From: Bradyrhizobium sp. SZCCHNS1050
GTDB taxonomy: Bacteria > Pseudomonadota > Alphaproteobacteria > Rhizobiales > Xanthobacteraceae
NCBI RefSeq assembly: GCF_032484785.1
Contig: NZ_JAUETR010000002.1
Coordinates: 1,240,001-1,304,000 of the forward strand
Direction: 5' to 3'
DNA: 64,000 nt
Below, in pieces: positions 1 through 64,000 of the stretch; the first letter of the stretch is position 1, and each line of letters starts with the position of its first letter. Under the pieces are notes generated by a model. It was not told the origin of the DNA. It made no database searches and worked only from the letters and a program-made list of their open reading frames with translations. The translations under genes and the position numbers were made by a program.

Positions 1-849
1 GTAGACGATGTTGTCGTTCTTCAGGCAGTTCGCCGAACGTACCGACAGCTCGAGCTCGTCCACCTTCTTGAGGAAGGCTGGGTTGAAGGCGAGGTCCGGG
101 ATGATCTCCTGGGCGACTTCCTTGCGCGGCTCTTCGAAGTTGACGAAGACGTTGAGCTGGTCCTGCAGGATGCGGGCGGCATAGGCCACCGCGTCCTCCG
201 GCGTGATCGCGCCGTTGGTCTCGATCGTCATGGTCAGCTTGTCGTAGTCGAGTATCTGGCCCTCGCGGGTGTTCTCGACCTTGTAGGAGACCTTGCGGAC
301 CGGAGAGAACAGGCTGTCGACCGGGATCAGGCCGATCGGGGCGTCCTCGGGGCGGTTGCGATCGGCGGCGACGTAGCCCTTGCCGGTGGCGACCGTGAAC
401 TCCATGCGGATCTCTGCGCCCTCGTCCAGCGTGCAGAGCTGCAGGTCAGGGTTGAGCACCACGATGTCGCCGACGGTCTGGATATCGCCGGCGGTGACGG
501 CGCCCGGGCCCTGCTTCTTCACGACCATCCGCTTCGGGCCTTCGCCCTGCATCTTGATCGCGATGTCCTTGATGTTCAGCACGATGTCGGTGACGTCCTC
601 GCGGACACCAGCGATCGAGGAGAACTCGTGCAGCACGCCGTCGATATGCACCGACTGCACGGCGGCGCCCTGCAGCGACGACAGCAGGATGCGGCGCAGC
701 GCATTGCCGAGCGTCTGCCCGAAACCGCGCTCCAGCGGCTCGGCAACCACGGTGGCGAAACGGGTCGCGTCGGAGCCCGGCGTGACCTGGAGCTTGTTCG
801 GCCGAATCAATTCTTGCCAATTCTTCTGGATCGTCACTGTTTCACCCAT
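1..849 (-). CDS. rpoA: DNA-directed RNA polymerase subunit alpha (3' end outside window)
   Basis: The alpha subunit nucleates RNA polymerase assembly and contacts promoter UP elements and activators. The reading frame starts at ATG (849) with [20 protein letters not shown] and keeps the conserved core with [19 protein letters not shown] near residues 39-58. 283 codons are visible; the frame is still open at the window edge, so only the start of the C-terminal domain ([13 protein letters not shown]) is present. About 60 residues are probably missing compared with the usual length near 340. It is the last visible gene of the alpha-operon segment, 112 bp after rpsK; rplQ would be expected next, outside the window. 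Confidence 0.97.
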
Positions 850-961
850 GGGCCAGTCATGGGATCTGACTGACTGGCGTTGGAGAACCGCGCTTCAGAT
901 CGCGGCAGTCGAAATGTCTCAAAAGCACGACGAGGCGGACATGCTGTCCGCCTCTTTCAGA

Positions 962-1351
962 TTAGACGCGCCGACGCTTGCGTGGGCGGCAACCATTGTG
1001 CGGGATCGTCGTCACGTCGCGGATCGAGGTGACGGTGAAACCCGCAGCCTGCAGCGCACGGAGCGCCGATTCACGGCCGGAACCCGGGCCGGCAACCTCG
1101 ACCTCGAGGGTGCGCATGCCGTGTTCCTGAGCCTTCTTGGACACGTCCTCCGCCGCGACCTGCGCGGCATACGGGGTCGACTTGCGCGATCCCTTGAACC
1201 CCATCGTGCCCGCCGACGACCAGGCAATGGTGTTGCCCTGCGCGTCGGTGATGGTGATGGTGGTGTTGTTGAACGACGAATTCACGTGGGCGACGCCGGA
1301 GGCGATGTTCTTGCGCTCACGACGGCGGACACGTGCGGCTTCCTTGGCCAT
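962..1351 (-). CDS. rpsK: 30S ribosomal protein S11
   Basis: S11 sits on the platform of the small subunit next to the mRNA exit channel and the E site. The 129-residue protein begins [19 protein letters not shown] and ends in the basic [13 protein letters not shown] tail typical of the family. An AAAGG motif about 8 nt upstream supports the ATG at 1351. It lies between rpsM (129 bp upstream, with a palindromic repeat in the gap) and rpoA. Confidence 0.98.
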
Positions 1352-1409
1352 ATAAGTACCTTTCTCGAGATCTCAACGCCGCCGTAGTGCCAGCGGCTAC
1401 ACCAGAAAG

Positions 1410-1479
1410 GCGAATGGTGAATAGCGAGTAGCGAATAGGGATTGCCCCTACTCGCCACCCGCTATCAGCAATTCGCCAA
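1410..1479. repeat. Intergenic imperfect palindrome (copy 1)
   Basis: About 31-nt arms on either side of a short centre form an imperfect inverted repeat built from GCGAATAG/GCGAGTAG-like units. It fills the rpsM-rpsK gap, where the transcript would fold into a long hairpin. A related element occurs in the tuf-rpsJ gap at 14090-14166. It could act as a processing or stability element, or be a mobile palindromic repeat. Confidence 0.7.
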
Positions 1480-1480
1480 A

Positions 1481-1849
1481 TTACTTCTTCTTGCCGGCGA
1501 TCGCCTTGGCCGGCCCCTTGCGCGTGCGCGCATTGGTGTGGGTGCGCTGGCCGCGCACCGGCAGGCCACGACGATGGCGCAGGCCGCGATAGCAGCCGAG
1601 GTCCATCAGACGCTTGATGTTGATGCCGGTCTCGCGCCGCAGGTCGCCCTCGACAACGTAGTCGCGGTCGATGATTTCGCGGATCTGCAGGACTTCCTGG
1701 TCGCTCAGCTGGTTGACGCGGCGATCCTCGGCGATCTTGACCTTGTCAATGATCTCGCCCGCGATCTTCGGGCCGATGCCATGGATATACTGGAGCGCGA
1801 TCAGGACACGCTTGTTGGTCGGGATGTTGACACCGGCAATACGGGCCAC
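1481..1849 (-). CDS. rpsM: 30S ribosomal protein S13 (GTG start)
   Basis: S13 lies in the 30S head, contacts P-site tRNA through its basic tail and forms intersubunit bridges. The 122-residue protein starts at GTG (1849; [21 protein letters not shown]) behind an AGGAG motif about 9 nt upstream. The frame stays open upstream but that extension has no S13 homology. The tail [11 protein letters not shown] is canonical. A candidate promoter lies about 150 bp upstream, so rpsM-rpsK-rpoA may be partly independent of adk. Confidence 0.96.
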
Positions 1850-1996
1850 GGACTTCTCTCCTGTCACCGATCCCAGGATGGACCGGCCTTCGTTCTCGCT
1901 ATCTCGGGCAGGTGTCCGCAAACGCGAACAAGACGCCCACCCCTCGATTCGTGGGGCCCGGCATCTTTGGAAAACCATCCGACTTGGATGCGGGCT

Positions 1997-2025
1997 TATT
2001 AATGGATTCACACGGCGGTCGTCAA
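1997..2025 (-). promoter_or_regulatory. Candidate sigma-70-type promoter for rpsM-rpsK-rpoA
   Basis: On the minus strand TTGACG (2020-2025) and TTAATA (1997-2002) are separated by exactly 17 nt. It sits just downstream of the adk stop codon and about 150 bp before the rpsM start. This is inferred from consensus similarity only. Confidence 0.45.
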
Positions 2026-2044
2026 CCGCCCCTACAAGATTCGG

Positions 2045-2923
2045 TCACCTCTTGGCGCGCTTTTTTGCAGCCTTTGCAGAGGTTTTCCGGGTTCCCCGGG
2101 TCGCCTTGGCAGCGGGCTTGGGGGCCTTCTTCGCAGCCTTGGAGGCTTTCTTGGGGGCCGCTTTTGCTCCCTTTTTCGCAGTCTTTGCAGCCTTTTTTGC
2201 TGTCTTTGCGGCCTTTTTCGCCGGTGCAGGCGCCCTCGGAGCCTTTTTGGCCGATTTTGCCGGCGCGGTCTTGCCCCGAGCCTTGGCACTGCGCTTGGCC
2301 GGGTTCGCCTTTTTGGCCGCCCGGCTCCCGCTGGACTTGCCAACGGCGGCCAGGATCCGTCCGATCTCCTCGGTGACCTGCTCGATCGGCATCATGCCGT
2401 CGACGGTCGCCAGCATCCGATGGTCCGAATAATAGTGGATCAGGGGCTCGGTCTGGTCGCGGTAGCTGGCTAGGCGCTTGGTCAGGACCTCCGGCGTATC
2501 ATCGGCCCGCACAGCCTCGCCGCGCGCGCGGGTCTCGGCGGCCCGGCGCTCGACGCGCTCAAGCAGCACGCCTTCATTGACCCGGAGTTCGATCACCGCG
2601 TCGAGCTTCATCTGCTTCTGCTTCAGCAGCGCATCCAGCGCCTCCGCCTGCGGCACCGTGCGCGGGAAGCCATCGAGGATGAAACCATTGGCGGCGTCCG
2701 GCTGCTCGATCCGGTCGGCAATGATGCCGACCACGACCTCGTCCGGGACAAGGCCACCCGCCGCCATGATGTCCTTGGCCTTCAGCCCGATCGGCGTCTG
2801 CGCCGCCACCGCGGCACGCAGCATGTCGCCGGTCGACAGCTGAACGATGCCATATTGCTGCACCAGGCGCTGCGCCTGCGTTCCCTTGCCCGAACCGGGC
2901 GGCCCCAGAAGAATGAGTCTCAT
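2045..2923 (-). CDS. adk: Adenylate kinase with long Lys/Ala/Pro-rich C-terminal tail
   Basis: It interconverts ATP + AMP and 2 ADP. The start is [16 protein letters not shown] at 2923; residues 7-15 are the P-loop. NMP-binding [10 protein letters not shown] is at 29-38, DGFPRT at 84-89, and the LID is the short form (about 125-140). The catalytic core ends near residue 195. Residues about 196-292 are a low-complexity tail of AAKK, AAKT and APKK repeats resembling histone H1 C-termini. Family members of the short-LID type are usually about 190-220 residues, so this 292-residue protein is clearly extended. The frame is intact and the position after secY is the standard spc-operon one. The tail could bind nucleic acid or ribosomes; that is inference. 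Confidence 0.95.
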
Positions 2924-3007
2924 CGAATTTCGCCCCCCGGCACACGGTGAGCGACCCTCCCGCACACCTTGTTCTTGGCTTGGTGGTTCCCGGGCCGCGA
3001 TCCGCCG

Positions 3008-4342
3008 CTATCCGCGGCGGCGCCCCCGCAGCTTCGACTTCCTGATCAGCCCCTCATACTGATGGGCGAGCAGATAACCCTGAACCTGCGCCACGGTATC
3101 CATCGTAACGCTGACCACGATCAGAAGCGAAGTGCCACCAAAGTAGAACGGGACGGAAGCGTAGGAAATCAGAATTTCCGGGATCAGACACACGATCGCC
3201 AGATAGATGGCGCCGAGCACGGTGATCCGCGACAGCACGTAATCGATATATTCCGCGGTGCGCTCGCCCGGCCTGATGCCGGGGATGAATCCGCCATGCT
3301 TCTTCAGGTTGTCGGCGGTCTCGGTCGGGTTGAACACGATCGCGGTGTAGAAGAAGGCAAAGAACAGAATCAGCGCCAGATACAGCACCAGGAACAGCGG
3401 CCGGCCATGACCGAGCTGCGTCGTGATCCACTGGAACCACTCGGGTCCCTTGCCGGCGTTGAAATTGGCGACCGTGGTCGGCAGCAGCAGCAGCGACGAG
3501 GCAAAGATCGGCGGGATCACGCCCGAGGTGTTCAGCTTCAGCGGCAGATGCGAGGACTGGCCCTCGAACATCTTGTTGCCGACCTGGCGCTTCGGATACT
3601 GGATCAGGAGCCGGCGCTGGGCGCGCTCCACGAACACGATGAAGGCGATCACGGCGACGGCCATCACGATGACGATCAGGATCAGGCCGGTCGACAGCGC
3701 GCCCTGACGGCCGAGCTCGAGCATGTTGGCAAGCGCCGAGGGCAGCTCGGCCACGATGCCGGACAGGATGATCAGCGAGATGCCGTTGCCGATGCCGCGC
3801 GAGGTGATCTGCTCACCGAGCCACATCAGGAACATGGTGCCGCCGGTCAGCGTGATCGCGGTGGAGAGGCGGAAGAACAGGCCGGGATCGGCGACGACGT
3901 TGCCCGCGCCTTCGAGGCCGACGGCGATGCCGTAGGACTGCACGGCAGCAAGAATCACCGTCAGATAGCGGGTGTATTGATTCAACATCTTGCGGCCAGC
4001 CTCACCCTCTTTCTTGAGGGCTTCGAGCTGGGGCGAGACGGTGGTGAGCAGCTGAATGATGATCGATGCCGAGATGTACGGCATGATATTCAGCGCGAAG
4101 ATCGCCATGCGGTGGATGCCGCCGCCGGCGAACATGTTGAACATGCCGAGAATGCCGCCGGCCTGCGTGCGGAACACCGAGTCCCAGATGTTCGGGTCGA
4201 TGCCCGGCAGCGGAATGTAGGTGCCGAGGCGGTAGACCAGCAGCGCGCCGAGGGTGAACCAGATGCGCTTCTTCAGCTCATCGGCCTTCGCAAGCGCGCC
4301 GAAATTGAGGTTTGCCGCCAGTTGTTCCGCTGCTGAGGCCAT
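3008..4342 (-). CDS. secY: Preprotein translocase subunit SecY
   Basis: SecY is the protein-conducting channel of the Sec translocon in the inner membrane, partnered by SecE (51146-51337 here) and SecG. The 444-residue protein has about ten hydrophobic segments. I place the start at MASAAEQLAANLNFGALAKA (4342), the usual rhizobial N-terminus, with GGGAGAAAG upstream; an upstream in-frame start would add ten unlike residues. Conserved segments include YRLGTYIPLPGIDP, the plug region GGGIHRMAIFALNIMPYISA and the cytosolic loop ending HGGFIPGIRPGERTAEY. Confidence 0.97.
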   Translation of the reverse strand: MASAAEQLAANLNFGALAKADELKKRIWFTLGALLVYRLGTYIPLPGIDPNIWDSVFRTQAGGILGMFNMFAGGGIHRMAIFALNIMPYISASIIIQLLTTVSPQLEALKKEGEAGRKMLNQYTRYLTVILAAVQSYGIAVGLEGAGNVVADPGLFFRLSTAITLTGGTMFLMWLGEQITSRGIGNGISLIILSGIVAELPSALANMLELGRQGALSTGLILIVIVMAVAVIAFIVFVERAQRRLLIQYPKRQVGNKMFEGQSSHLPLKLNTSGVIPPIFASSLLLLPTTVANFNAGKGPEWFQWITTQLGHGRPLFLVLYLALILFFAFFYTAIVFNPTETADNLKKHGGFIPGIRPGERTAEYIDYVLSRITVLGAIYLAIVCLIPEILISYASVPFYFGGTSLLIVVSVTMDTVAQVQGYLLAHQYEGLIRKSKLRGRRRG

Positions 4343-4446
4343 ATCTAGCTTTCTCCCGCCGCCCTTCTTCACCGCACTGGGCCCCGCGAGGGCTCGCAGG
4401 GCTGGGCAGACGCCGGATATTATCTGGTGCGCGGGCGCGTTCTGTC

Positions 4447-4489
4447 CATTGCCCTGCCCTCTCCGGCATGCGCCGGCGGCAGGGCAATG
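4447..4489 (-). promoter_or_regulatory. Strong hairpin in the rplO-secY gap
   Basis: Perfect 12-bp arms (4447-4458 and 4478-4489) enclose a further CCGG/CCGG stem. No T-tract follows on the minus strand, so this looks like an RNA-processing, stability or attenuation element rather than an intrinsic terminator. It occupies the 156-bp gap before secY, the only non-ribosomal membrane protein gene of the spc segment. Confidence 0.5.
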
Positions 4490-4498
4490 ACGCAGATG

Positions 4499-4984
4499 TT
4501 ACGCCGCCTCGCCTTCGTCCTTGGCTGGCGCCAGGAGCTTGACGGTGCCGCCGGCCTTCTCGACCGCCGCAATCGCCGACTTCGAGGCGCCATGCACCTC
4601 GATGTTGATCTTGGCCTTGAGCTCGCCGCGGCCGAGCAGGCGCACGCCGTCCTTGGCGCGGCGCAGCGCACCGGACTTCACGAGGGACTCGGCGTTGATC
4701 ACGCTGCCGGCGTCCAGCTTCTTGGCATCGATCGCCTGCTGGATCCGGTCGAGATTGATCTCGACGAAATCGAGCGCGAAGATGTTGTTGAAGCCGCGCT
4801 TCGGCAGGCGGCGATGCATCGGCATCTGACCGCCCTCGAAGCCCTTGATGCGCACGCCGGAGCGCGCGGTCTGGCCCTTGCCGCCACGGCCCGAGGTCTT
4901 GCCCTTGCCGGAGCCGATGCCGCGGCCGACGCGCATGCGCTTCTTGCGCGCGCCGGCGTTGTCGGCGATATCGCTGAGCTTCAT
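4499..4984 (-). CDS. rplO: 50S ribosomal protein L15
   Basis: L15 is a late-assembly 50S protein. The 161-residue frame starts [20 protein letters not shown] and carries the Gly/Lys-rich N-terminal extension ([19 protein letters not shown]) and the [23 protein letters not shown] signature around residues 42-66. It follows rpmD by 11 bp. Confidence 0.97.
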
Positions 4985-4995
4985 CGCCCTTCTCC

Positions 4996-5187
4996 TTACT
5001 TCTCGTCGACGATGCGGACGAGATGATGAACCTTGGTGATCATGCCGCGGACCGCCGGCGTATCCGGCAGCTCGGTCACGCGGCCGATCTTGTTGAGCTT
5101 CAACCCGATCAGCGTCTCGCGCTGCGAGTGATGCCGGCGGATCGGGCTGCCGATCTGCTCGATCTTGATCGTCTTGGCGCTAGCCAT
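4996..5187 (-). CDS. rpmD: 50S ribosomal protein L30
   Basis: A small 50S protein of 63 residues, starting [18 protein letters not shown]. The core [23 protein letters not shown] is the L30 signature. An in-frame upstream ATG at 5211 would add eight non-homologous residues, so 5187 is preferred. It lies between rpsE (60 bp) and rplO (11 bp) as in the canonical spc order. Confidence 0.96.
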
Positions 5188-5247
5188 CGTGTTCACTCCG
5201 AGTTGCGCCATCCAGCGGACGGCGCGCGTTCGTTAGTCGGCCCAACC

Positions 5248-5820
5248 TTAGTCGGCGGCGGCTTCGGCATCGCCACCGACGCGGCGGGCCTGCAGGGTCG
5301 ACACCTTGATGTTGCGGCGCGCGGCGACCGAGCGCGGGCTATCCTGGTGTTTCAGCGCGTTGAAGGTCGCGCGCACCATGTTGTACGGGTTGGACGAGCC
5401 GATCGACTTCGCCACCACGTCCTGGATGCCCAGCGTCTCGAACACGGCGCGCATCGGGCCGCCGGCGATGATGCCGGTACCGGCCGGAGCCGCACGCAGA
5501 TAGACGCGACCTGCGCCGTGACGACCGAAGATGTCGTGGTGCAGGGTGCGGCCCTCGCGCAGCGCGACCCGGGTCAGGTTGCGCTTGGCGGAGTCGGTCG
5601 CCTTGCGGATCGCCTCCGGAACCTCACGTGCCTTGCCGTGGCCGAACCCGACCCGGCCCTTCTGATCGCCGATCACGACGAGCGCCGCAAAGCCAAAGCG
5701 CTTACCGCCCTTCACGACCTTCGCGACTCGGTTGATGTGGACGAGCTTGTCAACGAACTCGCTGTCGCGCTCCTCGCGCTCCTTGCGATCGCGACCGCCT
5801 CGTTCCCGTTCACCTGCCAT
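5248..5820 (-). CDS. rpsE: 30S ribosomal protein S5
   Basis: S5 is near the decoding site and mRNA entry and affects translational accuracy. The 190-residue protein starts [20 protein letters not shown], a highly charged leader, followed by the double-stranded RNA-binding fold with [20 protein letters not shown] and the C-terminal half [19 protein letters not shown]. The ATG at 5832 would add only MDST and is disfavoured by family alignment. Confidence 0.97.
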
Positions 5821-5868
5821 GGTGCTATCCAATCTTCTGAGGGGCTCTGACGCCCATATCCATTGATG

Positions 5869-6231
5869 TTAGAAGCTCAGCCCGCTCTCGCGCGCCGCGT
5901 CGGCCAGCGCCTTGACGCGCCCGTGATAGAGATAGCCGCCGCGATCGAACACGACTTCCTTGATCCCCGCCTTCACCGCGCGCTCGGCGAGCAGCTTGCC
6001 CACCGCCTTCGCCGCGTCGATGTCGGCACCGGTGTTGCCGGCCGAGCGCATCTCCTTCTCCATCGACGACGCGGAGGCGAGCGTCTCGCCCTTCTGATCG
6101 TCGATGACCTGAGCGTAGATGTGCTTCGACGAGCGGAACACCGACAGACGCGGACGGCCGCCGGCGGAGCGGCGCAGCGACAGCCTCACGCGCTGCTTGC
6201 GCCGGGCATTCGTAACCTTGGCTCTCGACAT
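5869..6231 (-). CDS. rplR: 50S ribosomal protein L18
   Basis: L18 binds 5S rRNA and anchors the central protuberance. The 120-residue protein has the basic N-terminus [20 protein letters not shown], the [20 protein letters not shown] strand and the terminal [20 protein letters not shown] motif. It follows rplF by 11 bp. Confidence 0.97.
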
Positions 6232-6242
6232 GTCCGGCTCCG

Positions 6243-6776
6243 TTACTTCTTCTTGCCTTCCTTGCGGAAGATGAATTCACCCGCGTACTTCACGCCCTTG
6301 CCCTTATAGGGCTCCGGCGGCCGGTAGGCGCGGATTTCAGCGGCCACCTGGCCGACGCGCTGCGGGTCGATGCCCGTGACCGTGATCTCGGTCGGCTTCG
6401 GCACCGCGATGGTGATGCCCTCCGGGATCTGGTAGACGACATCGTGGCTGTAGCCGAGCGCTAGCTGCAGGTTCTTGCCCTGCATCGCGGCGCGGTAGCC
6501 GACGCCGGTGATCTCGAGCTTCTTCTCGAAGCCCTTGGTCACGCCTTCGACCAGGTTGGCGATCTGGGCGCGCGCGGTGCCGTACAGCGACCGGGCGCGC
6601 TTGGTCTCGGAACGCGGGGCAACCTTGACCTGGCCGTTCTCGAACTTCACGTCCACGTCGTCATGAACGATGAACTGAAGCTGGCCCTTCGGCCCCTTCA
6701 TCTTGACGGTCTGTCCGTCGACGGAGGCCGTCACTCCGGACGGCACCGCCACAGGCTTCTTGCCAATACGTGACAT
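6243..6776 (-). CDS. rplF: 50S ribosomal protein L6
   Basis: L6 lies at the base of the factor-binding region near the sarcin-ricin loop. The 177-residue protein has the tandem L6 folds, starts [15 protein letters not shown] and ends with the family signature [20 protein letters not shown]. It sits 13 bp after rpsH. Confidence 0.98.
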
Positions 6777-6789
6777 GGCTCAATCCTTC

Positions 6790-7188
6790 TCAGAACACCG
6801 TGAAGAGAACTTCACCGCCGACATTCGCGTCACGCGCGCTGTGGTCGGCCATGATTCCCTTCGGCGTCGACAAAACAGAAATTCCGAGCCCGTTGTTCAC
6901 ACGCGGCAGATTCTTCACCGAGGTGTAGACGCGGCGGCCGGGCTTGGAGACGCGCTCGATCTCGCGGATCACGGGCTCGCCGTCGAAATATTTCAGCTCG
7001 ATCTCGATCTCGCTCCGGCCCGACGGATGCTCCAGCGTGGCATAGCCACGGATGTAGCCTTCGGACTTCAGCACCTCGAGCACGCTGGCGCGCATCTTCG
7101 AGCCAGGCGTCGAGACCTTCGACTTCGAGCGCATCTGCGCGTTGCGGATGCGGGTGATCAGATCGCTGATGGGATCGTGCGTTGACAT
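6790..7188 (-). CDS. rpsH: 30S ribosomal protein S8
   Basis: S8 is a primary 16S rRNA central-domain binder and, in E. coli, the translational repressor of the spc operon. The 132-residue protein shows [14 protein letters not shown] at the N-terminus and the C-terminal [19 protein letters not shown] signature. Whether autogenous control occurs here is not visible from sequence. Confidence 0.98.
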
Positions 7189-7201
7189 GGTGCGACCCTC
7201 C

Positions 7202-7507
7202 TTACCAGCTCGACTTCACGAGGCCCGGAACCAGGCCCTTGGACCCGAGCTCGCGCAGCGCGATGCGGCTCAGCTTGTTCTTGCGGTAGTTCGACCGCGG
7301 CCGGCCCGTCAGCTCGCACCGGTTGCGGATGCGAGTCGCCGACGAATTGCGCGGCATCTCGGCCAGCTTCAGGGTCGCGGCAAAGCGCTCCTCCATCGGC
7401 TTGGACTTGTCGGCGATGATCGCCTTCAACCGGGCGCGCTTCGGGGCGGCGTTCTTCGCCATCCGCTTGCGCCGGTTGTTCTTCTCGATTGAACTCTTCT
7501 TTGCCAT
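7202..7507 (-). CDS. rpsN: 30S ribosomal protein S14 (zinc-free long form)
   Basis: S14 is a 30S head protein. The 101-residue protein starts [20 protein letters not shown] and ends [19 protein letters not shown]. It has a single cysteine ([10 protein letters not shown]), so it is the long, zinc-independent type rather than the short CXXC zinc-ribbon form. Confidence 0.97.
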
Positions 7508-7553
7508 GCTTGGCTCCTGGGTATCCGCGTTTGAGAAGCTTGAAGTCAGCTGC

Positions 7554-8111
7554 TCACTGCCGGAACGGGAAATTGAATGCGGTCAGAAGGGCACGGGCCT
7601 CGTCGTCGGTCGTCGCGGTGGTGCACACCGTGATGTCCATGCCCCAGCTCTCCCCGGCCTTGTCGAAGTCGATCTCGGGGAAAATGATGTGCTCCTTGAT
7701 GCCGAGCGAATAGTTGCCGCGGCCGTCGAAGCTCTTCGGGTTCAGGCCGCGGAAGTCGCGGACGCGCGGCAGCGCGACGTTGATCAGGCGGTCGATGAAC
7801 TCGTACATCTTCGTCTTGCGCAAGGTGACCTTGCAGCCGATCGGCTGGTTCTCGCGCAGCTTGAAGGTCGCGATGGCGACGCGCGAGTAGGTCACGACCG
7901 CCTTCTGGCCGGCGATCAGCGACAGGTCGGCCGCGGCGGTTTCCGCCTTCTTACGGTCGTTCACGGCCTCGCCGATGCCCATGTTGAGCACGACCTTGTC
8001 GAGCCGCGGCACCTGCATGACGTTGGCGTAGCCGAACTTCTCGGTCAGCTGGCTCTTGATCGTGCGGTCGTATTCCGTGCGGAGGCGCGGGGTGTAAGCA
8101 GTCTCAGCCAT
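7554..8111 (-). CDS. rplE: 50S ribosomal protein L5
   Basis: L5 binds 5S rRNA and contacts S13 across the subunit interface. The 185-residue protein starts [20 protein letters not shown]; the ATG overlaps the last 8 nt of rplX, which favours this start over the longer open frame. Core motifs [15 protein letters not shown] and [21 protein letters not shown] are conserved. Confidence 0.97.
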
Positions 8112-8418
8112 CGATCTCAACTCCCGAGCTCTTGGCAACGCGGACCTTCTTGCCGTCCGCCTGAATCTTGAATCCGATGCGCGTCGGCTTGCCGTCCTTG
8201 CCGACATAAGCGACGTTCGACAGCTGGATCGGCGACTCCTTGCTGATGATGCCGCCCTCCTGGTTCTGGGTCTGCTTCTGGTGACGCTTCACCAGGTTGA
8301 TGCCCCGCACCAGCGCCGTCCCCTCGTCGGGACGCACCTCGAACACCTCGCCGGTGCGACCCTTGTCGCGACCGGTCAGGACGATCACCTTGTCGCCCTT
8401 GCGGATCTTGGCAGCCAT
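8104..8418 (-). CDS. rplX: 50S ribosomal protein L24
   Basis: L24 is one of the assembly-initiator proteins of the 50S subunit. The 104-residue protein starts [20 protein letters not shown], a KOW motif, and contains [20 protein letters not shown]. It overlaps rplN by 1 nt (TGATG) and rplE by 8 nt, implying translational coupling. Confidence 0.97.
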
Positions 8419-8786
8419 CACAGCACCTCCGGCGCAAGCGAAATGATCTTCATGTGGTTCTTGGCGCGCAGCTCGCGCGGCACCGGCCCGAAGATACGGG
8501 TGCCGACCGGCTCCGACTGGTTGTTGATCAGGACGGCCGCATTGCGGTCGAAGCGGATCACCGAGCCGTCGGCGCGGCGGATGTCCTTGCGGACGCGCAC
8601 CACGACGGCTTTCATGACGTCGCCCTTCTTCACCTTGCCACGCGGAATGGCTTCCTTGATCGACACCACGATGATGTCGCCGACGGTGGCATAGCGGCGC
8701 TTCGAGCCGCCCAGCACCTTGATACACATGACACGGCGTGCGCCGGAATTATCGGCCACGTCGAGGTTGGTCTGCATCTGAATCAT
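8418..8786 (-). CDS. rplN: 50S ribosomal protein L14
   Basis: L14 is at the subunit interface and is the docking site of the silencing factor RsfS in characterised bacteria. The 122-residue protein starts [20 protein letters not shown] and contains the [20 protein letters not shown] signature. Its stop codon shares one nucleotide with the rplX start. Confidence 0.98.
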
Positions 8787-8855
8787 TGATGCACCTCGTC
8801 CTCTTCATCTGCTGCGCAGGAAAGCTGCGCCTTGTTTGATCCCGAAAGCGAAACG

Positions 8856-8875
8856 GGCCCTCTTCGACGAGGGCC
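8856..8875 (-). promoter_or_regulatory. Small hairpin in the rpsQ-rplN gap
   Basis: A 7-bp perfect stem (8856-8862 / 8869-8875) with a 6-nt loop lies in the 101-bp space before rplN, one of the larger gaps in the spc segment. No T-tract follows. A processing or coupling role is possible but unproven. Confidence 0.35.
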
Positions 8876-8887
8876 GCGGTCCGCGCC

Positions 8888-9136
8888 TCAGGCGGTTTTC
8901 TTGTGCTCGCCCCGGACCACGGTCCAGCGCTTGAGCTTCGAGATCGGCTTGCTCTCCTCGATCCACACCATGTCGCCCGGCTTGAACTCGTTGTTCTCGT
9001 CGTGGGCGTGGTAGTTCTTCGAGCGGCGGATGGTCTTCTTGTAGATCGGGTGGGTGAAGCGCCGGTCGACGCGCACAACGATCGTCTTGGCCTGCTTGTC
9101 GCTGACGACGACGCCCTGAAGGGTCCGTTTCGGCAT
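8888..9136 (-). CDS. rpsQ: 30S ribosomal protein S17
   Basis: S17 is a primary binder of the 16S 5' domain. The 82-residue OB-fold protein starts [20 protein letters not shown] and contains [19 protein letters not shown] and the [18 protein letters not shown] signature. It follows rpmC by 10 bp. Confidence 0.97.
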
Positions 9137-9146
9137 GTCGAGCCTC

Positions 9147-9353
9147 TTACTTCGTCTTGGCGCGCTGCTGCGCGGCGATGGTCTTGATACGGGCGATGTC
9201 GCGGCGCGCCTCACGCAGCCGCGCGGTGTTCTCCAGCTGCCCGGTGGCACGCTGGAAGCGCAGGTTGAAGCGCTCCTTCTTCAGGTTGACGATCGCATCG
9301 TCCATCTGATCGGGGCTCATCGCGCGAATGTCGGCAATCTTCATCTCGGCCAT
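9147..9353 (-). CDS. rpmC: 50S ribosomal protein L29
   Basis: L29 lies by the polypeptide exit tunnel with L23. The 68-residue helical protein starts [20 protein letters not shown]. Two ATGs are possible: 9359, which overlaps the rplP stop as TAATG, and 9353. A GGAG motif lies 8 nt before 9353 but only 2 nt before 9359, so 9353 is chosen. Confidence 0.95.
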
Positions 9354-9358
9354 GACCA

Positions 9359-9772
9359 TTACTCCGCAATGCGCTCGACGAAGCGCGTCTTGATCGGCAG
9401 CTTGGCGGCCGCCAGCAGCAGCGCCTCGCGCGCGATCTGGTTGCTCACGCCGTCGATCTCGAACATCACCCGGCCCGGCTTGACGCGGGCCACCCACAAT
9501 TCAGGCGAGCCCTTGCCGGAGCCCATGCGGACTTCAGCCGGCTTCTTCGACACCGGGAGATCCGGGAACACGCGGATCCAGACGCGGCCGGCGCGCTTCA
9601 TGTGACGGGTCAAGGCACGACGGGCGGCCTCGATCTGGCGCGCGGTGACGCGATCCGGCTCCATCGCCTTCAGCCCGAACTGGCCGAAGGCCAGCGTCGC
9701 GCCCGAGGACGCAACGCCGTGAATACGGCCCTTATGCGCCTTTCGGAACTTGGTCTTCTTTGGTTGCATCAT
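9359..9772 (-). CDS. rplP: 50S ribosomal protein L16
   Basis: L16 organises the A-site tRNA region next to the peptidyl transferase centre. The 137-residue protein starts [16 protein letters not shown] and carries [20 protein letters not shown] and [19 protein letters not shown], the family signatures. Confidence 0.98.
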
Positions 9773-9812
9773 GGCTTTGAGCCCTCAAACCTGTCTTGTC
9801 GCGGCTGATCGA

Positions 9813-10523
<711 letters not shown>

Positions 10524-10544
10524 CGTATTCTCCCAGCGCCTGCT

Positions 10545-10925
10545 TTAAGCGCTCGCCTCGACCTGACGCACAATGATCGTCAGCTGCGAAAACGGTTTGA
10601 AAACTCGGCCCGAACGGCCACGACCGCGCGGCGAGAAACGCTTCATCACGATTCCCTTGCCGACGAAAGCCTGCGAGACGACGAGATCGTCGACCTCGAG
10701 CTCGTGATTGTTCTCGGCATTGGCGATCGCCGATTCCAGGCACTTCTTGACGTCGACCGCAATCCGCTTGCGCGAGAACTGCAGGTCGGCGAGGGCGGCC
10801 GACGCCTTGCGGCCGCGGATCATCTGCGCCACCAGGTTCAGCTTCTGCGGGCTCACCCGAAGCATCCGGGCCACAGCCTTGGCCTCGTTTTCGGGGAGGC
10901 TCCGTTCGCGCTTTGGTTTGCTCAT
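10545..10925 (-). CDS. rplV: 50S ribosomal protein L22
   Basis: L22 lines the exit-tunnel constriction through a long beta-hairpin. The 126-residue protein starts [20 protein letters not shown] and has the hairpin signature [20 protein letters not shown]. No insertion or deletion of the type linked to macrolide resistance is apparent. Confidence 0.97.
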
Positions 10926-10935
10926 CGCTTAATCC

Positions 10936-11214
10936 TCAAGCCTTCTTGGCTTTCTTATCGCCCGAATGGCCGTGGAAGGTGCGGGTCGGCGAGAACTCGC
11001 CGAACTTGTGGCCGACCATCTCTTCGTTGATCGCCACCGGCACGTGCTTCTGGCCGTTGTAGACGCCGAACGTCAGGCCGACGAACTGCGGCAGGATGGT
11101 CGAGCGGCGGCTCCAGATCTTGATGACGTCGTGACGGCCGGACGCGCGCGCCGCATCTGCCTTCTTGAGCAGCGACGCCTCGACGAACGGGCCTTTCCAG
11201 ACTGAACGAACCAT
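10936..11214 (-). CDS. rpsS: 30S ribosomal protein S19
   Basis: S19 is a 30S head protein that pairs with S13. The 92-residue protein starts [20 protein letters not shown] and contains [20 protein letters not shown] and [16 protein letters not shown], the family signatures. Confidence 0.98.
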
Positions 11215-11226
11215 GTCCGTCGTTCC

Positions 11227-12060
11227 TTACTTCTTCCGCTTGTGGCGGCTCAAGAGAATGAATTTATCGGTCGACTTGTTGGTGCGGGTCTTCTTGCCCT
11301 TGGTAGGCTTGCCCCACGGAGTGACCGGGTGACGACCGCCCGAGGTACGGCCTTCGCCGCCGCCGTGCGGATGGTCGATCGGGTTCATCGCGACACCGCG
11401 GTTGTGAGGCCTGCGGCCCATCCAACGCTTGCGGCCGGCCTTGCCGATCGAGGTGTTCATGTGGTCCGGGTTCGACACCGCACCGATGGTGCCGCGGCAG
11501 CGGCCGTGCACCAGGCGCTGCTCGCCCGAGTTCAGGCGGACGATCACGTAGTCCTGGTCGCGGCCGACGATCTGGGCGTAGGTGCCTGCCGAACGCGCGA
11601 GCTGGCCGCCCTTCCCGATCTTGACCTCGATGTTGTGCACGATCGTGCCGACCGGCATGTTGCCCAGCGGCATGACGTTGCCCGGCTTCACGTCGACATA
11701 GTTGCCGGCGACGATGGTGTCGCCGACCGCCAGGCGCTGCGGCGCCAGGATGTAGGCGAGCTCGCCGTCCTGATACTTGACGAGCGCGATGAAGGCGGTC
11801 CGGTTCGGATCATACTCCAGGCGCTCGACGGTCGCGGGAACGTCGACCTTGTCGCGCTTGAAGTCGACCGTGCGGTACGACTGCTTGTGACCGCCGCCGA
11901 GGAAGCGAACGGTGATGCGGCCGGTGTTGTTGCGACCGCCGCTCGACTGCTTGCCTTCGGTCAGCGCCTTGACCGGCTTGCCCTTGTAGAGGGCCGAACG
12001 ATCGACCATCACCAGCTGGCGCTGGCCGGGCGTCGTGGGATTGAATGTCTTCAGTGCCAT
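11227..12060 (-). CDS. rplB: 50S ribosomal protein L2
   Basis: L2 is needed for subunit association and peptidyl transfer. The 277-residue protein starts [20 protein letters not shown] and has the signature [20 protein letters not shown] near residues 226-245, which includes the conserved histidine close to the peptidyl transferase centre. Confidence 0.98.
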
Positions 12061-12072
12061 GGCAGCTCAGCC

Positions 12073-12372
12073 TTACAGTCCGGTGGTCACGTCGATACGG
12101 TGGCCCTCTTCGAGGGTCACGATCGCGCGCTTGCTGTCCGATTGCGAACCGAAATTGCCGCGGAACACCTTGGTCTTGCCCTTGCGGACGAGCGTGTTGA
12201 CGCTCTTGACCTTGACGTCGAACAGCTTCTCGATCGCTTCCTTGATCTGCGGCTTGGTCGCCTTGGCGGCCACCTTGAACAGAACCTTGTTGTGCTCCGA
12301 GGCGAAGGTCGCCTTCTCGGTCACGACCGGCGCGATGATGATGTCGTAGTGGCGCGGATCGATGGTCTTCAT
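12073..12372 (-). CDS. rplW: 50S ribosomal protein L23
   Basis: L23 at the exit tunnel is the docking site for trigger factor and SRP. The 99-residue protein starts [20 protein letters not shown]. Its ATG overlaps the rplD stop by 4 nt (ATGA), indicating coupling. Confidence 0.97.
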
Positions 12373-12989
12373 TTGAAGCGCGCCTCCAGCGCATCGATCG
12401 CCGCCTTGGTCAGCACGAGCTTCTGACGGCGCAGGATGTCGTAGACGTTGATGCCCTGGATCGGCAGCACGTCCATGTTCGGAATGTTGCGGGCGGCATT
12501 GGTGAAGCCGGTATGCAGCTCGGCGCCGTCGATGATCAGGGCGTTGGTCAGGCCGAGACCGGAGAAGTGACCGATCAGCGCCTTGGTCTTCGCCGCCTCC
12601 AGGGTGGCGTTCTCCAGCACGACCAGATCACCGTCCTTGGCCTTGGCCGACAGCGCATGCTTCAGCGCCAGCGCACGGACCTTCTTCGGCAGGTCGGTCG
12701 CATGCGAGCGCACGACCGGACCGAAGGCGCGGCCGCCGCCACGGAACTGCGGCACACGAGCCGAGCCATGACGAGCACCGCCGGTGCCCTTCTGCTTGTA
12801 CATCTTCTTGCCGGTGCGCCAGATCTCGGCGCGGCCCTTGGCCTTGTGGGTGCCGGCCTGACGCTTGTTGAGCTGCCACTGGACGCAGCGCGCGATGATG
12901 TCGGCACGCGGCTCCAGACCGAAGATGGCGTCGGACAGCTGGACGGAGCCGGCTTCCTTGCCCTCGAGCGTGGTGACTTTCAGTTCCAT
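12369..12989 (-). CDS. rplD: 50S ribosomal protein L4
   Basis: L4 forms the tunnel constriction with L22 and in E. coli represses the S10 operon. The 206-residue protein shows the tunnel loop [20 protein letters not shown] and [10 protein letters not shown]. It directly abuts rplC with no gap and overlaps rplW by 4 nt. Confidence 0.98.
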
Positions 12990-13709
12990 TTATGCGCCCT
13001 CCTGCACGGCCGGCGCTTCGGCAGCCTGCTCACCCGCGACCTTGAACTTGCCGGGCTTCGGCGCTTCCTTCGGCAGCGGCTTCTTGACGGCGTCGCGCAC
13101 CGAGATCCAGCCACCCTTGGAGCCGGGCACCGCGCCTTCCACCAGGATCAGGCCGCGCTCGACGTCCGTCTGCACCACACGCAGGTTCAGCGTGGTGATG
13201 CGATCGACGCCCATGTGACCGGGCATCTTCTTGTTCTTCCAGGTCTTGCCGGGGTCCTGACGGCCACCGGTCGAACCGATCGAACGATGCGAGATCGACA
13301 CACCGTGCGTGGCGCGCAGACCGCCGAAGTTCCAGCGCTTCATGCCGCCGGCGAAGCCCTTGCCGACCGAGGTGCCGGTGACGTCGACGAACTGGCCGAC
13401 GACGAAATGGTCGGCCTGGATCTCGGCGCCGACCGGGATCAGCGAATCCTCGCTGACACGGAACTCGGCGAGCTTGCGCTTCGGCTCGACCTTGGCGACC
13501 GCGAACTGGCCGCGCTCCGCCTTCGGCATGTAGACCGTCTTGCGGCTGCCGCTGCCGAGCTGCAGCGCGACGTAGCCGTTCTTCTCGGTGGTGCGGTGAC
13601 CGACCACCTGGCAATTGCCGAGCTTCAGCACGGTCACGGGGATATGTTCGCCGGTCTCCGTGAAGACCCGCGTCATCCCGACCTTTTGTGCGATCACTCC
13701 GGAGCGCAT
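12990..13709 (-). CDS. rplC: 50S ribosomal protein L3
   Basis: L3 initiates 50S assembly and reaches into the peptidyl transferase centre. The 239-residue protein starts [20 protein letters not shown] and has the loop [20 protein letters not shown] and [19 protein letters not shown]. The last 25 residues are an alphaproteobacterial Ala/Lys/Glu-rich extension. Confidence 0.98.
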
Positions 13710-13767
13710 CGGCGTGCTTCCTGTTCTTCTCTATGTCCGCGTGAGGTGCGAACGTGAATCCAAAAAC

Positions 13768-14076
13768 TTAGAGCTTGATCTCGACGTCGACGCCGGCGGC
13801 CAGATCGAGCTTCATGAGAGCATCGACGGTCTGCGGGGTCGGATCGACGATGTCGAGCAGGCGCTTGTGAGTGCGCATCTCGAACTGCTCGCGGCTCTTC
13901 TTGTCGACGTGCGGCGAACGGTTCACGGTGAACTTCTCGATGCGGGTCGGCAGCGGAATGGGTCCGCGAACCTGCGCGCCGGTCCGTTTCGCCGTGTTGA
14001 CGATCTCGCGCGTCGACGTATCGAGGATACGATGGTCAAACGCCTTGAGACGGATGCGGATATTTTGGCCGTTCAT
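13768..14076 (-). CDS. rpsJ: 30S ribosomal protein S10 / NusE
   Basis: S10 is a 30S head protein and, as NusE, a partner of NusB and NusG in antitermination and transcription-translation coupling. The 102-residue protein starts [20 protein letters not shown] and ends [15 protein letters not shown] longer open frame continues upstream into the palindromic gap but lacks homology. Confidence 0.98.
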
Positions 14077-14089
14077 TGCCGTATCTTTC

Positions 14090-14166
14090 TGTGAGTAGTG
14101 AGTGGCGAGTAGCGAACGGCGAATGGATAATCTCCATTCGCCACCCGCCATTCCCTATTCGCTGTT
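14090..14166. repeat. Intergenic imperfect palindrome (copy 2)
   Basis: The tuf-rpsJ gap holds GAATGGA and TCCATTC arms flanked by GCGAGTAGCGAA-like and TATTCGC-like units, the same building blocks as the element at 1410-1479. It would form a long hairpin just after the tuf stop codon. Confidence 0.65.
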
Positions 14167-14167
14167 G

Positions 14168-15358
<1,191 letters not shown>

Positions 15359-15397
15359 TTGACTCTCCGTTCAGTCGCTAACTTGAGCTAACGACAA

Positions 15398-17470
<2,073 letters not shown>

Positions 17471-17503
17471 GGGTGTGTTCCCTGATTTCCGTTCGGGTCG
17501 CCG

Positions 17504-18004
<501 letters not shown>

Positions 18005-18376
18005 TTACTTCGGACGCTTCGCGCCATACTTCGAACGGCGCTGCTTACGGTTCTTGACGCCCTGGGTATCCAGCACGCCGCGGAGGATGTGATAGCGCAC
18101 GCCCGGCAAGTCCTTGACGCGGCCGCCGCGGATCATGACCACCGAGTGCTCCTGCAGGTTATGGCCTTCACCCGGAATGTAGCCGATCACCTCGAAGCCG
18201 TTGGTCAGGCGCACCTTGGCGACCTTACGAAGCGCCGAGTTCGGCTTCTTCGGGGTCGTGGTGTAGACGCGCGTGCAAACGCCACGCTTCTGCGGCGACT
18301 GCTGCAGCGCCGGCACCTTCTTGCGCGACTTCTGCACTTCGCGCGGATTTGCGATCAGCTGGTTGATCGTCGGCAT
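18005..18376 (-). CDS. rpsL: 30S ribosomal protein S12
   Basis: S12 controls decoding accuracy. The 123-residue protein starts [20 protein letters not shown]. The streptomycin-relevant lysines in [14 protein letters not shown] and [10 protein letters not shown] are wild-type, as is the aspartate (D89) that is methylthiolated in E. coli. It is the first gene of the str-S10-spc-alpha string. Confidence 0.98.
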
Positions 18377-19019
18377 CTTGGCCTTCACCCTTCTCAACGT
18401 TCGCACGGAGACCGCGACCGGCTTCCGCAAATTCTGTTCGAGGTTCCCCGCCTCACCGGGCCGTTTCGCGCGATCAAAACCCACGCAAAACGAAATCGCG
18501 CCAACCGTCCATCGCTGAACGGAAAGCGCTTGACGCCACAGAGGACCGCGATCACCACCAGTCAGCTTGCGCTGGCGGGCGGCCTACCGAGGTCATGCAT
18601 CCGAAATTGGTCTCAGGAGAACGAGCTCGAGAGATCTAATATCGTTTTGGCATTGCCTAGCTATGATCGACAGCGTTTGAGCGGCATTCGTCGAGGGTGG
18701 TGCCCGTCCCGCCCGGTTTCGGGTGGTCTGGGTGATCCGTACCGACGCTGGCGAAGCTCACCGCCTGTCGTTGAGTGCCGGCCTTTTATAAGCGGTAAAT
18801 ATCCAAGTCAAGCAAAACGACGCCGCAGGACGCGCAAAGAAGCGCTTCTGGCCGCTGCGGTTTCCGGTCCCGATAGGGCCCCCGCCGTCCGAGGTATCTG
18901 CAGACCGCACAGCCCTGCGAGTGCAGGCGCCTCTCCAGCCCGGGACATGTCCAGAAACATCGAAGATAAGGCTTTTTTCGGCTTTGGCCGACAAGGATGG
19001 CGCCGCGACGAGGCGCCTG
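18377..19019. other. Intergenic region: rpsL leader and divergent upstream of the FAD oxidoreductase
   Basis: 643 bp without a supportable gene. It must hold the main promoter of the ribosomal string on the minus strand and the promoter of the plus-strand flavoprotein. The only convincing element I see is the candidate promoter at 18785-18811, which implies a leader of about 400 nt for rpsL. Confidence 0.6.
18785..18811 (-). promoter_or_regulatory. Candidate promoter of the str-S10-spc string
   Basis: TTGACT (18806-18811) and TATAAA (18785-18790) on the minus strand stand in a locally AT-rich patch of a GC-rich genome. The spacer is only 15 nt, shorter than the sigma-70 optimum, which lowers confidence. 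Confidence 0.4.
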
Positions 19020-20243
19020 GTGACAGAATATACCGACATTGCGATCATTGGCGGCGGCCTGAGCGGCTCGATCACGGCCGCCATGCTCGGAATGGCCGGC
19101 ATCCCCGCGATTCTCGTCGATCCCCACGCGGTCTCCCCGCCCGACTTTCGAATCGAGAAGATCTCCGGTGCCGAGCAGATCGGCCGATTCCGTCGCACCG
19201 GGATCGCCGACAAGGCGTTGACCCAAGCCACCCTGGCCCCGGAGAACTGGATCGCCCGATTCGGCTACGTGCTCGAACGGGCTCAGGTCCAGCAATACGG
19301 CATTCCGTATGATGCGCTCGTGACGGCGGTGCGCGACCAGATCCCAGGCGCTGTGACGCGAATCGTCGCCAAGGCCGTAGCGATCACGCCAACCGAGGAT
19401 CGCCAGTCGGTCGTGCTGTCCAACGGGCAGACGATCTCCGCCCGCCTCGTCGTGCTCGCCAACGGGCTGAACGTCGGGCTGCGGCACATGCTGGGAATCA
19501 CCCGCACGATCACCAGCCCCGCCCATTCGATCTCGATCGGGTTCGACCTGACGCCGGTCGGCCGTTCCGCCTTCCCATTCCCGGCCATGACCTATTTCCA
19601 GGAACGAGCCAAGGCGCGGGTGCCCTACATCACCCTGTTCCCGATCGGCGAGCGCATGCGGGCGAACCTGTTCGCCTACCGCGAGGTCGATGATCCCTGG
19701 CTTCGGGCGATCCGCCGCAACCCAGTCGAAACGCTGGCCGCCGCCCTGCCCGGCCTGCGGCGGATCACGGGCGAGTACGCCGTGAGCGGCGAGGTGCGGG
19801 TCCGGCCCGCCGATCTCACCATCAACAGCGGGTACCGCATGCCGGGTGTCGTGCTCGTCGGCGACGCCTTCTGCACCACCTGCCCCGTCACCGGCACCGG
19901 TTCCGACAAGGTGTTCACCGATGTCGAGCGCCTCTGCAACGTCCACATTCCGCGCTGGCTGGCGACTGACGGCATGGGCGAGGCCAAGATCGCGGCCTTC
20001 TATGCGGACCCGGTCAAGACGGCCTGCGATGCGTGGTCGCTCGAGAAGGCATGGAATTTCCGATCGGTCTCGATCGGGGCCAGCCCCTATTGGCAGGCGC
20101 AACGCTGGGCGCGCTTTGCCGTCTCGCTCGGCCGCGGGGTTCGGCAGCGGCTGACGAAGACCAATGCGCCGCTCAACGTCTATTCCTCGTCATCATCCTC
20201 CTCGTCGTCGTCCTCCTCGTCATCGCTGTCGTCGTCGGCCTGA
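19020..20243 (+). CDS. FAD-dependent oxidoreductase / monooxygenase-like protein with C-terminal poly-Ser tract
   Basis: I start at GTG (19020; VTEYTDIAIIGGGLSGS), with GAGG 7 nt upstream; an open frame continues 33 codons further. The N-terminal Rossmann GGGLSGS motif and the distal GVVLVGDAFCTTCPVTGTGSD segment are those of FAD-binding aromatic hydroxylase / halogenase-like flavoproteins. The substrate is unknown. The product is 407 residues. The last about 20 residues are almost all serine because the 3' end (20180-20243) overlaps the 3' end of the convergent ABC exporter, whose opposite strand encodes Asp/Glu there. Confidence 0.8.
   Translation: MTEYTDIAIIGGGLSGSITAAMLGMAGIPAILVDPHAVSPPDFRIEKISGAEQIGRFRRTGIADKALTQATLAPENWIARFGYVLERAQVQQYGIPYDALVTAVRDQIPGAVTRIVAKAVAITPTEDRQSVVLSNGQTISARLVVLANGLNVGLRHMLGITRTITSPAHSISIGFDLTPVGRSAFPFPAMTYFQERAKARVPYITLFPIGERMRANLFAYREVDDPWLRAIRRNPVETLAAALPGLRRITGEYAVSGEVRVRPADLTINSGYRMPGVVLVGDAFCTTCPVTGTGSDKVFTDVERLCNVHIPRWLATDGMGEAKIAAFYADPVKTACDAWSLEKAWNFRSVSIGASPYWQAQRWARFAVSLGRGVRQRLTKTNAPLNVYSSSSSSSSSSSSSSLSSSA
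20180..20243. repeat. TCN/NGA low-complexity tract shared by two convergent genes
   Basis: A run of TCN-type triplets (TCATCATCC, TCGTCGTCG) reads as poly-Ser on the plus strand and poly-Asp/Glu on the minus strand, and forms the 3' coding end of both genes. Such runs are prone to slippage. Confidence 0.85.
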
Positions 20244-22252
20244 TCCTGCCGGCTCGGCTGATGGCCCTGGTCATCCCAGAGCTTGCGATAGGTCCCATTC
20301 TTCGCCAAGAGCTCGGCGTGGCTGCCGCGCTCGATCGCCCGGCCGCCGGAGATGACGATGATCTCGTCCATCTCGACCACCGAGGTCAGGCGGTGGGTCG
20401 ACCAGATCATGGTGCGGCCCTTGGCGACCTTGAGCAGGGTGCGGTTGATCGCGGCTTCCGTGGTCTGGTCCAGCGCCGAAGTGGCCTCGTCGAGCAGCAG
20501 CACGGACGGGTTGCGGATGATGGCGCGGGCGATCGCGATGCGCTGGCGCTGTCCACCGGACAGCGTGTCGCCGCGCTCGCCGACGATGGTGTCGTATTTC
20601 TGCGGCAGGCTCATGATGTAGCGGTGGATCTCGGCCTTCTTGGCCGCCTCCTCCACCTCCGCGTCGGTGGCGCCCTCCTTGCCGAGCCGGATGTTCTCCC
20701 GCAGCGACATGTTGAACAGCATGTTGTCCTGGAACACCACGGCCATGCTGCCGCGAAGCGAATCGCGCGTCACCTTGCGGATGTCGACGCCGTCGATGGT
20801 GACGCGGCCTTCATCGGGTACGTAGAGCCGCAGGATCAGGTTGAGCAGCGTGCTCTTGCCCGAGCCCGACGGACCGACGATCGCGATCCGCTTGCCGACG
20901 TCGAGCTTGAGGCTCAGATTGTCGAGCACCGGCGTCTCGCTGCCCTCGTACTGGAAGGTCACGCGCTCGAAGGTGATGTCGTGGCTGATGCGGGGCAGAT
21001 CCGGCGCGCCCGGCCGGTCGGCGCCGCGGGTCGGCTCGTCCAACAGCTCCTGCATGTGCCGGATCGCGGCCGCCGAGGAGATCGACACCGGCACGAAATG
21101 CATGACATGGGCGATGTTGTAGGACACCTCCCAGAATGCGCTCTCGAAGGTGACGAAGGTGCCGATCGTGATCTGGCCCTTGGTGGCGAGATAGGCGCCG
21201 AGAGCGAGCACGACGAGATGCAGCAGCAGCACGGAGATCGTGACGGTGCGCTCGACCATGGTCGACAGGAACATCGCATCGGCCATCTTGCGCCGCGCCG
21301 CGTCGTTGCGGAAGCTGAACCAGCCGAATACCTTGCGGTGGAGGCTGAAGGCCTTGATGACGGCTTGCGCCGCGATGTTCTCCTGGATCACGCCGAGCAG
21401 CGACGCTTCGTTCAGTTTCTGCTCGTAATTGGCCTGAACCGCCTTCGGCGTCAGGATACGCGGGCCGATCAGGGTGATCGGAAACACCAGCAGCGCGATC
21501 GCAGCGAGCTGCCAGTTCAGGAACAGCATCAGAATGATGCCCGCAATCAGCTCGAGGAACGGCAGCACAGCGCTGTTGGCGAAACTCTTCACGACGTTCT
21601 CGAACGCCGACATGTCGACCGAGAAGCGCGACAGGATCTCGCCGCGCTTGGTACGCTGGAAATAGGCGGCCGGCAGGTTCTGCACGTGATCGAACAGACG
21701 GGTGCGAACGTCCGAGATGACGCAGGCCGCGAGCCGCGCATCCCAGCGCTCGTAGAGCACGGCAATGATCGAGGTGAAGATGCCCGCAGCGGCGAGCACG
21801 CCGAGGATGCGATAGAGCGCCTCGAAATCCTCTTCGCCGAGCGCATCGTCGATCAGGAACTTGAGGCTGAGCGGCATGATGACGTTGAACAGCGTCTCGA
21901 TCAGGACGCCGATCGACACGAAAGCCAGCATCTTCTTGTATCTGGCGAGCAGCGGCGAGACGAAGCCGTAGATGGTTGCAAGCGCACCTGCGGCCTCGCG
22001 GGCCGTGTAGACGACGAGATCCTCGTCGTCGTCATCATCGTCGAGGTCGAGGCCGGCCTCTTCACCGTCCTCCTCGTCATCGTCCTCATCGTCGCCGACG
22101 ACGTCAGCCGTCTCTGTCGCCGACGTCTTCGCTGTTCCGGGTTTTGGAACGGCAGGCACGGCCGCCGCCGGCCCCCGCTTGTCCAAATCATCGGCAGGAT
22201 CAGCTGCCGTTGCGGACGTCTGATTTCGCGGCGGTGAAGATTTGGGCGCCAT
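20180..22252 (-). CDS. ABC transporter, fused TMD-NBD exporter with acidic N- and C-terminal tails
   Basis: A half-size ABC exporter (MsbA/LmrA-like) expected to work as a homodimer in the inner membrane. Of 690 residues, about 105-395 form six membrane helices and 425-660 the ATPase: Walker A GPSGSGKST 460-468, Q-loop Q508, LSGGQ 564-568, Walker B with DEATSALD 588-595, H-loop H620. Residues 54-79 and 673-690 are almost entirely Asp/Glu, which is unusual for the family. The substrate cannot be read from sequence. It lies 238 bp downstream of the amine oxidase-methyltransferase gene on the same strand. Confidence 0.92.
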   Translation of the reverse strand: MAPKSSPPRNQTSATAADPADDLDKRGPAAAVPAVPKPGTAKTSATETADVVGDDEDDDEEDGEEAGLDLDDDDDDEDLVVYTAREAAGALATIYGFVSPLLARYKKMLAFVSIGVLIETLFNVIMPLSLKFLIDDALGEEDFEALYRILGVLAAAGIFTSIIAVLYERWDARLAACVISDVRTRLFDHVQNLPAAYFQRTKRGEILSRFSVDMSAFENVVKSFANSAVLPFLELIAGIILMLFLNWQLAAIALLVFPITLIGPRILTPKAVQANYEQKLNEASLLGVIQENIAAQAVIKAFSLHRKVFGWFSFRNDAARRKMADAMFLSTMVERTVTISVLLLHLVVLALGAYLATKGQITIGTFVTFESAFWEVSYNIAHVMHFVPVSISSAAAIRHMQELLDEPTRGADRPGAPDLPRISHDITFERVTFQYEGSETPVLDNLSLKLDVGKRIAIVGPSGSGKSTLLNLILRLYVPDEGRVTIDGVDIRKVTRDSLRGSMAVVFQDNMLFNMSLRENIRLGKEGATDAEVEEAAKKAEIHRYIMSLPQKYDTIVGERGDTLSGGQRQRIAIARAIIRNPSVLLLDEATSALDQTTEAAINRTLLKVAKGRTMIWSTHRLTSVVEMDEIIVISGGRAIERGSHAELLAKNGTYRKLWDDQGHQPSRQDQADDDSDDEEDDDEEDDDEE

Positions 22253-22490
22253 TCAACGAACCGATCCTGCACGGCCAGTATGACCGTAACGGATTAAAGC
22301 GGCTCGGCTTTACCACCTGTGTCCGCCTGCCGCCAGCATTCTCGCCATACGGTGCCGCACCCGCCGCGACCAAGACGCGGCCCTGTCACGCAACCAGCAC
22401 GGTCACAAGCGCCGCGGACGCAAGACAGCATCGAGATGCCGGTCAACGCCCGCGGCCCTGCCTCGAAATGCCGGCGGCTGTGCCGCGAGC

Positions 22491-24554
22491 CTAGTCTTCG
22501 TCCTCGACCTTGTCGAAGAACGAATAGCGCAGGCTGTCGGCGTCGGCGTACCACTGGCCGGGCCCCTTGTTGGCCGCGAGTGTCGCTGCCCACACCTCGT
22601 CGGTGCAATCGCGGCGGTGCATGGCCAGATCGAACCCGTTGCCGAAGAACAGCTCCGACCACTCCCACCAGGTGCCGAGCTTCTTGACCCCACGCAGCAG
22701 GTCGTAGCGGTCGACCAGCGCCGGAGCCATGTCCGAGGTGATCGAGCCGAACACGAGGCCGGTCTTGACGACGCGGTTGAGCTCGCGGATCGCGCGCGCA
22801 ACCTGCTTGTCACCGAGATGGCAGAGGCTGGTCTCGAACACGAAATCGAACTCACCGGTCTTGAATGGCATATCGGTGATCGAGCCGAGCTTGTTGTATT
22901 TCCTCAGCGCCTTCGGCGTCTTGCCATGGATGTAGCGGTTGTTCTCGATGCCCCAGGCATCGATGCCGCGCTCGCGGAGCGCTCCCACCAGTTCACCGCT
23001 CGCGGAGCCGGCGACCAAGAGCTTGTAGCCTTTGCCCTTGCCGGCCCGGTTCCAAACGATCTTGATCAGGCTGGTCAGATAGTCCGGATCGGTGAACTGC
23101 GACCACGCTTCGCTGTACGGCCCCTGCCCGCGATAATTGTCGAAATAGTCACGGTCGATCTTGTCGGACAGCGGCGTTTCGGCCTGCGAGCGGGCGCGGC
23201 GCAGCCGCATCATTTCGGTCAGGATGATGTCGGTGGCGGCGTCCGACGAATCGAGCAGCCCGTTCAGGGTCGAGTCGAACAGATAGTCACCGACCACGAC
23301 GATGCCGGGGTGCTCCTTCGGCTCAGGCCGGTGATTGGTCATGACGTCGCGTACCGGCAGACCGCCGGGCAGCGCGTTGACGGACGACAGCCAGCGGTGG
23401 ATCTTGCCTTCCATGAAGTGTGCGCGCGCGTCGCCGAGCGCAGCAGGGAGCGACTTCAGCGCGGCATCGATCAGCTCCTGGTCCGAGAGGTTGGCGAAGG
23501 CGAGCGCATCCGAGCCCGCGATCAGCCAGTTGAGCACGCCGTGCTTGCCGACATCGTGGCGCGAGCCCTCGTTGTAGATGCAGCAGCCGCCGAACGCCTC
23601 CGACATGAACCAGGAGCCCGGAATCTTCTCGCCCCAGAACGGCTCGTCGAACAGGATCGAGACGCGCAGATAATGCGCGGGACGATCGAAATAGGCGATG
23701 TGCTTGACCATGGACTGGCGCAGCTTCTCGCCCTCCCAGCCGACCGTCGACAGCCAGGAATGCGGCAGGCACACCAGCACGAGATCGAACTCGCGCGTCT
23801 CCGGCCCCTTGCCGTTCATCATGTTGAGCCGGTAGCGACCCGCCTCGGTCTTGCCGATGCGGAGCACGCGATGATTGAGCTGGATGTCGGCATCGACCTC
23901 GGAGCGCAGGCACTCGATCAGTTGCTCGTTGCCGTTCTGAATCGAGTACAGGCCGATATAGTCGTCGATATCCATGACGAAGTTCTTGAGCGCATTGAGG
24001 CCGTTGGTGTTGTGGGCCTCGGTCGCGAGGTCGGAGCGCGACATCACCTTGAAGAAGCGCTTGGCCGTGGGATCCTCGACCTCCTCGTCGAGCAGCTCTT
24101 CGCAGGTCTTGTAGGCCCAGGGGTGCTCGTTATCGTGGGCGCCGACGCCCTCGTAATATTCGACCGGCGACATCACGTCGGTACAACGCTTGCGGAACGC
24201 CTCGACCGCAGCGGCCGTCTTCGGGCCGTATTTGCGGCGCAGCCCCGGCACGTCGTCGAGCAGCTCGCCGTCGAGTTGCACCTGCAGCGCATCCATCGGA
24301 ATCGTCTGCAGCCCGAAATGCTGGATCAGCTCGCGCAGCGGATCAGGGCCGGTCATCGAGTAGTCGTAGATTTCTGCGACACCAGCCTCATACATCGCCG
24401 GTGCGGTATCGAACTTGCGCGTCACGATCTTGCCGCCGAGCCGGTCGGATGCCTCGTAGATCGTCACCTTGCAGAGATCGCCGAGTTTGCGCCTCAGATA
24501 CCAGGCGCTCATCAGGCCACCCGGACCGCCACCAACAATCGCAAGGTCAAGCAT
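22491..24554 (-). CDS. Flavin amine oxidase fused to a methyltransferase-like domain
   Basis: Start chosen at MLDLAIVGGGPGGLMSAWYL (24554); the frame is open for 77 further codons but they lack homology. Residues 1-450 form an FAD/NAD(P)-binding amine oxidase: GGGPGG at 8-13, YEASDRLGGK at 33-42 and the C-terminal FAD segment GIVVVGDYLFDSTLNGLLDS at 417-436. Residues about 508-605 look like a class I SAM methyltransferase: KLLVAGSASGELVGALRERG (motif I), then an acidic residue at 537 (GIENN) and GEFDFVFETSLCHL. Motif I lacks the usual acidic residue, so activity is uncertain. The product is 687 residues; substrate unknown. Confidence 0.85.
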   Translation of the reverse strand: MLDLAIVGGGPGGLMSAWYLRRKLGDLCKVTIYEASDRLGGKIVTRKFDTAPAMYEAGVAEIYDYSMTGPDPLRELIQHFGLQTIPMDALQVQLDGELLDDVPGLRRKYGPKTAAAVEAFRKRCTDVMSPVEYYEGVGAHDNEHPWAYKTCEELLDEEVEDPTAKRFFKVMSRSDLATEAHNTNGLNALKNFVMDIDDYIGLYSIQNGNEQLIECLRSEVDADIQLNHRVLRIGKTEAGRYRLNMMNGKGPETREFDLVLVCLPHSWLSTVGWEGEKLRQSMVKHIAYFDRPAHYLRVSILFDEPFWGEKIPGSWFMSEAFGGCCIYNEGSRHDVGKHGVLNWLIAGSDALAFANLSDQELIDAALKSLPAALGDARAHFMEGKIHRWLSSVNALPGGLPVRDVMTNHRPEPKEHPGIVVVGDYLFDSTLNGLLDSSDAATDIILTEMMRLRRARSQAETPLSDKIDRDYFDNYRGQGPYSEAWSQFTDPDYLTSLIKIVWNRAGKGKGYKLLVAGSASGELVGALRERGIDAWGIENNRYIHGKTPKALRKYNKLGSITDMPFKTGEFDFVFETSLCHLGDKQVARAIRELNRVVKTGLVFGSITSDMAPALVDRYDLLRGVKKLGTWWEWSELFFGNGFDLAMHRRDCTDEVWAATLAANKGPGQWYADADSLRYSFFDKVEDED

Positions 24555-24892
24555 CGAAGTTCCGCCATCTCCGGCTGTCAGCGACGTTGCCGGTCGTCCA
24601 TACAGGGGTCCTGCCACCCTCGGGGCTCGATCGGCCATAGCGTAACCGGCCCGCAAAAGATTTGCGCCGGAGCAAATCGGCGCATCGCCACGGGAATCGA
24701 CGGAAATCAGCTCAGCGGATCTGATGCTTCCAAAAGCGCCTCTGTCCCTGAAGGGAAGATGAACAACGGGGCAGCAGCGCGGCAACAGGAGAAGAAAATG
24801 TCAAAAAAAGGCCGGCAAACGCCGGCCTTTTCTACACGCGATGAACGCACGGCAGACCCCGACACCGTCGGGGTCATGCCGCAACCGTCCGT
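24555..24892. other. Intergenic region between rpoC and the amine oxidase-methyltransferase gene
   Basis: 338 bp. It contains the upstream region of the fusion gene on the minus strand and the rpoC terminator at 24803-24832. I see no convincing promoter or small gene. Confidence 0.6.
24803..24832 (-). terminator. Rho-independent terminator after rpoC
   Basis: On the minus strand AAAAGGCCGGC and GCCGGCCTTTT arms form a GC-rich stem closed by GTTT and followed by a T7 run, 60 bp after the rpoC stop. The A-run on the other side makes it potentially bidirectional. Confidence 0.9.
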
Positions 24893-29092
<4,200 letters not shown>

Positions 29093-29223
29093 CGTATTCT
29101 CCTCGCGGGCCGATCGGGGGTCGGCCGCAAATTCGAAAATCTCTCAACGGGCGCCTTGTCCTGACCCGCGGGGGAAGGCGCCGGCACCCGGCCGTCCGAG
29201 ACGGCCGGGCATGACCTCTTGAA

Positions 29224-33342
<4,119 letters not shown>

Positions 33343-33891
33343 CGTGGCCTCTCATTTCGTCGCCCGGAGGGGCGAACCTTCCGAAACAGCGGCTGCCACC
33401 GCCCCTTCGGGTTGAATTTCGATCCATTTCGAGGATCTGAGGCCCAGAGCCGGAACGGAAATGTCCCAGATCTGTTCTTCAGACCAGCAAAACGCAAAAC
33501 GACGCGCGAGGCGCGAGGACGCACCCGCTCGTCACAACCATCTCGTCACGGACTGCAAAAGCCCGAAATTGCCTATCTCCCAACGGCTTACGGACGGAGA
33601 CGCCACTCCACCGATCAACCGGCTTTTCGTGCTGCCGACCCAATATGGGTTGACAATAATCGAGATTCGAGAGCGAAGCCCCTAAATCTCCACACTTTTC
33701 CGTGTTCGGCCCACAACGGACGGTTCCGTTGCACGCCTTTTGCAGTGATTCCGAGCCGCGCCCAATACCCCTGCAAAACTCCTTGTCCACATGATGACCG
33801 GGCGATGTTACCACCCGGTCATCATAATCTGTCGAAAGCCCCCGGACCCGCCCATGGCAGCCCGGGGACTTCGTTCGCGCAATCGAAGCGA
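33343..33891. other. rplL-rpoB intergenic region
   Basis: 549 bp without a supportable gene. It includes a perfect 12-bp-stem hairpin (33791-33825) soon after rplL. In enterobacteria this interval carries an attenuator and an RNase III site that set the ratio of L7/L12 to polymerase; a comparable role here is inferred from position. Confidence 0.6.
33791..33825 (-). promoter_or_regulatory. Hairpin downstream of rplL, candidate attenuator or RNase processing site
   Basis: Arms 33791-33802 and 33814-33825 are perfect 12-bp complements (ATGATGACCGGG) with an 11-nt loop, 66 bp after the rplL stop. No immediate T-run follows on the minus strand, so partial attenuation or processing is more likely than full termination. 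Confidence 0.55.
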
Positions 33892-34269
33892 TTACTTGAG
33901 CTCGATCTTGGCGCCGGCCTTCTCGAGCTGAGCCTTGATCTTCTCGGCCTCGTCCTTGTTGACGCCTTCCTTGACCGGCTTCGGAGCGCCCTCGACCAGG
34001 TCCTTGGCTTCCTTCAGGCCCAGGCCGGTGATGGCGCGGACTTCCTTGATGACCTCGATCTTCTTGTCGCCGGCCGAAGCCAGGACAACGGTGAACTCGG
34101 TCTTCTCTTCCGCCGGAGCGGCAGCGGCGCCACCAGCGCCCGGAGCGGCGACGGCCACGGCGGCCGCGGCGGACACGCCCCACTTCTCTTCCAGGAGCTT
34201 CGCGAGCTCAGCAGCCTCGAGAACGGTGAGGGCCGAGAGGTCGTCGACGATCTTCTGCAGGTCAGCCAT
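33892..34269 (-). CDS. rplL: 50S ribosomal protein L7/L12
   Basis: The flexible stalk protein that recruits and activates translational GTPases, present as several dimers on L10. The 125-residue protein has the N-terminal dimerisation helices ([20 protein letters not shown]), an Ala/Gly/Pro hinge at about 40-52 and the C-terminal domain with [20 protein letters not shown]. It follows rplJ by 60 bp. Confidence 0.98.
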
Positions 34270-34329
34270 TGATGTAGTCCTTTAGTGTGGTTCGGTTCGA
34301 AACCAGGTTGTGAGTGTTTGCGAAGGGCG

Positions 34330-34848
34330 TCAGGCCGCTTCGCCCTTTGAGGCATGAGCCTGAATGACGCGCGCGACCTTGGCCGCGGGAGCGTTGGCGA
34401 GCTGGGCCAGCTTGGTCGCCGGAGCCTGGATCAGGCCGACGAGCTTGCCGCGCAGTTCGTCCAGCGACGGCAGCGAGGCCAGAGCCTTCACGCTGTCGAC
34501 ATTCAGGACGGTTGAGCCCATCGAGCCGCCGAGAATGACGAACTTTTCGTTCGCCTTGGCGAATTCGATGGCAACCTTGGGCGCCGCGACAGGATCGTTC
34601 GAAGTTGCGATCACGGTCGGCCCCTTCAACAGGGGACCGATGCCGACGACGTCCGTGCCTTCAAGAGCAATTTTGGCGAGACGGTTCTTCGAGACCTTCA
34701 CCGATGCGCCAGCCTGCTTCATCTGCTTGCGCAGGTTCTGCATCTGAGCCACGGTGAGGCCGGAATAGTGAGCGACGACGGCAACGCCCGTGGTCTTGAA
34801 GACCTCGTGCAGCTGCTCGACCGCCTCTTTTTTTGCCGCTCGTTCCAC
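34330..34848 (-). CDS. rplJ: 50S ribosomal protein L10 (GTG start)
   Basis: L10 anchors the L7/L12 stalk and, with L7/L12, represses its own mRNA in E. coli. The 172-residue protein starts at GTG (34848; [17 protein letters not shown]), with GGAGAG about 10 nt upstream. The frame is open for 67 more codons that lack homology and overlap the leader hairpins. [20 protein letters not shown] and [14 protein letters not shown] are conserved. rplA, its usual upstream neighbour, is 14.4 kb away. Confidence 0.96.
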
Positions 34849-34960
34849 AGCAAGCTCTCTCCGGTTGGCGGCCTTCGCCCGAAAGCGGGACCGCCGGGTT
34901 GCACCCGCCGTCCCACCAAACCTGACCTCCGGACGGAAGAACCCGAGGACACGAAAGGCA
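34849..34960 (-). promoter_or_regulatory. Candidate L10 autoregulatory leader
   Basis: Immediately before the GTG of rplJ, nested stems can form (outer 34867-34871 / 34891-34895, inner 34878-34881 / 34886-34889) followed by a G-rich segment. Position and fold fit the autogenous L10(L12) target known upstream of rplJ in many bacteria. Not verified by a covariance model. Confidence 0.4.
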
Positions 34961-35414
34961 AAACGGCGATGAATAGCCTGCCCTTCCGAAAGCCCTGAGA
35001 GCCCGCGGAGTGTCGAGGTTCGAACCAAACCTGCATGCCACCACGACAAAGGCAGTGGACATGCCGAAATCCGGTCTTCACCCGTCTATGCAGGCTGGAT
35101 GATTAAGCCATTGAGGAAACTGGATTTCCGCGCCGGCGCCTGCAGTCTCGGACAGGATTCGGAGTGATCGGCGAACCGACCTCCCCTGCGGCATTCGAGA
35201 GCAGAAAGATCCTTCTTCCTTCCGAGAAATCCAAACGGATATCCTCAAAAGGAATGCTGGCTCCTCTCAACTTTCGGAATGCGCGCACAGGCGCGCCAGC
35301 AACAGCCGGCCCGCCTGGAAGCCGGTTCTTTAACGGGTCCATTGCGACTTGCCAAGACCCCAAGAGCAAAAATCGCACCAGTTGGGCCATGCCGTGGAGC
35401 CGGGTGGGAGCCCC

Positions 35415-35525
35415 GTCGCCCGGATGAGCGACAGCCGGCGCGCGGGACGCGCGTCGGCGATAGCGACATGCGGGGTCTCACGTGCTCTGCCGGAAACCCC
35501 GGATGTCGGCAGCGCTCATCAGGGC
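35415..35525. repeat. Degenerate copy of the CCCGGATG palindromic repeat
   Basis: The arms GTCGCCCGGATGAGCG and CCCCGGATGTCGGCAGCGCTC resemble those of the better preserved element at 61454-61538 (GTAGCCCGGATG / CCCCGGATGTCGCTTCGCTC), with point differences. Confidence 0.5.
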
Positions 35526-35561
35526 CACGGGGCATTGCACGCGCAGGGGCACAATCCCGCC

Positions 35562-36209
35562 TCAGCCCTTCGGACAGGCCGCTCCGGCGTCGGCCCAGGC
35601 CTTGATCAGCTCGCCGAACTGCTTCTGGGTTCCCGGGGCCGGGGTCCGCCCAGCTCCCGGATTCCAGCCCCAGCCGACCAGCTCATCCTCAGCCATATGG
35701 TGAATCAGCTGCGCCATGGTCTTGCCGCCGTTGCGATTTGGATCCTTGATCTGTGCGCAGATCTGGCCGAGCGACTTGCCCTGCCAAGCCATCTCGATCG
35801 GGGCCAGCTGCCACTTGGGATTACCGGGCACGCGCGCCGCGTCGAAATTGGCCTCGTGGTGGCAGGTCGTGCAGGCGAGCCCGCCGGGCGCACCCATGCC
35901 AGCCTCGCCGCGGACCACCAGCGGCTGATGCGGAATCATCCTATCGGTCTGGGTCGGCCGGTCGCCGGCCGGGTGGCAGTTCATGCATCGCGGCGACTGC
36001 AGCACCTTGCCGGCCTCTTCGAACAGCGCCACGGCGCGCTCGTCCTTGCTCTTGATCCTGGCGAAGTCCGCCACCGGCTTGAGCCCGCCGGCGACGTGCG
36101 TGGCCTCGGGCGCCGCATCGGCGCGCCGCAGTGCCGGCAGGGCTACGATCGCAACCGCAGCCAGGCTGCCAGCGAGCAGCGCCATCGTCGCCGTTCTGAA
36201 CGGGCTCAT
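35562..36209 (-). CDS. Diheme c-type cytochrome, electron acceptor of the molybdenum hydroxylase
   Basis: A 215-residue exported protein starting MSPFRTATMALLAGSLAAVA, a membrane-targeting signal. Two haem sites are visible: CMNCH at 75-79 and CTTCH at 113-117. The start overlaps the stop of the upstream molybdopterin subunit gene (ATGA), so the two are translationally coupled. Such cytochromes take electrons from periplasmic xanthine dehydrogenase-family enzymes toward the respiratory chain; that role is inferred from the operon. Confidence 0.85.
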   Translation of the reverse strand: MSPFRTATMALLAGSLAAVAIVALPALRRADAAPEATHVAGGLKPVADFARIKSKDERAVALFEEAGKVLQSPRCMNCHPAGDRPTQTDRMIPHQPLVVRGEAGMGAPGGLACTTCHHEANFDAARVPGNPKWQLAPIEMAWQGKSLGQICAQIKDPNRNGGKTMAQLIHHMAEDELVGWGWNPGAGRTPAPGTQKQFGELIKAWADAGAACPKG

Positions 36210-38386
36210 GCGGTGTCTCCCGGCCGGATCGGCAGTTGGGTCGGGCGCGGCAGACCCAGCCTGGCCATGGCGTTGGCGACGGCAGGTCCCAGCGGCGGCA
36301 CGCCGGGCTCGCCGACTCCCGAGGGTTTCTCGGTCGACGGCACGATCGCAACCTCGATCTGCGGCATCTCGTGGATGCGCAGCGAGCGGTAGGTGTCGAA
36401 ATTGCCCGACACCGGTCGTCCCTCGTCGAGCGGCTGCTGCGCATAGAGGATGTGGCCGAGCGCAAAGCCGATGCCGCCCTCCATCTGGGCGCGGATGATG
36501 TCGGGATTGACTGCGACGCCGCAGTCGACAGCGCACCACACCTTGTGCACGACCGGTCCGTCGGCCCCCATCGACAGCTCGACCACCTGGGCGACGTAGG
36601 TGTTGAAGCTCTCGACCACGGCAACGCCGCGGGCGCGGCCCGCCTCGAGCTTGGCGCCCTTCCAGTCCGCGAGCTCGGCGACCGCCTTGAGCACACCGGC
36701 GTGACGCGGCTTGTCGGCCATCATCGCCAGTCGTCCCTCCACAGGATCCTGGCCGGCGGCTTCGAGCAACTGATCGACGAACGCCTCGACGGCGTAGCCA
36801 GTATGGGTGTGGCCGACCGAGCGCCACCACAGCACGGGCACGCCGACATCGACCTGATGCAGGTCGCAGCGGAAATTCGGCACCTGGTAAGGGATCTCGT
36901 TGGAGCCCTCATAGGCCGTCGAATCGAGGCCGTTCTTCATGGTCATCGCCTCAAACGGCGAGCCCTTCATGATCGACTGCCCGACGATCGTATCCGACCA
37001 CGCCACGATCTTGCCGTCGCGGACCACACCGCGCATTCGGTGCAGGCTGAATGGTCGGTAGTAGCCGCCGCGCATGTCATCCTCACGGGTCCACACCAGC
37101 TTGACCGGACGTCCCGGCCCGATCGCCTTGGCGACCTGCGCCAGCTCCATGGCGACGTGGGTCGACTGCTGCGCCCGCCGGCCGAAGCTGCCGCCGGCGA
37201 GAATCGTCTTGAGATCGACTTTGGCGATGTCGAGCCCAAGCACCTGCGCGATCACGGCGTGATCAGGCGTCGGAAACTGGCTGCCATAGCGCGCCGAGGC
37301 GGTATCGCCCTTCCAGTGAATGAAGGCGTTGATTGGCTCCATCGGCGCATGGGCCAGATAGGGAAAGACGAACTCGGTCTCGATCAGCTTGCCGCCCTTG
37401 GCGATCTCGGCGTCAACGTCGCCCTCCTGCTTCACCAGGGCGCCCTGCTTCTTCGCACGGGCGCGAAACTCCTCCAGCAGTTGCGCCGTGCCGCGCGTCT
37501 CCGCCTTGCTGTCGTCCCAGGTGATCTTGAGAAGGTCACGTGCCGTCTTCGCCGGCCAGAACCCCTCGGCATAGACGGCTACACCGTTCGGCACCTCCTT
37601 GACGTCGACCACTCCCGACACGGCCTTGGCCGCCGACGCGTCGAACGACGCCACCGTGCCGCCGAACCGCGGCGAGCGCGCCACCAACACGGTCAACGTC
37701 CCCGGATCCTTGATGTCGAGCGTGTACTCGGCCGAGCCGTTCGACTTCGCCACGCTGTCGAGCCGGGTTACAGCGCCTTCCTTGCCGATCAGCTTGAAGG
37801 CGGAGGAATCCTTGAGCTGCGGGTTCGCCGGCACCGGCTGTTGCATCGCCTTGGCGGCCAGCGCGCCGAAACCGCTCTGCTTGCCGGAGGGATGTCTGAC
37901 GATGCCTTTGTCGACCGTGATCTCCTCAGCCGGCACCTTCCATTCGTCGGCGGCCGCGGCCACCAGCATCGCGCGCGCGGCAGCGCCGACCTTGCGCATC
38001 TGCTCGTAGGAATTGGCGATTGCGCTGGAGCCGCCGGTACCCTGCACCCCGAACAGCAGGTTTTTGTAGAGCACCGGATTCGAGGGCGCATGATCGGCGC
38101 GCATCTGCGACCAATCGGCATCGAGCTCCTCGGCCACCAGCGTGGCCATGCCGGTGAACGGGCCCTGCCCGAACTCGATGTGCTTGCAGAGAACGGTGAC
38201 GGTGTCGTCCTGGCCGATCACAAGGAACGTGTTCGGCGCGATGTTGACGGACTTCGCCGCGTCTTGCGCGTAAGCGACACCATTGCGGGCGACATAGGTG
38301 GCGAGCGCCAGCCCCGCTCCCGCCTTCAGCAGCGAGCGGCGGGACAATGTCGGAGCGGACGTGGCGGGCTTCATATGCACATTCAT
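36206..38386 (-). CDS. Periplasmic molybdopterin-binding subunit, xanthine dehydrogenase / isoquinoline 1-oxidoreductase family
   Basis: The 726-residue catalytic subunit of a molybdenum hydroxylase of the IorB/aldehyde oxidoreductase type. Residues 15-21 (SRRSLLK) with the following hydrophobic stretch form a twin-arginine signal, so the folded cofactor-loaded enzyme is probably exported. Family segments include GGSFGRRAQQSTHVAMELAQ and the C-terminal KPSGVGEPGVPPLGPAVANA, which includes the conserved Glu near the Mo site. GGAGG lies upstream of the ATG. The substrate (aldehyde, N-heterocycle or other) cannot be assigned. Confidence 0.88.
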   Translation of the reverse strand: MNVHMKPATSAPTLSRRSLLKAGAGLALATYVARNGVAYAQDAAKSVNIAPNTFLVIGQDDTVTVLCKHIEFGQGPFTGMATLVAEELDADWSQMRADHAPSNPVLYKNLLFGVQGTGGSSAIANSYEQMRKVGAAARAMLVAAAADEWKVPAEEITVDKGIVRHPSGKQSGFGALAAKAMQQPVPANPQLKDSSAFKLIGKEGAVTRLDSVAKSNGSAEYTLDIKDPGTLTVLVARSPRFGGTVASFDASAAKAVSGVVDVKEVPNGVAVYAEGFWPAKTARDLLKITWDDSKAETRGTAQLLEEFRARAKKQGALVKQEGDVDAEIAKGGKLIETEFVFPYLAHAPMEPINAFIHWKGDTASARYGSQFPTPDHAVIAQVLGLDIAKVDLKTILAGGSFGRRAQQSTHVAMELAQVAKAIGPGRPVKLVWTREDDMRGGYYRPFSLHRMRGVVRDGKIVAWSDTIVGQSIMKGSPFEAMTMKNGLDSTAYEGSNEIPYQVPNFRCDLHQVDVGVPVLWWRSVGHTHTGYAVEAFVDQLLEAAGQDPVEGRLAMMADKPRHAGVLKAVAELADWKGAKLEAGRARGVAVVESFNTYVAQVVELSMGADGPVVHKVWCAVDCGVAVNPDIIRAQMEGGIGFALGHILYAQQPLDEGRPVSGNFDTYRSLRIHEMPQIEVAIVPSTEKPSGVGEPGVPPLGPAVANAMARLGLPRPTQLPIRPGDTA

Positions 38387-38388
38387 GA

Positions 38389-38853
38389 TCAGCCCTCCAA
38401 CGTCTTGGCTGCGGTATGGATGGCAGCGCGGATGCGCACATAGGTGGCGCAGCGGCAGATGTTGCCGTTCATCGCGAGATCGATGTCCTCATCGGTCGGC
38501 TTGGGATTAAGGCCGAGCAGCGCGACCGCGCTCATGATCTGGCCGGACTGGCAGTAGCCGCATTGGGGCACGTCGAGTGCCGCCCAGGCCTTCTGCACGG
38601 CCGCACCTTCCTTGCCGCTCAGCCCTTCGATGGTGGTGATCTCGCTCTTGCCCACCGCCGACACCGGCAGCGAGCAGGAGCGAACGCTCTGGCCGTCGAG
38701 ATGCACGGTGCAGGCACCGCACTGCGCCACGCCGCATCCGTATTTGGTGCCGGTCAGCCCGGCATTGTCCCGGATCGCCCATAACAAGGGCGTATTCGGG
38801 TCGACGTCGATCTGATGCTCGCGCCCGTTGATCTTGAGGGTGAACGCCGCCAT
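38389..38853 (-). CDS. [2Fe-2S] subunit of the molybdenum hydroxylase
   Basis: A 154-residue IorA/CoxS-type iron-sulfur protein that passes electrons from the Mo centre. The plant-ferredoxin-type cluster ligands are C40, C45, C48 and C60; the second cluster uses C98, C101, C133 and C135 ([16 protein letters not shown]). It is the first gene of a three-gene operon followed by the Mo subunit (2 bp) and the diheme cytochrome. It has no signal peptide, consistent with export bound to the Tat-signalled partner. Confidence 0.92.
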
Positions 38854-39017
38854 GCCGCTCTCCTGAATTGCAGGAGAGGAACTTAGAAGCGTTTGAAAAT
38901 CACTCGCAATTCACAGAGGCGTGCAGTGCGTCAGAATATTTCTGCACCACGCGTGGAACTTATCTGCGGTCTGCGCGTTTGGCGTTGCGGTGCTGGGGGA
39001 GCGCCATCTGCGCTTGC

Positions 39018-39968
39018 CTATCCGACCCGAAACGGCAGTGGCTCCCCTGCAAAGAACGCCGTGAGATTGGCCACCACGCATTCCTGCATCGCCACGTGAG
39101 ACTCGCGGGTGTTGCCGCCGATATGCGGCGTGACCACCACGTTCTGCAACGACGTCAGCCCATCCGGGGCGTGCGGCTCGGTTTCGAATACGTCGAGCCC
39201 GGCGCCAGCGATGATGCCGTCCTTCAGCGCTGAAAGCAGCGCCCTTTCGTCGATCACGGAGCCACGCGAGATGTTGACGACATGGCCGTCGGGCCCGATC
39301 TTCTTCAGGAGATCGGCATCGACGACGTGCGTGGTCTCCGCGCCGGCGCGGACCGCGATCATCAGCACGGTGCACCATTCGGCCAAGGCATCAAGGCTTG
39401 AAAAATACTGATACGGCAGATCGTCGTGGCGCGTGCGGCTGAAATAGCCGACCTCGGTCTCGAAAGCGGCGACGCGCGCGGCGATCTTGCGGCCGATTTC
39501 GCCCATCCCGTAGACGCCGACCTTGCAGCCGGACAGACCAGGCGGCGGCTTCAACAGCGGCGACGGCCGGGCCTCCACCCAGCCACCGGTGCGCACATAG
39601 GAATCCGCCGCCGTCAACCGCCGCACGCTCGCCAGCATCAGCATGAGCGCGATATCGGCGACCGCTGCAGCGTTCGCGCCGGGACTATGGCCGACCACGA
39701 TATTGCGCGCCGCGGCCGCCTTCAGGTCGACGCCATCATAGCCCGTGCCGTAACAGACGATGGCCCCGAGCGCCGGCAGCCGGTCCATGTCGTCGGCCCC
39801 CAGAGGCGTGCCGCCGGCTGTGATCAGGGCGCGGATCTGCGCAACCTCCGCCGCCGGAAACACCTCGTGCGCCGGCGTGCCGCCGCTGTCGAGCAGCTCG
39901 AAGCGATCGGCGAAGCGCTGGGTCAGCGACTTCGGCAGGCGGGAATAGATCAGGACCTTCTCGGGCAT
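39018..39968 (-). CDS. D-isomer-specific 2-hydroxyacid dehydrogenase
   Basis: A 316-residue NAD(P)-dependent dehydrogenase. The Rossmann motif GMGEIG is at 154-159; the catalytic Arg is R235 (NISRGSVIDE), Glu in GLDVFETEPH near 262, and His282 in TPHIGG. The closest functional class is probably glyoxylate / hydroxypyruvate reductase, but substrate is not determined. The gene starts 35 bp after the phosphatase-kinase gene and may be cotranscribed with it. Confidence 0.88.
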   Translation of the reverse strand: MPEKVLIYSRLPKSLTQRFADRFELLDSGGTPAHEVFPAAEVAQIRALITAGGTPLGADDMDRLPALGAIVCYGTGYDGVDLKAAAARNIVVGHSPGANAAAVADIALMLMLASVRRLTAADSYVRTGGWVEARPSPLLKPPPGLSGCKVGVYGMGEIGRKIAARVAAFETEVGYFSRTRHDDLPYQYFSSLDALAEWCTVLMIAVRAGAETTHVVDADLLKKIGPDGHVVNISRGSVIDERALLSALKDGIIAGAGLDVFETEPHAPDGLTSLQNVVVTPHIGGNTRESHVAMQECVVANLTAFFAGEPLPFRVG

Positions 39969-40003
39969 CGGGATTACCTATTCGGGCGGTCGCACGTCGC
40001 CAC

Positions 40004-41716
40004 TCAGTGTCGCGTCAGCAGGCTCAGCAGAATGATGATGATGATGAATTGAAGCGCGCAGAGCATCCTCCAGAACAACAGCGGATTGCGGTCGTGAAGC
40101 GAGCGACGCTTGGCGATCGCCGGACCCGCCCATGACGCACCGTTCTCCAACTCGTGGGCGAATTCGATGGCATCACCGTAACGCTGTGCAGGATCGACGT
40201 TCAACGCCTTTCCGATCACGGCGTCGAGCCAGGCCGGCAGTTCCGGCCGGTAGCGTGAAATCGGCACCGGTTTGCCGAAGCGCGGGCGCGAGAACGGCTC
40301 GATCTCGCCGAACGGATAAGAGCGCGTGAACATGCGGTAGACGGTGACGCCGAGGGCGAACAGGTCGGACGCTTCGTCACCCGGCTTACCGGCGAACAGC
40401 TCCGGCGCCATGTAGCTCGGGGTCCCCGGAATATCCTCGGCCGGAAAGTCCTCGAACCGCGGCACGCGCGCGACCCCGAGATCGATCAGGCGCAAGCCGC
40501 CGTTCTCGAGCAGGATCACGTTGTCCGGCTTGATGTCGCGATGGATGATGCCGGCCCGGTGCAACGCCACCACCGCGCGCACGAGCTTGGTCGCGATCGC
40601 GGTGCCCTCCGCAAGCGACAATCGGGGCGGCCGGTTCAGACGCTGCTCGAGCGTCTCCCCCGCGTAGAATGGCATTGCCGAATAGAGCCGGGTCTGGCGC
40701 TCGACGGGAAGCTCGATGATCTCGCCGATCCAGATGCTGCGCACACGCGCGGCGACCCAGGCTTCGCGAATGAACGCCAGGCGGAACGAACCTTCGCTCG
40801 CGACGCGCGGATGCGGAAATTTCAGGACGACCTCCCTGTCACCCTGCCCCGCGTCGATCGCCTTGAACAGCCGGGAGTAGCGGCCATCGGAAAGGATATC
40901 GCCAAGCCGGAATCCGTCGATCACGTCACCGGGCGAAGGCAGCTCGCCGATCGGCAGGGACGAGATCGAACCTGTGAGCTCGTCGCGGTCGGCCGGCGGA
41001 AGATCGACGACGTCGAGCACCAGCGCCGTCGAATTGTCGTTGCTGCCGGCCGCAAGGGCGGCGGCGACGATTCCCCGCGCGGAATCCTCCGGGGGAGTCC
41101 GTTCGGCCAGGATCTCCTGAAGGCGCGAATCCGGCAGGATGCCGTGGATCCCGTCGCTGCAGATCAGAAACCGGTCGTGCTGACGCATGCCGAGCGTCGT
41201 GTAGTCGAAGCGGGCGAACTGCTCGAAACCGATGCCCCGGTTGAGGACGTGGGCAAGGTCAGCGCGGCCCGCGACATGGTCGGTCGTCAGACGCTCGAGG
41301 CGCCCTTCGCTGAGGCGATAGACGCGAGTGTCCCCGACGTGGACGACGTGGCAGGTTCGCCGCGACAGCACCACCGCGGAGAAGGCGCAGCTCATTCCAT
41401 GCAACTCGGGGTCGACGCGGCCCTGCGCATGGATCCAGCTATTGATGGCTTCCAGCGCACGCGCGGCTCGGCTTCGCACGCCCGCCGTCTCGGGCAGAGA
41501 ATGATAGGCATCGATGAAGCCGCGGACGGCGAGCTCCGCCGCCTCGCGCCCACCCTTGTGGCCGCCGACGCCGTCGGCGACGGCGGCGACGATATCGCGA
41601 TCCGTCGCCCCCTGCAGGCCAAGGCGGGCGCCGACGTAATCCTCATTGTTCGGTCGCTTGCCGGTCTCGCTAGCGAAGCCGACGCGAACCTGAAGATTGC
41701 GATGCGCGCCGGCCAC
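40004..41716 (-). CDS. Protein phosphatase 2C / serine-threonine kinase fusion, membrane-anchored
   Basis: A 570-residue bifunctional signalling protein. Residues about 8-238 form a PP2C phosphatase (AVADGVGGHKGG at 45-56, HVGDTRVYRL, CSDGIHG at 186-192, SNDNSTALV). Residues about 268-540 form a Hanks-type kinase: K299, E318, HRDIKPDN 392-399, DLG 412-414 in place of DFG, and APE 437-439. The Gly-rich loop is weak (ILSDGRYSRLF). The extreme C-terminus (about 550-567) is one hydrophobic segment, so the catalytic domains should face the cytoplasm. It lies 38 bp after narK on the same strand. A similar protein is next to nitrate assimilation genes in Pseudomonas, from memory. Confidence 0.92.
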   Translation of the reverse strand: MAGAHRNLQVRVGFASETGKRPNNEDYVGARLGLQGATDRDIVAAVADGVGGHKGGREAAELAVRGFIDAYHSLPETAGVRSRAARALEAINSWIHAQGRVDPELHGMSCAFSAVVLSRRTCHVVHVGDTRVYRLSEGRLERLTTDHVAGRADLAHVLNRGIGFEQFARFDYTTLGMRQHDRFLICSDGIHGILPDSRLQEILAERTPPEDSARGIVAAALAAGSNDNSTALVLDVVDLPPADRDELTGSISSLPIGELPSPGDVIDGFRLGDILSDGRYSRLFKAIDAGQGDREVVLKFPHPRVASEGSFRLAFIREAWVAARVRSIWIGEIIELPVERQTRLYSAMPFYAGETLEQRLNRPPRLSLAEGTAIATKLVRAVVALHRAGIIHRDIKPDNVILLENGGLRLIDLGVARVPRFEDFPAEDIPGTPSYMAPELFAGKPGDEASDLFALGVTVYRMFTRSYPFGEIEPFSRPRFGKPVPISRYRPELPAWLDAVIGKALNVDPAQRYGDAIEFAHELENGASWAGPAIAKRRSLHDRNPLLFWRMLCALQFIIIIILLSLLTRH

Positions 41717-41754
41717 GCCTGAACACCTTGCCTATGGAGCGACGGCGCGTCGGT

Positions 41755-43014
41755 TCAGACGCGCGCGCCGGAAACGGCGCCCCACGTGGTGCGCCAACGG
41801 ACCTTGACCATGGCAAGTCCGACGAAGCCGAGCAATGCCAGCAAACCAAAGAACAGGAAGCCGGCCCCGAATCCGCCGGTCATTCCCTTGGCCGTGCCGA
41901 GCGCCTGGGCGAGGAAGAATCCGCCGATGCCGCCTGCGCAGCCGACGAGACCGGTCATCAGGCCGATCTCGTGGCGGAAGCGCAGCGGAATGAGCTGGAA
42001 CACCGCGCCGTTGCCCATCCCGAGCGCGAGCACGCCGACCGAGAACAACAGCACCGAAATCCACGCAATGCGTGGCATGTTCATGAGCTCCCAGCCTGCC
42101 TGGGTCGGCGCAGCCGGCCCTTCCGGCATGAAGGCGATCACGACATAGGCGGCGACCACAATGCCAAACAGGATCGAGAGCGACCGGATGCCACCGATCC
42201 GGTCCGCAATGAGACCGCCCACCGGACGGAAGCCGGAGCCGAAAGCGACGATCAGCGCCACCAGCAATCCGGCCGCCACTCCGGAGACATGATACTGCAC
42301 CGAGAAGTACAGCGGCAGGGCGTTGGCGAGGCCGACGAAGCCGCCGAAGGTGATGAAGTAGAAGAACATGAACCAGCGGCTGTCGGGATCGCGCAGCAGG
42401 CCGCCATAGGCCTTGAGCGAGACCGGCTTGCGTTCACCGGGCGCATCCTTCGCGGCGACGATGTAGTAGATCAGGACCATGACCATCGGGATGAGCAGCA
42501 CCCCGAAAACGGCCTGCCAGCCCCAATGTTCGGCGATGGTCGGCGCGAGCAGCGTGTCGAGCACGACGCCCATGTTTCCGGCCCCTGCGATCCCCATCAC
42601 GATGCCCTGATACTGCGGCGGATACCAGCGGCTGGCCTGAGGCAGCGCGACGGCGAACGAGGCGCCGCCGATGCCGAGCACGACGCCGAACAGCTCGACG
42701 GCCAGCTTGCTGGGGAGTCCGAAATAGGCAACGCAGGCGGTCGCCGTCATGACCACCAGCTGCGCGATCACGCCCGTGCGCTTGGCGCCGATGATGTCGG
42801 CCAGAATGCCCATGGGAACACGCAGCAGCGCGCCTGCCAGCACGGGGATCGCGACCAGCGTGAACTTTTCGTTGACCGCAAGATTCATGTCGCGGGCGAC
42901 ATAGACGATCAGCGGTCCGAGTGCGACCCAGGCCATGAAGCTGATGTCGAAATAGAGGAAAGCAGCCAGCAGTGTCGGCCAATGACCGGCCTTCTTGAAG
43001 TCGTCGAGCTTCAT
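41755..43014 (-). CDS. narK: NarK/NasA-type nitrate/nitrite MFS transporter
   Basis: A 419-residue, 12-helix major facilitator protein importing nitrate and/or exchanging nitrite. The start is MKLDDFKKAGHWPTLLAAFL (43014) with GAGG upstream; the frame is open for 48 further unlike codons. Diagnostic features are R65, the nitrate signature GAGNMG at 144-149 and the second Gly-rich signature GCAGGIGG in helix 11. A candidate sigma-54 promoter lies about 130 bp upstream. Confidence 0.93.
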   Translation of the reverse strand: MKLDDFKKAGHWPTLLAAFLYFDISFMAWVALGPLIVYVARDMNLAVNEKFTLVAIPVLAGALLRVPMGILADIIGAKRTGVIAQLVVMTATACVAYFGLPSKLAVELFGVVLGIGGASFAVALPQASRWYPPQYQGIVMGIAGAGNMGVVLDTLLAPTIAEHWGWQAVFGVLLIPMVMVLIYYIVAAKDAPGERKPVSLKAYGGLLRDPDSRWFMFFYFITFGGFVGLANALPLYFSVQYHVSGVAAGLLVALIVAFGSGFRPVGGLIADRIGGIRSLSILFGIVVAAYVVIAFMPEGPAAPTQAGWELMNMPRIAWISVLLFSVGVLALGMGNGAVFQLIPLRFRHEIGLMTGLVGCAGGIGGFFLAQALGTAKGMTGGFGAGFLFFGLLALLGFVGLAMVKVRWRTTWGAVSGARV

Positions 43015-43141
43015 GGTCTCAAACCTCGTGACGCAGGCGCGCGCGAGCAGGCTCGGCAGGAGCTGCGTAAAGGGGACAAATTGTCGGGTGAGTTGAGCGG
43101 CGGTCTCGTCGTTGAGATACGCCCGGTCCTGCCCGCCTTTC

Positions 43142-43158
43142 AGCAAGTTTCGCACCAA
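43142..43158 (-). promoter_or_regulatory. Candidate sigma-54 promoter of narK
   Basis: TTGGTGCGAAACTTGCT on the minus strand matches the -24/-12 consensus YTGGCACGNNNNTTGCW at most positions, with the invariant GG and GC exactly 10 nt apart. It would start transcription about 118 nt before the narK ATG. Confidence 0.6.
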
Positions 43159-43454
43159 CTTGGGTGATTCACGTTTTTCTCAACCCGTACCGGCGCTTGG
43201 GACTTCGAAGCCGCAGTTCTACGGATCGCTGATGCTCAACATGAACGCAGAGCCCGCCTGCACCGCGCGCACACTGATGGCTTTTTGAGCGCCCGCCGAA
43301 GCCGACGCGATCGGTACTCGAACGGAAGGGCCTCCATCGAGGATGCACATAATCTGATCTGCCGCGGCTACTATTTGAGCGCAGGTGTCGCCAGCGGCGC
43401 GCGCAAGCGGCGGCTCAACCCTTGAATTACCGCGATTTCCGGCGACGACCCGAA

Positions 43455-43470
43455 TGGCACGAGATTTGAA
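43455..43470 (+). promoter_or_regulatory. Candidate sigma-54 promoter of nirB-nirD-nasA
   Basis: TGGCACGAGATTTGAA matches the -24 element perfectly (TGGCACG) but has GA instead of GC at -12. The predicted start is about 135 nt before nirB. Confidence 0.45.
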
Positions 43471-43550
43471 TTAGTTGGCTCGCGACCGTCATTGGCGACG
43501 ATCAGCTCTGCCCGCAGTTGGGCCTCCCCCAAAATTCAAACATGACCACA

Positions 43551-43600
43551 GCGACCGATGGGCCGATGCCCGTTCGCGTCGCCGCTGGATGTCGCTGGCA
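43551..43600 (+). promoter_or_regulatory. Hairpin in the nirB leader
   Basis: GGGC and GCCC close a CGAT loop inside longer imperfect CAGC-GAC and GTCGCCGCTG arms. It may be a leader regulatory hairpin such as those bound by NasT in other rhizobia, but the typical hexaloop signature is not visible. Confidence 0.3.
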
Positions 43601-43615
43601 TTCGAAAGGCAGACC

Positions 43616-46075
43616 ATGCTCGACAAGACGATCAAGCAGAAACTGGTGGTGATCGGCAACGGCATGGCCGGCATTCGCACGGTGGAGGCACTGCTGGAAC
43701 GGGCGCCTGATCTCTACGACATCAGCGTCTTCGGCGCCGAGCCCTACGGCAACTACAACCGCATCCTGCTGTCGCCGGTGCTCGCGGGCGAGAAGACCGT
43801 CGACGACATCATGCTGAACACGGAGCAGTGGTACGAGGACAACCAGATCACCCTGCGCAAGGGCGAGACGGTCACGATGATCGACCGCCGGAGCTGCGAG
43901 GTGGTCACCGAAACTGGCGAACGCTATCCTTATGATCGGTTGCTGATCGCGACCGGCTCGAGCCCGATCGTTCTTCCGGTCCCCGGCGCCGCCCTGCCCG
44001 GCGTCATCGGCTTCCGCGACATCAAGGACGTCGAGCACATGGTCGAAGCCTCGACGCGACATCGCCACGCGGTCGTGATCGGCGGCGGCCTGCTCGGCCT
44101 CGAAGCCGCCAATGGTCTGATGAAGCGCGGCATGAAGGTCACGGTCGTGCATCTTCTCGACACGTTGATGGAGCGCCAGCTCGACCCGGTCGCCGGCGGC
44201 ATGCTGCGCAAATCGCTGGAGGAGCGCGGGCTGGAGTTCAAGATGCCGGCGCAGACGCAGGCCATCCTCGGCGAAACGCACGTCACCGGCGTCCGCTTCA
44301 CCGACGGCACCGAGGTCGCGGCCGATCTCGTGGTGATGGCCGTGGGCATCCGTCCCAATATCGAACTGGCAAAGAAGGCCGGGCTGTACTGCGAGCGAGG
44401 CATCGTGGTCTCCGATACGATGCAGACCTATGACGGTCGCATCTACGCCGTCGGCGAATGCGTGCAGCACCGCCGTCAGACCTATGGTCTGGTGGCGCCG
44501 CTGTTCGACCAGGCGAAGGTCTGCGCCAATCATCTGGCGATGAAGGGATTCGCCACCTATGACGGGTCAGTGGTCTCGACCAAGCTGAAAGTCACGGGCA
44601 TCGACCTGTTCTCTGCCGGCGACTTCGCGCCGGGACCCGACAAGGAGGAGATCGTCCTGCAGGATGCCAATCGCGGCGTCTACAAGCGGATCATCCTGCG
44701 CGACAAGAAGATCGTGGGCACCGTGCTGTACGGCGACACCATCGACGGGCCCTGGTATTTCCAGCACATGCGCGACGGCACCGATGTCTCCCACATGCGC
44801 GAACGTCTGGTGTTCGGCTCGGCGCATCTCGGCGACGGTGGCCACGGCGGACAGAACTCGGTTGCCGCCATGAGCGACGAGGCCGAAATCTGCGGCTGCA
44901 ACGGAGTCTGCAAGGGCGCGATCGTCAAGGCGATCAGCGAAAAGAAGCTGTTCACGCTCGACGACGTGCGCGCCCATACCAAGGCGTCGTCCTCATGCGG
45001 CTCGTGCACCGGCCTGGTCGAGCAGGTGCTGGCGTTCACGCTCGGCGGCGACTACTCGGCGGCGCCCAAGGTGAAGCCGGTCTGCGCCTGCACCGACCAC
45101 AGCCATGACGACGTCCGGCGCGTCATCGTCGAACAGCAACTGAAGTCGATCCCCGCTGTCATGCGATTCATGGACTGGAAGACGCCGAACGGCTGCCATT
45201 CCTGCCGGCCCGCCTTGAACTACTATCTGCTCGCGACCTGGCCCGGCGAGTATCGCGACGACCAGCAATCCCGCTTCATCAACGAGCGCGTTCACGCCAA
45301 CATCCAGAAGGACGGCACCTACTCCGTGGTGCCGCGGATGTGGGGCGGCGTGACCACGCCCGGCGAATTGCGCGCGATCGCCGACGTCGCCGACAAGTTC
45401 AACATCCCGACCGTCAAGGTGACCGGCGGACAGCGTATCGATCTGCTCGGGGTGAAGAAGGAAGATTTGCCGGCGGTATGGGCCGATCTCAACGATGCGG
45501 GTATGGTCTCCGGCCACGCCTATGCCAAGGGTCTGCGCACCGTGAAGACCTGCGTCGGGTCGGAATGGTGCCGCTTCGGCACCCAGGACTCCACTGGCCT
45601 CGGCATCAAGATCGAGAAGTTCATGTGGGGATCATGGACGCCCGCGAAGGTGAAGCTCGCCGTCTCCGGTTGCCCGCGCAACTGCGCGGAATCGACCTGC
45701 AAAGATGTCGGAGTGATCTGCGTCGATTCAGGCTACGAGATCCATTTTGCGGGCGCCGCCGGCCTGCACATCAAGGGCACGGAATTCCTGACCAAGACGG
45801 CGACCGAGGACGAGGCGCTCGAGATCATCGTCGCGCTGACCCAGCTCTATCGCGAGCAGGGCTGGTACCTGGAACGGATGTACAAATGGTGCGACCGCGT
45901 CGGCTTCGACAACATCCACAAGCAGGTGGTCGAGGACGTCAAGAACCGCAAGGCGCTGTTTGAACGCTTCGCCTATTCGCAGCAATTCTCGCAGAGCGAT
46001 CCATGGGCGGCGCGCGCCCGTCGCGGCGTCGATCGCAACGAGTTTACGCCGATGGCCGAATTGGAGCTCGCATGA
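43616..46075 (+). CDS. nirB: Assimilatory nitrite reductase [NAD(P)H], large subunit
   Basis: It reduces nitrite to ammonium in the cytoplasm using NAD(P)H. The 819-residue protein starts MLDKTIKQKLVVIGNGMAGI (43616), with AAAGG upstream; the open frame extends 47 unlike codons further. The order is an FAD/NAD(P) domain (VVIGNGMAG, VVIGGGLLG at 153-161), a BFD-type [2Fe-2S] domain with C426, C428, C461 and C464, then the sulfite/nitrite reductase half with siroheme-4Fe-4S cysteines C646, C652, C686 and C690. It overlaps nirD by 4 nt (ATGA). Confidence 0.96.
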   Translation: MLDKTIKQKLVVIGNGMAGIRTVEALLERAPDLYDISVFGAEPYGNYNRILLSPVLAGEKTVDDIMLNTEQWYEDNQITLRKGETVTMIDRRSCEVVTETGERYPYDRLLIATGSSPIVLPVPGAALPGVIGFRDIKDVEHMVEASTRHRHAVVIGGGLLGLEAANGLMKRGMKVTVVHLLDTLMERQLDPVAGGMLRKSLEERGLEFKMPAQTQAILGETHVTGVRFTDGTEVAADLVVMAVGIRPNIELAKKAGLYCERGIVVSDTMQTYDGRIYAVGECVQHRRQTYGLVAPLFDQAKVCANHLAMKGFATYDGSVVSTKLKVTGIDLFSAGDFAPGPDKEEIVLQDANRGVYKRIILRDKKIVGTVLYGDTIDGPWYFQHMRDGTDVSHMRERLVFGSAHLGDGGHGGQNSVAAMSDEAEICGCNGVCKGAIVKAISEKKLFTLDDVRAHTKASSSCGSCTGLVEQVLAFTLGGDYSAAPKVKPVCACTDHSHDDVRRVIVEQQLKSIPAVMRFMDWKTPNGCHSCRPALNYYLLATWPGEYRDDQQSRFINERVHANIQKDGTYSVVPRMWGGVTTPGELRAIADVADKFNIPTVKVTGGQRIDLLGVKKEDLPAVWADLNDAGMVSGHAYAKGLRTVKTCVGSEWCRFGTQDSTGLGIKIEKFMWGSWTPAKVKLAVSGCPRNCAESTCKDVGVICVDSGYEIHFAGAAGLHIKGTEFLTKTATEDEALEIIVALTQLYREQGWYLERMYKWCDRVGFDNIHKQVVEDVKNRKALFERFAYSQQFSQSDPWAARARRGVDRNEFTPMAELELA

Positions 46076-46398
46076 CCACCTGGTTTCAAGTCGGCCCGCT
46101 CGACGACATTCCCCCGCTCGGCTCGCGCGTCGTGCGCACGCCGCGCGGCAACATCGCGGTCTTCCGCACCGATGGTGACGAGGTGTTCGCGCTGGACGAT
46201 CGCTGCCCGCACAAGGCAGGCCCCTTGTCGCAGGGCATCGTCCACAACCGCCGCGTGACATGCCCGCTGCACAATTTCGTCATCGAGCTCGCGACCGGAC
46301 AGGCCGTGGCACCCGACCAGGGCTGTACGCCATCCTATCCCGCGAAGGTCGAGGATGGCGTCGTGTGGCTGTCCCTGCAGCAAACGGCCGCGGCCTGA
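46072..46398 (+). CDS. nirD: Nitrite reductase small subunit NirD (Rieske type)
   Basis: The 108-residue partner of NirB has a Rieske fold with a complete ligand set: C45-X-H47 and C64-X2-H67 (RCPHKAGP, TCPLHNF). E. coli NirD lacks these cysteines, so this is a cluster-competent version. The start MTTWFQVGPLDDI is fixed by the 4-nt overlap with nirB. Confidence 0.94.
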   Translation: MTTWFQVGPLDDIPPLGSRVVRTPRGNIAVFRTDGDEVFALDDRCPHKAGPLSQGIVHNRRVTCPLHNFVIELATGQAVAPDQGCTPSYPAKVEDGVVWLSLQQTAAA

Positions 46399-46408
46399 AC
46401 GGTATCGC

Positions 46409-49093
46409 ATGAGCGTCAGGACGACATGCCCCTATTGCGGCGTCGGTTGCGGCGTCGTCGCCGATCGGGACGATTCAGGGACCATCAGCGTCCGCGGCGA
46501 TCCGCAGCATCCCGCCAATCTCGGCCGGCTGTGCGGCAAGGGATCGGCGCTGGCGGAGACGATCGATCTCGGGGGACGTCTGCTCGAGCCGATCGTGAAC
46601 GGGCGGGCAGCCGGCTGGGATGAGGCGCTCGACCTCGTCGCGAGCCGTTTCACCGAAATCATCCGCGACCATGGACCGGATGCCGTCGCATTCTATGTTT
46701 CGGGGCAGTTGCTGACCGAGGACTATTACGTCGTCAACAAGCTCGCCAAGGGCTTCGTCGGGACCGCGAACATCGACACCAATTCGCGCCTGTGCATGGC
46801 GTCGAGCGTCGCGGGCCACAAGCGCGCATTCGGCAGCGACACCGTTCCGGGCTGCTACGAGGACCTTGAGCAGGCCGGCCTGCTGGTCCTGGTCGGCTCC
46901 AACGCCGCGTGGTGCCATCCGGTGCTGCACCAGCGCATGCTGGCGGCCAAGGAGCACAATCCCGGCTGCCGTATCGTCGTTGTCGATCCGCGGAGGACCG
47001 CGACCTGCGAAGGCGCCGACCTGCATTTGCCGCTGCGTTCCGGAAGTGACGCGGTGCTGTTCAACGGCCTGCTCGCCTATCTCGCACGCGGCGGCTATGC
47101 GGACGACGGCTTTGTCAGTGAGGTCACCAGCGGCGTTGAATCGGCGCTGCAGGCCGCCGGCCGGCAGACAGTCGCCGAGACGGCGGCGGCCTGCGGGCTG
47201 AGCGAGGGCGCGGTCGAGCTGTTCTTTTCATGGTTCGCGAAGACGGAGCGCGTTGTCACGCTCTATTCCCAGGGCGTCAATCAGTCGAGCAGCGGGGTCG
47301 ACAAGGTCAATGCGATCATCAACTGCCATCTCCTGACTGGCCGTATCGGCCGTCCCGGCATGGGACCGTTCTCGCTGACCGGCCAGCCCAACGCGATGGG
47401 AGGCCGCGAGGTGGGCGGCCTCGCCAACCAGCTCGCCGCGCATCTCGAGATCGAGAATGCCGAGCACCGGGAGCTGGTGAAGCGATTCTGGCGGTCACCG
47501 GTGGTCGCGCCAAAAGCGGGGCTGAAGGCGGTCGAAATGTTCGATGCGATTGCCGATGGCCGCATCAAGGCAGTCTGGATCATGTCGACCAACCCCGTGG
47601 TCAGCCTTCCCGACGCCGATCGGGTTCGTGCCGCGCTGGATCACTGCGCGTTCGTGGTCGCGTCCGATTGCATGCGCGACACCGACACCAACCGGCATGC
47701 CGATGTCCTGCTGCCCGCGCTCGCCTGGGGCGAGAAGGACGGCACGGTGACCAATTCGGAGCGCCGGATCTCGCGGCAGCGGGCGTTCCTGCCCGCACCC
47801 GGCGCGGCGCGCGCGGATTGGCAAATCATCTGCGACGTCGCCCAGCGGATGGGGTTCGCCGGTTTCGAGTATGGCAGCGCGGCCGAGATCTTTCGCGAGC
47901 ACGCCGCGCTGTCCGGCTTCGAGAACAATAACACGCGCGACTTCGACATCTCGGCCCTGAGCACGCTCGACGGCCGCGCCTATGAGGCGCTGGCGCCGAT
48001 CCAGTGGCCCGTGACGCGGGACTTTCCGACCGGCACGGCGCGGATGTTCGAGAATCGGCAATTCTTCACCGGGGATCGCAGAGCCCGTTTCGTGGCCGTC
48101 ACGCCGCGACCGGCGCGGAACGCCACCAGCCGTGACTATCCGCTGGTCCTGAACACCGGGCGGATTCGCGACCAGTGGCACACCATGACGCGGACGGGAA
48201 AATCCGCGCGGCTGCTCGCGCACGTCTTCGAGCCTTGCGCCGAATTCCACCCCGAGGATGCGCGCCTTGCCGGTCTGGAGAACGAGGCGCTGGTGCGGCT
48301 TACGAGCCCCTGGGGCAAGATGGTGGCGCGCGTCGCGATCTCGACCGAGCAGCGGCGGGGCTGCGTGTTCGTTCCGATGCATTGGAACGAGGAGTTCGCC
48401 GGCGCTGGCCGTGTCAACGCGCTGGTCAATCCCGCGACTGATCCGCTGTCGGGTCAGCCCGAGTCCAAGCATACGCCGGTGAAGGCGGAGCCATATGCGC
48501 CGAACTGGCACGTCTTCATCCTGAGCCGGCAGGAGATCCGCCGTCCGCCATGCGAGTACTGGGTGCAGGGCAAGGTCGGAGCGTGTTTCCGGCTCGAGCT
48601 TGCCTTCGACCAGCGGCCTGCGAGTTGGCGCGAGTGGGCCGCCGAACAGCTTGGGATCGCCGGAACGGAGATCGATTGGATTGCGTATCGCGACCCGGCC
48701 GCCGGCCGGTTCCGCTACGCAGGCGTATCGGATGGCCGGCTGCAGGGCTGCGTCTTCGTCGCGCCCGACCAGCGGCTGGGATCGCGGTCGTGGCTTATCG
48801 GCCTGTTTGCCGAGCAGCGGCTGTCACCGAACGCCCGCAACGCCCTGCTCGCGGGCCAGCCATTGGCGGCCGCCGACGACATCGGTGCGGTCATCTGCTC
48901 CTGTTTCGGCATTGGTCGTAACCAGATCTCGTCGGCGATCCAGAACGGCGCAGGGAGCGTCGAGGCCGTCGGCCAACGTCTGAAGGCCGGGACCAATTGC
49001 GGCGCCTGCAAGCCCGAGATCGGCAAGCTGCTGGCGGCTGCGAGGCCCAGCATGCGATCCGAGGCCCGGACATCCGAAGGCGCCCGGGGCTGA
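46409..49093 (+). CDS. nasA: Assimilatory nitrate reductase catalytic subunit with C-terminal BFD-like domain
   Basis: It reduces nitrate to nitrite with bis-MGD molybdenum and a [4Fe-4S] cluster. The 894-residue protein starts MSVRTTCPYCGVGCG, 10 bp after nirD; N-terminal cluster ligands are C7, C10, C14 and C42. The molybdopterin oxidoreductase body contains SRLCMASS and STNPVVSLPDAD, and a dinucleotide-binding domain follows (about 560-720). Near residues 830-867 a BFD-like [2Fe-2S] motif appears (ICSCFGIGRNQI, GTNCGACKPEI), as in Klebsiella NasA. No separate NasB reductase is present here; rhizobial homologues are often named nasC. Confidence 0.95.
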   Translation: MSVRTTCPYCGVGCGVVADRDDSGTISVRGDPQHPANLGRLCGKGSALAETIDLGGRLLEPIVNGRAAGWDEALDLVASRFTEIIRDHGPDAVAFYVSGQLLTEDYYVVNKLAKGFVGTANIDTNSRLCMASSVAGHKRAFGSDTVPGCYEDLEQAGLLVLVGSNAAWCHPVLHQRMLAAKEHNPGCRIVVVDPRRTATCEGADLHLPLRSGSDAVLFNGLLAYLARGGYADDGFVSEVTSGVESALQAAGRQTVAETAAACGLSEGAVELFFSWFAKTERVVTLYSQGVNQSSSGVDKVNAIINCHLLTGRIGRPGMGPFSLTGQPNAMGGREVGGLANQLAAHLEIENAEHRELVKRFWRSPVVAPKAGLKAVEMFDAIADGRIKAVWIMSTNPVVSLPDADRVRAALDHCAFVVASDCMRDTDTNRHADVLLPALAWGEKDGTVTNSERRISRQRAFLPAPGAARADWQIICDVAQRMGFAGFEYGSAAEIFREHAALSGFENNNTRDFDISALSTLDGRAYEALAPIQWPVTRDFPTGTARMFENRQFFTGDRRARFVAVTPRPARNATSRDYPLVLNTGRIRDQWHTMTRTGKSARLLAHVFEPCAEFHPEDARLAGLENEALVRLTSPWGKMVARVAISTEQRRGCVFVPMHWNEEFAGAGRVNALVNPATDPLSGQPESKHTPVKAEPYAPNWHVFILSRQEIRRPPCEYWVQGKVGACFRLELAFDQRPASWREWAAEQLGIAGTEIDWIAYRDPAAGRFRYAGVSDGRLQGCVFVAPDQRLGSRSWLIGLFAEQRLSPNARNALLAGQPLAAADDIGAVICSCFGIGRNQISSAIQNGAGSVEAVGQRLKAGTNCGACKPEIGKLLAAARPSMRSEARTSEGARG

Positions 49094-49170
49094 GCCTCGT
49101 TGTGTTTTGCGCCGGCCCGGCTGCAATTTTGCAGCGGGCGTGCCGCTCACTTGGGGTGCGGAAATGCGAA

Positions 49171-49197
49171 GGGCGGGATCGATTGCCGATCCCGCCC
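49171..49197. terminator. Perfect hairpin between convergent nasA and rplA
   Basis: 11-bp perfect arms (49171-49181 / 49187-49197) around a 5-nt loop lie between two converging genes. T-runs are weak on both sides, so it is a probable bidirectional terminator of low canonical quality. Confidence 0.6.
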
Positions 49198-49225
49198 CAC
49201 TGAATGCTGACGATGTCCGAAGGTG

Positions 49226-49918
49226 TTACGCGAGCAAGGTGCCCGGCTCGACCTTGACGCCCGGGCCCATGGTCGACGACACCGCGACGCGCTGGACGTA
49301 GGTGCCCTTGGCGCCGGCCGGCTTGGCCTTCACCACCGCATCCGCCAGCGCCTTGATGTTCTCGACCAGCTTGTCCTCGGCGAACGAGGCCTTGCCGACG
49401 CCGGCCTGGATGATGCCGGCCTTCTCGACGCGGAACTCGACCGAGCCGCCCTTGGCGCCCTTGACGGCGCCAGTGACGTCCATGGTCACGGTGCCGATCT
49501 TCGGATTCGGCATCATGCCGCGCGGACCGAGCACCTTACCGAGACGGCCGACCAGCGGCATCATGTCGGGGGTGGCGATACAGCGGTCGAAGTCGATATT
49601 GCCGTTCTGCACCTTCTCGACCAGGTCCTCCGCGCCGACCACGTCGGCGCCGGCGGCCTTGGCTTCCTCGGCCTTCGCGCCGCGGGCGAACACGCCGACG
49701 CGGAGCGTACGGCCGGTGCCGTTCGGCAGCGTGACGACGCCACGGACCATCTGGTCGGCGTGGCGCGGATCGACGCCGAGGTTGATCGAGACCTCGATGG
49801 TCTCGTCGAACTTCGACACGGCCCGCTCCTTGATCATCTTGATCGCGTCAGCAAGCGGGTAGAGCTTGGTGCGATCGATGCCCTCGCGGGCCTTCTTCAA
49901 ACGCTTTCCGAGTGCCAT
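49226..49918 (-). CDS. rplA: 50S ribosomal protein L1
   Basis: L1 forms the mobile E-site stalk and in E. coli represses the rplKA mRNA. The 230-residue protein starts [20 protein letters not shown] and contains [19 protein letters not shown] and [11 protein letters not shown]. It follows rplK by 6 bp and is not followed by rplJ as would be usual. Confidence 0.98.
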
Positions 49919-49924
49919 GGCGCC

Positions 49925-50353
49925 TTACCCCGCAACTTCCAGACCCATCGAGCGGGCGGAGCCCTCGACCATCTTCATGGCCGACTCGATCGAGTCGCAA
50001 TTCAGGTCCTTCATCTTCTTCTCGGCGATCTCGCGCACCTGCGCCTTGGTCACCTTGCCGGCCTTGTCGCGACCCGGGGCCTTGGAGCCCGACTGGATCT
50101 TGGCGGCCTGCTTGAGGAAGTAGGACATCGGCGGGGTCTTCATCTCGAAGGTGAAGGACCGGTCCGCATAGATGGTGATGACCACCGGGATCGGGGTGTT
50201 CTTCTCTTCCTTCTGGGTCTGGGCGTTGAACGCCTTGCAGAACTCCATGATGTTGAGACCGCGCTGACCGAGCGCCGGACCGATCGGCGGCGACGGATTG
50301 GCCGCGCCGGCCGGAACCTGAAGCTTCAGGTAACCGGTTACTTTCTTTGCCAT
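49925..50353 (-). CDS. rplK: 50S ribosomal protein L11
   Basis: L11 shapes the GTPase-associated centre and is the thiostrepton site. The 142-residue protein starts [20 protein letters not shown] and contains [21 protein letters not shown] 9-bp perfect hairpin precedes the start by 14 nt. A longer open frame to 50641 has no homology upstream of this ATG. Confidence 0.98.
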
Positions 50354-50366
50354 TATGACTCTCCAA

Positions 50367-50397
50367 TGCGTTCGCGATTCTGCCTGATGCGAACGCA
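50367..50397 (-). promoter_or_regulatory. Hairpin directly upstream of rplK
   Basis: Arms TGCGTTCGC (50367-50375) and GCGAACGCA (50389-50397) enclose 13 nt, ending 13 nt before the rplK start codon. Its position fits the L1 autoregulatory target known upstream of rplK in other bacteria, but no L1-binding motif was verified. Confidence 0.4.
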
Positions 50398-50588
50398 ACG
50401 CCTTGGGGCGACAAAACCCGTCAGGCGAGGTTTGGGACCGTGGTCCGGCGCGCTTGGCCCGGCTGGCAAAGCCGGTCACGCCTCCCACGAACGAAATCGC
50501 CCCCCGTTCGGGGAGCGAAGCGCGCCCGATACACGAGATCGGACGAAAAGGAAAGCCCGGGACGCCGAGAGAGCCGGCAGCCCGGCCC

Positions 50589-51146
50589 TTAACCGACGAT
50601 CTTCTCGACCTGGTTGAATTCCAGTTCGACCGGCGTCGCACGGCCGAAGATCGACACCGCGACCTTGACGCGCGAGCGGGCCTCGTCGATTTCCTCGACC
50701 ACGCCGGAGAACGAGGCGAACGGGCCGTCGGCGACGCGGACGTTCTCGCCGATCTCGAACGACACCGAGGATTTCGGCCGCTCCACGCCTTCCTGCATCT
50801 GGTTCAGGATGCGCATCGCCTCGCCTTCGGAGATCGGCATCGGCTTGTTCTCGGCGCCGAGGAAGCCGGTCACCTTGGGCGTGTTCTTGATCAGGTGGAA
50901 CGCCTCGTCGGTCAGCTTCATCTTCACCAGCACGTAGCCGGGGAAGAACTTGCGCTCGGCGTCGATCTTGCGGCCGCGGCGCACCTCGGTGACCTTCTCG
51001 ATCGGCACCAGCACCTGCTCGAACAGGTCCTCGAGATTGCGCTGCTTGGCCTGCTCGCGGATCGACTCCGCGACCTTCTTCTCGAAGTTCGAATAGGCGT
51101 GGACGATGTACCAGCGCTTGTCGGAGCTTTGCGTTGCGGTTGCCAT
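50589..51146 (-). CDS. nusG: Transcription termination/antitermination protein NusG
   Basis: NusG couples RNA polymerase to Rho and to the ribosome through S10. The 185-residue protein has an N-terminal NGN domain ([20 protein letters not shown]) and a C-terminal KOW domain ([17 protein letters not shown]). Its ATG shares one nucleotide with the secE stop codon (TGATG). Confidence 0.98.
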
Positions 51147-51337
51147 CAGTGGATGCCCAGCACGAGGGTGATGAGATAACGGATGATCTGATCGGCGGCG
51201 AAGAAGAACACCGAGGCCAGCGCCACCATCACGAACACCATGATCGTGGTGATGGTGACCTCGCGACGGCTCGGCCACGAGACCTTGGCGGTCTCCGAGC
51301 GCACTTCCTGCAGGAATTTGAACGGGCTGGTAGCCAT
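51146..51337 (-). CDS. secE: Preprotein translocase subunit SecE
   Basis: SecE clamps and stabilises SecY. The 63-residue protein starts MATSPFKFLQEVRSETAKVS and has the conserved amphipathic segment ending WPSRREV followed by a single membrane helix (about 28-58). This is the short one-helix form typical of alphaproteobacteria. The frame is open far upstream but that extension is antisense to other genes. Confidence 0.96.
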   Translation of the reverse strand: MATSPFKFLQEVRSETAKVSWPSRREVTITTIMVFVMVALASVFFFAADQIIRYLITLVLGIH

Positions 51338-51760
51338 CGTCAGGGGTCCGCGTCCGTCATCGGACGATTGAAGAGTTGACTGGGAAAACCGAACAGCCGT
51401 CCGTGGCCCACCCTCTTGTCGGAGAGATGAGCCGAATCCACGGGCTCGCTTGTTCGGGGAGTGAAAAGCCGCGCCGGATATCCGCGTGTAGCGGGCCGGC
51501 TGCAGGTTGCCAAGATATCTACTGTCCGGCCGGCCAAAGGTCAAGATATGGGCATGCCGGGCGTCGGCGGTCATTCCCGTGGCAGGCCCCCGCCAGGCTC
51601 GCAACAACGCGGTTTTTCGTGTCGCGGCAGGCCATTTCCGCACCACGGCAGGTTGAGCAGTTGCCGCGACGAAATGCCCGCGGTGGAGCGGTTCCTGCTC
51701 TTGCCGGGCCTGCGGCGCCCGCTCATTCTCGTCCGCACGAGAACAATCCGGAGGAAACCC
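51338..51760. other. Divergent region between secE and the solute-binding protein gene
   Basis: 423 bp without a supportable gene. It carries a candidate promoter for secE-nusG-rplK-rplA (51516-51544) and the upstream region of the plus-strand binding protein. Confidence 0.6.
51516..51544 (-). promoter_or_regulatory. Candidate promoter of secE-nusG-rplK-rplA
   Basis: TTGACC (51539-51544) and TAGATA (51516-51521) on the minus strand are 17 nt apart, with a leader of about 170 nt to secE. Confidence 0.4.
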
Positions 51761-53002
51761 ATGACCTTTGCCCCGCGCAAGGGACGGACGCGCCTTGCCG
51801 CCGTCAGCCTTGCTGCTCTCGGTCTTGCCGCTCTCGCCCTCACCGCCGTCCCTGCCTGTGCCCAGGCCCAAGCCCCGCTCAAGATCGGCGTGCTCAGCGA
51901 CTTCTCGTCGGTCTATTCGGACATCGGCGGCCAGGGCAATCTCGAGGCGACCAAGCTCGCGGTCGAGGCGTTCGGCGGCAGCATGTTCGGCAAGCCGATC
52001 GAGGTCATCAGCGCCGATCCGCAGAACAAGGCCGACATCGCCGCCGCGATCGTGCGCAAATGGTACGAGAACGAGGCCGTCGACATGGTGATCGACATGC
52101 CGACCTCGGCCACCGCGCTGGCCGGCATGGAGATGTCGAAGCAGTTCGAGAAGCTGATGATCGTGACGGATGCCGCGAGCTCCGACATCACCGGCAAGTC
52201 CTGCTCGCCCTACACCGTGCACTGGACCTACGACACTTATGGAAACGCGCACACGGTCGGCAGCGCGATCGTCAAGAACGGTGGCAATACTTGGTTCTTC
52301 ATCACCGCCGACTATCTGTTCGGCCATTCGATCGAACGCGACACCGGCGACGTCGTGCGCGCCGCCGGCGGCACGGTGGTCGGCAGCGCCCGGCATCCTC
52401 TCAACAACCAGGACTTCTCGTCCTTCCTGCTGCAGGCGCAGGCCAGTAAGGCCAAGATCATCGGCATGGCCAACGGCGGTGGCGACACCATCAACACCAT
52501 CAAGCAGGCCGCCGAGTTCGGCATCGTCGCCGGCGGCCAGAACCTCGCCGGCATCGTGATGTTCATCTCCGACATCCACAGCCTCGGCCTGAAGCTGGCG
52601 CAGGGGCTGATCATCACCGAGGCCTATTACTGGGACCTCAACGACCGCACCCGCGCCTTCGGCAAGAAGTTCTTCGAGCGCATGAAGCGGATGCCGACCA
52701 TGAACCAGGCCGCGACCTACAGCGCCACCCTGCACTATCTTAATGCCGTCAAGGCCGCCGGCACCCGCGACACCAAGCCGGTGCTCGCGAAGATGCGCGA
52801 GACCCCGGTGCGTGACGCCTTCACCGACAACGGCATCCTGCGCGAGGACGGCCGCATGGTGCACTCGATGTTCCTGTTCGAGGTGAAGAAGCCCGAGGAG
52901 TCGAAGGGCCCGTGGGACTATTACAAGGTGCTGGCGGAGGTGCCCGGCGACCAGGTGTTCCGGCCGCTGAAGGACGGAAACTGCCCATATGTGAAACAAT
53001 AA
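51761..53002 (+). CDS. ABC transporter periplasmic solute-binding protein, branched-chain amino acid type
   Basis: A 413-residue Leu/Ile/Val-binding-protein-like receptor. A signal peptide (about 1-35, ending VPACAQAQA) precedes KIGVLSDFSSVYSDIGGQGN, the start of the type I periplasmic-binding fold. GGAGG stands 6 nt before the ATG. No permease or ATPase genes accompany it, so it is an orphan receptor or works with a distant transporter. It interrupts the usual tRNA-Trp - secE neighbourhood on the opposite strand. Confidence 0.92.
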   Translation: MTFAPRKGRTRLAAVSLAALGLAALALTAVPACAQAQAPLKIGVLSDFSSVYSDIGGQGNLEATKLAVEAFGGSMFGKPIEVISADPQNKADIAAAIVRKWYENEAVDMVIDMPTSATALAGMEMSKQFEKLMIVTDAASSDITGKSCSPYTVHWTYDTYGNAHTVGSAIVKNGGNTWFFITADYLFGHSIERDTGDVVRAAGGTVVGSARHPLNNQDFSSFLLQAQASKAKIIGMANGGGDTINTIKQAAEFGIVAGGQNLAGIVMFISDIHSLGLKLAQGLIITEAYYWDLNDRTRAFGKKFFERMKRMPTMNQAATYSATLHYLNAVKAAGTRDTKPVLAKMRETPVRDAFTDNGILREDGRMVHSMFLFEVKKPEESKGPWDYYKVLAEVPGDQVFRPLKDGNCPYVKQ

Positions 53003-53051
53003 GAGGTCGCCGAAATGCATTCGGGGCTCGCGCGCTGCGGGCCCCGACCTC
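53003..53051 (+). terminator. Probable terminator of the solute-binding protein gene
   Basis: GAGGTCG (53003-53009) pairs with CGACCTC (53045-53051), and CGGGGC with GCCCCG inside; a T5 run follows about 16 nt later. It is not a textbook terminator because of that spacing. Confidence 0.5.
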
Positions 53052-53091
53052 ACCTGTCTCGTCCATTTTTGGCTTAAGTGCTTGATCTCGC

Positions 53092-53167
53092 TGGCAGGAG
53101 TGGAGAGGCTCGAACTCCCAACCCCCGGTTTTGGAGACCGGTGCTCTACCAATTGAGCTACACTCCT
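53092..53167 (-). tRNA. tRNA-Trp (anticodon CCA)
   Basis: The 76-nt cloverleaf starts AGGAGTG on the minus strand, pairing with CACTCCT at the 3' end; the anticodon loop is CTCCAAA (CCA), the T arm contains GTTCGAGCC, and the terminal CCA is encoded. It lies 1.75 kb upstream of secE with a plus-strand gene between. Confidence 0.97.
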
Positions 53168-53317
53168 AGCGAGCCGGGACAGTGTCGCCGGTTCGCGCGC
53201 TTTGAAGCATAGACCTCCCCCCGAATGCAAGGGTGCAATGGGGCAAATCGACTGGTCAGACCACAACTTCCGCGCCAGACTTGATGCAAACCGACAACAG
53301 GACTTCAGGGAGAGCCC

Positions 53318-54553
53318 ATGACCCCGCCGACTGCCGCATCCAGCGCGCACCTTTCCGCGCTCCGCTCGCTGACGCCGCCGCTGCCGGATGACTGCCCCGA
53401 GGCGCTGGGCCTGTCCCAGGCGCGGCTGCAGCGAGCTTCGGATGCGTTCAAGCGCGAGGCCGACAAGGGAACCATCCCCGGAGCCACCCTGCTGGTCGGC
53501 CGCCGCGGCCGGATCGGCTGGTTCGACGCCATCGGCCGGCAAGCGCCCGACGCCGACACGCCGATGCGGCCGGATTCGATCTTCCGCATCTTCTCGATGA
53601 CCAAGCCGATCGTCTCGCTCGGGATCATGATGCTGGTCGAGGACGGCGAGCTGTTGCTGTCCGATCCGGTCGCCAAGTTCATCCCGGAATTCGGCGAGCA
53701 GAAAGTGGGCGTCGAGACCGGCGGCAAGCTGGAGCTGGTCCCGGTCGCCCAGCCGATGACGGTCCAGGACCTGCTGCGCCACACCTCGGGCTTGACGTAT
53801 GAGCACACCGGCACCGGGCCGGTGCACCAGCTCTACCAGCAATCGCGGGTGCGCAGCCGCAAGATCACCAATGCCGAGCACGCGACGATCGTCGCCGGCC
53901 TGCCGCTGATCTGCCAGCCGGGCGCCGAGTTCAACTATAGCCGCTCGACCGACATCCTCGGGCGCATCATCGAGGTCGTCTCGGGCCAGACGCTCGGCCC
54001 CTTCCTTTCCGAGCGCATCCTCGAGCCGCTCGGCATGAAGGAGACGGGCTTCTCCACCGCCGAGGCGAATGCTGGCCGGCTGGCCGAGCCGTTCGCCAAG
54101 GACCCGTGGACCGGCGAGGCGGTCAACCTGTTCAAGATGACCGAGCAGCCGCTGATGGAATCCGGCGGCGGCGGGTTGGTGGCGACCACGATGGACTACG
54201 CCCGGTTCTGCGCGATGCTGCTCAGCAAGGGCAGCCTCGACGGCACCCGGCTGGTCGGCCGCAAGACGCTCGAGCTGATGGCCTCCGACCATCTCGGTCC
54301 GCACGTGAAGACGGTCGGCACGCTGCTGGCGCCCGGTCACGGCTTCGGCCTCGGCTTCGCGGTGCGCCGCGAGGCCGGCATCGCGCCCTTCCCCGGCTCG
54401 CCCGGCACCTTCTTCTGGAGCGGCATCGCCGGCACGTTCTTCTGGATCGATCCGAAGGAGGAGCTGTTCTGCGTGTTCATGGCGCAGGCCCCCGGGCAGC
54501 GCGACTACCTGCGCACGCTGGTGCGCGACGTGGTGTACGCGGCGGTGGAATGA
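53318..54553 (+). CDS. Serine hydrolase of the beta-lactamase / family VIII esterase superfamily
   Basis: A 411-residue protein with the penicillin-binding fold. The catalytic S93-X-X-K96 motif (FSMTK) is at the expected position, a YSR-type second motif follows (FNYSRSTD, near 206), and a HGFGLGF segment near 345-351 replaces the KTG motif, as in many class C-like esterases. No signal peptide is evident, so it is probably a cytoplasmic esterase or peptidase rather than a true beta-lactamase. A start codon at 53318 follows AGGGAG. Confidence 0.88.
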   Translation: MTPPTAASSAHLSALRSLTPPLPDDCPEALGLSQARLQRASDAFKREADKGTIPGATLLVGRRGRIGWFDAIGRQAPDADTPMRPDSIFRIFSMTKPIVSLGIMMLVEDGELLLSDPVAKFIPEFGEQKVGVETGGKLELVPVAQPMTVQDLLRHTSGLTYEHTGTGPVHQLYQQSRVRSRKITNAEHATIVAGLPLICQPGAEFNYSRSTDILGRIIEVVSGQTLGPFLSERILEPLGMKETGFSTAEANAGRLAEPFAKDPWTGEAVNLFKMTEQPLMESGGGGLVATTMDYARFCAMLLSKGSLDGTRLVGRKTLELMASDHLGPHVKTVGTLLAPGHGFGLGFAVRREAGIAPFPGSPGTFFWSGIAGTFFWIDPKEELFCVFMAQAPGQRDYLRTLVRDVVYAAVE

Positions 54554-54572
54554 GGGCGGCGCGCAGCAAATG

Positions 54573-54612
54573 CTGTCGTCCCGGCGAACGCCTAGCGTTC
54601 GCGGGACGACAG
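54573..54612. terminator. Palindrome between convergent genes
   Basis: CTGTCGTCCCGGCGAACGC and GCGTTCGCGGGACGACAG are complementary apart from one bulged G, with a CTA loop. It lies between the serine hydrolase and the convergent dehydrogenase and is probably a dispersed repeat that serves as a bidirectional terminator. Confidence 0.6.
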
Positions 54613-54658
54613 TTGAGAGTGTGGCGGCATCACCGCGCACCACACCCGTATGTCCCCC

Positions 54659-55426
54659 TCAACTGATCGTCGCGCCCCCGTCGATCACCATGGTCTGGCC
54701 GGTCATGAAGTTGCCCGCGGCGGAGCCCAGGAAGACCGCGGCGCCGGCGATCTCGTCGGGGATGCCGATGCGGAGCAGCGGCGAGCGCGCGGTCGAGGCC
54801 TTGAGGTTCTCCGGATTGTCCCACAGCGCTTTGGCGAAATCGGTCTTGATCAGGCCGGGCGCGATGCAGTTCACGCGCACATTGTGCGGGCCGTATTCGC
54901 AGGCGAGGTTGCGCGCGAGCTGCATGTCGGCAGCCTTGGAGATCGCGTAGGCACCGAGGATGGTCGAGCCCTTCAGGCCGCCGATCGACGACACGATGAT
55001 GATCGAGCCGTCCTTGCGCGCGATCATCTGCGGCACGACCATGCTGATCAGCCAGTTGTTGGCGACGATGTTGTTGTCGAGGATCTTGCGGAACTGATCG
55101 TCGGAGATGCCGGCGAGCGGCCCGTAGTAAGGATTCGACGCCGCGTTGCAGACCAGCACGTCGATCTTGCCGTAGATGCGGTTGGCCTCGTCGACGAGGT
55201 TCTGCAGGTTCTCCTTGCTGGAGATGTTGGCGGCGACTGCCGCCGCCGTGCCTGCACCGAAGCGGTCATTGATCTCGCGCGCCACCTGGTCGCAGACATC
55301 GGCCTTGCGCGAGGAGATCACCACCTTGGCGCCGTGCTCGGCCATGCGCTCGGCAATGGCGAGCCCGATGCCACGCGTGGATCCGGTGATGACGGCGACC
55401 TTGCCGGTCATGTCGAACAGGGTCAT
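54659..55426 (-). CDS. Short-chain dehydrogenase/reductase (SDR)
   Basis: A 255-residue classical SDR. TGSTRGIG at about 14-21 is the cofactor motif, CNAAS at the NNAG position (CNAASNPYYGP), and the catalytic YAISK follows GAYAISKAADMQ. The C-terminal TGQTMVIDGGATIS is canonical. It could reduce a 3-oxoacyl or similar substrate; specificity is not determinable. Confidence 0.9.
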   Translation of the reverse strand: MTLFDMTGKVAVITGSTRGIGLAIAERMAEHGAKVVISSRKADVCDQVAREINDRFGAGTAAAVAANISSKENLQNLVDEANRIYGKIDVLVCNAASNPYYGPLAGISDDQFRKILDNNIVANNWLISMVVPQMIARKDGSIIIVSSIGGLKGSTILGAYAISKAADMQLARNLACEYGPHNVRVNCIAPGLIKTDFAKALWDNPENLKASTARSPLLRIGIPDEIAGAAVFLGSAAGNFMTGQTMVIDGGATIS

Positions 55427-55514
55427 GGGGAGTTCCTCCTACTTATTTGGCTGTTGTCGGTTTCGAAATTGGCACGGCGACGTCCACGAGACTTTTCCGC
55501 GGTGCCAGTGACTG

Positions 55515-55541
55515 CGCCCTCTCCCACAAGGGAAGAGGGTG
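55515..55541. repeat. Small intergenic hairpin
   Basis: CCCTCTCCC and GGGAAGAGGG pair around ACAA with one bulge. It sits between the SDR and histidine phosphatase genes on the same strand; a common type of dispersed palindrome. Confidence 0.5.
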
Positions 55542-55598
55542 CACTGCCCGTGCGGGCGAGATTTTTGAACGACGCGCATAGCAACTCACTATCTCGTT

Positions 55599-56306
55599 TC
55601 ACGCCAGCTTGCTCGTCGTCACCTCCGGCCCGGCCGGCTGGTGCATCGCGCGGTGCGCGGCGTCCGCGATCCAGGGCTGCTGATTGACCATCGGCAGCCG
55701 CCATGTACTCGTCTCGCCGGCCACGATGTGGTCGAGCCGGGTCACCGAGCAATTGTCGATGTCGAAGGCGAGCCCCTTCTCGACCAGGCCGCCGAGCGCC
55801 AGGCCAACAGCCGCCTTGATGGTGCCGCCATGGCCGACGGCGATGACGTCGCGGCCGGCTTCCGAAACCGTGATGCGCGCAATCGCCGCTGTCACGCGGG
55901 TGTACAGATCCATGTAGCTCTCGCCGCCCGGCGCCGGCTCATCGATGTCGGCGAACCAGTGGCTGCCCGCGGGACGGCTGGCCAGGAACGCGGCGCGGTT
56001 CATGCCCTGCCATTGCCCGAGATGCTGCTCGGCAAAAGCGGCCTCCCTGATCATTGCTGCGGGACGCGGGAATCCGGCGGCCCAGATCGCCTCCGCCGTC
56101 TGATGCGTGCGCATCAGATTGCTCGCATACCACACCGCGCGGCGCGGCAGGATTTTCGCGACCGCCTCGAACACCTCGCGATCGGAGGTATCGCAGGCGA
56201 TGTCCGACTGGCCGTAGATGTTGCCGCCGTCGCTGCGCACCGGCGCGTGACGCACCCACCACCAGCGCGTGGTGACGACAGAAGGTTTCGTTCCATCAGC
56301 CGACAT
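55599..56306 (-). CDS. Histidine phosphatase family protein
   Basis: A 235-residue member of the phosphoglycerate mutase-like superfamily. The catalytic motif is RHAPV (H20, RHA rather than RHG), followed by the conserved Arg in NLMRTHQTAEAI, the acid EAAFAEQHLGQWQG and the second His in AVGHGGTIKAAV. This pattern resembles CobC-like or general phosphomonoesterases; substrate unknown. Confidence 0.87.
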   Translation of the reverse strand: MSADGTKPSVVTTRWWWVRHAPVRSDGGNIYGQSDIACDTSDREVFEAVAKILPRRAVWYASNLMRTHQTAEAIWAAGFPRPAAMIREAAFAEQHLGQWQGMNRAAFLASRPAGSHWFADIDEPAPGGESYMDLYTRVTAAIARITVSEAGRDVIAVGHGGTIKAAVGLALGGLVEKGLAFDIDNCSVTRLDHIVAGETSTWRLPMVNQQPWIADAAHRAMHQPAGPEVTTSKLA

Positions 56307-56452
56307 CGCTCAAACCCTTCCCTCCGCTCGTCTCCCGCTGTACGTGAAGGCCCAGATCGTCTCAAGCCGCTTGGCGATCTCAGCACGTTTGAAACGGCGT
56401 TTGAATTCCGTTGCGCGGCACGCAACTGATCACAATTGAAGCAGGAGGAAAC

Positions 56453-57238
56453 ATGGGCCGCCTCGAAGGCAAATCCGTCATCATCACCGGCGCCGGCAGC
56501 GGCATCGGCCGCGCCGCATCCTTGATGTTCACGAAAGAAGGCGCGCGACTGATCGCGGTCGATCGCAGCGAGGCCGTCAAGGAGACGGTCGAGATGGTCA
56601 AGCAGCAGGGCGGCATTGCCGAAGCCGTGCTCGCCGACGCCGGCTCCGAGGCCGATGTCTCGGGCTTCATCGACCGCGCCGTGGCGACCTACGGCAAGCT
56701 CGACGTGATCTGGGCCAATGCCGGCATCTCCGGCGGCTTGATCCCGATCGCCGAGCAGACCGTCGAGCACTGGCAGGAGATCCTGCGCATCAACCTGATC
56801 GGCCCGTTCCTCGCGGTGAAATACGCGATGCCGCACATGGTGCGGCAACAGCGCGGCGCGATCGTCTGCACGGCCTCCGTCGCGGGCCTGAAATCCGGCG
56901 CCTCGGGCCATCCCTACGCGGCGAGCAAGGCCGGCGTCATCAGCCTGGTGCAGACCACGGCGTACTCCCTCTCCGGCACTGGCGTGCGCATCAACGCGGT
57001 GTGTCCCGGCCTGATCGAGACCGGCATGACCAAGCCGATCTTCGACGGCGCCAAGGAGCGCGGCACCGAGGGCAAGATCGGCCAGCTCAATCCGCTGAAG
57101 CGCGCCGGCCAGCCGCATGAGATCGCCGCCATGGCCCTGTTCCTCGCCAGCGACGAGGCCTCCTACGTCAACGGCCAGGCTTTCCCGGTCGACGGCGGCC
57201 TCACGGCGTCGATGCCGTACGCGGGAAAACCGATCTAG
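56453..57238 (+). CDS. Short-chain dehydrogenase/reductase (SDR)
   Basis: A 261-residue classical SDR starting MGRLEGKSVIITGAGSGIGR behind AGGAGG. TGAGSGIG is the cofactor motif, NAGISG follows, and catalytic YAASK is in GHPYAASKAGVI. The C-terminus VNGQAFPVDGGLTAS is canonical. It is divergent from the histidine phosphatase gene across 146 bp. Confidence 0.92.
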   Translation: MGRLEGKSVIITGAGSGIGRAASLMFTKEGARLIAVDRSEAVKETVEMVKQQGGIAEAVLADAGSEADVSGFIDRAVATYGKLDVIWANAGISGGLIPIAEQTVEHWQEILRINLIGPFLAVKYAMPHMVRQQRGAIVCTASVAGLKSGASGHPYAASKAGVISLVQTTAYSLSGTGVRINAVCPGLIETGMTKPIFDGAKERGTEGKIGQLNPLKRAGQPHEIAAMALFLASDEASYVNGQAFPVDGGLTASMPYAGKPI

Positions 57239-57286
57239 CGCTGTCGCCCCTCGCACTGGTGTCGACATCGCCTCTCCTCTGTCATC

Positions 57287-57411
57287 CGTCATGGCCGGGC
57301 CTGTCCCGGCCATCCACGTCGGTCGGCACGCGAGGAGCGACGTGGATGCCCGGGCCTTCGCCGCGCCGAAGCGGCTTCGGCCGCGCAGGCGGGACAAGCC
57401 CGGGCATGACG
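57287..57411. repeat. Dispersed palindromic element of the CATGGCCGGGC type
   Basis: CGTCATGGCCGGGC at the left and GCCCGGGCATGACG at the right are near-complementary ends; inside, CCACGTC / GACGTGG arms pair again. It lies just after the stop of the plus-strand SDR gene. Confidence 0.7.
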
Positions 57412-57536
57412 AGCTTGGGACTGCCGGCATCGCGCCCCACAAATCGCTCGCTGTCGAACTCATCGACATGCGTGAGCGATCTCGCGACGCCCCCGCGCCC
57501 GAGTGATCCTGAATTTCACCGCCCTTCCATCGAAGG

Positions 57537-57644
57537 GCGCAGGGAAGGCCAGGCGTCGGCTGACGCCTGCGGCCCGCCTGCGTAAAAAAATGCAGGCGGC
57601 AGGTACCACAGGTGCAGCCGGAAAACGCCCGGCCTTCCCTGCGC
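57537..57644. repeat. Nested palindrome with 14-bp perfect arms
   Basis: GCGCAGGGAAGGCC (57537-57550) is perfectly complementary to GGCCTTCCCTGCGC (57631-57644). An inner GCCTGC / GCAGGC hairpin closes over an A7 run. Confidence 0.75.
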
Positions 57645-57673
57645 GATGGTCTTCACGCTTATACGCAGTCTGC

Positions 57674-57742
57674 CTGGTGCGCCGGGCTTTCTGGCCACCA
57701 TTGCCCGCGCGGCGCGCAAGCGCCGTCGCGACGTAGCACCAG
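57674..57742. repeat. Inverted repeat next to the nested palindrome
   Basis: CTGGTGC (57674-57680) and GCACCAG (57736-57742) flank a GC-rich CGCG-dense core. Probably part of the same composite repeat as 57537-57644. Confidence 0.4.
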
Positions 57743-58066
57743 CATCGGGGTGCCAGCACGCTGCGACTTCACGTCCGCGCCATGCCGTTCGTCCGCGCAT
57801 CCCTCCGGACACGCTGCGACATGATCGCGGCCACCGCTCCCCGCCCCGCGTGTCGTGACGATCGCGCGCAACGCCCCTTCGGTGGGACGGGATGGGCGCA
57901 TCAGATCATAAATTCCGAAAAAGCGAAAGCAAAATCTTTTAGCCTTCCGGACTGGACGAGACCATCACATTGACCGCGCTCGCGAACTTTCTTCATCGGC
58001 GACGATGATTGCAGTCATAACCGCAGCCTGCGCGGGGCCGACAACGCCACGCTCGCACATGCCGAT

Positions 58067-59765
58067 TTGCCCGACGAGGCTGGGCAAGAATCCGAATTAG
58101 GGGGCTGAGAGGGCTCGGCGCGGTGCAATTTCGAGCCATGACTGCATCATGGTCCAGAACCGGATGAGGGCAAACGAAATCGCCTCCCATGCGCCCCTTG
58201 CCTTGCCAGAAGTGGCATGTAGAGCTGCAAGAGCCCATTCGGCGATGCGGGCGAGGAAGTCGTCGAAACCGAGAATGTTGAGGACGCGGGTGAGGTTGTA
58301 GGAGAGCGCCATCAGGCTCCATTCCCCGCGAACCTTGTCGAAGCCGCGGACAAGGAAGTGCTGATAGCCGGCGCGGCACTTGAGCGTGCCGAACGGGTGC
58401 TCGACGATGGCTGAGCGGCGGCGCATCAATCGGCCGGCCTGTTCGCTCGCCATCCTCTGGCGGTGACGATCCAGCACCTCTTCGTGCTCCCATCGAGAGA
58501 CGCTGCGGCTTTTTGCCTTCGCAGAGAGACAAGACGCCTTGAGGAGGCAGATGCCGCAAGTCGCTACGGAGGCCAGGTAGCGGCGTTCCATCCTGCCGCT
58601 CGTATTCTTCCAGAGCTTCTTCGTTGGATGCAGCGCTTGGCCTGCGGGACACTGATAGGTGTCGGTTGCGGAATTGTAGGTGAAGTCACCTCGCGTGAAG
58701 CGACCGTGCTTCTTGCCATTGCCGTGATGCAGCGGGACATAGGCGGTGATGCCGTCATCCTCGCAAGCCTTGAGATCCCCGCTGTTGTAATAGCCGACAT
58801 CCGCCAGTATCTGCAGCGCCTCGACCTGGAGGCCCTCCTTGGCCGCCTTCGCCATCATATGAAGGTGTCCTGTATCGCTGCGATTGACGACCTCGCTGGC
58901 GATGATCAGCTTATGCTTGTCGTCGACGACGCTCTGGACATTGTAGCCTGCGATCGTCTGGTCGCCCTTGCTCAGCAGCCGCGCATCGGGATCGGTCTTC
59001 GACACCTGTCCCTTGTCGCCTTTGTCCAGGTTCTCCAGATCGGACTGTGCGCGTTCACGCTTGGCCATCAGCTCCTTGATCTTGTCCCCGACATCGCCTC
59101 CATCCTTGTTGTCATCCTTGCCGTCGCCGGGCCGCTTGGCTTCCGTCGCGTCGTTGGTGTCGAGAGACTTGCCGTACGCCTCGATCTCCTCATCGAGCTT
59201 GGCGATCTGTTTGGCGAGCTTCCCGCGCGTGAAGATGCTGTCCTTGCTGGCATTGCCGTGGAACAGCGCGCCATCGACCGCGACCAGGGTCCCGCCGATC
59301 AGCCCGATCTCCTGCAGCAACAGGACGAAGCTACGGTTCGCCGCCTTCAAGGCAGCCCAGTTCTCCTTGCGGAAGTTCGCAATCGTCCGATAGCCGGGCT
59401 TCAGGTTCCTCAACAGCCAGATCAGCTCCAGATTGCGGCCGGCTTCACGCTCGAGCCGGCGCGACGATCTGATCTGGTTCAGATAACCATAGAGATAAAG
59501 CTTCAGCAGGTCCGCCGGATCGTACGGCGGCTGCCCGACACCCAATCCCCTCCGCTTGGCGTGGCGGAAGCCAAGCTTGGCAAGATCGAGGGCGTTGACG
59601 TAGCTGTCAATCGCACGAACCGGATTGTCCGGCCCGACATAATCCTCAATCCGAGGCGGAAGCAGGCTCTCTTGATCGCGGCTCTCGCCGCTCTTGAACG
59701 GCCGATTCGTCATGCCTCCAAATCTTACCGTGAACACTGAGTTCTTGCCCAGCCTCGACGGGCAA
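58067..59765 (-). mobile_element. IS1182-like insertion sequence
   Basis: A transposase gene is bracketed by 24-bp terminal inverted repeats at 58067-58090 and 59742-59765 that differ at one base (A/T). Each end is itself a hairpin, TTGCCC-N12-GGGCAA. The element spans 1,699 bp. No obvious target-site duplication flanks it (CCGAT on the left, GCGTT on the right). Confidence 0.8.
58097..59713 (-). CDS. IS1182-family transposase
   Basis: A 538-residue DDE transposase. I start at MTNRPFKSGESRDQESLLPP (59713); an in-frame ATG further upstream would reach into the terminal repeat. The N-terminal DUF772-like region (PYDPADLLKLYLYGYLNQIR), VAVDGALFHGNASKDS (first acidic site), LADVGYYNSGDLKACEDDG (second) and the IVEHPFGTLKCRAG region (third, Glu) are all present. 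The frame is intact, so the element may be active. A charged insert (about 185-255: GDGKDDNKDGGDVGDK) sits between the first and second acidic sites. Confidence 0.9.
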   Translation of the reverse strand: MTNRPFKSGESRDQESLLPPRIEDYVGPDNPVRAIDSYVNALDLAKLGFRHAKRRGLGVGQPPYDPADLLKLYLYGYLNQIRSSRRLEREAGRNLELIWLLRNLKPGYRTIANFRKENWAALKAANRSFVLLLQEIGLIGGTLVAVDGALFHGNASKDSIFTRGKLAKQIAKLDEEIEAYGKSLDTNDATEAKRPGDGKDDNKDGGDVGDKIKELMAKRERAQSDLENLDKGDKGQVSKTDPDARLLSKGDQTIAGYNVQSVVDDKHKLIIASEVVNRSDTGHLHMMAKAAKEGLQVEALQILADVGYYNSGDLKACEDDGITAYVPLHHGNGKKHGRFTRGDFTYNSATDTYQCPAGQALHPTKKLWKNTSGRMERRYLASVATCGICLLKASCLSAKAKSRSVSRWEHEEVLDRHRQRMASEQAGRLMRRRSAIVEHPFGTLKCRAGYQHFLVRGFDKVRGEWSLMALSYNLTRVLNILGFDDFLARIAEWALAALHATSGKARGAWEAISFALIRFWTMMQSWLEIAPRRALSAP

Positions 59766-59837
59766 GCGTTGGCCGAACGGACCTGGATCACGATGCGCTT
59801 CCAAGGAAACGCATCATGATCTCATCTCTTTTTGTTT

Positions 59838-59886
59838 GAGCATGATCCTTTCGGAAAACCGGTTTCCACTTTTCCGGATCATGCTC
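59838..59886. repeat. Dispersed 49-bp palindrome of the GAGCATGATCC type
   Basis: GAGCATGATCC at the left pairs with GGATCATGCTC at the right, and GGAAAA / TTTTCC and ACCGGT form the inner part. It sits just right of the insertion sequence and overlaps the last base of the following minus-strand stop codon. I recall this sequence as common in Bradyrhizobium genomes. Confidence 0.8.
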
Positions 59887-60842
59887 TAGCCGCTCACAAG
59901 GCGGTCGAGGTCCTCGATGAGCGGCGCGAGCTTTTCGGCCGCCCCAAACTGCCGATACCAGCACCACAGCTCCAGCGAGAACAGCAGACGATAGATCGCG
60001 AGCGTCGGCTCGATCTTCGTTCGGCTCATCGGACCATAGCCGCCCAGAAACGCCTCGCGCTGCTCCGGCGAGAGATAGTAGATCGCCTTGGCGACATCCT
60101 TGAGCGGGTCGCCGGCCAGCGCGCCCTCGAAATCGACCACACCGGTGAGCTCGACCCGGCCCCCGGTGACGCGCGCAAGCACGTTCCCGGGATGAAGATC
60201 ATTGTGACACAGCACCGGCGCGCCGCAGGAGGCGAACAGATCACTCGCGTCGGCCACCTGGCGCGCGATGCGCGCGGCGAGATCAGCCGGCCCGCCGCGG
60301 CTGCGGAATTCGCCCAGTTTGCGTTCGAACTGGGAGGTGAGATAGCTACGATTGTCGGCATGGCCCGACATGATGCCGTCGGCGCCGATGTAGCCAAACG
60401 CATCCATCGCAATGTCGTGAAAGGCACGCGACAATCGACCGACCTGCTCGAAAGCCTCACGCCGCTCCGGCGCGGACAGCGCTTGTTCGAGAGGACCGAG
60501 CGGATCGCCGTCGAGCCGGCTCATGACCACGTAGTCCAGGCCGATCAGCTCGCGCGAGGCGTCCGCCGCGCGCAGCCGCGGCGCCGGCACCGGCAGGCGG
60601 TCCCGGACCAGATCGAGCAGGCGCGCCTCCTTGCGCATCTTCCAGCTCATGCTGTCAGGATAGATCTTCAGCACCAGCGACGGCTGGCCGCCTTGCAGAG
60701 CCAGCGCATACACGGCACTGATCTCCCCACCATGCAACAGCGACACCGAAGCGACCCGCGCGTCGATCTCCGCGCGCGCAAGCATCGCATCGGCGGTTGC
60801 GGGATCGACCTCGAGATCCGGGCGAATCGAAACCGGCGACAT
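59886..60842 (-). CDS. Phosphotransferase family protein (APH / choline kinase-like)
   Basis: A 318-residue protein kinase-like small-molecule phosphotransferase. The catalytic loop is CHNDLHPGNVL (near residues 211-221) and the Mg-binding segment GVVDFEGALAGDP follows. The N-lobe lysine is probably in SLVLKIYP. The substrate is unknown; choline, aminoglycoside or homoserine kinase-like roles are all possible. Its stop codon touches the GAGCATGATCC repeat. Confidence 0.82.
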   Translation of the reverse strand: MSPVSIRPDLEVDPATADAMLARAEIDARVASVSLLHGGEISAVYALALQGGQPSLVLKIYPDSMSWKMRKEARLLDLVRDRLPVPAPRLRAADASRELIGLDYVVMSRLDGDPLGPLEQALSAPERREAFEQVGRLSRAFHDIAMDAFGYIGADGIMSGHADNRSYLTSQFERKLGEFRSRGGPADLAARIARQVADASDLFASCGAPVLCHNDLHPGNVLARVTGGRVELTGVVDFEGALAGDPLKDVAKAIYYLSPEQREAFLGGYGPMSRTKIEPTLAIYRLLFSLELWCWYRQFGAAEKLAPLIEDLDRLVSG

Positions 60843-61145
60843 GGCAGCAAAGCTCCGCTCGCGGGACCTTCTTGCGAGATGGCCTGCGACGACCGTTTCC
60901 TAACTGCGCGCGCCCGTCGTGGTCAAGCTCCCGGCAGTCAGGTCAATGCGCCGCGCGGACCAACCCGTGTCGATGGAGCGTGGCGGCAAGACCATCGCGT
61001 CGCCATGAGCCACGCTCGGGTTCAAGCATGCCCCCCTAATGACCGGCGATTTTTTACGCCCACGTCCTCGAACCCCCTTCTCCGAGCCGCCGTCGAACCT
61101 CGCAAGCGGACCATTCCGGCCTCGCCGAAACGAAGGATGGTTAAC
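60843..61145. other. Gene-free stretch upstream of the small secreted protein
   Basis: 303 bp between divergent genes. I see no repeat, RNA gene or convincing promoter in it. Confidence 0.5.
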
Positions 61146-61427
61146 ATGTCGAGACTATCGAAACTCACGCTGCTCACCCTGATGGCCGCCACGGCGGCTG
61201 GCTCGCTGGTGACGAACGCAAGCGCCCGTGAATTCCAGTGGCCGGGCTGTGAACTCGTCTCCTGGACAGCCTGCGGCACCGAGGTCCAGGTGCAGCAAGC
61301 CATGCGCCGTCAGAGCCGCGACACCTCGCCGATCTACATGAAGCAGACCGATCCGCGCTACAGCGGCGCGATGACCACGGCCGGTGGCGGCGGTGGAGGT
61401 GGTGGTGGCGGCGGCGGTGGGCGGTGA
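61146..61427 (+). CDS. Small secreted glycine-tailed protein, unknown function
   Basis: A 93-residue protein starting MSRLSKLTLLTLMAATAAGS, behind AAGGA 8 nt upstream (an ATG 9 nt further up is also possible). Residues 1-27 form a signal peptide with probable cleavage after NASA. The mature part has two Cys (PGCELVSWTACGTE), a polar middle and a 13-Gly run before a terminal Arg. I do not recognise a family; a periplasmic or surface-exposed role is inferred. Confidence 0.65.
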   Translation: MSRLSKLTLLTLMAATAAGSLVTNASAREFQWPGCELVSWTACGTEVQVQQAMRRQSRDTSPIYMKQTDPRYSGAMTTAGGGGGGGGGGGGGR

Positions 61428-61453
61428 TTGGCCCTAGCCGGCGCGCGGAATTG

Positions 61454-61538
61454 GTAGCCCGGATGGGCGGAAACGACATCCGGGTTCATCGCCGCAGCGC
61501 GTGTGACCCCGGATGTCGCTTCGCTCATCCGGGGCTAC
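61454..61538. repeat. Dispersed palindrome of the GTAGCCCGGATG type
   Basis: GTAGCCC at the left and GGGGCTAC at the right close a structure with CCGGATG / CATCCGG arms. It lies between two convergent genes and resembles 35415-35525. Confidence 0.7.
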
Positions 61539-61544
61539 AGGAGA

Positions 61545-62603
61545 CTACACCGCCCCCGCCTTCTGCGCATAGGACCAGGCCTGCTTGGTCATGGGCACCA
61601 TGCGCTTGACCGACTCGATCGCCTTGTCGTTGGCGGCGGTGCCGTCGCGGATGCGGCCGATGATGCCCTGCAGGATGCCGGCGAGCCGGAACAGATTGTA
61701 GGCGAAGTACCAGTTGAGATCGGGCAGCTCGGTGCCGGTGACCCCACGATAGATCTCCGCCGCTTCTTCCATGGTCGGGATGTTCAGCGCTTTCAGGTCG
61801 ACGCCGTCGAGGCCCGGCATGATCCACTGCATCAGCAAATAGGTGAAGTCCGCCATGGGATCACCAAGCGTCGACAGTTCCCAGTCGAGCACCGCGATGA
61901 CGCGCGGCTCGGTCGCGTGGAAGATCATGTTGTCGAGCCGGTAGTCGCCATGCACGATCGAGACGCGCTGCTGCGCCGGCAAGGTGCGCGGCAGCCACTC
62001 GATCAGCTTCTCCATTTCCGGCAGATGCTCGGTCTCGGAGGCGCGATATTGCTTGGTCCAGCGGTCGACCTGGCGGGCAAAGTAGTTGCCGGGCTTGCCG
62101 AAGTCGGCAAGGCCGATCGCCGCCGGATCATAGCTGTGCAGCCTGGCCAAGGTTTCGATCTTGCTGGTGAAGATCGCGCGCCGCTCGGGCGCTGCGACAT
62201 GCGGCAGGGTCGGATCCCAGAACACCCGGCCCTCCTCCATCGACATGATGTAGAAGGCAGCGCCGATGACGCTGTCGTCGTTGCACAGCGCATAGGCCTT
62301 GGCGACCGGAAAGCCCTGCTTGCCGAGCGCGGCGATGACGCGGAATTCGCGATCGACTGCGTGCGCCGACGGCAGCAGCTTGCCGAACGGCTTTCGCCTG
62401 AGCACGTAGGAACGCGCCGGCGTGTTCAGACGATAGGTCGGGTTCGACTGGCCGCCCTTGAACTGCAGCACGGTCAGCGGGCCCTGATAGCCTTCGACAT
62501 GCTCGGCCATCCAGGCCGCGAGCTTGGCCTCGTCGAAACGATGCCGCTCCTCGACCGGCTTGGTGCCGGAGAATTCTTCGTCCTTCTTGACGCCGTCGGC
62601 CAC
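61545..62603 (-). CDS. Phosphotransferase family protein, ACAD10/ACAD11-like
   Basis: A 352-residue APH-fold protein. The N-terminal LQFKGGQSNPTYRL, catalytic VHGDYRLDNMIFH (near 219-231) and Mg-binding VLDWELSTLGDP are typical of the kinase domain that is fused to acyl-CoA dehydrogenase in animal ACAD10/11. Here the dehydrogenase is a separate gene (62884-64000) immediately upstream on the same strand. Homologues are thought to phosphorylate 4-hydroxyacyl-CoA in a hydroxy-acid degradation route; this is inferred from context. Confidence 0.88.
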   Translation of the reverse strand: MADGVKKDEEFSGTKPVEERHRFDEAKLAAWMAEHVEGYQGPLTVLQFKGGQSNPTYRLNTPARSYVLRRKPFGKLLPSAHAVDREFRVIAALGKQGFPVAKAYALCNDDSVIGAAFYIMSMEEGRVFWDPTLPHVAAPERRAIFTSKIETLARLHSYDPAAIGLADFGKPGNYFARQVDRWTKQYRASETEHLPEMEKLIEWLPRTLPAQQRVSIVHGDYRLDNMIFHATEPRVIAVLDWELSTLGDPMADFTYLLMQWIMPGLDGVDLKALNIPTMEEAAEIYRGVTGTELPDLNWYFAYNLFRLAGILQGIIGRIRDGTAANDKAIESVKRMVPMTKQAWSYAQKAGAV

Positions 62604-62627
62604 GACGAGGCTCCCTTCTCACGTGTT

Positions 62628-62729
62628 CGTCATTCCGGGGCAGCCCGCAGGGCTGAACCCGGAATCTCTATCTTGGCGGACCCATCTCTGGATTCCGGGT
62701 TCGACGCTGCGCGTCGCCCCGGAATGACG
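62628..62729. repeat. Dispersed palindrome of the CGTCATTCCGGGG type
   Basis: 13-bp perfect arms (62628-62640 and 62717-62729) enclose nested GATTCCGGGTTC / GAACCCGGAATC-like arms. It lies in the gap between the acyl-CoA dehydrogenase and phosphotransferase genes. Confidence 0.75.
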
Positions 62730-62763
62730 CAAGTGGTGCGTCACCGCTCGGCATTAGAATTCG

Positions 62764-62872
62764 TAGGGTGGGCAAAGCGAAGCGTGCCCACCATGTTGGC
62801 TTGAACTCGAAAGTGGGTGGGCACGCATCCGCCCCCGCGCTCTGCGCGGCGACGGACGCTTTGCCCACCCTA
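62764..62872. repeat. Dispersed palindrome of the TAGGGTGGGCAAAGCG type
   Basis: 16-bp perfect arms (62764-62779 and 62857-62872) with inner CGTGCCCACC / GGTGGGCACG arms. It ends 11 bp from the acyl-CoA dehydrogenase stop. Confidence 0.8.
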
Positions 62873-62883
62873 GAAGTCGACGC

Positions 62884-64000
<1,117 letters not shown>

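Follow-up and report, generated by a model that had tools for sequence, protein, structure and literature searches.

Organisation of the fusion gene

A total of 64,000 nt from the 7.6-Mb genome of Bradyrhizobium sp. SZCCHNS1050 (GCF_032484785.1, contig NZ_JAUETR010000002.1, positions 1,240,001-1,304,000 of the forward strand), hereafter the window, was used for the analysis. The source bacterium is a soil organism and a relative of soybean symbionts. Analysis of the window revealed a gene in which a flavin oxidoreductase is joined to a SAM methyltransferase-like domain (Table 1). The genes around it follow one another on the minus strand, in order of transcription, as rpoB, rpoC, the fusion gene, an ABC exporter, rpsL, rpsG, fusA and tuf; rpoB was named from its size and position, and rpsL was recognised by eye from its sequence. 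The initial annotation had placed the fusion gene exactly, without its strand, which is minus. The ATG start codon lies at 24554 and the stop codon at 22491-22493. The mechanically called open reading frame extends 5' of this ATG as far as a TTG at 24785, in contrast to the alignments of the window's clade, which open at MLDLAIVGGG-like starts.

Table 1. Positions of the fusion gene, its parts and its neighbours in the window.
Feature	Position	Strand	Basis or remark
FAD_binding_3 (UbiH-like) monooxygenase, optional neighbour between exporter and rpsL	18921..20243	+	in 5/20 loci
Half exporter, ABCB/MsbA type; downstream partner throughout the window's clade	20180..22252	-	domains, neighbourhoods
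Whole fusion gene, 687 aa	22491..24554	-	ORF reading
Class I SAM methyltransferase-like domain, residues 501-687	22494..23054	-	Pfam, predicted structure
Atypical motif I LLVAGSASGELVG, residues 512-524	22983..23021	-	sequence, family survey
Variable linker, residues 451-500	23055..23204	-	dN/dS 0.35; mean entropy 0.88
Flavin oxidoreductase domain, residues 1-450, PF01593 fold	23205..24554	-	Pfam, predicted structure
Arg297 codon, position of the MAO-A / putrescine oxidase Lys	23664..23666	-	alignment; invariant
rpoC, closest conserved flank on the upstream side (window's clade)	24893..29092	-	neighbourhoods

A domain search matched both the amine oxidase and the methyltransferase families, and the two-domain architecture first proposed stands, with both halves above the curated cut-offs: Amino_oxidase (PF01593) at residues 12-433 with 106.9 bits (cut-off 19.8) and Methyltransf_11 at residues 515-599 with 34 bits (cut-off 21.2). 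Methyltransf_25 was also found, with 28.6 bits (cut-off 27). Among the 24 NCBIfam matches listed, none exceeded its cut-off.

Scanning of named genomes turned up 245 relatives; 80 were kept, and the fusion frame was intact in 80/80 of these loci by a length test (top match >600 residues, open frame of at least 640 aa). This test is lax, since two copies have broken frames: in a Rhodoblastus MAG (L051:7638-10123) the end of the protein is read from a second frame, and the G024 copy (G024:C1:5999027-6001077) changes frame near residue 348, through a sequencing error or a recent break. No promoter-like site was found between 22200 and 24950, and five terminator-like sites were found there (shuffled mean 1.4, sd 1.1). 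One of these (24684-24663, minus strand) lies inside the gap between rpoC and the fusion gene, and transcription of the fusion apart from rpoC is therefore possible.

Distribution of the fusion

Of 7997 candidates scored in a search with the single fusion sequence, 2215 proteins matched at E<=1e-3, and 120/120 of the matches listed contain both PF01593 and PF08241; the fusion is thus not a chance joining. A four-row profile identified 1426 proteins at E<=1e-10 among about 8000 scored candidates. An antisense translation (P0001) and, for the conservation survey, identical sequences were left out before counting.

A 28-row tree, in which long branches (L051 above all) were flagged, split the family into two clades at 100/100 support. 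Clade A contains the window protein, which groups with Bradyrhizobium tropiciagri and B. mercantei (support 100/98), and comprises Bradyrhizobium, Rhodopseudomonas, Nitrobacter, Tardiphaga and related MAGs. Clade B comprises Xanthobacter, Methylocystaceae, Rhodoblastus, Hyphomicrobium, Desertibaculum and others, several from MAGs alone; seven of its proteins are 40-46% identical to the window protein.

Co-occurrence across genomes, suggested as a check in the initial annotation, revealed that the fusion is kept in both clades and is present in 28 of 100 family genomes, representing 13 of 47 genera. A broad distribution was rejected, only two of 289 class genomes (the window's own and one other) having a match at E<=1e-20; across the phylum, eight of 299 genomes matched at E<=1e-15, all from the same family and the window's own included. 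No plasmid match was found at E<=1e-20. Among paralogs fetched from the window's own genome, the best score outside the fusion gene was 29.8 bits with the oxidase profile (901 for the fusion) and 47.3 bits with the methyltransferase profile (370 for the fusion). NCBIfam named one of seven scanned paralogs at E<=1e-20 (MetW).

Gene neighbourhoods in the two clades

The exporter, absent from the initial annotation, is of the half type, containing the ABC_membrane and ABC_tran domains; its NCBIfam search gave 187 matches, with none over the cut-off among the 25 listed. Its best solved relatives are of the ABCB type (multidrug, bile-salt and phosphatidylcholine translocators), MsbA ranking lower, and this kinship leans towards an amphipathic substrate. 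ABCB relatives export non-lipids too, which counts against a lipid-like one.

In 19 of the 20 loci read, the fusion is flanked by rpoC on its upstream side and by the exporter on its downstream side; L040, the one exception, belongs to clade B. The rpsL gene was seen in 17 of the 19 clade-A loci, the stretches for L030 and L031 not including it. Comparison of the rpoC-rpsL interval in 16 of the 19 loci revealed the fusion and the exporter as the only genes shared by 16/16, with other genes between rpoC and the fusion in 4/16. An exporter ortholog (74-100% identical) occurs in 27 of the 100 family genomes, which are the fusion's 28 minus G041, the sole clade-B genome of the 100, where the fusion is present with no exporter match. 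Six of the 27 exporter matches have one stop codon in the matched span, and the three of these six that were read are ORFs of 660-689 aa.

Genus g20 holds one genome with both fusion and exporter (G083) and two with neither (G061 and G019). The G019 contig ends before the interval could be viewed. The rpoC-rpsL interval of G061 contains two other genes common to G083 and lacks the fusion and the exporter at E<=1e-6, a gene content that points to one joint loss or more. Common ancestry, with few independent events, may account for co-occurrence inside a single clade. In the G061 locus the FAD_binding_3 gene lies in two frames, as if decaying (L127:4278-5419). For B. diazoefficiens USDA110, the literature gives bll5404 as ribosomal protein S7 and bll5409/bll5410 as RNA polymerase beta-subunit genes; in this tag order the expected place of the fusion and the exporter is between the two.

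Fusion and exporter probably make and export a small molecule. The reading that we prefer, tentatively and with somewhat less than half our confidence, is that the fusion is a bifunctional tailoring enzyme that would oxidise and methylate one molecule, the product of which would in clade A be handed to the adjoining ABCB-type half exporter and carried out of or across the membrane.

Against this tailoring role, in clade B another protein occupies the downstream place and the exporter is not a neighbour. A protein of 278-298 aa lies directly downstream of the fusion in 8/8 clade-B loci examined (L042 and seven of the 10 clade-B loci from the named-genome scan), for example at L043:10240-11112. 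It has no credible Pfam match and, by eye, a hydrophobic C-terminal stretch; the Xanthobacter copy is 29-38% identical to the others. Assignment to DUF155/RMD1 was rejected, there being no DUF155 match at E<=1 in 8/8 members; the hhalign probability for DUF155/RMD1, over 65 C-terminal columns, was 28%, and that for a single unrelated control was 0.2%, a weak lead. No copy was found in the window's genome at E<=1 in a search run without a positive control.

The flavin domain

The FAD dinucleotide motif and the predicted fold place the N-terminal domain in the PF01593 superfamily with monoamine oxidase, putrescine oxidase and protoporphyrinogen oxidase, to which it is only 13-21% identical in the fold-comparison rows. 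Monoamine and polyamine oxidases have a catalytic lysine near flavin N5. In the sequence alignments, which end short of the two-Tyr aromatic cage of monoamine oxidase, Arg297 of the fusion stands opposite the lysine of both MAO-A and putrescine oxidase, and this arginine is invariant in 252/252 aligned family sequences. The amine oxidase claim made at the outset thus holds for superfamily membership, and a typical amine oxidase is doubtful because of this replacement. An amine oxidase proper, deaminating an amine that the methyltransferase N-methylates (or a competing one), is improbable for the same reason, even with monoamine oxidase and putrescine oxidase among the best sequence and fold relatives.

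Under the preferred tailoring role, this domain would bind FAD and dehydrogenate or oxidise a hydrophobic, possibly lipid-like, substrate, and would be nearer to a protoporphyrinogen-oxidase or a carotenoid/acyl-desaturase relative than to monoamine oxidase. Among 400 random pairs of 71 window-clade sequences, the median pairwise dN/dS of the oxidase domain is 0.12 (400/400 pairs usable).

The methyltransferase domain

The full-length model (pLDDT 73, pTM 0.64) falls below 50 at residues 424-428, 460-466, 604-648 and 665-687, and the methyltransferase domain was therefore modelled alone. The 32-row alignment used for structure modelling excluded L051, L059, L042, L011, L013 and L020; at least P0275 and P0283, which look out of frame in places, were kept. 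The separate model has the predicted Rossmann fold of a class I methyltransferase, as the initial annotation expected, and a misread or non-methyltransferase C-terminal part was rejected on this model. Foldseek superpositions are modest, the best row having TM 0.48, rmsd 10.6 and E 6.6e-10, which counts against the tailoring role. A viral fold library gave general flavin-enzyme and methyltransferase matches only. The domain shares its predicted fold and partial motifs with the small-molecule and RNA class I methyltransferases LahSB, CgnL, METTL6, RebM and TylM1, and unlike them it lacks the motif-I acid and has Ala518 in the middle of GxGxG.

The motif I that had been called atypical proved to be so family-wide. 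Of 252 sequences scanned, 251 had a readable motif, and the acid before GxGxG is absent from 251/251; its place is taken by Val or Ile in 240/240 sequences of the window's clade and by His, Gln or Asn in 12/12 of the second clade, and Ala518 is present in 239/240 of the former. The class I acid at the end of beta-2 is present as Glu537 in 251/252 sequences and as Asp in one. At the position that we take to be that of the usual adenine-binding acid, Ser or Thr occurs in 240/240 window-clade sequences, a further point against the tailoring role. In the same 400 pairs, median pairwise dN/dS is 0.19 for the domain (398 usable), 0.23 for its core (399) against 0.13 for its C-terminal part (386), and 0.35 for the linker (385).

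The faster core could mean a non-catalytic role, and was counted against the tailoring role. Together with the missing motif-I acid, it favours a pseudo-methyltransferase that keeps the fold, perhaps as a SAM/SAH sensor or scaffold, leaving catalysis to the flavin domain alone; this is unlikely, though to be taken seriously, as conservation at the predicted SAM-pocket positions greatly exceeds that elsewhere in the core and Gly516, Gly520 and Glu537 are nearly invariant. The tailoring role would instead have a class I methyltransferase with a non-canonical, conserved SAM site methylate the molecule handled by the flavin domain or its product, and it is plausible, as first suggested, that one molecule would be both oxidised and methylated. 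The methyltransferase half is a natural case in which to ask how much divergence motif I tolerates with the pocket conserved.

A search with the methyltransferase alone found 258 proteins, and the 120 listed are 66-88% identical to the query; many of these retain a portion of the oxidase or sit on short contigs, and no independent stand-alone family was recognised among them, though not each was checked individually. This, with retention of the fusion in both clades, argues against two domains that act on different substrates and are fused merely for co-expression or stability, an arrangement to which the fast-evolving linker would be suited and which we consider highly improbable.

Comparison with known systems

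The initial annotation knew of no characterised enzyme with this arrangement. MnmC is one in general terms: according to PMC3648344, it is a single polypeptide that joins an FAD oxidase to a SAM methyltransferase of the Rossmann type, the two acting sequentially on one substrate, the wobble uridine of tRNA. The claim survives as regards the flavin family, the MnmC flavin domain being described there as glycine-oxidase-like (PMC3648344). The fusion's own domain belongs to PF01593, with PF01266 (DAO) under the cut-off (21.3 bits against 27.9), so that the fusion is not MnmC. The order of the domains in MnmC is the reverse of that in the fusion and MnmC is not known to have an exporter partner.

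A likeness of another kind, compared by description only, is found in the furan fatty acid pathway of alphaproteobacteria including Rhodopseudomonas. According to PMC7380195, the SAM methylase UfaM and the NAD/FAD phytoene-desaturase-like UfaD act in turn on membrane acyl chains, and R. palustris carries their homologs as separate genes; in the window, methylase and flavin-enzyme logic is held in one protein adjoining an ABC exporter. By analogy, as a special case of the tailoring role, an acyl or polyprenyl chain might be methylated by the methyltransferase and desaturated by the flavin domain, with the exporter acting as a flippase. The phospholipid fatty acid chains on which the Ufa steps act in that text (PMC7380195) and the ABCB/MsbA kind of the exporter speak for such a lipid-modifying enzyme, which we nevertheless hold to be rather unlikely: R. 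palustris JSC-3b (L114) also has the fusion, which beside Ufa homologs in R. palustris would be a second system.

No study of the fusion was found in the literature searched, judged from titles and abstract openings. A real, conserved architecture of two predicted functions with a co-inherited exporter is thus without a study in that literature. The fusion-exporter pair is conserved in agriculturally important nitrogen-fixing symbionts and in phototrophs, and the tight link between enzyme and exporter makes a clear prediction of a shared metabolite. It is possible, if doubtful, that this is an undescribed exported metabolite or membrane lipid of the lineage of Bradyrhizobium, Rhodopseudomonas and Nitrobacter, for which a single flavin-dehydrogenase/methyltransferase having a non-canonical SAM site would be responsible, with a dedicated ABCB-type transporter, at a locus fixed near rpoBC.

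Other genes in the window

Positions 36206-49093 contain molybdenum-hydroxylase-like genes, a NarK-like nitrate transporter, a nitrite-reductase-like gene and a molybdopterin oxidoreductase, flanked by the genes for ribosomal L10 (34330-35049, minus strand) and L1 (49226-49918, minus strand); a nitrate assimilation island thus seems to split the ribosomal gene cluster. Adjoining the NarK-like transporter, an ORF at 40004-41716 (minus strand) has matches to a PP2C phosphatase (residues 19-234) and to a Ser/Thr kinase (residues 269-527), both under NCBIfam cut-offs. A transposase ORF (58097-59791, minus strand) and an ORF of the APH phosphotransferase family (59886-60842, minus strand) are neighbours.
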